Shown piece by piece: positions 1-34,729 of a stretch of DNA of 34,729 nt. The first letter of the stretch is position 1; each line of letters begins with the position of its first letter. This stretch comes from Desulfobacteraceae bacterium (lineage in GTDB: Bacteria > Desulfobacterota > Desulfobacteria > Desulfobacterales > ETH-SRB1). The position numbers and the translations under genes are program-made. The stretch covers positions 1 to 34,729 of the forward strand of contig JABZFQ010000077.1 of assembly GCA_014237365.1 (NCBI GenBank). Direction: 5' to 3'. The notes beneath the pieces are model-generated. The model worked only from the letters and a program-made list of their open reading frames with translations. It ran no database searches and was not told the origin of the DNA.

Positions 1-1701
1 GAAGCATATATCCCTGCCAGCGATACCTATATACAAAAAGACTCCTCAATAAACGAAATGATTGATAAACTTCGCCATTCCGCGACAAGATCCGTTCTTT
101 CACGAAGGGATGTTATTGTGGTGGCAAGTGTATCCTGCATATTTGGACTTGGTGCTCCTGAAGAATATCTTGCAATGAGTATTAATCTTGAAACCGGTAC
201 TGAACTATCGCGTGATAAACTTATTTCAGATCTTGTTGCCATTCATTATGACCGTAATGATCTTGATTTCCACAGAGGAGTATTCAGGGTAAGAGGTGAC
301 AGGGTAGAAATTTTTCCATCTTATGAAGAAGATTTAGCTGTAAGGATAGATTTTTTCGGGGATCAGATTGAAAACATATCAGAAATTGATTCGTTAAAAG
401 GTAATGTGATTAATTGCATTAAAAATATATCTATCTATCCGGCAAGCCATTATGTCAGTAAAAAAAATATTTTAAAAAGAGCAACCAAATCAATCATCGC
501 GGAACTTAAAGACAGAATTGAATATTTCAGACATGAAAACAAGCTGATAGAAGCACAACGGATAGAAGAAAGAACCAATTTCGATCTTGAAATGATGCAG
601 GAGCTTGGATACTGCAATGGAATTGAAAATTATTCGAGACATTTTACAGGAAAAAAGCAGGGAGAACCTCCGCCCACGCTTTTAGAATATTTTCCGGATG
701 ATTTTCTTGTATGCATTGACGAAAGCCATATCGCTGTCCCACAGCTTCGAGCTATGTACGCGGGTGACAGGTCTCGCAAGAAAACACTTATTGAGTATGG
801 ATTCAGACTGCCGTCAGCTTTGGATAACCGTCCACTAATGTTTGAAGAATTTGAGTCAAAAATATCCCAGGCGATTTATCTTTCAGCAACTCCTGCTGAA
901 TATGAACTCAAAAAAGGAGAACATGCTCTTGTCGAACAGATTGTGAGACCCACAGGCCTTATTGATCCTGCAATTGATGTGAGGAAAGCAGAGTATCAGG
1001 TTGATAATCTTTATGATGAAATTATTAAGCGCGATAAGTTGAATGAGAGAGTACTGGTAACTACCCTTACGAAACGTATGGCGGAAAATCTTACCGAATA
1101 TTATGCTGATCTGGGAATTAAAGTACGTTATCTTCATGCTGACATCAATACAATAGAACGAATGGAAATCATAAGGGATCTCAGAATGGGCGAGTTTCAG
1201 GTGCTTGTTGGAATAAACCTGCTGCGTGAGGGCCTGGACATACCAGAGGTTTCACTTGTGGCAATACTGGATGCTGATAAAGAAGGATTTTTACGTTCAG
1301 CCAGATCACTTGTTCAGACATGTGGACGTGCTTCCAGAAATGTCGGCGGTATGGTAATAATGTATGCCGACCATGTTACAAAATCAATGAAACAGGCAAT
1401 AGATGAAACAAACAGGCGCAGGGAAATACAACAGGATTACAATCAAAAATACGATATTATTCCGACAACAATAAAAAAGAATATAACATCTATATTTGAG
1501 ATCGTTTATGAGACCGATCATGAACAACAGGTTGATAATGTATCAGAAACAATTGCAGAGTATGAATCTGCTGATAATCTGGATGATATTATAAAAGCCA
1601 TGGAAGATGAAATGAATCAGGCGGCAAAAGAACTTGCATTTGAAAAAGCCGCAGAGCTAAGAGACCAGATAAAAGCGCTTAAAAAAATAATGCTCTATTG
1701 A
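1..1701 (+). CDS. uvrB: UvrABC system protein B, 3' part (5' end outside window)
   Basis: DNA-damage recognition helicase of nucleotide excision repair; it is loaded by UvrA and recruits UvrC. The reading frame is open from base 1 ([18 protein letters not shown]), so the gene starts upstream and 566 residues are visible. The visible part begins in the beta-hairpin region that clamps DNA. It continues through the SATP block, the helicase C-terminal motifs ([12 protein letters not shown], then QTCGRASRN, a motif VI with Cys and Ser where QTIGRAARN is usual) and ends with a UVR motif ([19 protein letters not shown]) that contacts UvrC. The N-terminal Walker A is outside the window. uvrC lies about 22 kb downstream on the same strand, with a lipid gene cluster between. 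Identification is certain from family motifs. Confidence 0.97.
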
Positions 1702-2048
1702 TTGTTGATTGTCGATTTGTGGAATCGCTTCGCTCTGTTTTTTTGTTATAAAATTAATAGAATACCTTCAATCATCAGTCGAGTTTCGCAAATCTTACTG
1801 CATCCAGATTTTGGTACATTTTTTTACAAAAAAATATTGTTATTTTTTTCAATATACAATAAAATAATTAATAAATTTTATTATCAAAGACAAAAAATGG
1901 TATCCTATTCAAAAACCTTGGTAAAACTCATTTTCAATTTACAAAAAGGCTTTATTTACGCATGGTTATATTTCGACAGACTGCCCATTACCAGGAAATT
2001 TGAATAGGATACAAAAAATGGTTCATTGTAAAAGGAAAGGGTTGTGAA
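1702..2048. other. intergenic region with a MITE-like insert
   Basis: 347 bases between uvrB and KS1, strongly A+T-rich. It holds the inverted-repeat insert at 1901-2011, described separately, and the KS1 ribosome binding site at about 2031-2040. A 101-codon open frame runs through it but has no Shine-Dalgarno and crosses the insert, so I do not call a gene. No convincing terminator was seen after uvrB; a T-run follows 1737, with no good stem before it. Confidence 0.6.
1901..2011. mobile_element. MITE-like element with 13-bp inverted ends and 10-bp target duplication
   Basis: The left end TATCCTATTCAAA (1901-1913) is the exact reverse complement of TTTGAATAGGATA (1999-2011), and the pairing continues imperfectly inward (CTTGGTAA against TTACCAGG). 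The direct repeat CAAAAAATGG flanks it immediately on both sides (1891-1900 and 2012-2021), as a target-site duplication would. The 111-bp interior has no gene. It lies just before the ribosome binding site of the first ketosynthase, so it may have altered that gene's promoter. Confidence 0.75.
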
Positions 2049-3305
2049 GTGAGCGGTATAAGCCATAAAAAAAATTTGGTGGCCGTTACAGGGATTGGGA
2101 TGATCTGTCCCCTTGGAATCAAAACAAGTGAATGCTGGAAAAATATGATTGCAGGAAAATCAGGCGTTAGGAGGATTACTCGATTTGATGCCAGCAATTG
2201 TTTAACCAAAATCGCCGGAGAGCTTCCGGACAAATACTTTGAAATAGAGAAAAATGTTTTACCACGTAGAGTTTATAAGCGCAGCATTTTGCCTTCACGA
2301 CTTGCTATTATAAGCGCTAAGCAGGCCATTGAAGATGCTAAAATAGAATTAGGTGAGATTGATAAAGGCAGAATTGGAGTTGTAACTGGTTGCGGAGGAT
2401 CCGGTTTTGGCGATCAGATAGTATACGGGGACCCGACAAGAAAGAAATTTGCATTTTCTCATGAGATGTTAAATGCTCTGTCTGCCTGCATAAGCATTGA
2501 GTTCGGTTTTAAGGGCCCATCCTTTAATATAGCAACAGCCTGTGCATCAGGGGCTTTTGCTGTTGGAATGGGTTATGATTATGTAAAACAATATGGAGAA
2601 TTGTGTGTCGTGGTCGGAGTTGATACCATGCTTGCGAAGGAAACCATTGATGGATTTAACCAGCTAATGGCTCTAGCCGAACTTAATGAATATCCCGAAA
2701 AAGCCAGTCGACCTTTTGACAGGAAGAGAAGCGGATTTGTCATTTCTGAAGGCGTATGCGCTCTTGTGCTGGAATCCTATGATCAAGCCATACAAAGGCA
2801 AGCAAGGATATATGCGCTTATGCCGGGTTATGCGGTTACTGCCGAAGCTTTCAACATTATAGCTCCTGAATCTGAAGGAAAGGAGATGGCAAGGACCATG
2901 GAGTTAGCCCTGCGACATGCTGAAATACCAAAGAAAAAAATCGGCTATATAAATGCTCATGGCACTTCGACCTTGCACAATGACCGTGCGGAGACAAAAG
3001 CAATCAAGAGGCTTTTTGGTAATAATGCATATAAAATCCCTGTTAGTTCGCAAAAATCAATGATTGGTCATTCCATAGGCGCAGCAGGAGCTATTGAGTT
3101 TGCAGTAACAGCTCTTACTTTGCATCATCAGGAAATTACTCCTACTATAAATTATGAAGAACCTGATCCACAATGCGATCTTGATTATGTGCCTAACAAA
3201 GCCAGAAAGGTTTGCTCTCTTGAAGCTGCGATTACCAATTCATTTGGCTTTGGAGGCCAGAATGCTACTATTGTGCTTGAGAAATACCATGGGTATATGG
3301 AATGA
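2049..3305 (+). CDS. beta-ketoacyl-ACP synthase, FabF (KAS II) type, KS1
   Basis: Condensing enzyme expected to elongate an acyl chain by decarboxylative Claisen condensation on an ACP. At 418 aa it has the usual FabF length. The catalytic triad is intact: Cys165 in ATACASGAF, His304 in INAHGTSTLHND and His341 in KSMIGHSIGAAG. The C-terminal FGFGGQNAT is also typical. The GTG start is preceded at good spacing by AAAGGAAAGG. It is the first gene of the plus-strand cluster, 54 bases before a KAS III-like gene. It closely resembles KS2 at 5898 (shared VTGIGMICPLGI, RITxFDA and PDPxCDLxYVPNK blocks), suggesting duplication. The substrate is unknown; primary fatty acid synthesis is less likely given the neighbours. 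Confidence 0.93.
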   Translation: MSGISHKKNLVAVTGIGMICPLGIKTSECWKNMIAGKSGVRRITRFDASNCLTKIAGELPDKYFEIEKNVLPRRVYKRSILPSRLAIISAKQAIEDAKIELGEIDKGRIGVVTGCGGSGFGDQIVYGDPTRKKFAFSHEMLNALSACISIEFGFKGPSFNIATACASGAFAVGMGYDYVKQYGELCVVVGVDTMLAKETIDGFNQLMALAELNEYPEKASRPFDRKRSGFVISEGVCALVLESYDQAIQRQARIYALMPGYAVTAEAFNIIAPESEGKEMARTMELALRHAEIPKKKIGYINAHGTSTLHNDRAETKAIKRLFGNNAYKIPVSSQKSMIGHSIGAAGAIEFAVTALTLHHQEITPTINYEEPDPQCDLDYVPNKARKVCSLEAAITNSFGFGGQNATIVLEKYHGYME

Positions 3306-3359
3306 AGTCAGTTATTATTGTCATTTAATACCTACAGGTAATAGAAAAGGAGAGATTGC

Positions 3360-4472
3360 GTGGAAAGCAAAATAAAAGGCAAAGATGTTTATATCGCTGG
3401 AATAGGTTCATTCTCGCCGGGTGATCCGGTTCCATTTGACAATATAGAAGACGTATTGGGGGAAATCACAGATGCGCCCAAGAAGGTTCTTAAGCGCATA
3501 GATCGTATGAGGCCTATCATGAAGGAAATGTTAGGCATAGAATATTCCTATTACGCCCTGGATCCAAAAACTCGACAGCAAACCGAAACAAATGTTTCTA
3601 TGGCTGTTAAGTCTGCAAAAAAAGCGCTGAAAGTTGCCGGAATGGATACTTCAGAAATTGATCTAATCGTTTATGCCGGCATACTCTACGATTGCATGTG
3701 TCCTCCATCAAGCGTGCTGGTTCAGGATGCTCTTAACATTCCATACTGTGCGGAGATGTCAATTCATTCCAATTGTACTTCGATTTATAAAGCACTTCAG
3801 GTTGCAACCGATTTGATTGCCAACGGCCGGTATAAAAATGCTCTTCTTGTCAGTCCTCAGATGTCTTCGACGTTTTTACGGGCTGAGTATTTTAACCAAA
3901 AAGCAATTACTGAGGAACAGGCTGTTTTACGCTGGTTTCTAAGTGATGGAGCCGCCGCTCTTGTTCTTACTTCAAAAAAGCCGGACAAGATTCGACTAAA
4001 AGTGGTGGACACATATCTGGAATCGGTTGGCATGGGCATTAAACCCTCCATGCAAGTGCTTGTCGGCTCTTCGCACTGGAATCTTCCGGATATTTACGAA
4101 CATGGATGGCACCATCTAACCCAGGATCTTACGACCGTTGCCAAATTAGCTCCTAAGCTTTTTGAGAATGGAATAAAAACGATGATTGAGAAAACAAATC
4201 TTGATGTTTCTAAGGTAAAATGCTTTTTTGCGAATATTCCCACTAAACATCTCATGGATATTACTGTTAAGAGATTGAGAAAGCATTGGTATTCTGATTT
4301 ATCCTTCTATACAAAGTTGAGCACGAGAGGTTATCAGGGAGCCCCGGCCATCATTATTGCTCTTGATGAATACATTAATGAAGAAAAACTAAAACAAGGT
4401 GATCGTATTGTAAGCTTTGTGACAGAATCCAGCAAATGGATGCATGCTGGATTCATTCTGGATCATTGCTGA
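3360..4472 (+). CDS. KAS III (FabH)-like protein with incomplete catalytic triad
   Basis: Thiolase-fold protein of 370 aa related to 3-oxoacyl-ACP synthase III. The nucleophile is present as Cys139 in SIHSNCTSIYKA, and the fold motif FLSDGAAALVL is recognisable. By eye alignment the usual HQAN His falls on Asn292 (FFANIPTKHL) and the usual GNTSA Asn falls on Tyr325 (GYQGAPAIIIAL), so only the Cys of Cys-His-Asn seems kept. That suggests acyl transfer or a specialised condensation without classical decarboxylation. GTG start with AAAAGGAGAG upstream. It lies between KS1 and the 4711 crotonase, probably in one transcript with KS1. A DarB-like role, joining two chains in dialkylresorcinol synthesis, is possible given the DarA-like gene at 11403, but unproven. 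Confidence 0.85.
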   Translation: MESKIKGKDVYIAGIGSFSPGDPVPFDNIEDVLGEITDAPKKVLKRIDRMRPIMKEMLGIEYSYYALDPKTRQQTETNVSMAVKSAKKALKVAGMDTSEIDLIVYAGILYDCMCPPSSVLVQDALNIPYCAEMSIHSNCTSIYKALQVATDLIANGRYKNALLVSPQMSSTFLRAEYFNQKAITEEQAVLRWFLSDGAAALVLTSKKPDKIRLKVVDTYLESVGMGIKPSMQVLVGSSHWNLPDIYEHGWHHLTQDLTTVAKLAPKLFENGIKTMIEKTNLDVSKVKCFFANIPTKHLMDITVKRLRKHWYSDLSFYTKLSTRGYQGAPAIIIALDEYINEEKLKQGDRIVSFVTESSKWMHAGFILDHC

Positions 4473-4620
4473 TATACCTCGAAAGTCTATAACTTGCGAT
4501 TTTTCGCTGGTCATGAACATCAATAGCTGTGTTGCTCAGGTTTGAAATAGCTTGTCGCGCCTTGCTTTTGATGCTCATTGCTCACCGAAAAAAACGCAAT
4601 TTATAACCTTCCGAGGTATA
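4473..4620. repeat. 148-bp long inverted-repeat (hairpin) element
   Basis: Begins directly after the stop codon of the KAS III-like gene. The left arm TATACCTCGAAAGTCTATAA and its continuation to about 4505 pairs with the right arm about 4586-4620, ending TTATAACCTTCCGAGGTATA. The inner arms also pair imperfectly (GGTCATGAACATCAATAGC against GCTTTTGATGCTCATTGCTCACC), so nearly the whole unit folds into one hairpin. There is no coding capacity and no clear target duplication. A diverged copy of one end is at 26613-26634 on the other strand. It is probably a non-autonomous mobile repeat; as RNA it could also act as a 3' end structure. Confidence 0.7.
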
Positions 4621-4710
4621 ACACTGAAAAATATCACTAAAGGCTTTCTGTAATTTTTTGGAAAGTTACAAATATTGCATGTGGTTTTAAGCGGTCTTTA
4701 TAGGATGAAA

Positions 4711-5436
4711 ATGTCGCAAAGTAAGTATTTGGAAATATCGACAGAAGGCAGGATCCTTGTCATAACTATTTGTAATCCCCCTAATAATTATCTTTTAAGT
4801 GGCTTTTTTACAGAATTGAGTTTTTGCCGTGAATTAATATTATCCTCAAATATTGATGCCATTATTTTTACGGGCAAGGGCAATGTATTTTCTAAAGGCG
4901 CGGATATAGAAGAAATAAAGTCCAATCCAAATGAGCTGAATCTTAGAACGGTACTTTATGGTAACGAAATCTTTACATTTTTTTCCGGATTAGACAAACC
5001 CGTCATTGCTGCAATCAACGGTCCATGCCTGGGTGGAGGGTTAGAACTGGCATTAGCCTGCCACATAAGACTATGCTCAGAAAAAGCTCGACTCGGTCTG
5101 CCGGAACTTTCTATCGGAGTCATACCCGGATTGGGAGGCATTCAGCGTTTGATTAGGATAGTGGGTGAATCAAAAGCTCTGGAAATGATTTTGCTTGGAG
5201 ATATAATATCTGCTTCCCGTGCCTTGGAATTAAACCTTGTAAGCCGGGTTTTTCCAAAAAAGGAATTTTTTCCCAGAGTTCTGCTGTTTGTAAAAACAAT
5301 ATTGATGGCGCGTCGGGAAGCAGTTACTGAAGTGCTTAAACTGGTTGCCCTGTCACGGCCAAAAAGTGAGGAAAAGAATATCCTTGCTGCAGCCGAAAAG
5401 TTTGCCGGCTTGGTTTCTAAGAGAAAGGCGTATTAG
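4711..5436 (+). CDS. enoyl-CoA hydratase/isomerase family protein (crotonase 1)
   Basis: Crotonase-fold enzyme of about 241 aa, expected to hydrate or dehydrate, or isomerise, an acyl thioester. It shows the oxyanion-hole strands (SKGADI and GPCLGGGLELALAC) and both acid positions of classical hydratases, Glu112 and Glu132 (LPELSIGVIPG). I prefer ATG 4711, which has TAGG about 6 bases upstream; ATG 4705 and TTG 4675 are in frame. The last residues and the stop codon (KRKAY*) lie inside a repeat that recurs at 9901-9965, so the C-terminus may have been trimmed or replaced by that repeat; it is a little short for the family. It sits between a KAS III-like gene and an ACP, suggesting action on ACP- or CoA-bound pathway intermediates. 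Confidence 0.88.
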   Translation: MSQSKYLEISTEGRILVITICNPPNNYLLSGFFTELSFCRELILSSNIDAIIFTGKGNVFSKGADIEEIKSNPNELNLRTVLYGNEIFTFFSGLDKPVIAAINGPCLGGGLELALACHIRLCSEKARLGLPELSIGVIPGLGGIQRLIRIVGESKALEMILLGDIISASRALELNLVSRVFPKKEFFPRVLLFVKTILMARREAVTEVLKLVALSRPKSEEKNILAAAEKFAGLVSKRKAY

Positions 5437-5488
5437 TTATACGTAGACGACTGATAACACAATGAAATTATTTATCTGAAAGTCTATA
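5423..5488. repeat. partial copy of the GAAAGTCTATA hairpin repeat
   Basis: About 66 bases from GAAAGGCGTATTAGTTATAC to the end CTGAAAGTCTATA match 9901-9965 with few differences. Only the right-hand part of the longer 9860-9965 element is present. It overlaps the last codons of the 4711 crotonase and contains the small hairpin CGTAT-TAGTT-ATACG. Confidence 0.7.
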
Positions 5489-5567
5489 GTTATTGCCATG
5501 TGCTATCAGAAGTGTGGTGGCCCTATATTATAGAGTTAATTTTGATCAGAAATTTGGGAGGAAACAG

Positions 5568-5897
5568 GTGAAAATAAAATTAACGGATGAAGACAAAAAA
5601 AAGCTTTTTGAAGATGTAAGACAATTTTTGGCAGATGAATTTGAAAAAGACGTGAGTGAAATCACAAAGGATACCAATATAATTGATGACCTTGGAGGTG
5701 ATTCCATTCTTTTCTTGGAAATGATTGAAGAACTCAAGGAAAAATATAAAATTGATCTGGAAGTGCGCACTATTGGACAGTATATGTTAAAAAATCCTAT
5801 TTACACAGTTGGAGAAACGTTGAATACCATGTTTGAGATCATAGAAAAAGGAGATGAACTGCTTAAGGAAATAGATTCCGAAGAAGGAGAGATATAG
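5568..5897 (+). CDS. acyl carrier protein
   Basis: Acidic four-helix carrier of 109 aa, longer than a standard 75-85 aa ACP because of a charged C-terminal tail (KGDELLKEIDSEEGEI). The phosphopantetheine site is DDLGGDSILFLEM, with Ser46 as attachment residue; GGDSI replaces the common GADSL of fatty-acid ACPs, as in many specialised carriers. The GTG start at 5568 has a very strong GGGAGGAAACAG ahead of it; the frame is open further upstream but has no such site. Its stop codon is followed immediately by the KS2 start, so the two are likely co-translated and the carrier may serve KS2 and KS1. No phosphopantetheinyl transferase gene is in the window. Confidence 0.93.
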   Translation: MKIKLTDEDKKKLFEDVRQFLADEFEKDVSEITKDTNIIDDLGGDSILFLEMIEELKEKYKIDLEVRTIGQYMLKNPIYTVGETLNTMFEIIEKGDELLKEIDSEEGEI

Positions 5898-7148
5898 TTG
5901 ATTTGCAAGAGCAATAATTCGGGTAAAAACATTCCAATAGCTGTAACGGGTATTGGAATGATTTGTCCTCTTGGGATAACGGCTCCCAAATCCTGGGAAA
6001 ATATGCTGCAAGGCAGATCAGGGATACGCAGAATAACCAAGTTCGATGCCTGTGAATGCGCCACCCGAATTGGAGGGCAACTTCCGGAAGAATATTTTGT
6101 GCTGGAAAAAAAAAAGACTTCAAAAAGAATGTTCAAACAGACCGTTCAGACGACTAGAATTATCCGATTGTGTTCTCATGAAGCCTTTAAAGACAGCAAT
6201 ATAGCATTGGATAAGATAGACCCAAACAGATGCGGGGTAATCATTGGCACAAGTGGCTCTAGTGTGCGCGGTCCTCATGATAAAGGCGGACATGGTGCTG
6301 AACGGTTCAAAATAATACGGGAAATGATTAATGCGCTTCCGGCATGGATAAGTTTAGATTACGGATTCAAAGGGCCAAACTTTACTCTTTCAGCGGCTTG
6401 TGCGTCAGGGTCCTATGCAATTGCAAAGGCATGTGATCTAATCAAAAGGAAAGAACTTGATATTGCTATTGCTGGTGGAGTCGACACTCTCTTGACCAAA
6501 AATAACACTATGCGTGGCAATTTTATGAAAGTGCTCTCGGAAAAAAATGATGAACCTGAAAAGGCGATGAGGCCTTTTGATAGAAAAAGAGATGGATGGG
6601 TAATTTCCGATGGGGGTTGTGCAGTTGTTCTTGAATCTTATGAACACGCTATAAAGAGAAATGCCAGAGTTTACGCGTGGGTTGTAGGACATGCAATGTC
6701 ATCGGAATGTTATAGTTTGTATTCTCCTGTCCCATACGGGGAAGGCATGGTTCAAACTATAGAAATGGCTTTGGCAGACGCAAATATTTCCAGGCAAAGG
6801 ATCGGATATGCTAATGCAAATGGGACTTCAACGGTAGTTAATGACTTTTGCGAAACCATGGCTATAAAAAAAGTTTTTGGTAAGCACGCATATAATATGT
6901 TTGTAAGTTCGCAAAAATCCATGCTCGGCCATATGGTTGGAGGGTCCAGCGCTATAGAGTTTGCCATAACTGCGTTAATCTTGAAAACTCAGAAAATCCC
7001 ACCCACTATAAACTATGAATTTCCGGACCCCAAATGCGACCTGAATTATGTTCCGAATAAGATGGTCGACGTCAATGATCTTGAAGTCGCTATCAACAAT
7101 TCTTTTGGGTTTGGAGGACACAATTGTGTCATTGTTATGACAAGATAA
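5898..7148 (+). CDS. FabF-type ketosynthase homologue with His-to-Asn change (KS2)
   Basis: Ketosynthase fold of 416 aa. The nucleophile Cys168 (SAACASGSY) and second His345 (KSMLGHMVGG) are present. The first catalytic His is Asn308: the motif reads YANANGTSTVVND where KS1 has YINAHGTSTLHND, with codon AAT for CAT. In ketosynthases this His helps decarboxylate the malonyl extender; its loss is known from non-elongating KS0 domains of trans-AT polyketide synthases. Here it suggests acyl transfer, chain gating or a non-decarboxylative coupling rather than elongation. TTG start directly after the ACP stop, with GAAGGAGAGA ahead. Close to KS1 in sequence, and possibly its partner in a heterodimer. 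Confidence 0.92.
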   Translation: MICKSNNSGKNIPIAVTGIGMICPLGITAPKSWENMLQGRSGIRRITKFDACECATRIGGQLPEEYFVLEKKKTSKRMFKQTVQTTRIIRLCSHEAFKDSNIALDKIDPNRCGVIIGTSGSSVRGPHDKGGHGAERFKIIREMINALPAWISLDYGFKGPNFTLSAACASGSYAIAKACDLIKRKELDIAIAGGVDTLLTKNNTMRGNFMKVLSEKNDEPEKAMRPFDRKRDGWVISDGGCAVVLESYEHAIKRNARVYAWVVGHAMSSECYSLYSPVPYGEGMVQTIEMALADANISRQRIGYANANGTSTVVNDFCETMAIKKVFGKHAYNMFVSSQKSMLGHMVGGSSAIEFAITALILKTQKIPPTINYEFPDPKCDLNYVPNKMVDVNDLEVAINNSFGFGGHNCVIVMTR

Positions 7149-7159
7149 GGATTACTTCT

Positions 7160-7846
7160 ATGCCTCTTATTCAAATGAAAAAGGTCACAAAAGATTATCG
7201 ATTGGGAGAAACAATAGTACATGCTCTAAGAGGGATCACTATTGAAATTGATGTTGGAGAATTTGTTGCGGTATGGGGCCCGTCAGGATCAGGCAAAACA
7301 ACTTTTTTAAATCTGATTGGTGCTATTGATGAACCTACTTCCGGATACTTTAGTTTCAATGAACGGGAAATTTCAGGGCTCTCTGATGATGAGAAGTCGG
7401 ATTTGCGTAACAAATCAATAGGTTTCATATTCCAGAATTTTAACTTGATTCCGGTTTTAACTGCTTTAGAAAACGTTATGCTGCCGTTACAAATACAAAG
7501 TTTATCAAATGCTGAAGCCAATCAGAGATCCATGTATAGACTGGAACAGGTAGGTCTTTCCGACTTTGTTAAACATAGACCTGATAAACTGTCAGGGGGT
7601 CAACGACAACGAGTATGCATTTCCAGGGCTTTGGTTACAAATCCTTCGCTGGTGATCGCAGATGAGCCTACGGCAAATCTGGATTCAGATACGGCCATGA
7701 AAATTCTTGAACTGATGAGAGATTTAAACAACAATGAAAAGACAACCTTTATCTTTTCTACTCATGACCAGAGGTTACTTGGCAAAATGAATCGGCTTGT
7801 TCGTATGGTAGATGGTGTGATTATAAATGAAGAGGATCATGTATGA
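7160..7846 (+). CDS. ABC transporter ATP-binding protein, LolD/MacB type
   Basis: ATPase subunit of 228 aa powering the permease encoded next. Visible motifs: Walker A GPSGSGKTT (40-48), Q-loop FQNFNLIP, signature LSGGQRQR (144-151), Walker B LVIADEPT (164-171), D-loop NLDSD and H-loop His202 (STHD). Such subunits pair with four-helix permeases that extract lipids or lipoproteins or drive tripartite efflux. I chose ATG 7160 (MPLIQMKKV) because the family starts there; it follows an AGG at 7148-7150 and starts 12 bases after KS2 ends. It overlaps the permease start by ATGA, so the two are coupled. Context suggests export of the cluster product. Confidence 0.95.
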   Translation: MPLIQMKKVTKDYRLGETIVHALRGITIEIDVGEFVAVWGPSGSGKTTFLNLIGAIDEPTSGYFSFNEREISGLSDDEKSDLRNKSIGFIFQNFNLIPVLTALENVMLPLQIQSLSNAEANQRSMYRLEQVGLSDFVKHRPDKLSGGQRQRVCISRALVTNPSLVIADEPTANLDSDTAMKILELMRDLNNNEKTTFIFSTHDQRLLGKMNRLVRMVDGVIINEEDHV

Positions 7847-9090
7847 CAGCCTGGATTAAGATTGGATTGAGGAACATCGTCAAGAATCTACGCCGTTCAG
7901 TCATTACTGCGTTGGCTATTGCTTTAGGCTTTGCTGCTGTAAACCTTTTTGCCGGGTTTACCAACTACATGTACACGGGAAACCGCGATATAGCGATTTA
8001 CGGAAAATGCGGCGGGCATCTAACGATTTTCAGGAAAGATTTTTTAGAAAAAGGTCGGTTGAATCCGGCTCAATACCTGCTGTCTCCTGAGGAAATTAGA
8101 GATGTCAATGCAATATGCCAGGATAACCCACACGTAATGCTGGTGACACCACAATTAAGAATAACCGGGCTCGCCAGCAATGGCAGCATTTCAACCATTT
8201 TTATTGCCCAGGGGATTGTCCCATCAGCAAAACGTGTGTTTTTTAGCAGAATGAATGCACCGAAAATCGGCAAAATATTTGAGGGCCGGGAACTGGAGAA
8301 TGATAAAAGCTACGGTGTAGCTATGACTAAAGGCTTGGCTCGCCTGCTTGATTTGAAAGTAGGTTCCTATGCTGTAGCTTTTACTAATACAATATACGGC
8401 CAAATGAATGCCCTTGATATGGAGGTTTTTCAATTATTAGATGCCGCTTCTGATGAAATGAATGACAAAATAATGCAGGTGCCACTTGCTTTTGCCCGGA
8501 CGCTTTATGATACGGATGGTGCTGATAAATTGGCTATACTTCTTGACGATACTAAATATACCGAATCTATTCGGGATCAATTGCAGACGGCCTTTTCGCA
8601 AAGAGGACTGGACCTGGAGGCCAAAACATGGGAAGAAATGAGTGAATGGTATAGAAAAGTTAAAATCATGTTTGACGTAATCTTTGCCTTTTTGTTTAGT
8701 ATTGTTTTTATCATTGTGGTAATGAGCGTAATAAATACTATGAGCATGGTCGTTGTGGAAAGGACCAGAGAGATTGGGACTTTGAGGGCTTTGGGCCTCA
8801 GGCGCAGAGGAGTTATGTCTTTATTTGCAGTTGAGACCAGTCTGCTTGGTGTTTTTGGCACAATCGGAGGTCTTTTTTTAACCTTCATTGGTTGGTGTGC
8901 CGTCGATGTGATCAAACCAACGTGGATTCCTCCAGGCATATCAAGACGTATGGTAATAAGCATTGAGTTTGTTCCCGAATTTATGCTATACAGTTTTATA
9001 TTTTTAATTTTGCTTTGTTTGATAGCTTCTCTTATCCCTGCCAAACGCGCGGCAGGACAAAATGTTGTGGATGCCTTAGGTCATGTATAG
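7843..9090 (+). CDS. ABC transporter permease, FtsX/MacB/LolE family
   Basis: Inner-membrane subunit of 415 aa. One membrane segment near the N-terminus (about 18-38) is followed by a large periplasmic domain and three C-terminal segments (around IFAFLFSIVFIIVVMSVIN, LLGVFGTIGGLFLTFIGW and YSFIFLILLCLIASLIPA), the usual LolC/E-MacB topology. ERTREIGTLRALGLRRRGV is the coupling-helix region of FtsX-type permeases. Its ATG overlaps the stop of the ATPase gene. The LolA-like gene follows 15 bases later, so the trio looks like a dedicated lipid-export path from the inner membrane to a periplasmic carrier. Only one permease gene is present, so the transporter would be a homodimer. Confidence 0.93.
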   Translation: MTAWIKIGLRNIVKNLRRSVITALAIALGFAAVNLFAGFTNYMYTGNRDIAIYGKCGGHLTIFRKDFLEKGRLNPAQYLLSPEEIRDVNAICQDNPHVMLVTPQLRITGLASNGSISTIFIAQGIVPSAKRVFFSRMNAPKIGKIFEGRELENDKSYGVAMTKGLARLLDLKVGSYAVAFTNTIYGQMNALDMEVFQLLDAASDEMNDKIMQVPLAFARTLYDTDGADKLAILLDDTKYTESIRDQLQTAFSQRGLDLEAKTWEEMSEWYRKVKIMFDVIFAFLFSIVFIIVVMSVINTMSMVVVERTREIGTLRALGLRRRGVMSLFAVETSLLGVFGTIGGLFLTFIGWCAVDVIKPTWIPPGISRRMVISIEFVPEFMLYSFIFLILLCLIASLIPAKRAAGQNVVDALGHV

Positions 9091-9105
9091 GATGAGGAAA
9101 AGAAT

Positions 9106-9858
9106 ATGATGAGAAATTGCTTGATCAGTGCTATGATAGTATTGGTAATCAATTTTTGGAGTATACATTACTCCTATGCTGAGCTGATCTCTAAAGAAAT
9201 TCTCCACCGCGCTGATGAGTCAAGGGGTAATTTAGAGGGAGTTAAATGGAGAGTATGTATCAATTCAATTGAGAGTGATCGTCAACAAAAACGAAGTCTC
9301 AATGTGCAAGCAAGGGCTTATGACTTTCTCGGCAGTTTAATTTCGCCTCCTAAGGTAAAAGGACAAAAATTGCTGATGCTTGATCACAGTATGTGGTTTG
9401 TCAAACCCGGTTTGAGAAAATCAGTGCCGGTTTCTCCGAGACAAAAGTTGGTGGGAGGAGCTTCCTACGGAGATATTGCGGCTACCAATTATGCAAATGA
9501 TTATGAACCAACCCCACTAGATGATGAAGCGGTAGATGATGAACTATGTTATGTATTTAATCTTAAGGCGATACACAAAAACGCTACGTACAATTTTATA
9601 AAATATTGGATATCTAAAAATCGGTTAGTGGGAGTAAAGGCTGAATTTTTTACCGTTTCAGGTAAGATGTTTAAAATGGCCAGGTTTGAATACGAAAATG
9701 TTGTAAAGTTAAGAGATGAGCCACGGCCGTTTATTTCGAAAATGGTAATTACTGACGCGTTCATAAATAGTAACGTAACAACTCTGAATTTCAGCGAGCC
9801 TATTCTTGTAAAAGTCCCTGATTCAACATTTAATCTGAATTTACTGATGATGAGGTAA
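9106..9858 (+). CDS. LolA-like outer-membrane lipoprotein-sorting protein
   Basis: 250-aa periplasmic protein with an N-terminal signal peptide (about 1-25, ending YSYA). The block MWFVKPGLRKSVPVSPRQKL followed by GGASYGDIAATNYANDY is characteristic of the LolA-like family annotated as outer membrane lipoprotein-sorting protein, which carries lipids or lipoproteins across the periplasm in an open beta-barrel cradle. GAGGAAAAG precedes the ATG. It is positioned after the ABC pair and before an outer-membrane barrel, giving an inner membrane - periplasm - outer membrane route. Relatives occur in RND/MMPL and aryl polyene loci. The cargo is inferred to be the cluster lipid; a lipoprotein cargo cannot be excluded. 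Confidence 0.88.
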   Translation: MMRNCLISAMIVLVINFWSIHYSYAELISKEILHRADESRGNLEGVKWRVCINSIESDRQQKRSLNVQARAYDFLGSLISPPKVKGQKLLMLDHSMWFVKPGLRKSVPVSPRQKLVGGASYGDIAATNYANDYEPTPLDDEAVDDELCYVFNLKAIHKNATYNFIKYWISKNRLVGVKAEFFTVSGKMFKMARFEYENVVKLRDEPRPFISKMVITDAFINSNVTTLNFSEPILVKVPDSTFNLNLLMMR

Positions 9859-9859
9859 T

Positions 9860-9965
9860 TATAGACTTTCAGATAATTAATTTCACAAGGCTATAAGGAG
9901 GAAAGCGTATTAGTTATACGTCAACGACTGATAACGCAGTGAAATTATTTATCTGAAAATCTATA
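9860..9965. repeat. 106-bp hairpin repeat, complete copy
   Basis: The left arm TATAGACTTTCAGATAATTA to 9886 pairs with 9939-9965 (25 of 27 positions by eye). The loop contains CGTATTAGTTATACG and an AAGGAGG with no start codon at proper spacing. The right part recurs at 5423-5488 and the tip recurs at 12378-12395. It fills the gap between the LolA-like gene and the outer-membrane barrel gene. Confidence 0.72.
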
Positions 9966-9973
9966 TTATAAAT

Positions 9974-11347
9974 ATGCACAAAAATCACTATACAAGAAAG
10001 TTAATTATCTTATTTCCACTTTCATGTATTTTGTTTTTTGTGCCTGCTCTGGCTTTTTCTTCGACTATTTCTTATGCGAACGCTGAATCTAATTCTTTTA
10101 TTTATGATATAGCAAAAGAGGCAAAAGATGGTTTTAATTACCTGTTTAAAACGTTGATTTTTGGAACAACAATGAAACCATCTGATTCCACGCAAAATCC
10201 AAACAATGACTTTCTGGAACTGCCGAGATATACATTTGATTTTGAATTGAGGCCAGACCTTTTCCTGAATTTTCGAAGGGTAACTTTAATAGCTAAACCA
10301 AGAATAAATGTGGAACGTCAATATTGGAACGACGGAAATCGTGATGGGGATAGTTCCACAAAAGATGATTGCTATGTTAATGAATGGATAGCTAGGCTAA
10401 GATTGACTGAAGGCTTATTTGCTTCTTATGGAAGAGAAAACCTTCAGTGGGGAGCCTCCTTCTTATTGTCTCCATCCAATCCTTTTTTTCGGAACAACGG
10501 TCAATCAAATCCTAAATGTGAAGTTCCAGGAATGGATTTTGCGCGTTTTGTGTGGATTCCCAATTCTTCCTGTACAGCCTCACTTATTGCTAATACAGAT
10601 GAGGGACGACAGGAATTTGTCTTAGACGATTTTGAACCGACATATGCTTTAAAGTTAGACTATAACTCATACCAAAAAAACTTTAGTGTGATTGCATCTT
10701 ATAAGGAAGAAGATAGGTTTCAAATAGGCGCTTTTGCCAAATGGACGGTTTCTGATGCTCTAATGTTACATGGAGAAACATCTGTAACTCAAGGAACCAA
10801 CGCTCTATATCCGGTGGAAATCATAACTCCATCAGGATCATCAATTCAAATGATTCCGGTCAAAAAAGACGAAACCAGCCTTGAAGGATTATTGCTTTTA
10901 GGGGGATCCTACACGTTGGAAGCAGGGCCTACTTTGACGCTCGAATATGTATTTAACAGCACTGGATATGACGAAAAAGAAGCAGAACTTTATTATGAAC
11001 TCCGGGATGAAGCTTCCCAGGCTTTCTATTCTCCATATTCCGGAGTGGCAGAGATAGCGCAGCTATTATTAATCCAAACTCTTGATACCAAACTGAAGCT
11101 ACTCAGAAAAAACTATTTTATGCTTCAATATCAACACTCTCAAATACGGGATGTCCTTAATCTAATTTTTCGGTATACCTATAATATAAACGATTATTCA
11201 AGTCACTTCGTATCTATTGTGGAGTATGATGTTGGCGACCATACCCAGCTTTTTTTAATTGGCAATCAGAATTTTGGATCTAAAGATACTGAATTTCGTT
11301 CAATTGTAGAATATAGCTGGATGTTTGGATTAGAATATACTTTTTGA
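9974..11347 (+). CDS. outer-membrane beta-barrel protein of unknown family
   Basis: 457 aa with a clear signal peptide (KLIILFPLSCILFFVPALAF). The rest alternates polar and hydrophobic residues in strand-like stretches and ends with LEYTF, the terminal Phe expected for BAM-inserted barrels. The segment GRENLQWGASFLLSPSNPFF resembles porin-like proteins of the DUF1302 or alginate-export kind, but I cannot assign a family firmly. It follows the ABC and LolA-like genes, so it may place the product in, or pass it through, the outer membrane. The ATG at 9974 lies 8 bases after the hairpin repeat and has no good Shine-Dalgarno. Confidence 0.75.
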   Translation: MHKNHYTRKLIILFPLSCILFFVPALAFSSTISYANAESNSFIYDIAKEAKDGFNYLFKTLIFGTTMKPSDSTQNPNNDFLELPRYTFDFELRPDLFLNFRRVTLIAKPRINVERQYWNDGNRDGDSSTKDDCYVNEWIARLRLTEGLFASYGRENLQWGASFLLSPSNPFFRNNGQSNPKCEVPGMDFARFVWIPNSSCTASLIANTDEGRQEFVLDDFEPTYALKLDYNSYQKNFSVIASYKEEDRFQIGAFAKWTVSDALMLHGETSVTQGTNALYPVEIITPSGSSIQMIPVKKDETSLEGLLLLGGSYTLEAGPTLTLEYVFNSTGYDEKEAELYYELRDEASQAFYSPYSGVAEIAQLLLIQTLDTKLKLLRKNYFMLQYQHSQIRDVLNLIFRYTYNINDYSSHFVSIVEYDVGDHTQLFLIGNQNFGSKDTEFRSIVEYSWMFGLEYTF

Positions 11348-11402
11348 AAATCTACACCCTGCCGGAGCCTGGTTGTAAAGTAAAGCAGTTTAAGGTTTTT
11401 GT

Positions 11403-12365
11403 ATGAAAAGAATACTAGTTATAAATTACTCACAAACAGGTCAGTTGACAAGTATCGTTAAATCCTTAATATCTCCCCTGAGCAAAAATAAGACTATCGA
11501 AGTTGTCTGGGAAGAATTGGAACCAATTAAGCCATATCCTTTTCCCTGGCCCTTTATTAAATTTTTGGATGTATTTCCTGAATCTGTGTTGATGGATGCG
11601 CCAGAAATGAAGTCCTTTTCATTTGACCCGAACAAAAAGTTTGACTTGATCATATTGTCCTACCAAGTATGGTACCTGTCTCCTTCATTACCTGTTACTG
11701 GCTTTCTTAAATCACCAGAAGCAAGAGTTATGAAGGAGACACCGGTTATTACTGTTATCGGTTGTAGAGATATGTGGTTGATTGCGCAGGAAAAAGTCAA
11801 AAAATGTTTGGAACAAATTAGCGCAAAATTCATTGATAATGTGGTCTTTCTCGATCAGGGTAAAAAAGGCGCCACATTCATAACTACGCCCCGATGGCTG
11901 TTGACAGGTAAAAAAGAAAAATTTTGGAAAATATTTCCCGCAGCCGGTGTAAGCGAAAAGGATATTATGAATGCCGATAGTTTTGGAAATGCAATCTTAA
12001 AAGCTTTGGAGAGTGGAGAAATAGATAGGGGGAATTCTATTCTTAAAGGGTTGGGAGCAGTCAAAGTTAATCCCAATAATATTAAATTCGAACAAGCGGC
12101 TCATTGGCATTTTCTTGTTTGGGCAAAAATTATACAAGCGATCGGAAAACAGGGCCAAATGAAAAGGCTGCCATTTTTGATTTTATTCATTGTTTTTCTC
12201 TCAGGTATGATTTTGATATCATTTCCATTTGCTATTATCTTTAATATATTTATCAATCCTTTTAGAAATGAAGAAATTGCAAAAAAGGTAGAATATTTCG
12301 AACAACCTTCCGGGTCTTCAACAGAAAGATTAGAATCACTGAGCGCAATGAAAGATATAAAATGA
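11403..12365 (+). CDS. DarA-like dialkylresorcinol-condensing (aromatase) family protein
   Basis: 320 aa. The N-terminus has a flavodoxin-like nucleotide-binding start (MKRILVINYSQTGQLTSIVK), then PYPFPWPFIKFLDVFPESV and LIILSYQVWYLSPSLPVTGF, which I recognise as the family annotated dialkylresorcinol condensing enzyme. In dialkylresorcinol and flexirubin pathways DarA acts after the ketosynthase DarB and is thought to oxidise a cyclohexanedione intermediate to the aromatic ring. A hydrophobic segment around residues 253-285 suggests membrane attachment. It is the last gene of the left plus-strand arm and faces the sulfotransferase operon. Together with the KAS III-like gene and ACP it hints at a resorcinol product. 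The family call rests on remembered motifs and is moderately sure. Confidence 0.72.
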   Translation: MKRILVINYSQTGQLTSIVKSLISPLSKNKTIEVVWEELEPIKPYPFPWPFIKFLDVFPESVLMDAPEMKSFSFDPNKKFDLIILSYQVWYLSPSLPVTGFLKSPEARVMKETPVITVIGCRDMWLIAQEKVKKCLEQISAKFIDNVVFLDQGKKGATFITTPRWLLTGKKEKFWKIFPAAGVSEKDIMNADSFGNAILKALESGEIDRGNSILKGLGAVKVNPNNIKFEQAAHWHFLVWAKIIQAIGKQGQMKRLPFLILFIVFLSGMILISFPFAIIFNIFINPFRNEEIAKKVEYFEQPSGSSTERLESLSAMKDIK

Positions 12366-12377
12366 AAGACATAAATT

Positions 12378-12395
12378 GTTATCTGAAAGTCTATA
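12378..12395. repeat. solo end of the GAAAGTCTATA repeat
   Basis: TGTTATCTGAAAGTCTATA matches the right tip of the 5423-5488 and 9860-9965 repeats. It lies in the 58-base gap between convergent genes. Nothing else of the element is visible here. Confidence 0.5.
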
Positions 12396-12400
12396 TTTGC

Positions 12401-12422
12401 CCGAACGAAAATCTCGGTTTTT
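12401..12422 (+). terminator. possible weak terminator between convergent genes
   Basis: CCGA (12401-12404) can pair with TCGG (12414-12417), followed by five T. The stem is only four pairs, so this is a weak candidate for ending the 2049-12365 transcript. Confidence 0.25.
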
Positions 12423-12423
12423 A

Positions 12424-13512
12424 TCATAAGTAACCATATTTAAACATATTTTCGCGACAGATTGATTCAACAATATCAAAATTTCCGTAGACATTTTTGT
12501 GATGTATGATGCCTATCTGGCCGATCTTTTGCGAAAAAGCTATATTGTTTTTCTTGATTTCGGGAAGTTCACAAAACTCAAAAATCTTTAAGATCTCTTC
12601 TCCAGGATTTGAAAGAATATCCTCATAACGTACTTCATAGAAAGAGGGCAGATTGTTCTTATGTCTGTTGACAAATGAAATTGCATCATTCCATAGATTT
12701 GCTGTAGTTCGAATATCTTTCGGGCCATATCTTTTGACGTTCTCAGATAGGTTTGGCAAACGAGGATAAGGAATGAAAACCTTATTATTATATATTGGAA
12801 GGCGCGTTTTAGTTCTAATCTTAGCAAGCTGGTCTGCATTAAGATTGTACAATTTAATGAGAGAGTTTGCACTGGTTCGAGCGTCACGCACCAGATGTAT
12901 GAATTTGGCATCAGGAAACATATCTTTAAGGAGGAGGATACGTGGCAGCAGGGCTGGATTCTTGGTGAAAAACCGTGAAGGTTTGCCTTCAAAACACCAG
13001 ATAATTTTGCAAATGGATGTATAGATATTTTCTAGTTCTAGAGAAGAAAAGGCCTCAATCTTATGTTCAACATAATTTAGGGAGTAAGGATCATCTTTAA
13101 GCCACTCACCCCAAAAAGCAATGCCTTCTGATGGACTTCCTGAATCTACTTCTATACTATCTTGCAGATACCGTTCTCCCCTGGCATTGAGGTTGAACTG
13201 CTTTCGAAAATATTCTGCAGCACAAAAACATGTCCGAAATAGATGCATGGTATTGGTTATGTAAGCAATATCCGGGTGAGTACAAAGGATGTCTTGTAAC
13301 ATTGATGAGCCAGAGCGTGGAAGAGCGATCACAAAAATGGGTCGATACAGATGTATATCTCGGATGTCTACATTTAAAATATGATCCTCATACCATTTCA
13401 GGAATCCTTCAAGTGGCTTGGGTGGAAGTTCTGGTATTACGAATTGTCTTTCAAAGCATGATCTTAGAAGTACCCTGGATAGTAGATTTGAATATTCAAC
13501 CTTTTGTTTCAT
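12424..13512 (-). CDS. sulfotransferase family protein (1)
   Basis: 362-aa cytoplasmic enzyme expected to move a sulfuryl group from PAPS to a hydroxyl. The 5'-phosphosulfate loop is VIALPRSGSSML (about 61-72), and the 3'-phosphate site includes FIHLVRDARTSANSL with Arg209. These match the Sulfotransfer_3 type family. It is the last gene of a three-gene minus-strand block with the methyltransferase and a second sulfotransferase, with a 52-base gap upstream. The acceptor is probably a hydroxyl on the cluster lipid, but that is inference. PAPS would come from sulfate activation; ATP sulfurylase is abundant in sulfate reducers, although APS kinase is not in the window. Confidence 0.9.
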   Translation of the reverse strand: MKQKVEYSNLLSRVLLRSCFERQFVIPELPPKPLEGFLKWYEDHILNVDIRDIHLYRPIFVIALPRSGSSMLQDILCTHPDIAYITNTMHLFRTCFCAAEYFRKQFNLNARGERYLQDSIEVDSGSPSEGIAFWGEWLKDDPYSLNYVEHKIEAFSSLELENIYTSICKIIWCFEGKPSRFFTKNPALLPRILLLKDMFPDAKFIHLVRDARTSANSLIKLYNLNADQLAKIRTKTRLPIYNNKVFIPYPRLPNLSENVKRYGPKDIRTTANLWNDAISFVNRHKNNLPSFYEVRYEDILSNPGEEILKIFEFCELPEIKKNNIAFSQKIGQIGIIHHKNVYGNFDIVESICRENMFKYGYL

Positions 13513-13564
13513 ATCGCATCTCTTTTAGGAAGGTGGACTTCTCTACTCATATTTCTAACTTTTT

Positions 13565-14590
13565 CTACTTCCATCCTTCGAAAAGAACAGTTGGAGATAT
13601 TAATCGAAATGGTTTTACCATAATACGGTTGAAACCAGCCGTCTTGAACAAATGTCGCATTTCTTCACGATGGTAGCATTTACCTCCAAGAGTAAAGTAA
13701 TTCAGCGAGATGAGGCTGACAAATTTATCTTGCAATCTGCCTATACCCATAAACTGATCTACTACTATTATTACACCTTGAGGACTCAGTGCTTCATGAA
13801 TACGCGATATTAACTTTCGATTTTGCTTAAAGTTGAAGAGATGAACCATGTTGACAAGAAGCACCGCATCCCAGCCAGTACCTATATTATCATTTAAAGC
13901 ATCGCCAACTCGAAGTTCGAGTGCTTCAGGATTACCTTTCTGTTTGAGAATGCGCTGAGCTGTGGCTATTGGTCCTGCAAAATCAAGAATAGTAGCTTTT
14001 AAGCCGGGGAACTTTTGAACCAGAGCACGACTATACTCTCCGTGAGCTCCTCCAATATCCAGCAGTCGTTTGGCGTCATTAGGCAACTTTACTTTTTTGA
14101 GGAATTCTGGGATAAGTTGTCGCGACATCTCCCTCATCGCTTTGGTATAGATTTCCTGCCGTTCAGAGTGAACTGAAACCTCATGCTTATGGAAATCCAC
14201 AACTGGTTTGCCTGTTCTTAAGGGAACTTCTAGATCACTAAGACGATTCCAAGTATGAAGTTGCAGCCTGAGGAAATTCGCTATTCCCCGTCTTGGATCG
14301 ATGATCCATCTTTTAACCCACCGACCATTCTTATAGCGATCCTTTCGTTTTTCAAGATATCCGCTTTTCTCAAGGGCAATTAGGAGAACATCAGCACCTT
14401 CTCTAGAGATTCCAATACGTTGAGCAACCTCGTCGGAACCGAGACCCTTTCCGCTATTCTCCAGTGCTGTGAAAAGGCCAAGCTTATTTGCTTCTAACAG
14501 AGCACGGGTACGACAGATCTGTGGCTGTGTGTCTAAAAGTGGTACAGAAACAAGATTTAGTTTTTTTAAAATAGCGATAAGAAAATCCAT
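13565..14590 (-). CDS. SAM-dependent O-methyltransferase (acetylserotonin/caffeate OMT-like)
   Basis: 341 aa. An N-terminal winged-helix dimerisation region (about 20-100: RALLEANKLGLFTAL, VAQRIGISREGADVLLIAL) precedes a Rossmann SAM domain with motif I LLDIGGAHGEYS (176-187). His250 (VLLVNMVHLF) sits where plant and bacterial OMTs of this family have the catalytic base (NVLHDW-type). Members methylate phenolic hydroxyls of polyketides and phenylpropanoids. Its place between two sulfotransferases suggests that the pathway product has several hydroxyls, some methylated and some sulfated. The ATG is preceded by GGGGTTGAGAA, a weak ribosome site. Confidence 0.9.
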   Translation of the reverse strand: MDFLIAILKKLNLVSVPLLDTQPQICRTRALLEANKLGLFTALENSGKGLGSDEVAQRIGISREGADVLLIALEKSGYLEKRKDRYKNGRWVKRWIIDPRRGIANFLRLQLHTWNRLSDLEVPLRTGKPVVDFHKHEVSVHSERQEIYTKAMREMSRQLIPEFLKKVKLPNDAKRLLDIGGAHGEYSRALVQKFPGLKATILDFAGPIATAQRILKQKGNPEALELRVGDALNDNIGTGWDAVLLVNMVHLFNFKQNRKLISRIHEALSPQGVIIVVDQFMGIGRLQDKFVSLISLNYFTLGGKCYHREEMRHLFKTAGFNRIMVKPFRLISPTVLFEGWK

Positions 14591-14660
14591 GATTTCTCAA
14601 CCCCATAAAAACTATAAATTCATTTCACCTATTGGACTTATTAAGAGAGGTGGACACGGA

Positions 14661-15851
14661 TTATTTTTTAAATCCATATTTATCAAAAATGAAAGATAAG
14701 TCCCTTGCAATTCTTTCTTTTGACAAACCAAACTCTTTCAACTCCAGATTTCGATGTTTTCGGCGATAACTGCTTTGCGTTTTAATTTGTTCCTGTATTT
14801 TTTTGCGCAACTCCTGACTTATTTCAAGTCCGGTAAACTCAAGAATTGTTTGGATTGCTTTCCCTAAATCATTTTTCAGCAAATCATAAGAGAGGGTCAT
14901 AAATTGTGAGGGATTAAAAATTCCTTTGCTAATCAGGTTCTCAATATATTGATAGAACTGGACATCATAATGGTATCGTCGCTCAAAGTAACGCTGCAAT
15001 CGGTTAGCCGGAATCTTTTTTAGCCCCCATTGAAAATCCAACACATTTCTATCAAGTGAAAGATGGGATGAAATGGTTTCATATGGTGATCTAACCAGAT
15101 AAATAATCTTGGCATCGGGAAAAGCCTCCAGCAGAGATTGAATTCGAAATGCGGAATGATTCATTTTAGTTAAAATCTGTTTTTTGCCCAGATAATAAAT
15201 CTGACGTTGGAGACATTGCTTGAAAAATTGAATAGTCTTTTGACGTACATTCTTAGGTTGATTGTCTGAATAAACAAGATCCATGAAGTCCTTATTGCCA
15301 AGCCCAAGCGAGGTCTGTATCGCTATAAACTGCGTGTTAAAAATATGATAAAATAACAATTCTTCTTCTTCAATTGAACCAAGAGTCATTTTATGGCCAA
15401 TTGATTTTGGGTAGTAAAAAGTATTTTTCCCCTTCTTAATCCTTGACATTATAAAAGGAGCTAAGATTTTTCGGGCGACAAGAGAAGGAAAAAGAAGCTG
15501 CCAAAACTCAAAAACAGCAAATTCCTGACTCTGGGTTAAAAGACGATGTAAAAAGGTTGTCCCGGACCTGGGATGGCCAATGATAAAAATGGGCTTTTCA
15601 ATTTTTATCCGACGATATTCGGGGAAAAATATATTATCCAAAAAAAGTGTAATAGAGTTAAAAAGTAACATAACAGGCCTGATAAAGAGAAAGCGCAGAA
15701 ACTCCTTATTAAAGCCAAAGGTTGACCAAGATGCTGTCAGTATTCTTAAATATATTTTTAATTTGAATAAAAACACGTCATTAACTCTTTGAGAATGAAT
15801 AGATTTTTTTGACGTTTGATTAGGTTGCTCAAAAAGGGGCAAAAAAAGCAA
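14661..15851 (-). CDS. sulfotransferase family protein (2)
   Basis: Up to 396 aa. The PAPS-binding loop is PIFIIGHPRSGTTFLHRLL (about 87-105); the 3'-phosphate region is IIYLVRSPYETISSHLSL with Arg254. It is clearly different from the first sulfotransferase, carrying a longer N-terminal region with hydrophobic stretches (FLRFLFIRPVMLLFNSITLF) that may attach it to the membrane. The start is uncertain: the longest frame begins with TTG at 15851 with no Shine-Dalgarno, and a later start is possible. It is the first gene of the minus-strand block, so its promoter should lie in 15852-16000, between divergent genes. Acceptor unknown. Confidence 0.85.
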   Translation of the reverse strand: MLFLPLFEQPNQTSKKSIHSQRVNDVFLFKLKIYLRILTASWSTFGFNKEFLRFLFIRPVMLLFNSITLFLDNIFFPEYRRIKIEKPIFIIGHPRSGTTFLHRLLTQSQEFAVFEFWQLLFPSLVARKILAPFIMSRIKKGKNTFYYPKSIGHKMTLGSIEEEELLFYHIFNTQFIAIQTSLGLGNKDFMDLVYSDNQPKNVRQKTIQFFKQCLQRQIYYLGKKQILTKMNHSAFRIQSLLEAFPDAKIIYLVRSPYETISSHLSLDRNVLDFQWGLKKIPANRLQRYFERRYHYDVQFYQYIENLISKGIFNPSQFMTLSYDLLKNDLGKAIQTILEFTGLEISQELRKKIQEQIKTQSSYRRKHRNLELKEFGLSKERIARDLSFIFDKYGFKK

Positions 15852-16006
15852 AATAAAATTTTAATATAATGGCCAGGAAGTCTTGTCAATGATAAAAGAA
15901 GCCCGGCAATTTTCATTATGGAATTGCTGGTTAAAGTTTAAGCTGCAAGATCAAACCGAGGTCTGTAAATCTATGTTTGAGTCTGATTTTGGGTTACACA
16001 AAACTC

Positions 16007-16041
16007 TTGACACTACCGTTGTTATTGGCCAATATTATATA
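16007..16041 (+). promoter_or_regulatory. candidate promoter upstream of the FabI-like gene
   Basis: A perfect TTGACA at 16007-16012 is followed by an A+T-rich AATATTATATAA stretch at 16031-16042. The best -10 match at 18-base spacing is weak. It lies in the 240-base divergent gap 15852-16091 and would serve the right plus-strand arm. Confidence 0.4.
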
Positions 16042-16091
16042 AATAGTGACTTGCAGAAACGCTTAGAACACATATAGAAAGGAAAAATCAT

Positions 16092-16895
16092 ATGGGTTTA
16101 TTGGATGGAAAGAATGCATTGATCTGTGGGGTTGCAAATAAGAAAAGTATTGCCTGGGGTATAGCACAGGCTCTCCATGCTCATGGAGCACGGCTTGGTT
16201 TCACATGTCTTGAAAACAATGTCCACCGCTTGAATAAACTGGCTTCTCAAGTCAATTCCGACATCATTATTCCCTGTGATGTCCGGAAGGAGAATGACAT
16301 TGCGCATGCTTTAAATAAAGTAAGTGCGGTGTTTGACGGAAAGCTCGATATCCTTATTCATGCTATTGCGTATGCTGATATAAACGATCTTGGTGGAGAA
16401 TTTATTAGCATATCAAAGTCAGGTTGGAGTCTGGCCTTAGAAGTCAGCGCCTATTCTTTGATAGCCTTCGCTAGATACGCCCGCCCATTGATGAATGCAA
16501 CAGGAGGAGGCTCAATTATCACCTTAACTTTTTCCGGAGGAGAATCGGTGACACCTGGTTACAATATCATGGGCATAGCCAAGGCTGCTCTAAACATGTC
16601 TGTCCGTTACCTTGCCTATGACCTTGGACCAGAAAATATCAGGATAAATGCTATTTCAGCCGGTCCTATTTCGACCATATCTTCTATGGCAGTGGAAAAG
16701 TTTGACATTTTTTTGCGTATGGTTGAAGAATGTTCTCCACTGTTACGCAATATTACTTTGGAAGATCTGGGTGGAACGGCAGTCTATTTGGCTTCTCACC
16801 TTTCAAATTCTGTCACAGGAACGGTAATATACGTAGATTCCGGAACAAATATTTTGGACCCTCCGTCTATAGCGCATCGCAGATTTAAAAAATAG
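16092..16895 (+). CDS. enoyl-ACP reductase (NADH), FabI-like
   Basis: Short-chain dehydrogenase of 267 aa with FabI hallmarks: the N-terminus LLDGKNALICGVANKKSIAW, PCDVRKENDI, and the catalytic YNIMGIAK with Tyr157 and Lys164. The upstream Tyr usually found in the FabI TLSYLG motif is Phe147 (TLTFSGG), a difference from housekeeping FabI. Expected reaction: reduction of a trans-2-enoyl thioester. ATG with AGAAAGGAAAAA ahead. It heads the right arm of the cluster and is followed by a mobile repeat inserted three bases after its stop codon. It could be a specialised paralogue or the cell's only FabI; the context favours a specialised one. Confidence 0.88.
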   Translation: MGLLDGKNALICGVANKKSIAWGIAQALHAHGARLGFTCLENNVHRLNKLASQVNSDIIIPCDVRKENDIAHALNKVSAVFDGKLDILIHAIAYADINDLGGEFISISKSGWSLALEVSAYSLIAFARYARPLMNATGGGSIITLTFSGGESVTPGYNIMGIAKAALNMSVRYLAYDLGPENIRINAISAGPISTISSMAVEKFDIFLRMVEECSPLLRNITLEDLGGTAVYLASHLSNSVTGTVIYVDSGTNILDPPSIAHRRFKK

Positions 16896-16898
16896 TAA

Positions 16899-17078
16899 GG
16901 AACGTGGACGAATTAACTTCCCCAACTATGCATCACAGATTCAGGCCACCTTTGCCCGATCTCAAATCACAAAAATATTGAAATAGCTCGCTATTCCATC
17001 AACTTTTGTGATCTGAGACCGAACAAATCTGACCCAAATCTGTGCGCCTACTTGTGGAAGTTAATTCGTCCACGTTCC
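16899..17078 (-). mobile_element. GGAACG-family MITE, full-length copy A
   Basis: Ends GGAACGTGGACGAATTAAC and GTTAATTCGTCCACGTTCC are perfect inverted repeats, extending to about 23 bases. Target duplication TAA at 16896-16898 and 17079-17081. The interior (CCCGATCTCAAATCACAAAAAT ... TTTTGTGATCTGAGACCGAA) makes a second inner hairpin. The whole unit is the reverse complement of the copy at 25377-25557, so it is placed on the minus strand relative to that copy. No open reading frame. Confidence 0.85.
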
Positions 17079-17166
17079 TAAGGACTCGGTTAAAAATTAC
17101 GTTTGAAGATCTATCTTGTAATTGACTTTTTATCAATAAAAACTATATTTAAAAGGAGTATAAAGG

Positions 17167-18375
17167 GTGATGCATGTTGGTATTGTTGGTACCGGAAAAA
17201 TGGGGACCGCCTTATTAAAACTTCTTAAGTCAACACCATATCATATTAATGTCCTGGCTAGCGGTGCGGATAAAGCGGAAAAGAGCCGGCGAAAATATTT
17301 TAAAAAAATTGAGCGGGAATTCAAACAAGGGGGGATTTCTGAAAAAAAGTACAATAATATCAAAGCAATTCGAAAATTTACTCATAAAATAGAGGATTTG
17401 GCCGGGTGTCAGCTCGTTGTTGAGTCTATTACTGAGGATTTTGAAGCAAAAACATCATTATTCCGAAAGATAGAATCAGTGGTGGATAAAGATGCGATTC
17501 TGGCAACCAATACCTCTAGTATTCCCATCTCGGATTTGGCCGGGAAACTGCGCTATAATAATCGGTTTTGCGGATTACATTTTTTTCACCCTGTTTTTAT
17601 GATGAATTTAGTGGAAATAATAAGAAAAGCCGACACGCAGCCTCGACTAGTTGATTTGATGAAGGACTTTTCTCGACAAATCGGCAAAAAACCGATCGTT
17701 GTTTTTGATGCTCCCGGCTCTGTTCTGAATCTTATTCTTTTTTATTATTATCTGGAGGCTTTTTATATATTGGAGTCAGGGCTTGCTCTTCCATCGGAAA
17801 TTGATAAACTGGCAAAACAATATTTTTATACAGGGCCATGTGAATCAGTGGACACTATTGGCATTGATTTGTTTCTCACCGGCCTGAAAATTCAATCAAG
17901 ACCGGACAGCATCTGTCCTGTTCGATGGACGGATGACCCTTTGCAACAAATAGACTCAGAAAAAAGCGGTGGCAGAGAAGGATTTTATGTTCCTCATTTG
18001 TTTCGCAAATTGATTGCAGAAAACCGTCGTGAAACCGGTGTAGCCAAAAAAGTTTATGATTTTGAAGATAACCCGGAGTTTTATATTGATGAAACAGGCA
18101 TGAGTTCCAGAGTAACTCCTGATACAAGTAAGAAAGAAAAAGATTTAATTGTCAAACGTCTTCTTTACGCTATCTTTAATGGTGCAATTGATGCTGTACA
18201 AAAGGGCAAGTCTTCTATTAAAGAACTTGATATCGGCTTGAAAGAAGTGTTGTGGATGGATCAAGGACCGTTTTCAATGATGAAAAAAATCGGCAGAGAA
18301 AAAGTCCAGGAAAATTTTGATTATTTGATAAGTAATGTGGGAAAACGGTTCACCCAAACAGCATTATCTTTGTAA
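17167..18375 (+). CDS. 3-hydroxyacyl-CoA dehydrogenase
   Basis: 402 aa, NAD-binding Rossmann start VGIVGTGKMGTALL, then ATNTSSIPISDLA (catalytic Ser), LHFFHPVFMMNLVEII (catalytic His and Glu) and FDAPGSVLN with the conserved Asn. This is the HACDH plan of fatty-acid beta-oxidation enzymes, with the C-terminal dimerisation half present (about 185-400). It would interconvert 3-oxoacyl and 3-hydroxyacyl thioesters; no FabG-type ketoreductase is in the cluster, so it may fill that step in the reductive direction. GTG 17167 and ATG 17170 are both possible starts, with AAAGGAG at 17152-17158. It is 38 bases before KS3. Confidence 0.9.
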   Translation: MMHVGIVGTGKMGTALLKLLKSTPYHINVLASGADKAEKSRRKYFKKIEREFKQGGISEKKYNNIKAIRKFTHKIEDLAGCQLVVESITEDFEAKTSLFRKIESVVDKDAILATNTSSIPISDLAGKLRYNNRFCGLHFFHPVFMMNLVEIIRKADTQPRLVDLMKDFSRQIGKKPIVVFDAPGSVLNLILFYYYLEAFYILESGLALPSEIDKLAKQYFYTGPCESVDTIGIDLFLTGLKIQSRPDSICPVRWTDDPLQQIDSEKSGGREGFYVPHLFRKLIAENRRETGVAKKVYDFEDNPEFYIDETGMSSRVTPDTSKKEKDLIVKRLLYAIFNGAIDAVQKGKSSIKELDIGLKEVLWMDQGPFSMMKKIGREKVQENFDYLISNVGKRFTQTALSL

Positions 18376-18412
18376 TTGCATATTTTTTTGCGGAAAGGAC
18401 GAAAGGGAAGTC

Positions 18413-19618
18413 ATGAAAAGAAGAGTAGTGGTGACAGGATTAAATATGATCACTCCACTCGGCCTTAATCTAGAAACTAGCTGGGATAATTTTGTAGCCG
18501 GCAAAAACGGTATCAGTTTGATTTCCCTATTTGATACTTCGAATCACATGACTAAAATTGCAGGGGAACTTTCCAGTGATTTTGAAAATTATTCAAAAAA
18601 ATCATGCAAGAAATACCTATCCAAGAAAATGGGTAGAGCGACCAAAATATGCTATGTATGCGCAAAAGAGGCTGTTGAGAGCAGTGGAATAGATTTTAAG
18701 AACTATGATGCAATGCGATGCAGTGTCATTTTAGGTGCTAATGATACTGGTCATTCAAGAATTTACCATAATAATAAAAACTGGCTCATGAAAACCATGG
18801 TCAATGGGATGGCCGCATGGATATCAATAACCTATAAAATAGAAGGTCCGTGTTTTACAATTGCGACGGCTTGTTCATCTTCTGCTTATGCAATTGGTTA
18901 TGGATATGACCTCATAAGATCTAATATGGCTGATGTGGTTATAGTCGGAGGCGCAGGTTCAATTGTCAATCCCGAACACCTTGAGGGATTTAATGAAGTA
19001 TATGCCCTTTCTACTTCCAGTGACATCCCTGAGAAAGCAAGCCGTCCTTTTTCTATTGACAGAGATGGTTTTGTTCTTGGAGAAGGGGCTGGAATATTAA
19101 TTCTTGAGGATATAAATACGGCTAAAAAACGGGGGGCATATATATATGCAGAAATGATTGGGCATGCTTTAACCAGTGAAGCGTATAACATTATGTCGCC
19201 AAAACGGGATGGTAGCGGGATGGCAAAAACGATGGATCTGGCATTGAAAAAATCTAAAATAAAGAAAGAAGAGGTAGATTACATTAACGCGCACGGCACT
19301 TCCACACCGCATAATGATAGAGTAGAGACATTGGCGATAAAGAAAGTTTTCGGGAAACATGCCTGCGATATACCTGTTTCATCGTCAAAATCAATGATCG
19401 GTCACACAGCAAGCGCATGTGGAGGGATTGAGGCTGTTCTTACAATAATGAGCATAAAAAACGGGATGATAACGCCCACAATTAATTATCATCCGGATCC
19501 GGAATTGGATTTGGATTATGTTCCCAATATAGCAAGAAAACAGAAGATTGATGTAGCGATTTCCAATTCTTTTGCTTTTGGTGGTCATAACGCCACACTG
19601 GTTTTTAAAAAATATTAA
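18413..19618 (+). CDS. beta-ketoacyl-ACP synthase, FabF type (KS3)
   Basis: 401-aa condensing enzyme with full catalytic triad: Cys154 (ATACSSSAY), His294 (INAHGTSTPHND) and His331 (KSMIGHTASACGG). It keeps the PDPELDLDYVPN and FAFGGHNAT blocks shared with KS1 and KS2 but is more distant from them than they are from each other. I chose ATG 18413 (MKRRVVVTGLN) because it aligns with FabF starts and has GAAAGGGAAG ahead; an upstream in-frame GTG at 18335 would overlap the dehydrogenase. It is followed 17 bases later by the acyltransferase-like gene, a usual partner. Confidence 0.93.
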   Translation: MKRRVVVTGLNMITPLGLNLETSWDNFVAGKNGISLISLFDTSNHMTKIAGELSSDFENYSKKSCKKYLSKKMGRATKICYVCAKEAVESSGIDFKNYDAMRCSVILGANDTGHSRIYHNNKNWLMKTMVNGMAAWISITYKIEGPCFTIATACSSSAYAIGYGYDLIRSNMADVVIVGGAGSIVNPEHLEGFNEVYALSTSSDIPEKASRPFSIDRDGFVLGEGAGILILEDINTAKKRGAYIYAEMIGHALTSEAYNIMSPKRDGSGMAKTMDLALKKSKIKKEEVDYINAHGTSTPHNDRVETLAIKKVFGKHACDIPVSSSKSMIGHTASACGGIEAVLTIMSIKNGMITPTINYHPDPELDLDYVPNIARKQKIDVAISNSFAFGGHNATLVFKKY

Positions 19619-19635
19619 TCCGTAATTAAGAGACA

Positions 19636-20559
19636 ATGAAAAAAGAGATTGCAGCTTTTATTTTCCCTGCTTTTGGCAAACCATATACAGGTTTTAAAAA
19701 TAAAGGGCTTGATGAATATCAGGAACGCTTGCGGGACTATTTGTCAACGGCATCGCAACTGGTTTCGATTAACAATATAAAATTTGAACGGGCATGTAAT
19801 GGTATTATTGAAGATGATCTTCACGCCCATTACTCCTGTTACATTAATTCCTGTATTATCTCTGATATATTGAAGGATAGAAATATACATCCTCAATATG
19901 CAGTTCCATTTAGTATGGGCTTATATGCGGCTCTTTATTATACATCTTCTGTTTCATTTGAAAATTTATTGCTTTTTATGCATAATCAATTAGCATCTGC
20001 ATTAAATACTCTTAATGATGTTCAATATGGAATGGTATCTATTGTTGGTTTGCCTTTTCATGAGGTTGAAGAATTGATTAGAAACAAGGAAATGGAGGTA
20101 GAAGTTGTTGATGCTGTCAATGAACTTGTTCAAGTAGTGGCAGGCAAGCGCGTAGAGCTCGAAAAATTAATGCTCATCGCAAAAGAAAATGGCAGTTCTC
20201 ATGCCAGAATGTTGCCCGTGTCATTGCCTTATCATTCAAGCTACATGAAAAAAATAAAAACAATAGTTGAAGATTTGTTGCTTCAGATTGAGATACTAAC
20301 TCCTGAATATCCCATTATTTCGAATAGTAATCAAAAAGTCTTAACAACAAAGCAAGAAATAAGAAACGAATTAGCTAACAATATTTCTGGTACAGTGCAT
20401 TGGTTAAATACTATGAATAAAATGCATGAACTTGGTATCAATGTGCTAATTGAATGTGGACTCAGCAATGCTTTATGCAAATTGGTCAAACTGTTTAATA
20501 GTGATTTTCAGGTTTACCATCCCAGAAAATTTTCTAAATTATTTCGTTCCATTGCCTGA
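19636..20559 (+). CDS. acyltransferase-like protein (FabD fold), altered malonyl-binding site
   Basis: 307 aa resembling malonyl-CoA:ACP transacylase. The nucleophile motif, usually GHSLG, reads PFSMGLYAALY with Ser93; the catalytic His is His200 in MLPVSLPYHSSYM. The region that normally carries the Arg binding the malonyl carboxylate (RGxxM block before GAMAAI) is FENLLLFMHNQLASALNTLN with no Arg between residues 108 and 132. This suggests a non-malonyl acyl group, or a hydrolase/editing role. It directly follows KS3 in the same transcript. ATG start with AAGAGAC ahead. The fold call is good; the substrate is open. Confidence 0.82.
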   Translation: MKKEIAAFIFPAFGKPYTGFKNKGLDEYQERLRDYLSTASQLVSINNIKFERACNGIIEDDLHAHYSCYINSCIISDILKDRNIHPQYAVPFSMGLYAALYYTSSVSFENLLLFMHNQLASALNTLNDVQYGMVSIVGLPFHEVEELIRNKEMEVEVVDAVNELVQVVAGKRVELEKLMLIAKENGSSHARMLPVSLPYHSSYMKKIKTIVEDLLLQIEILTPEYPIISNSNQKVLTTKQEIRNELANNISGTVHWLNTMNKMHELGINVLIECGLSNALCKLVKLFNSDFQVYHPRKFSKLFRSIA

Positions 20560-20620
20560 AAAAAGTGCAGCTTAGGGCTCAGAGCTGCTTTCCTCTGCAA
20601 TATCAAGTTTGAAACAACCT

Positions 20621-21334
20621 ATGGAAAATTCTCATCTTATTCGCATATGGAATAAAGGTTCCATTGCCTATATCCAACTCAATCGTCCTGAGAAGGCTAA
20701 TGCCTATAATGAGGCAATGCTCGACACCTTGGCCGGCACCTTGGAGAATATAGCAATCGATGCCGAGGTACGTGTGTTAATTATTTCCGGTGCAGGCAAT
20801 CAATCTTTTTGTGCTGGAGCGGATATTCATGAGATCCGTCAAAGAAATTACGCTGATGCATTGAATTTAAAAAGCGCAAAAGTATTTGATAAAATAGCTC
20901 TTTTCCCCCAAATTACTCTTGCGGCCATTAATGGAGCTGCTGTTGGAGGAGGATTAGAGCTTGCTCTGGCATGCGATATCCGGATAGCTGTTGAAAATGC
21001 AACCTTTTTTTTTCCCGAAACAAAACTTGGATTAATACCGGCAGCCGGCGGAACCCGCAGATTGCCTAAGATCGTTGGCATTCCGCGCGCTAAGGAGCTC
21101 ATTCTCGGAGGGCGGGTTTGGAATGTAAATGATGCCATGCGCTGGGGACTGGTCAACGAAGTCGTACAGTGTGAAGATCTATTGGCTCAAGCTCAAAAAT
21201 GGGGTGAGGAAATCGCTCAAAGGGATCCGGTAGCGTTACAATTAGCCAAAAAGTCACTTGATTTCCAATCAGAAAATGGATTGGCTTCAAGTTTTGAACT
21301 CGTTTCCGAGGCATTGTTGTATCAGTTAAAATGA
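20621..21334 (+). CDS. enoyl-CoA hydratase/isomerase family protein (crotonase 2)
   Basis: About 237 aa, the most canonical of the three crotonases here. It has oxyanion-hole strands CAGADI and GAAVGGGLELALACD and both hydratase acids, Glu113 and Glu133 (FPETKLGLIPAAGGTRRL). Expected to hydrate 2-enoyl thioesters or dehydrate 3-hydroxyacyl ones, working with the 17167 dehydrogenase and the FabI-like reductase. The start is ATG 20621 or in-frame TTG 20609; neither has a clear ribosome site. It may equally be a DpgB/DpgD-type partner of the type III synthase encoded next, 250 bases downstream. Confidence 0.88.
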   Translation: MENSHLIRIWNKGSIAYIQLNRPEKANAYNEAMLDTLAGTLENIAIDAEVRVLIISGAGNQSFCAGADIHEIRQRNYADALNLKSAKVFDKIALFPQITLAAINGAAVGGGLELALACDIRIAVENATFFFPETKLGLIPAAGGTRRLPKIVGIPRAKELILGGRVWNVNDAMRWGLVNEVVQCEDLLAQAQKWGEEIAQRDPVALQLAKKSLDFQSENGLASSFELVSEALLYQLK

Positions 21335-21412
21335 GAAAGCAATACCTGCGGAAATCAAAAAAATAAACCTTGGTTCAAAACAGTATGATTATCATCGCCT
21401 ACTTAGAAAAGT

Positions 21413-21540
21413 TATTATTGACCGAGCCCTTAGACCGAAGTTCCCCCCTCGGTCTAATAATATCAGGCACTTAACTATGCTGTAGTCATGTAACAGGCAT
21501 AATGATTTCAAATAGTTACGAGCCCCTGGAGGAACTTCGG
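21413..21540 (+). promoter_or_regulatory. leader with two competing hairpins before the type III PKS gene
   Basis: TATTATTGACCGAG (21413-21426) pairs with CTCGGTCTAATAATA (21448-21462). The loop sequence CCGAAGTTCC (21435-21444) pairs instead with GGAACTTCGG (21531-21540), with flanking CTTAG/CTAAG extension. Both pairings cannot fully form together. It could be an attenuator-like leader or the remains of another mobile repeat; no anti-terminator T-run is obvious. Confidence 0.45.
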
Positions 21541-21584
21541 CTTAGATTTACCAATCTAATTTTCCTTTGCAATGAGGTTACATA

Positions 21585-22667
21585 ATGTCAATAAATAAGG
21601 AATCGACTTTTATTTCCCCGGGAAAAAGACCAAGGATTGTATCAATAGGGACAGCTAATCCTCCATGTAAATATACTCAGGAAGAAGTTGCTCAACTCTT
21701 TGGGGAAAAAAATCCAAGAATACTCCAGTTTTTCCGCAGCGGTCATATAAAAACCAGGCATCTCTACCTGCCCGAGCTTGTTAATGGAATAATACCTGAG
21801 GAATCAAATCAACAACTGATAGATAAGCATTTCAACGGAGCGCTTGAACTTGGTTCACTGGCTATTAACGAAAGTTTGGCCCCACTTGGACTGTCTCCTT
21901 ACGATATTGATTTTTTTTGCTGTCTCAGCACTACAGGATTTCTTTGTCCTGGAATTACTGCTTATATTGCCGAAGCCATGAAATTTCGTAATAATGTGTA
22001 CCGGGCGGATATTCTGGGAATGGGTTGTAATGCCGGTTTAAACGGGCTGCAGCACGTCACCGCACTTACCCATGTCAATCCTGGGAAATTGGGACTTCTG
22101 CTGTGTGTTGAGATATGTTCTGCTGCCTATGTATATAATGATAATTTGTATACGGCAGTTGTGAATTCACTGTTTGGTGATGGTGTGTCTGCTGCGCTTG
22201 TACGGCAGAATGATTCAGATACCTGGGAGAAGGGACCTTGCGTCGTAGATTTTGAATCTCATATTATTATGGAAGCTATTGGGGCAATGCGATTTGAGCT
22301 GGATAATAATAAGTTGTCATTTTATCTGGACAAGGATGTTCCATATGTTATTGGCGCTAACGTAGAAAAGCCAATTAATCGTTTACTGGGACGTCATAAT
22401 CTTAAACGCCGTGATATACATCACTGGATCGTACATTCAGGTGGAAAAAAGGTCATTGATGCCATTGAATATAATCTTGGACTTACCGATTATAATATGC
22501 GTCACACATTAAGTGTTTTGAAAAATTACGGTAATTTGTCATCTGCATCGTTCCTTTTTTCTTACAAGGAACTTAAGCGGGAAGGTATTATAAAGCAGGG
22601 AGATTTAGGGGTTTCCATAACAATGGGACCTGGTATAACAATCGAAACAGCTTTACTAACATGGTAA
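21585..22667 (+). CDS. type III polyketide synthase, DpgA-like (3,5-dihydroxyphenylacetyl-CoA synthase family)
   Basis: 360-aa chalcone-synthase-fold enzyme. The triad is intact: Cys148 (GMGCNAGLNGLQ), His284 (WIVHSGGKKVIDAIEYNLGL) and Asn317 (LKNYGNLSSASFLF). The GMGCNAGLNG surround of the Cys is of DpgA type rather than plant CHS type. DpgA condenses four malonyl-CoA into 3,5-dihydroxyphenylacetyl-CoA in vancomycin-type pathways, helped by crotonase-fold DpgB and DpgD. Here one crotonase gene precedes and one follows it, supporting that reading. It needs no ACP and could supply an aromatic starter for the ketosynthases. ATG with GCAATGAGG ahead. Exact ring product is inferred. Confidence 0.85.
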   Translation: MSINKESTFISPGKRPRIVSIGTANPPCKYTQEEVAQLFGEKNPRILQFFRSGHIKTRHLYLPELVNGIIPEESNQQLIDKHFNGALELGSLAINESLAPLGLSPYDIDFFCCLSTTGFLCPGITAYIAEAMKFRNNVYRADILGMGCNAGLNGLQHVTALTHVNPGKLGLLLCVEICSAAYVYNDNLYTAVVNSLFGDGVSAALVRQNDSDTWEKGPCVVDFESHIIMEAIGAMRFELDNNKLSFYLDKDVPYVIGANVEKPINRLLGRHNLKRRDIHHWIVHSGGKKVIDAIEYNLGLTDYNMRHTLSVLKNYGNLSSASFLFSYKELKREGIIKQGDLGVSITMGPGITIETALLTW

Positions 22668-22704
22668 AATCTAAGGTTAAACTCTCATTAAGGGGATCAT
22701 TATT

Positions 22705-23457
22705 ATGAATCACTATAACACTTTAAAGGTAGAAAAAGAAGGCAATGTTGTAACGGTCTATCTCAACCGTCCTGACACGAAAAATTCCATAAATATGCAG
22801 ATGGTCAATGACTTGACTAATCTTATGGACATTGTTGAAGATGCCAATGATGTAGCAGTATTAGTACTTCGCGGCAGCAATGATGTTTTCTGTTCAGGTA
22901 TAGATTTCCACGATTTTTCTCTTGATAAGGAACAGAATATCTATGGGTTGCAAAAATGGGAGAAAATGTGTCGCCGACTGGAACGTCTTAATAAGTTTAC
23001 AGTCGCTGCCGTTGAAGGCAAGTGCATTGGCGGCGGATTTCAACTTGTATTGCTTTGCGATACCAGGATTGCGGAAAAACGGGCTCAGTTCTGCTTTAAT
23101 GAAGTCAAACTGGGATTTCTGCCGGGAATGGCTACATTCCGTTTGCCTAAGTATATCGGTCTTGGCCGGGCAAAAAATCTTATTCTGACCGGCAGCGCTA
23201 TTAAAGCAGATAAAGCGTTAGATTGGGGGTTGCTGGACAAAGTTTGCGAGCAAACAATTTTTTCGGAAACCCTGAAAGAAACAATTGACTGTTTACTGCC
23301 GTTTCATCCGGTTGCTCTTGAAATGGGCAGGCGACTACTCAACGAGTGTTACGCTGACACCTACGAAAATTACATCGGTCATTTCCTGGCCGCACAAAAT
23401 CGAGCTATCAATTCAGAAGCTTTTAAAAAACTCATATCGCTTAATGTATCACACTGA
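22705..23457 (+). CDS. enoyl-CoA hydratase/isomerase family protein (crotonase 3), DpgB/DpgD-like
   Basis: 250-aa crotonase-fold protein 37 bases after the DpgA-like gene and thus probably its partner. Oxyanion-hole strands CSGIDF and GKCIGGGFQLVLLCD are present. The first hydratase acid is Gln113 (GGGFQL in place of GGGxEL), while Glu133 (NEVKLGFLPG) is kept; one-acid crotonases are usually isomerases or have other roles. In the dihydroxyphenylglycine pathway DpgB boosts DpgA and DpgD acts as a hydratase; this protein may do one of these jobs. ATG with AAGGGGAT ahead. It is the last gene of the lipid/polyketide cluster before uvrC. Confidence 0.87.
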   Translation: MNHYNTLKVEKEGNVVTVYLNRPDTKNSINMQMVNDLTNLMDIVEDANDVAVLVLRGSNDVFCSGIDFHDFSLDKEQNIYGLQKWEKMCRRLERLNKFTVAAVEGKCIGGGFQLVLLCDTRIAEKRAQFCFNEVKLGFLPGMATFRLPKYIGLGRAKNLILTGSAIKADKALDWGLLDKVCEQTIFSETLKETIDCLLPFHPVALEMGRRLLNECYADTYENYIGHFLAAQNRAINSEAFKKLISLNVSH

Positions 23458-23535
23458 TCCCTATCAAGCAGCATGCCGAAAGCGTACCATAATTTTAGGC
23501 GTTTTGGGCAATTTAGCTCACTTCATGCTTTAACT

Positions 23536-25386
23536 ATGGGAATAAGTTTAAACGACAAATTATTCAGCACACCCAACGATCCTGGCGTCTATCTTATGAA
23601 GGATGCTGAAGGAAAAGTTATTTATGTGGGCAAGGCCAAAAACCTTAAAAAAAGGCTTTCCTCATATTTCAAACAATCCGAACAGATAGTTTTGAAAACA
23701 AGGGTTTTGGTTAAAAAAGTTTCAAGTTTTGATACAATTATAACAAGAACCGAAAAAGAGGCCCTGATCCTCGAATCGAATCTTATCAAACAATACAGGC
23801 CAAGGTATAACGTGATCCTGAAGGATGACAAAAGATATCCTTCGCTGCGTCTGGATATAAAAAGTCAGTATCCATGCCTGAATATTGTTAGAAAAATTGA
23901 AAAAAACGGAGCGCAGTACTTTGGCCCTTTTTCATCTTCTCAAGCTGTTCGACAGACTTTAAAAATAATCCACAAAACATTCAAACTTCGCAAATGTAAA
24001 ACAAAAAATTTTAAAAAAAGGCCGCGCCCATGCCTTAACTATCAAATAGGTGCATGTCTCGCACCATGCTGTCTGGAGGTCGATAACAAAACTTATAATA
24101 AAATTGTTAAAGAAGTTGTTCTGTTTTTAAAGGGGAGAACTCCTGAGCTTATTAAAAAAATAAAAAAGGAAATGATATCTGCAGCTAAAGATCAGGATTA
24201 TGAAAGAGCTGCAATACTCAGAGACAAGATGTTCGCGCTTGAAAAAACGCTTGAGAAACAGGTCGCAGTAACAAATGACTTTAAAGACAGAGATATCATT
24301 GCTATTGCTGATTCCCCAGAAATTTTGCTCATAGCTCTGCTTTTCGTCCGAGGTGGATATCTTTTGGGAAAAAGGCATTTTAGTTTTACAAAAACCATAT
24401 TAACAAAAGCGGAAATGGTTAGTTCATTCATAAAACAATATTATGAAAAAATGTATTTTGTTCCTCAAGAAATCCTTGTTTCGACACTTTTAGAAGATGC
24501 TTGCTTGCTTGAAGACTGGTTGTCTACCATAAATCAAAAAAAAGTCCGAATTTTGTATCCCAGAAGAGGAGAAAAGACCCAGCTTATTAAAATGGCGGCA
24601 GATAATGCACAAAACAGTCTAAAAGATCTGATGGATTCTACTAATGCCGCCATTGACATTTCCGTTAGACTTCAAAAAAGGCTCAGAATGGACAAAATGC
24701 CGGAACGCATAGAATGCTTTGACAACTCCAATATATCCGGGACAGAGCCTGTGTCAGGTATGGTAGTTTTTGAAAACGGCAAACCCAATAAATCCTTATA
24801 TCGTAAATACAAAATAAAAACAGTTAATAAACAAAATGACTATGCATACATGGCTGAAATACTTACCAGACGCTATGGCAAAGGAGAAAAATCAAAGCCT
24901 TATCCTGATCTGCTTGTAGTAGATGGCGGCAAGGGGCAGTTGAATATTGCTTTATCAATTATCAAAAAATTTAAACTTGAAAAAAACTTTGAAATAATAG
25001 GTATAGCAAAAAAAGATGTAATCAGGGGAGAAACAAACGATAAGGTTTACCAGCAGGGCAGGGCAAACCCTGTTAATTTCGACAGGGAAGGGGATCTCCT
25101 TTTATTTTTACAAAAAATAAGGGATGAAGCGCACCGTTTTGCGATCTCTTTTCATCGCAAACGTAGAGACAAGAAATCCATACATTCTATCTTTGATACT
25201 GTTCCCGGTATAGGCAAAAAAAGGAAAGAAATACTTCTTAAACATTTCGGAAGCATAGATAGAATATCTAAAGCAACACTTGAAGAACTTGTATCTTTGC
25301 CGGGAATAGATCGTAAGATAGCAGAAGAGTTAAAAAAACGGTTTGCAGTTGTCGGTTTACAGTTCACGGTTGATAAGGAACGGTGA
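23536..25386 (+). CDS. uvrC: UvrABC system protein C
   Basis: Dual-incision nuclease of excision repair, about 616 aa. Domains in order: GIY-YIG nuclease (PGVYLMKDAEGKVIYVGKAK), Cys-rich link (CLNYQIGACLAPC), UVR motif (AAKDQDYERAAILRDKM), RNase H-like nuclease (IECFDNSNISG, LLVVDGGKGQLNIAL) and C-terminal helix-hairpin-helix pair ending LPGIDRKIAEELKKRF. I chose ATG 23536 (MGISLNDKLFSTP); the frame extends to 23473 but family alignment starts here. The last dozen residues and the stop codon are encoded by repeat DNA: an inverted repeat from 25339 and the left end of the MITE at 25377, which provides TGA. The function is probably unaffected because the tail follows the last known domain. Confidence 0.96.
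   Translation: MGISLNDKLFSTPNDPGVYLMKDAEGKVIYVGKAKNLKKRLSSYFKQSEQIVLKTRVLVKKVSSFDTIITRTEKEALILESNLIKQYRPRYNVILKDDKRYPSLRLDIKSQYPCLNIVRKIEKNGAQYFGPFSSSQAVRQTLKIIHKTFKLRKCKTKNFKKRPRPCLNYQIGACLAPCCLEVDNKTYNKIVKEVVLFLKGRTPELIKKIKKEMISAAKDQDYERAAILRDKMFALEKTLEKQVAVTNDFKDRDIIAIADSPEILLIALLFVRGGYLLGKRHFSFTKTILTKAEMVSSFIKQYYEKMYFVPQEILVSTLLEDACLLEDWLSTINQKKVRILYPRRGEKTQLIKMAADNAQNSLKDLMDSTNAAIDISVRLQKRLRMDKMPERIECFDNSNISGTEPVSGMVVFENGKPNKSLYRKYKIKTVNKQNDYAYMAEILTRRYGKGEKSKPYPDLLVVDGGKGQLNIALSIIKKFKLEKNFEIIGIAKKDVIRGETNDKVYQQGRANPVNFDREGDLLLFLQKIRDEAHRFAISFHRKRRDKKSIHSIFDTVPGIGKKRKEILLKHFGSIDRISKATLEELVSLPGIDRKIAEELKKRFAVVGLQFTVDKER
25339..25369. repeat. inverted-repeat arm inside the uvrC 3' end
   Basis: The 31 bases starting CGGTTTGCAGTTGTCGG match the reverse complement of 25590-25620 at 28 positions by eye. 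The pair flanks MITE copy B. They contain the GTTCACAG/CTGTGAAC type of unit, suggesting a short interspersed palindromic repeat. Confidence 0.65.
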
Positions 25387-25557
25387 CGAAACAACTTCCC
25401 CAAGTAGGCGCATAGATTTGGGTCAAATTTGTTCGATCTCAAATCACAAAAGTTGATGGAATAGCTTACCTATTTTGATATTTTTGTGATTTGAGATCGG
25501 GCAAAGGTGGCCTGGAGCTGTGATGCATAGTTGGGGAAGTTATTTCGTCCCCGTTCC
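25377..25557 (+). mobile_element. GGAACG-family MITE, full-length copy B
   Basis: Starts GGAACGGTGACGAAACAAC and ends GTTATTTCGTCCCCGTTCC, with an inner hairpin (GATCTCAAATCACAAAA ... TTTTTGTGATTTGAGATC). TAA flanks both sides (25374-25376, 25558-25560). Nearly the same length as copy A and in the opposite orientation. The uvrC stop codon TGA at 25384-25386 lies inside it. Confidence 0.85.
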
Positions 25558-25589
25558 TAAAGACAAGAACTAGAAGAGAATTGAAAAAA

Positions 25590-25620
25590 CTGTGAACTGT
25601 GAACCGACAACTGTAAACCG
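25590..25620. repeat. inverted-repeat arm downstream of uvrC
   Basis: The sequence starting CTGTGAACTGTGAACCGAC is the partner of 25339-25369. It ends 5 bases before the stop codon of mdh on the minus strand, so a hairpin here could also serve as a 3' structure for one of the convergent transcripts. Confidence 0.6.
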
Positions 25621-25625
25621 TTTTC

Positions 25626-26549
25626 TTACTTCAAAAGCCCCACAAGTTCTTTAACCGCATCAGCCGATTTTTGCAGAGCTGCATTTTCTTCGTCAGTAAG
25701 TGTAATCTGGATAATTTCTTCTATTCCGTTTGAGCCTAATTTTACAGGAACCCCTATAAAAAGATCGTTTATTCCATACTCGCCTTCAAGATATGCTGCA
25801 CATGGAAGAATCTTCTTTTTGTCCTTAAGAACAGCTTCAGCCATTTCAACAGCCGCAGATGCCGGAGCATAGTAGGCACTTCCTGTTTTTAAAAGCCCTA
25901 CAATTTCAGCTCCACCCTTCCTGGTTCTCTCAATTAAAACATCAATTCTCTCCTTTGAAATCAATTCAGTAACAGGTATTCCAGCAACGGTTGAATAGCG
26001 CGGCAAAGGTACCATTGTATCGCCATGTCCGCCTAAAACAAATGCGTGCGTATTTTCAACAGAAACATTAAGTTCCATTGATATAAAAGCCCTGAATCTG
26101 GCCGAGTCTAATGCTCCGGCCATGCCGATTACTCTATTCCTGGGGAAATTGCTTGCCTTATAGGCAACATGACACATAGCATCAAGAGGATTGCTGACAA
26201 TAATAAGGACAGCATCAGGGGAAAATCGAACTATCTGTTCGGTGACACTTTTCATAATTTTTGAATTGGTGTTTAAAAGATCATCACGACTCATTCCGGG
26301 TTTTCTTGCTATACCTGCTGTAATGATAACAATATCGGACTTTTCTGAAGCCTCATAATTATTGCTGCCCATAAGATTGGCATCATGTTTTTCAATTGGC
26401 GCTGCCTCCGCAAGGTCAAGAGCTTTTCCCTGAGGCACACCTTCAATAATATCAATCAATACGACATCGCATAGTTCTTTTTCAGCCAGACGTTGCGCTG
26501 TAGTAGCTCCCACATTGCCTGCTCCGACTACGGTTACTTTCTTATCCAT
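25626..26549 (-). CDS. mdh: malate dehydrogenase (LDH-like type)
   Basis: NAD-dependent malate-oxaloacetate interconversion in the citric acid cycle, cytoplasmic; 307 aa, as usual for the LDH-like MDH group. Visible features: [14 protein letters not shown] dinucleotide loop, substrate loop [17 protein letters not shown] with Arg residues for the dicarboxylate, SNPLDAM, and the catalytic [12 protein letters not shown] with the active His. The minus-strand ATG has TTAGGAGAATTAT just ahead, a good ribosome site. Convergent with uvrC. Not related to the lipid cluster; a housekeeping gene. Confidence 0.96.
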
Positions 26550-26581
26550 ATAATTCTCCTAACAAAACGATATATGAAGCT

Positions 26582-26604
26582 ATCATAATTTCATTTTTTG
26601 TCAA
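26582..26604 (-). promoter_or_regulatory. candidate -35 box upstream of mdh
   Basis: On the minus strand TTGACA (complement of 26599-26604) is followed by an A+T-rich stretch, with a weak -10 candidate TAGCTT at 16-base spacing. About 50 bases upstream of the mdh start. Confidence 0.35.
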
Positions 26605-26612
26605 TATATACC

Positions 26613-26634
26613 TCGCACGTTATGGCCTTTCGAG
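26613..26634 (-). repeat. diverged end of the 4473-4620 hairpin element
   Basis: Read on the minus strand, CTCGAAAGGCCATAACGTGC and the next two bases match the left arm of the 4473-4620 element (CTCGAAAGTCTATAACTTGC) at 19 of 22 positions. MITE copy C begins 5 bases further on, so the older element may have been interrupted. Confidence 0.45.
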
Positions 26635-26638
26635 TTAT

Positions 26639-26718
26639 GGAACGGGGACGAAATAACTTCCCCAAAGGTGGCCTGAAGCTGTAATGCATACTTGGGGAAG
26701 TTATTTCGTCCCCGTTCC
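26639..26718 (+). mobile_element. GGAACG-family MITE, internally deleted copy C
   Basis: 80 bases with ends GGAACGGGGACGAAATAAC and GTTATTTCGTCCCCGTTCC, a perfect inverted pair, and the inner part AAAGGTGGCCTGAAGCTGTA shared with the right side of copy B. The inner Ca. 100 bases of the full copies are missing. The flanking triplets TAT and TTT do not match exactly. Confidence 0.82.
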
Positions 26719-26751
26719 TTTACATTAAACAAAAAGTTTAATTCCGGCGAC

Positions 26752-26780
26752 TTGACATTTAATGCAAATCTCTGTACTTA
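26752..26780 (+). promoter_or_regulatory. candidate promoter for the CHASE2 cyclase operon
   Basis: TTGACA at 26752-26757 with a weak -10, TACTTA, at 26775-26780 (17-base spacing). It lies between MITE copy C and the cyclase gene. Confidence 0.35.
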
Positions 26781-26787
26781 GTTAAGT

Positions 26788-26934
26788 ATGAAAAGACTAT
26801 CTGAAGAAGAAGTTATCTCCTGTATTCTGGGTATTCTAACAAGGTTTCTTGAGATACCGGAAAAATATGTAACCTTTAAAAAGGCGAGAGTCGTCACCAC
26901 AGATAGAAACTCTGTCAATGTCCAATCTCTGTAA
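26788..26934 (+). CDS. possible 48-aa leader ORF before the cyclase gene
   Basis: A short frame (MKRLSEEEVISCILGILTRF onward) ends with a stop overlapping the first codons of the cyclase gene. There is no clear ribosome site. No family recognised. It may be an upstream ORF, a remnant of a longer gene, or chance; the overlap with the cyclase start would allow translational coupling. Confidence 0.25.
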   Translation: MKRLSEEEVISCILGILTRFLEIPEKYVTFKKARVVTTDRNSVNVQSL

Positions 26935-29170
26935 GGCTCTGCTTGTGGGCCTGCTCACAGGCGTATTGGGATTGAGCCTTGTTCCAATCGCATCTCAGAT
27001 TGAGGAAGATATCGGCCTTGATTTCCTGTTCAAGCAAAGGGGGGCCAGAGATGTCCCGTCTGATGTTATCATAGTGACGATGGACAGGGTCTCTGCCAGG
27101 AATCTCAACCTGCCGCCAAATCCAAGGAAATGGCCCCGCTCTTTACATGCCCGCCTCGTTGAAACTCTCGCTAAACAAGGCGCCGCGGTTATTGCATTTG
27201 ATGTGTTTTTTGATGAAGCCCGCAGCCTGGATCATGACAGTCTGTTTGCCGATGCCATCAAGAACGCACGCAACGTTGTCCTGTGTGAATGTGTGGAAAA
27301 GGAGACAATCTCCTTAACTGACAAAAAAGGGGCGCAAACAGGACATCTGCACACTGTAAAACTGGTGCCGCCGATTCCTTTGCTTGCTCAATCCGCCATT
27401 GCCCTGGCGCCTTTTGTCTTGCCCAAAGTGCCTGTTAAGGTAAGCCAGTGCTGGAGGTTCAAACAAGGTGCCGGAGACAAACCGACATTGCCGATGGTCG
27501 TGTTCCAGATCTTCGCACTAAAGGCATATGATGAGTTTGTCCACACGCTGAAAAAGATTGCTCCTTATTATGCAGACAAGATGCCCATTGATACCGATGA
27601 AATAATAAATACCAAACGGGTTGAACAGCTTGCAATGATTTTAAGAAATATATTCGATAGAGAGCCGTTGATTGCAGAAAAAATGTTGGACGAGCTTGAA
27701 GATGCAATATCATTGTCTCTTGACCCGAAAAAGTATCAGGTACTCAAGGCGCTGATAAGAATTTATCAGGGACCAAGAAGTTGCTACCTTAATTTCTATG
27801 GACCTCCCGGCACTATAGCGACAATCTCCTATTATCAATTACTGCAGGATCAGGAGAAACCAGCCCTCAAGCAGAAACAACTTGATATAAACGGCAAAGC
27901 TGTGTTCATCGGAGTTTCAGAACGATTGCAGCTGGAACAGAAAGACGGCTTCTATACGGTCTTTTCTCAAGCAACAGGCCTGGATATAAGTGGCGTTGAG
28001 ATTGCGGCGACCGCTTTTGCAAACATGCTGGAGGATATGTCTGTTGAACCACTCGGACTTCGTACCCATCTTGCAACTATTTTTCTTTGGGGGGCGGGGC
28101 TCGGCATTCTCTGTTTTTTTCTGCCCACGCTTATTGCCGGAGCAAGCATAGTCGGCCTGAGCGCTGTTTATCTGGTCGTTGCTCAGTATCAGTTCAACAA
28201 CACCGCAAGTTGGTATCCACTGGTTATCCCTCTGTTGTTTCAGGGTCCCCTTGCATTCTTTCTTACTTTGATCTGGAAGTATTTCAACACTCATAAGGAG
28301 CGTGAGAATATCAGAAAGGCCTTTGGATATTACCTGCCCGACAAGGTCGTAGACCAGGTTGCAAGAAACATATCACATGTCGGGACAAGCAGCCAGATGG
28401 TTTACGGCACCTGTTTGTGTACCGATGCAGAAAAATATGCCACTTTGTCCGAAACTATGAATCCAAAGGAACTTAGCAGCTTCATGAACAGATATTATGA
28501 AGCTATCTTCCAACCGGTAATACAACACAGCGGGATTGTGTCGGACGTTGTAGGCGATTCCATGCTATCGATATGGGCCACAAGAGATCCTGATGTTGCT
28601 CTCAGGAATCAGGCGTGCCTTGCTGCACTGGATATAACAACTGCTATACGCCGGTTCAATCAGGCTTCTGCTGTTTTCCAACTTCCTACACGTATCGGGT
28701 TACATTCCGGACGTATGGTCCTGGGAAATATCGGCACTATCGATCATTACGAGTATCGCGCTGTGGGAGATGTGGTTAATTCCGCGTCCCGCTTAGAGGG
28801 GCTAAACAAATACCTCGGCACCATGATACTGGTCTCAAAGGAAGTGCTCCACGAACTTAATGGATTTCTGACAAGAAGGCTCGGAGAATTTCTTTTGGCC
28901 GGAAAAACAAGGCCAATAGTGGTCTATGAACTGATATGTCGTTTGGAAGAATCTAAAAAAAAACAAAAGGCCCTTTGCGCGATTTTTGACGAAGCAGTCA
29001 GCGCCTACAGAAACAAATCATGGGATAAGGCAATCGAAAAATTCTATGAATGCATGAGAATATATGGCAAAGATGGACCAGCGGCCTTTTATGCAAAATT
29101 GTGTAAGAAGTATAAAGAAAAACCGCCAAAGGAGATGTGGAACGGGCTAATTTCTCTGAACAAAAAATAA
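26918..29170 (+). CDS. CHASE2 domain-containing adenylate/guanylate cyclase
   Basis: 750-aa membrane sensor. An N-terminal membrane anchor (about 5-25) leads into an extracytoplasmic CHASE2 sensor (about 30-370: IIVTMDRVSARNL, AAVIAFDVFFDEARSL). Three closely spaced membrane segments (about 388-455) precede a class III cyclase domain (about 490-650) with metal Asp residues in CLCTDAEKYA and VVGDSMLSIW and the transition-state Asn/Arg in GDVVNSASRLE. The usual adenine-selecting Lys position before VVGD is Asp, a change I have seen in other CHASE2 cyclases. A C-terminal tail resembles one TPR. It probably makes cAMP in response to an envelope signal. The downstream FecR/TPR/barrel gene is 40 bases away and likely co-transcribed. 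Confidence 0.92.
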   Translation: MSNLCKALLVGLLTGVLGLSLVPIASQIEEDIGLDFLFKQRGARDVPSDVIIVTMDRVSARNLNLPPNPRKWPRSLHARLVETLAKQGAAVIAFDVFFDEARSLDHDSLFADAIKNARNVVLCECVEKETISLTDKKGAQTGHLHTVKLVPPIPLLAQSAIALAPFVLPKVPVKVSQCWRFKQGAGDKPTLPMVVFQIFALKAYDEFVHTLKKIAPYYADKMPIDTDEIINTKRVEQLAMILRNIFDREPLIAEKMLDELEDAISLSLDPKKYQVLKALIRIYQGPRSCYLNFYGPPGTIATISYYQLLQDQEKPALKQKQLDINGKAVFIGVSERLQLEQKDGFYTVFSQATGLDISGVEIAATAFANMLEDMSVEPLGLRTHLATIFLWGAGLGILCFFLPTLIAGASIVGLSAVYLVVAQYQFNNTASWYPLVIPLLFQGPLAFFLTLIWKYFNTHKERENIRKAFGYYLPDKVVDQVARNISHVGTSSQMVYGTCLCTDAEKYATLSETMNPKELSSFMNRYYEAIFQPVIQHSGIVSDVVGDSMLSIWATRDPDVALRNQACLAALDITTAIRRFNQASAVFQLPTRIGLHSGRMVLGNIGTIDHYEYRAVGDVVNSASRLEGLNKYLGTMILVSKEVLHELNGFLTRRLGEFLLAGKTRPIVVYELICRLEESKKKQKALCAIFDEAVSAYRNKSWDKAIEKFYECMRIYGKDGPAAFYAKLCKKYKEKPPKEMWNGLISLNKK

Positions 29171-29210
29171 AACTTGAAAGTAAGCAGATTAAATGATAAA
29201 ATAATAAAAT

Positions 29211-32200
29211 ATGAAACAAATTCAGACATATATCCTTATTCTCATAATATTCGTGACCATGTTTGTGAAATATCTGTTTCCGACTATAGCGGTGGCAGAA
29301 ATGGATGATTATTGGGCAGGCAAGGTTGTATCCGTACAGGGGAGGGTTCAGGTTCGAAGAGTTGGTGCAGCCGAGTGGGTCCCTATTCGATTGAACGATA
29401 CGTATGGTTTTGGCGACATGATTCGGGTGCAGGAGCAAAGTCGGGCAGCCGTTGTTCTTCATAGCGGAGCCATTCTGCGTCTTGATCAGAAAACCACAAT
29501 TATCTTTTCCGCATCAGAGCAAGAAGAAGAAACTTCTTTGCTCGACCTGCTCCACGGCGCTGCGCATTTCTTCAGCCCCACTCAGCGGAGACTTAAAGTG
29601 ACTACTCCCTTTGTCAACGCGGCCATAGGCGGCACGGAGTTTTTTGTTCGCGTAGAACCCAACCAGACCTTGCTGTCTGTATTTGAAGGACGGGTAGCAG
29701 CCATAAATGAGGCGGGAAGTCTTGTTCTTACAAGCGGTCAATCAGCCACAGCCCGGACCGGTCAGGTGCCTGTGTCACAAGTTGTGGTGCGTCCCAGGGA
29801 CGCAGTCCAGTGGGCCCTCTATTACCCGCCGATTCTGGATTATCAACCAGCCGATTTTTCCGGCGACTCTCGGACCGATTGGCAAGCTATGGTGCGAAAA
29901 TCAATCGGTTTCTTCTGGGAAGGTGACCTGGCCGGTGCATTTTCCAGCCTCAAGGGAACCCCCGATGATATTCTTGATCCGCGTTTTTTTACCTACAGGG
30001 CCTCATTACACCTTTTTGTTGGGCGCGTTGACGAAGCAAGCATTGATATCAAAAAAGCTCTCGATCTTGATCCATCTAATGGCCATGCCTTTGCACTTCA
30101 ATCGATAATTGCCGTGGCCCAGAACAAAAAGAAGCAAGCCCTTGACCTGGCAAGAAAGGCCGTGGAGCTTGCCCCTAAATCATCTGCCGCAAAGGCGGCG
30201 CTTTCTTACGCGCAACAAGCACATTTTGATATCAAGGGTGCATTGGTCAGTCTCAAAGAAGCAGCCAACCTCGATCCGGAAAACGCCCTGGTGCAAGCAA
30301 GGCTGGCGGAGTTGCAGCTATCTCTAGGGAATCTCGATGAAGCTGTCAGGGCTACCAGGCAAGCTGTTAGCCTGAATCCCGATATTGCACGCACACAAAC
30401 CGTCCTTGGGTTCGTTTACCTGATCGAAATCAAAACATTGGATGCAAAGAATGCTTTCAAAAGGGCAATTGAACTCGACCAGGGAGCACCCCTGCCGCGA
30501 TTGGGATTAGGGTTGGCAAGAATCCGTGAAGGTAATCTGAAAGAGGGCCGCGGTGAAATCGAAATCGCAGCGAGTATTGACCCGGACAACTCGCTTATCC
30601 GCAGCTATTTAGGGAAGGCCTATTTCGAAGAAAAACGCCACAAGAAGGCAAGGAACCAGTTGGCTATAGCCAAGGAGCTGGATGCGCTGGATCCGACGCC
30701 GTGGTTCTATGACGCGATTCGCAAACAGGCTATCAATCGTCCGGTTGAGGCTCTGCAAGACCTGCAAAAATCGATTGAGCTGAATGACAACCGGGCAGTC
30801 TACCGCTCACGGCTGATGCTGGACGAAGATCTGGCGGCCCGCAGTGCAAGCCTTGGGCGTATCTATAGTGATCTTGGATTTCAGCAGTTGGCTTTAGTCG
30901 AAGGGTGGAAGTCAGTCAATACGGATCCGGGCAACTATTCTGCACACAGGTTGCTGGCCGATTCATACGCTGCCTTGCCACGACATGAGATTGCGCGGGT
31001 GAGCGAACTTTTACAATCTCAACTGCTACAGCCTTTAAACACGGCTCCTCTGCAGCCCCAACTGGCGGAAAGCAACCTGCATGTCATGGAAGGTGCCGGC
31101 CCTTCGGATCCTGCGTTTAACGAATTCAACCCTCTGTTTTTGCGCAACCGCATTGGCCTACAGGCCAACAGCGTTTACGGGGGCAAAGAAACATGGGGCG
31201 ATGATCTCGTACTCTCGGGTCTCCATGGCCGTTTCTCATACAGCTTGGGACAGTTTCACTATGAATCCGATGGGTTTAGGACCAACAACGACCAAGGCGT
31301 AGATATTTATAATGCCCTGGTTCAAGTGAAACCCTTCTATCATACCAGCATCCTGGTCGAACTCCGCGACAAGAATCGAAAATACGGCGATTTGACACTA
31401 CGATTTGACCCCGACAATTTCGACCCCGCCTTACGTTACAATGACGATGAACAATCCCTGCGGTTCGGCTTTCGCCATTCATTTTCTCCCCGATCGGATC
31501 TCATTGGTACCGTTGCGTTCAAGGATGTGGATAGTGGACTGGTAGATGAACCTGATGCCTTTTCCTTTGTGAGCGAGACTGACGACTACGCCGGTGGAGT
31601 TCAACACATCTATCGAACTGAAATTATTACAGCCATCGGAGGTGTCGGCTACCTGGAATCGGATCTCAAGAATACGTTCAACTTTGTCACACTGCCAACT
31701 AGCATCACTGAGCGAACCGATCGCTATCTAAATTATTATCTTTATGCTCAATTAAAAGTTTCAAACACGGTGAACTGGTCGATGGGCGTCAGTTATGATG
31801 ATTGCAACGGTTCGATTGAAAAAGACCAAATCAACCCTAAGCTGGGTGTCATTTGGAACCCGATTCCTGCTCTGACCTTACGTGCTGCTGCTTTCCGCGT
31901 TCTCAACCGTCGGTTCATCAACCAGCAGACCATTGAGCCTGTCCAGATCGCCGGGTTTAATCAGTTTTTTAGCGATGTGGATACCTCCCAGTTCTGGCGC
32001 TATGGCGTTGCCACTGACTACCAGTTTACGGCTGATATCTTGGGAGGATTCGAAGTTAGCCGCCGCGATCTGGATATTCCCTATCTCAATTTTTCAAACA
32101 TCTATCAAGAAGCCTCATGGGAAGAGGATTTTGGGCGGGCCTATCTCTATTGGACCCCCGCGGATTGGCTTGCTGTCTCCGGTGAATACCATTACGAGCA

Positions 32201-32567
32201 GTTTGATCGAGACCTTGGATGTACAGGTGAAGAATCCATCCATACCCTTAAAACCCACCGCTGGCCGGTCGGACTGAAACTCTTCTGCCCCTTTGGATTT
32301 ACTGCCGGTGTAAATGCCACCTTTGTGGATCAAAAAGTTGAGTTTCACCCCGATATCTTTACTCCTGAGGCGCTGGTAGAAGACAGCGATAGCTTTTGGA
32401 ACTTAGACGCGAAAGTCAGCTATCGACTGGCAAAACGGATGGGAGTGATAACCCTTGAAATAAAAAATCTTCTTGACAAAAGCTTTAAATACCAGGGAAC
32501 GGATAAATTTAGGCTCGAATTTTCCCCTGAACGCTTATTGCTGGGGAAGATTATTTTTTCATTTTAA
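29211..32567 (+). CDS. FecR - TPR - outer-membrane beta-barrel fusion protein
   Basis: 1118 aa. A signal peptide (about 1-29, ending IAVA) is followed by a FecR domain (about 36-200: GKVVSVQGRVQVRR, LLHGAAHFF, FVNAAIGGTEFFV, VFEGRVAAIN). About 220-590 is a run of TPR units with the alternating LGxxYL... and AxxLDPxN pattern. After a linker with PLQPQLAESNLHVMEGAGPS, residues about 635-1118 look like a TonB-receptor-type barrel (DAKVSYRLAKRMGVITLEIK, end IIFSF with terminal Phe). No plug domain is evident. It is paired with the CHASE2 cyclase gene, a combination known in Deltaproteobacteria and cyanobacteria; its task is unknown, perhaps envelope sensing or assembly. Base composition is visibly richer in G+C than in the lipid cluster. 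Confidence 0.88.
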   Translation: MKQIQTYILILIIFVTMFVKYLFPTIAVAEMDDYWAGKVVSVQGRVQVRRVGAAEWVPIRLNDTYGFGDMIRVQEQSRAAVVLHSGAILRLDQKTTIIFSASEQEEETSLLDLLHGAAHFFSPTQRRLKVTTPFVNAAIGGTEFFVRVEPNQTLLSVFEGRVAAINEAGSLVLTSGQSATARTGQVPVSQVVVRPRDAVQWALYYPPILDYQPADFSGDSRTDWQAMVRKSIGFFWEGDLAGAFSSLKGTPDDILDPRFFTYRASLHLFVGRVDEASIDIKKALDLDPSNGHAFALQSIIAVAQNKKKQALDLARKAVELAPKSSAAKAALSYAQQAHFDIKGALVSLKEAANLDPENALVQARLAELQLSLGNLDEAVRATRQAVSLNPDIARTQTVLGFVYLIEIKTLDAKNAFKRAIELDQGAPLPRLGLGLARIREGNLKEGRGEIEIAASIDPDNSLIRSYLGKAYFEEKRHKKARNQLAIAKELDALDPTPWFYDAIRKQAINRPVEALQDLQKSIELNDNRAVYRSRLMLDEDLAARSASLGRIYSDLGFQQLALVEGWKSVNTDPGNYSAHRLLADSYAALPRHEIARVSELLQSQLLQPLNTAPLQPQLAESNLHVMEGAGPSDPAFNEFNPLFLRNRIGLQANSVYGGKETWGDDLVLSGLHGRFSYSLGQFHYESDGFRTNNDQGVDIYNALVQVKPFYHTSILVELRDKNRKYGDLTLRFDPDNFDPALRYNDDEQSLRFGFRHSFSPRSDLIGTVAFKDVDSGLVDEPDAFSFVSETDDYAGGVQHIYRTEIITAIGGVGYLESDLKNTFNFVTLPTSITERTDRYLNYYLYAQLKVSNTVNWSMGVSYDDCNGSIEKDQINPKLGVIWNPIPALTLRAAAFRVLNRRFINQQTIEPVQIAGFNQFFSDVDTSQFWRYGVATDYQFTADILGGFEVSRRDLDIPYLNFSNIYQEASWEEDFGRAYLYWTPADWLAVSGEYHYEQFDRDLGCTGEESIHTLKTHRWPVGLKLFCPFGFTAGVNATFVDQKVEFHPDIFTPEALVEDSDSFWNLDAKVSYRLAKRMGVITLEIKNLLDKSFKYQGTDKFRLEFSPERLLLGKIIFSF

Positions 32568-32657
32568 TATACAGACAACCGAAAAGAAAGGGAGGATGAT
32601 AAAAACAATCGTCAATCAGACAACTATTTTAAAATTTAAAAAAAGGAGAAGTTTAAG

Positions 32658-32918
32658 ATGAGAGTAGAAATTCCAGCCTGCCCCCCCGAGGGAGGATCCG
32701 CGGTTTTTTTTGATGCAAAAGGAAATATTGAAAGAGTTTTCGTATATAAAGATGATACCCTAGTTGAAATAAAGTATCCTATATCTAAGGATGATTTTTT
32801 AAAAAAGTACGAAGATATTAAGCTTGAAGATTGGGGGTCGGAGATCTTACCCGTAGAAATTAAATGCAGCCCCGGCCATTGGGCTATAATTAACGGTCAA
32901 TATATTTGGGTGCCATGA
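32658..32918 (+). CDS. small protein of unknown function, 86 aa
   Basis: Good ribosome site AAAAAGGAGAAG ahead of the ATG. The sequence begins MRVEIPACPPEGGSAVFFD, has charged middle segments (KDDTLVEIKYPISKDDFLKK) and ends CSPGHWAIINGQYIWVP. No signal peptide or membrane segment. Two Cys and the aromatic C-terminus are its only notable residues. I recognise no family. It lies 90 bases after the barrel gene, possibly in the same transcript, and ends before MITE copy D. Confidence 0.7.
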   Translation: MRVEIPACPPEGGSAVFFDAKGNIERVFVYKDDTLVEIKYPISKDDFLKKYEDIKLEDWGSEILPVEIKCSPGHWAIINGQYIWVP

Positions 32919-32948
32919 TTTAGCGTGAGAATTTGGGGACGCTCCTTA

Positions 32949-32978
32949 GGAACGGGGACGAAATAACTTCCCCATTCC
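32949..32978. mobile_element. GGAACG-family MITE, minimal copy D
   Basis: GGAACGGGGACGAAATAACT then TCCCCATTCC: a 30-base unit that keeps both ends but almost no interior. TTA flanks both sides (32946-32948, 32979-32981). The right-hand TTA is the complement of the stop codon of the minus-strand regulator gene. ATTTGGGGACGCTCC just upstream may be part of another repeat. Confidence 0.7.
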
Positions 32979-34538
32979 TTACAGCTCAATCTGGTACCGT
33001 GCGATCTTGTTTAGCAGGCCCTGGCGTGTCAGGCCGAGTATACGGGCTGCCTGGGAACGGTTGCCGCCTGTCTTCTCTAGGGCCTCAACAACCATTTGTT
33101 GCTCGATTTGCTGCGTAACCTCTTGTAATGTGCACTCAGTCTCCTGGATTGAAATCCGGGAGCGTGATGACGCGTTTATTTTTTCTGACAAAAACTTTTC
33201 TCTGATCTCCTTATCCCTTCCAGCCAGGGTCATGGCCCGTTGGATCTCGTTTTGGAGCTCTCGCACATTGCCCGGCCAATCATACTGTGAGAGGAGATTT
33301 AATGCACGGGGCGTCAATCGTGCAGAAGGCCTTTTTTGCTTTTTGGTCAACTTCTTCAGGAAGTGGGCAGCTAACAGGGAAATATCTTCTCTTCTTTCCC
33401 GCAAAGGCGGGAGCGTAATTGGAAATACATTAACCCGATAAAAGAGATCCTCGCGAAAGTTCCCTTTTTTTGCCTCCTCTTCAAGGTCGCGATTCGTGGA
33501 AGCAATAAGCCGGACATCTACATTGATGTATTGAGTGCCTCCCACACGTCTTACCTGCCCCTCCTGAAGGACCCTTAAGAGTTTTACCTGCATGGCGACA
33601 GGCATCTCACTAATCTCATCAAGAAAAATCGTCCCACCGTGAGCCAGCTCAAAAAGCCCTTTCTTGTTTGTGATGGCCCCGGTGAAGGCGCCCTTGACAT
33701 GACCAAACAGCTCGCTTTCCAAAAGGTTTTCGGAGAGTGCTCCACAGTTTTCCGCCACAAAGGGCTTTTCCTTCAGGCAGCCATTATAATGGACGGCCCT
33801 GGCGATAAGCTCCTTTCCCGTCCCAGTCTCACCCTGAATCAGCACAGAGGTGGTTGTATCAATAACCTTATCCAGAAGGGCAAAGACCCGACGCATCGCT
33901 GGACCGGAGCCGATGATTCCCTGCAGGTTGAAACGATTCTGCACCTGCGACTTGAGCCTGAGATTCTCTTGCTCCAGAGAACTGGCATGGTCTTTGAGTT
34001 CTCCATAAAGCCTTGCATTTTCTATAGAGATGGCAATAGTTCCGGAAAGGATTTCCAGCAGCCTGGTCTCCCTTGCTGTAAACTCACCCTCAAGCTTGTT
34101 CAGGGCATAAATGACTCCTATCAGCCCTTTGCGAGTGCGTAATGGTAGACAGATCATAGACTTTGTAACAAAGCTTTCCTGAAGATCAATTCCCTTAAAG
34201 AACCGGTCATCCTTGGAAGTATCCTGGATTAGGACTGGCCGGTTTTCCCGCAGCACCCATCCTGCCACCCCCAGATGGTCAGAAAACCTCATCTCTTTCA
34301 TCCCTGCATGCTTTCCGTTCCTTTCTTCTTCTAAGGTTCGAATAAAATAAAACTCCTTCCTGTCCGCATCATGCAGGGCAATGGATGCGCCTTCAGTACG
34401 GAAGACAGTCTTGATTTTGCCCAGGATGCTCTTGAGCATCCCATCAAAATCCCGTATGGCATGAATCGATGCAGATGCCTCATATAAGAGTGTGAGCTCC
34501 TCCTTTGTGAACAAGACCTCCTGATTTATCTTTTCCAT
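32979..34538 (-). CDS. GAF domain sigma54-dependent transcriptional activator (Fis-type)
   Basis: 519 aa. A GAF sensor domain (about 10-175: ASIHAIRDFDGMLKSILGKI, SMICLPLRTRKGLIGVIYAL) is followed by a short coiled coil and an AAA+ domain with Walker A GETGTGKE, the GAFTGA loop that contacts sigma54 (GHVKGAFTGAITNKKG), Walker B GGTIFLDEI and arginine finger region ASTNRDLEEE. The C-terminal Fis helix-turn-helix is GGNRSQAARILGLTRQGLLNKI. I chose the ATG at 34538 (MEKINQEVLF) because GGAGGAGCGGG precedes it and the longer frame would start inside the promoter. The effector is unknown. Its stop codon borders MITE copy D. Confidence 0.93.
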   Translation of the reverse strand: MEKINQEVLFTKEELTLLYEASASIHAIRDFDGMLKSILGKIKTVFRTEGASIALHDADRKEFYFIRTLEEERNGKHAGMKEMRFSDHLGVAGWVLRENRPVLIQDTSKDDRFFKGIDLQESFVTKSMICLPLRTRKGLIGVIYALNKLEGEFTARETRLLEILSGTIAISIENARLYGELKDHASSLEQENLRLKSQVQNRFNLQGIIGSGPAMRRVFALLDKVIDTTTSVLIQGETGTGKELIARAVHYNGCLKEKPFVAENCGALSENLLESELFGHVKGAFTGAITNKKGLFELAHGGTIFLDEISEMPVAMQVKLLRVLQEGQVRRVGGTQYINVDVRLIASTNRDLEEEAKKGNFREDLFYRVNVFPITLPPLRERREDISLLAAHFLKKLTKKQKRPSARLTPRALNLLSQYDWPGNVRELQNEIQRAMTLAGRDKEIREKFLSEKINASSRSRISIQETECTLQEVTQQIEQQMVVEALEKTGGNRSQAARILGLTRQGLLNKIARYQIEL

Positions 34539-34729
34539 CCCGCTCCTCCATTCAAAATATAAAAAAATAGCAGGATGGACGTATTCTGTCAAGTAAATTT
34601 ACACTAAGTCCATATATGACTCTGTTGATTTACTACATCCAACCTTTAATCCAACAAATATTACGTAACCCCTTAAAATAAATAGAATATTGACAAAAAA
34701 TATCTTGACAAGCAGTTGGCGACATGTCA
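34539..34729. other. upstream region of the sigma54 activator gene
   Basis: 191 A+T-rich bases to the window edge. It holds the minus-strand promoter at 34564-34592 and, near the edge on the plus strand, two TTGACA motifs (34692 and 34705 regions) that could drive a gene beyond the window. No gene seen. Confidence 0.5.
34564..34592 (-). promoter_or_regulatory. sigma70-type promoter of the activator gene
   Basis: On the minus strand TTGACA (complement of 34587-34592), a 17-base spacer, then TATTTT (complement of 34564-34569), about 25 bases before the chosen ATG. A perfect -35 with 4 of 6 in the -10. Confidence 0.6.

Follow-up and report, generated by a model that had tools for sequence, protein, structure and literature searches.

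Ketosynthases with known and proposed inactive partners

The KS/CLF enzymes consist of an active ketosynthase (KS) and an inactive KS devoid of catalytic residues (PMC12664062). In the actinorhodin KS/CLF (1TQY), an intact KS and a FabF-fold paralogue share one operon with an ACP nearby; the CLF has exchanged its Cys for Gln (VAEQAGG), and both of its His motifs are gone (FADGAGVP, KTTTGRL). Aryl polyene clusters encode a comparable pair, for a Gram-negative reducing pathway that also has ACP, KR and DH genes of its own: the KS ApeO has a catalytically dead partner, ApeC, a single thiolase fold of about half the size, and residues of both subunits lie at the end of the ApeO-ApeC cavity (PMC8358021). 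AmcF-AmcG, the KS-CYF pair of cispentacin biosynthesis, is a heterodimer of a KS and a protein without functional motifs (PMC10698177), and AmcG is without the secondary-structure elements of CLFs. Additionally, trans-AT PKSs contain KS0 domains, which have lost a catalytic His but keep the Cys and for which a chain-transfer role has been proposed (PMC9582728; PMC4661987).

The window analysed here, a stretch of 34,729 nucleotides from a Desulfobacteraceae bacterium (contig JABZFQ010000077.1), encodes an intact ketosynthase, KS1, and a paralogue with an altered active site, KS2, which most likely serves as KSbeta in a condensing enzyme of the type II style and probably forms a heterodimer with KS1. 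The pair resembles actinorhodin KS/CLF in combining an intact KS with a FabF-fold paralogue of reduced catalytic equipment in one operon with an ACP gene. However, KS2 retains Cys, Lys and the second His, its sequence is closer to FabF than to CLFs, and its gene is separated from KS1 by those for KAS III, enoyl-CoA hydratase (ECH) and ACP. The ApeO-ApeC arrangement is also similar, yet KS2, a full-length protein, is much less degenerate than ApeC, and the putative ketoreductase and dehydratase of the window are of the 3-hydroxyacyl-CoA dehydrogenase (HCDH) and crotonase types. With AmcF-AmcG the locus shares a KS beside a partner without functional motifs, although the pairing of KS2 is presumptive and KS2 is a recognisable FabF. 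The window protein has lost the same His as KS0 and kept the Cys, but it is a discrete protein of 416 amino acids with an intact paralogue, whereas KS0 is a type I megasynthase domain.

Genomic setting and distribution of the cluster

The biosynthetic cluster occupies about 21.8 kb between uvrB and uvrC (window 1702-23472). In two congeners (G002, G002:C42, and G003, G003:C37; L171 and L172), uvrB adjoins uvrC with about 140 and about 60 bases between them, so the cluster is best read as a genomic insertion. A search of viral contigs gave no match, and plasmid records yielded only matches below 60% identity.

On the forward strand, KS1 (2049-3305; INAHGTST), the proposed catalytic KSalpha, is followed by a KAS III/StlD-DarB-like protein (3360-4472), an ECH family protein that is a possible dehydratase (4675-5436), an acyl carrier protein with a GGDSILFLE phosphopantetheine motif (5493-5897), and KS2 (5898-7148), whose TTG start codon abuts the ACP stop codon. 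Downstream on the same strand are a LolD-like ABC ATPase (7124-7846), a LolC/E-like FtsX permease (7843-9090), a LolA-like outer-membrane lipoprotein-sorting protein (9106-9858), and a conserved protein that is syntenic in other clusters and beta-barrel-like by eye, with no family match (9974-11347). These are followed, again on the forward strand, by an HCDH family protein and possible ketoreductase (17167-18375), the counterpart of which lies directly 3' of KS2-AT in most other clusters; KS3, a separate intact ketosynthase lineage (18335-19618; INAHGTST); a malonyltransferase-like AT resembling FabD/MdcH (19636-20559); and DpgA, the 3,5-dihydroxyphenylacetyl-CoA synthase, which reaches the NCBIfam cut-off (21585-22667). 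Sulfotransferases and an O-methyltransferase are also encoded. The product is possibly an outer-membrane polyketide or resorcinolic lipid, a guess from the neighbouring genes.

Two further features of the cluster were observed. The set KS3-AT-ECH-DpgA-ECH (window 18335-23457) is conserved in L135 (G524) and L157 (Thiococcus pfennigii), so that DpgA and crotonases accompany a discrete KS and AT both in Thermodesulfobacteriota and in a purple sulfur bacterium. The conserved protein at 11403-12365, with counterparts at L038:1252-2184 and L135:17819-18784, matched no Pfam or NCBIfam family above cut-off; by eye, we take it to resemble the dialkylresorcinol enzyme DarA.

Related clusters were identified with the KAS III-like gene as a specific marker, supplemented by KS searches. 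They are rare and patchy: the marker search covered several hundred genomes of the phylum, presumably Thermodesulfobacteriota, and found KAS III in eight of them; seven of these have KS2, while G243 carries KAS III without it. Seven KS2 genes, two of them near-identical, were recovered by synteny, namely that of the window and those of G051 (L038/L041, a deltaproteobacterial MAG), Syntrophobacteraceae CG2_30_61_12 (L042/G481), L134 (G596), L126 (G322), L127 (G462) and L156 (G524). The common gene order is KS1, KAS III, ECH, ACP and KS2, mostly followed by AT and a gene of the HCDH family; the first five genes keep this order across several families, with KS2 directly behind the ACP. KS2 and an intact KS1 stand in the same operon in every KS2-bearing cluster, with KAS III, ECH and ACP between them. 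G524 is rearranged, with KS1, ECH, ACP and KS2 together and KAS III, KS3, AT and DpgA farther along the contig, and the window differs in that AT and HCDH have moved beside KS3. Thiococcus pfennigii possesses KS1 and the KAS III gene, and no KS2 was found in its genome record; KS1-type enzymes can thus exist without KS2.

Catalytic residues of the KS2 family

Codon 308 of KS2, at the catalytic His position, is AAT (6819-6821) within the local sequence RIGYANANGTSTVVND, so that the protein reads YANANGTSTVVND, with the motif NANGTST where KS1 and KS3 have NAHGTST. Re-reading of the open reading frame and codon agreed with the initial annotation, which had described this replacement together with retained Cys168 and His345. 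KS2 keeps Cys168 (SAACASGS; codon at 6399-6401), Lys340 (SSQKSM) and His345 (LGH), and the window protein also has the gate Phe405. A misread CAT codon is very unlikely, since Asn is also found in independent assemblies; Asn308 recurs in three orthologues of other genera (G051, L042/G481 and L134/G596). None of the syntenic orthologues carries the His that would have pointed to a private mutation, and both a sequencing error and such a mutation were rejected on the strength of independent orthologues without His. As to whether Asn is fixed, His is absent from all seven proteins, but the residue in its place varies (N, N, N, N, A, A, S).

Five positions (Cys168, His308, Lys340, His345 and Phe405) were compared across the family. 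The KS2 pattern is CNKHF in the window and G051, SNKHR in L042, SNKHI in L134, AAQHI in L126 and L127, and NSKHF in L156; CHKHF is found in each of the eight KS1s, the Thiococcus pfennigii protein among them. The second His is therefore retained in every KS2, and the Cys has been replaced in five of the seven (by Ser, Ser, Ala, Ala and Asn), never by Gln. Among the 155 distinct KS-like open reading frames from all loci collected, 138 have Cys and His, and the combination of Cys with Asn occurs in the window KS2 and its G051 orthologue only. Given these 155, Asn308 of KS2 is above chance.

Two other altered ketosynthases were encountered. An independent set of KS genes with degenerate KS neighbours (L051, L053, L055 and L058) shows Cys replaced by Gly with His retained, the reverse order of loss. 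In G524, a further ketosynthase adjoining KS1 (L156:13216-14475) has Gln for His (INCQGTSS) and retains the Cys; it belongs to an unrelated lineage on a long branch.

With Asn at position 308, KS2 departs from the Cys-His-His-Lys active site of an elongating FabF (KAS II), and its 388.0 bits fall below the NCBIfam FabF equivalog cut-off of 493.75, although the cut-off alone says little because intact KS1 also lies below it (420.6 bits). It is very unlikely that KS2 continues to elongate chains as a homodimer, with Asn308, or His345 together with Asn, standing in for the His, and serves as a second condensing enzyme with another substrate range. In favour of this reading, Asn can take part in decarboxylation, as in the Cys-His-Asn triad of KAS III and type III enzymes, and the window protein, with its FabF-like fold, has kept four of the five active-site positions examined. 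However, the Asn of KAS III occupies the second His position while the first is still His, whereas in KS2 it is the first that has changed, and the orthologues lose Cys and Lys too. Nor does KS2 have the make-up of a KSQ decarboxylase, in which Cys becomes Gln and both His are retained, as here the Cys is retained and a His is gone. A malonyl-ACP decarboxylase (Mad) reading was dropped, Mad proteins having a hot-dog fold (PMC8666670).

Acyl transfer and the KAS III-like neighbour

The initial annotation had proposed that KS2 transfers or couples acyl chains in the manner of KS0. As a conserved role this proposal failed: acyl transfer cannot be the shared function of the family, since five of the seven proteins lack the nucleophile, and it was rejected on that ground. 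What survives of the idea concerns the branch of the window and G051, where Cys168, Lys340, His345 and the GFGG gate are intact and the replaced His is exactly that of the HGTGT-type motif missing from KS0. There the KS2 Cys would be acylated from the ACP and the chain passed on to another ACP, KAS III or KS3, without elongation owing to the missing decarboxylation His. This is an unlikely reading even for that branch, as orthologues encoded at this place in the operon have replaced the Cys by Ser, Ala or Asn, so that the shared function does without it, and known KS0s are domains of type I modular synthases rather than discrete paralogues of an intact KS.

The adjoining KAS III-like protein fits a transfer role better than KS2 does. 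Relative to StlD (5gk0), it retains the Cys (Cys139), has FANIP against FLPHY (His to Asn), and has GYQG against GNTG (Asn to Tyr); these three states hold in nine of nine homologues (the window, L039, L042, L044, L126, L127, L128, L134 and L135), and an ESSKWM motif is strict in the KAS III/DarB-like homologues. From these residues, the KAS III-like protein appears to be the better acyl-transfer candidate and would be non-condensing.

A further reading for the window and G051, also quite unlikely, pairs KS1 and KS2 as an asymmetric KS/KS0 heterodimer with two working cysteines, in which KS1 elongates and KS2 holds or relays an acyl group, the Cys-less relatives being pure CLF-like partners. 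If true, the two-cysteine KS1-KS2 pair would be a discrete two-site shuttle.

Phylogeny and selection

The mixture-model tree joins KS1 and KS2 as sisters (100/98) and recovers both KS2 (100/100) and KS1 (93/88) as clades; KS3 forms a separate clade (100/99), and the three jointly stand apart from FabF (97/94). The simplest history is one old duplication giving rise to KS1 and KS2, with His replaced by Asn on the KS2 stem and Cys lost once or twice thereafter; a single clade of Cys-less KS2s was not rejected in the topology test (p 0.505). The Thiococcus KS1, which has no adjoining KS2, may branch before the duplication, a placement that was likewise not rejected (p 0.148).

KS2 branches are longer than KS1 branches, and the catalytic loops of KS2 are relaxed, as might be seen in a decaying, non-functional copy of KS1. 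That KS2 is such a copy is hardly credible, as KS2 is a full-length open frame at the same operon place in seven genomes, and a KS2-specific motif is better conserved than the corresponding part of KS1. Between the close relatives G322 and G462, whose KS2s are without Cys, His and Lys, dN/dS is about 0.22, the same as for KS1; KS2 is still under purifying selection after losing these residues. On the intact frames and this selection test, a pseudogene was rejected.

Mirror-image conservation of KS1 and KS2

Conservation was expressed as mean pairwise identity across six non-redundant clusters. In the catalytic loops (nucleophile, His, Lys/His and GFGG), identity is 0.80-0.88 for KS1 and 0.45-0.58 for KS2, and in segment 137-157 the relation is inverted, with 0.38 for KS1 and 0.71 for KS2. 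Ten of the 33 columns invariant in KS2 only fall inside one 20-column window (p = 1.5e-4, window scan); the segment was picked after viewing the alignment, and this p value takes account of position but not of all the choices involved. The core of the segment is the motif F-[KR]-I-I-R-[DE]-M at 137-143, which in the window is F137-M143 (FKIIREM; 6306-6326) and in L156 has Tyr instead of Phe.

Lys138 of KS2 lies 30 residues before the Cys, the same spacing as Phe133 of FabF, and from this spacing we take its segment to be the equivalent pocket-bottom/dimer position. In FabF, Phe133 lines the pocket of the partner subunit, and both subunits of a KS homodimer line one another's pocket with this segment. 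In the homodimeric FabFs, the catalytic loops and the pocket-bottom segment are both conserved. A heterodimer with one active site predicts the drift of the segment in KS1 and its retention in KS2: the segment of the active subunit faces a dead pocket and may drift, and that of the silent subunit faces a live pocket and must stay. The second set of KS genes with degenerate neighbours (L051, L053, L055 and L058) showed the same direction, more weakly.

A probable KSbeta-like partner of KS1

The suggestion that KS2 forms a KS/partner heterodimer without the usual change of Cys to Gln gained indirect support from the paired operon, the sister-clade tree, the disappearance of catalytic residues while purifying selection persists, and the mirror-image conservation. 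The heterodimer, the tunnel role and the loss of catalysis in KS2 are inferred from sequence. KS1 and KS2 would have arisen by one old duplication within an operon with its own ACP. KS1, whose Cys-His-Lys-His set is intact in all clusters, would carry out acyl loading, malonyl-ACP decarboxylation and condensation, while KS2 would complete the dimer, its F-[KR]-I-I-R-[DE]-M segment providing the wall or floor of the KS1 acyl tunnel and setting substrate fit or chain length. The catalytic residues of KS2 would decay because its own catalytic centre is no longer used: His first, with Asn in the ancestor, then Cys, and Lys in one lineage. The window KS2 would represent an early stage of this decay. 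Although it probably acts like a CLF, its Cys sets it apart from a canonical one.

The predicted KS2 monomer has a full KS fold (pLDDT 80, pTM 0.88) and in a fold search was closest to FabF subunits, not CLFs, and structure prediction by itself therefore cannot discriminate between the readings. To annotation, a KSbeta-like subunit can still look like FabF, and the signature, relaxed catalytic loops combined with conservation of the pocket-bottom segment, could help to find unannotated KS/partner pairs outside actinobacteria. What has mostly been seen of the origin of CLFs from ordinary ketosynthases is the end state, with neither Cys nor His left. The KS2 family preserves stages of such a course, with His lost and Cys kept, then Cys replaced by Ser, Ala or Asn, and then Lys lost, all beside an unchanged KS1, and makes the order of catalytic-residue loss testable.

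Follow-up and report, generated by a model that had tools for sequence, protein, structure and literature searches.

Two sulfotransferase genes that flank a methyltransferase gene raise the question of what a sulfate-reducing bacterium would sulfate with them. The window, meaning the whole stretch of 34,729 nucleotides that was analysed, encodes the trio as three intact open reading frames separated by intergenic gaps of 52 and 70 bases.

12424 to 13512, minus strand: ST1, PAPS-type sulfotransferase (PF13469) of an orphan clade, 362 aa
13565 to 14590, minus strand: methyltransferase with N-terminal dimerisation domain (PF00891 and PF08100), 341 aa
14661 to 15851, minus strand: ST2, PAPS-type sulfotransferase (PF13469), 396 aa

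All three exceed their Pfam cut-offs, which bears out the preliminary description of two PAPS-type sulfotransferases around a methyltransferase in a lipid or polyketide cluster. The probable substrate of all three is a phenolic polyketide lipid produced by the surrounding genes, which they would sulfate and methylate.

An island between uvrB and uvrC

The trio lies inside an island of about 21.8 kb and 20 genes of the polyketide/fatty-acid type. Besides the trio, the features are as follows.

1700 to 23480: inserted island, approximate limits, between uvrB and uvrC
2049 to 3305, plus strand: KS1, FabF-like ketosynthase, Cys and both His present
3360 to 4472, plus strand: StlD/DarB-like ketosynthase III, below family cut-off
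4675 to 5436, plus strand: ECHa, crotonase-fold protein
5493 to 5897, plus strand: acyl carrier protein, GGDSI
5898 to 7148, plus strand: KS2, FabF-like ketosynthase, first catalytic His replaced by Asn
7124 to 7846, plus strand: LolD-like ABC ATPase, 247.5 bits, below the cut-off of 307.75
7843 to 9090, plus strand: LolC/E-like FtsX permease
9106 to 9858, plus strand: LolA-like periplasmic lipid carrier, PF17131 at 101.8 bits
9974 to 11347, plus strand: probable outer-membrane beta-barrel
11403 to 12365, plus strand: presumed DarA-like protein
16092 to 16895, plus strand: FabI-like enoyl reductase
17167 to 18375, plus strand: ketoreductase, 3-hydroxyacyl-CoA dehydrogenase-like
18335 to 19618, plus strand: KS3, FabF-like ketosynthase
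19636 to 20559, plus strand: malonyltransferase, FabD/MdcH-like
20609 to 21334, plus strand: ECHb, crotonase-fold protein
21585 to 22667, plus strand: DpgA-type type III PKS (3,5-dihydroxyphenylacetyl-CoA synthase), GMGCNAG site
22705 to 23457, plus strand: ECHc, crotonase-fold protein

Some of these assignments are closer calls than others. The DpgA-type PKS passes the NF042429 equivalog narrowly, by 1.1 bits (426.1 against 425). The DarB-like ketosynthase falls below both dialkylresorcinol DarB cut-offs (113.3 against 550 bits for NF053539, 138.3 against 450 for NF005293), and its profile matches the StlD structure 5gk2 at 8.1e-28. The putative beta-barrel was assigned by eye from a signal-peptide-like start, has no Pfam match and is conserved in genomes G208 (53%) and G628 (48%). 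The protein at 11403 to 12365, presumed to be DarA-like, matched no NCBIfam family and no PDB chain; homologues at 50-52% accompany the clusters of G132 and G208, and plasmid searches returned unnamed relatives at 32%.

In two genomes of the same genus, G171 and G267, uvrB and uvrC are adjacent, leaving an empty site, and the insert contains only lipid/polyketide-type genes. Judged by this comparison, the island is inserted as a unit. It is reasonably probable that it was acquired laterally, that the trio is its tailoring unit and that its product is an aryl (resorcinol-type) polyketide lipid. No tRNA was found in the window and no 11-mer shared by the two island junctions was listed, so the sequence points to no particular insertion mechanism. 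A GC step from 0.39 to 0.47 occurs near 26.9 kb. A contig-joining artefact was rejected as its source because uvrC, mdh and a cyclase gene are also consecutive in G267.

The genes on either side of the trio (11403 to 12365 and 16092 to 16895) are both on the plus strand, and the trio runs opposite to the core operons of the island. Given this orientation, it could be regulated separately, a point against the tailoring reading. Scans of 12200 to 16200 stayed at the level of shuffled sequence for promoters (11 found, 12.4 expected) and for terminators (4 found, 2.5 expected).

The enzymes of the trio

ST1 and ST2 are predicted to be PAPS-binding sulfotransferases with intact PAPS-binding residues. 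ST1 scores 96.5 bits for Sulfotransfer_3 (PF13469, cut-off 27) and 46.9 for Sulfotransfer_1 (cut-off 22), and ST2 scores 99.7 and 59.9. The 5'-phosphosulfate loop reads PRSGSS at residue 65 in ST1 and PRSGTT at 94 in ST2, and the Arg...Ser (+8) pair of the 3'-phosphate site is R209/S217 and R254/S262, respectively. The Arg and Gly of the loop and the Arg and Ser of the 3'-phosphate site are invariant in 14/14 aligned sulfotransferases. With both profiles and these residues present, the possibility that they are P-loop proteins without sulfotransferase activity, raised in the preliminary description, finds no support in the sequence. A profile of the cluster sulfotransferases also retrieves sulfotransferase structures such as 2zq5 (3.5e-32). 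ST1 and ST2 are two different enzymes and not recent duplicates, as their aligned identity is 20%. The TTG start of ST2 at 15851 is doubtful because its homologue begins about 30 residues downstream of the called start; judged by this alignment, the genuine start probably lies further downstream. An AlphaFold model of ST1 made without an alignment had a mean pLDDT of 34.9 and was discarded.

The methyltransferase belongs to the Methyltransf_2 family (PF00891, 80.5 bits, cut-off 22.3) and has the Dimerisation domain (PF08100, 32.4 bits, cut-off 25.6). Its PDB relatives include SibL, DSYB (an MTHB methyltransferase), MfnG and CalO6. The family proposed earlier for this "phenol-type O-methyltransferase" therefore stands, and its O-specificity is less certain: O-, C- and S-methylation are indistinguishable here because the best solved relatives include SibL and DSYB. 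O-methylation is the likely activity. Against the flexirubin FlxJ equivalog (NF053543), the protein scores 57.3 bits, below the cut-off of 560. Its best relative among the genomes of the order is at 34%, with no close one.

PAPS supply

The genome is that of a sulfate reducer (dsrA match at 596.7 bits, cut-off 392.85), and it encodes APS kinase, the PAPS source that the preliminary description said to look for. The enzyme is a bifunctional protein of 592 aa (PUA_2, ATP-sulfurylase and APS_kinase domains) on another contig (C25), so PAPS can, on this annotation, be made; the window itself contains neither ATP sulfurylase nor APS kinase. The idea of a dedicated branch from energy metabolism found no support. 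APS kinase lies outside the cluster, in 212 of the 291 genomes of the order and in 4 of 7 other genomes of the genus, none of which carries the cluster. Acquisition of the kinase for this cluster was also rejected. Across the order, APS kinase is weakly associated with ST2-like genes (26/29 against 186/262, Fisher p = 0.045, ignoring relatedness).

CysQ is a usual PAP phosphatase. Its superfamily, PF00459, had 0 matches in this genome and matches in 14/14 controls, an observation that counts against a sulfating trio.

Related clusters and alternative roles

A sulfotransferase is linked to cluster-type genes in 7 of 8 genomes with a related cluster, weakly so in two of them, and these sulfotransferases belong to several unrelated clades. 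ST1 and ST2 do not always occur together in such clusters, as the preliminary description proposed to check; number and type vary. ST2 has one in-cluster homologue (49%, in G132), which is flanked there by KS3 and the DarB-like gene inside the core, and in G036 a distance of 60 bp separates KS1 from the sole PF13469 gene. No counterpart of ST1 or of the methyltransferase was found in any related cluster, which weighs against the tailoring reading. ST1 forms a long branch in the sulfotransferase tree, with no close relative among the 291 genomes of the order, and plasmid searches returned distant sulfotransferases only (best 29.5% for ST1, 27% for ST2). The Chloroflexi MAG G669 has DpgA, DarB-like, FabI and crotonase genes and no PF13469 gene, so the scaffold does not require sulfation.

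The sulfotransferases might be mere passengers of the island that act on a cell-surface glycan, lipopolysaccharide or another lipid. PF13469 spans many acceptor types, and the majority of the relatives of ST2 across the order (37-43%) lie away from clusters of this type. Among conserved neighbours of these non-cluster relatives, no shared lipid context stood out. However, no glycan gene was recognised in the insert, and sulfotransferases of several separate clades recur beside related clusters, that of G132 inside the core, which makes this role unlikely. Decoration of the island product also has to be weighed against activation, in which one or both enzymes would sulfate a beta-hydroxyl as a leaving group, so that elimination leaves an alkene in place of a stable sulfate ester. 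The CurM sulfotransferase-thioesterase and retinol dehydratase use sulfation in this way. The profile of the cluster sulfotransferases matches the CurM sulfotransferase (5.5e-13) and retinol dehydratase (4e-9), ST1 by itself matches the CurM enzyme at 0.011, and the ketoreductase-like gene leads one to expect hydroxyl groups. This similarity is unspecific, though, because steroid and tyrosine sulfotransferases match in a similar range. No thioesterase was found in the window cluster (a 4HBT thioesterase was seen in G628), and a methyltransferase gene between both sulfotransferase genes suits decoration better; activation thus appears quite improbable.

Caprazamycin exemplifies a transient sulfate shuttle. 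By analogy, a type III PKS product could be sulfated with PAPS and the sulfate handed on by an arylsulfate sulfotransferase. Type III PKS and PAPS sulfotransferases do share one cluster here, as they reportedly do in the cpz cluster (PMC12135136), but no arylsulfate sulfotransferase domain was found in the window, and such a shuttle is highly improbable.

Proposed pathway

For the preferred reading, decoration of the island product, DpgA and its crotonase helpers would convert malonyl-CoA to 3,5-dihydroxyphenylacetyl-CoA, which the ketosynthases, acyl carrier protein, malonyltransferase, ketoreductase and enoyl reductase would extend. Alternatively, these same enzymes may make chains for condensation by the DarB/StlD-like ketosynthase. 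ST2 and ST1 would transfer sulfate from PAPS, supplied by the bifunctional ATP-sulfurylase/APS kinase, and the methyltransferase a methyl group from SAM, to hydroxyl groups of the product. Delivery of this anionic lipid to the outer membrane would then be the task of the LolDE/LolA-like proteins together with the barrel. We infer the substrate, step order, regiochemistry, membrane destination and a single product shared by both sulfotransferases.

Tentatively, the trio may mark a mobile island for an outer-membrane aryl lipid in Desulfobacterota-like bacteria, with sulfation as a near-constant finish despite the unrelated sulfotransferase clades. The product might be a sulfatolipid of the cell surface that draws on the pool of activated sulfate used in sulfate respiration and is re-tailored as the island moves. 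If so, some sulfate reducers channel activated sulfate into a membrane lipid or pigment that is anionic and of resorcinol type; no report of this class appeared in the paper listings searched. The organisms would then have a marker for mass spectrometry, sulfotransferase clades not yet studied would gain a predicted phenolic acceptor, and unrelated enzymes would have been recruited repeatedly to one finishing step.

Comparison with known systems

The predicted activity of the trio is an unusual variant of known chemistry, and its product is likewise a prediction. The dihydroxyphenylglycine pathway (DpgA-D) of glycopeptide antibiotics likewise has a DpgA-type synthase next to crotonase-fold proteins; in contrast, no NRPS, DpgC-type oxygenase or aminotransferase was recognised in the island, the host is an anaerobe and the product is probably a lipid. 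Mycobacterial sulfolipid-1 also combines a polyketide, a sulfotransferase and an exporter, together with a PapA-like acyltransferase, which is found in G132, G469 and G609 and missing from the window cluster; no trehalose gene, Stf0 or MmpL was recognised.

Dialkylresorcinol (DarA/DarB), flexirubin and aryl polyene clusters (PMC3949708) share with the island DarB/StlD-like and FabF-like ketosynthases, an acyl carrier protein, a LolA-like carrier and a methyltransferase. The island differs from them in its below-cut-off DarB-like enzyme, in having DpgA where they have a hydroxybenzoate starter, and in the sulfotransferases and a LolDE-type ABC exporter. The closest precedent is AdpST of the sulfated adipostatin cluster of Streptomyces davaonensis, whose substrate is an alkylresorcinol made by a type III PKS (PMC12135136). 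In that cluster, a PAPS sulfotransferase likewise lies beside a type III PKS and acts on a resorcinol-type phenol, the acceptor expected here. There a single enzyme, AdpST, performs two sulfations and has a dedicated PAPS cassette in its operon, whereas the island has two unrelated sulfotransferases with a methyltransferase and a PAPS source elsewhere in the genome. The type III PKS of the island is also a different one, of the DpgA type, and is accompanied by type II ketosynthases and Lol-like export.

The sulfotransferase-methyltransferase trio

The trio consists of three minus-strand genes, listed in transcription order:
14661-15851, minus, ST2, PAPS-type sulfotransferase (PF13469 and PF00685)
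13565-14590, minus, methyltransferase (PF00891 and PF08100)
12424-13512, minus, ST1, PAPS-type sulfotransferase (PF13469 and PF00685)

The genes lie exactly where the preliminary description placed them, with two different sulfotransferases flanking a methyltransferase, as it had claimed. The gaps are 70 bases (ST2/methyltransferase) and 52 bases (methyltransferase/ST1), which makes one transcript plausible and fits a predicted ST2-methyltransferase-ST1 operon. ST1 and ST2 far exceed the cut-offs of both of their families and share only 20% identity in alignment. The methyltransferase matches both PF00891 and PF08100.

The possibility that these are P-loop proteins lacking sulfotransferase features does not apply, because the key residues are invariant and the profile picks up sulfotransferases of known structure. 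Across 14 aligned sulfotransferases taken from this genome and its relatives, an Arg and a Gly in the 5'-phosphosulfate loop, and an Arg and a Ser eight residues apart in the 3'-phosphate site, are the same in every sequence, ST1 and ST2 included. Against solved structures, the profile matches 2zq5 (3.5e-32), tyrosyl-protein sulfotransferases, and the CurM sulfotransferase. A third, weak PF13469 match in this genome (G000) lies outside the cluster on contig C47 (17517-18062, locus L106; 34.1 bits, in an 866-aa frame).

The island between uvrB and uvrC

Window positions 2049-23457 hold 20 genes, the trio included. The other island genes comprise:
three FabF-like ketosynthases
a ketosynthase III related to StlD/DarB, below the StlD/DarB family cut-offs
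an ACP
three crotonase-fold proteins
a malonyltransferase
a 3-hydroxyacyl-CoA dehydrogenase-like reductase
a FabI-like reductase
21585-22667, a type III PKS that barely passes the DpgA equivalog cut-off (426.1 vs 425)
a LolD-like ATPase, a LolC/E-like permease, and a LolA-like carrier
a probable outer-membrane barrel

Among solved structures, StlD comes closest to the ketosynthase III (8.1e-28), hereafter the DarB-like gene. One island protein is tentatively labelled DarA-like. In the ketosynthase KS2 (5898-7148), Asn replaces the first catalytic His (NANGTST); KS1 and KS3 have HGTST.

The island is inserted as a unit. In the window, uvrB and uvrC are separated by ~21.8 kb (~1700-23480). Seven stretches were fetched for comparison: two are empty sites, one has uvrB and uvrC some way apart, and four have no uvrB match. 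In the empty sites, from the same genus (G171 and G267), uvrC directly follows uvrB, the two matches lying 140 and 69 bases apart, and the flanking proteins are 97% (uvrB) and 87% (uvrC) identical to those of the window. In the third (G023, same family, other genus), uvrB and uvrC are 3 kb apart with no cluster-gene match between them. At the thresholds used, seven same-genus and nine other same-family genomes lack any match to ST1, ST2, or the DarB-like gene. Given the empty sites and the lack of matches in relatives, the cluster is most simply read as a lateral gain. No insertion mechanism is visible. Judging from how the gene begins in G171 and G267, the true start of uvrC (23473-25386) is probably ~23534, not 23473.

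Sulfotransferases in related clusters

The cluster was located elsewhere with the DarB-like gene as query. Among 291 genomes of the order, four carry this gene at 66% identity or more (G000, G036, G132, and G208), and the remaining 24 with a match reach at most 30%. Among 395 phylum genomes, own genome apart, a profile found G628, G469, G609, G390, and, weakly, G636. A scan of genome contigs added one Chloroflexi MAG (53%; locus L067, G669). G390 and G636 have no cluster around the gene and were left uncounted, giving eight cluster genomes.

Sulfotransferases in the eight cluster genomes
G000: two (ST1, ST2)
G132: three, one a 49% ST2 homologue between KS3 and the DarB-like gene
G036: one, 60 bp from KS1; the sole PF13469 gene found in this genome
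G609 (single-contig genome): one, ~9 kb from KS1; the arm it lies on also encodes a PapA-like acyltransferase, SDRs, a methyltransferase, and a FabI-like protein
G469: one, on a different contig, with the same arm as G609
G628: three, on a different contig, accompanied by an SDR and a partial match to a methyltransferase; weaker linkage
G208: one, 3.7 kb from DarA-like and FabI genes, separated from them by housekeeping-type genes (named by eye); weaker linkage
G669: no PF13469 gene anywhere in the genome

A linked sulfotransferase is thus found in 7 of 8 genomes, two of them weakly (G628 and G208). In the tree, the cluster sulfotransferases split into several separate clades. ST2 groups with G132_STb and non-cluster relatives (support 100/97). 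The commonest cluster type (G132_STc, G628_STc, and those of G609, G469, and G208) belongs to another set, and the G036 sulfotransferase and two from G628 to a third. ST1 sits on a long branch, and its placement is unsure. A sulfotransferase of some kind is therefore nearly constant in these clusters, but the ST1-ST2 pair is not.

PAPS supply and PAP removal

G000 carries a dsrA over the cut-off, consistent with sulfite/sulfate respiration. The PAPS source that the preliminary description called for was found: contig C25 encodes a 592-aa protein that combines PUA_2, ATP-sulfurylase, and APS kinase domains, so this dsrA-bearing genome is predicted to be able to make PAPS. A second, weaker APS-kinase-like match lies on contig C338 (68.4 bits). 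APS kinase (E 1e-30 or better) occurs in 212 of the 291 order genomes, mostly without the cluster, and in five of the eight genomes of the genus, own included. This distribution gives no support to the proposed branch from energy metabolism dedicated to the cluster, and the earlier interpretation was half right. PF00459, the CysQ/inositol-phosphatase superfamily of the usual PAP phosphatase, has no match in G000 and matches in all 14 control genomes, so PAP must, on this prediction, be cleared by a non-PF00459 route.

Proposed function

The trio most likely decorates the island product. DpgA would start a resorcinol-type lipid, whose hydroxyl groups would receive sulfate from PAPS, at two acceptor sites or in two steps, and methyl from SAM; a Lol-like system would then export the decorated lipid. 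AdpST, a PAPS sulfotransferase adjoining a type III PKS, mono- and di-sulfates adipostatins (PMC12135136) and is a close precedent for this chemistry. LolA genes have been described in aryl-polyene clusters, in an organism that also has a dar operon (PMC3949708). The rivals to decoration, less likely but all compatible with the sequence, are that sulfation is a CurM-like activation for elimination, that sulfate is shuttled transiently, or that the trio sulfotransferases act on something unrelated to the island product.

Among nine genomes queried, DpgA turned up in G000, G132, and G669 alone; the relatives in G132 and the Chloroflexi MAG are 68-70% identical. The co-occurrence of an ST2-type enzyme with DpgA in G000 and G132 (n=2) hints that ST2 may act on the DpgA-derived ring; however, G669 carries DpgA and lacks PF13469 genes altogether.

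The cluster appears to be a variation on known chemistry, its predicted product a sulfated, methylated aryl polyketide lipid. Listings of open-licence PMC papers on dialkylresorcinols, alkylresorcinols, or aryl polyenes with sulfotransferases, on resorcinol clusters or polyketides plus sulfotransferases in sulfate-reducing bacteria, and on arylpolyene clusters in Desulfobacterota show no report of such a cluster in a sulfate reducer. The window places a DpgA-type type III PKS (21585-22667) in a dsrA-bearing bacterium. In related clusters, a Condensation/PapA_C acyltransferase lies near the sulfotransferase (loci L033, 13922-15268, and L082, 4971-6284), an arrangement reminiscent of sulfolipid-type lipids.
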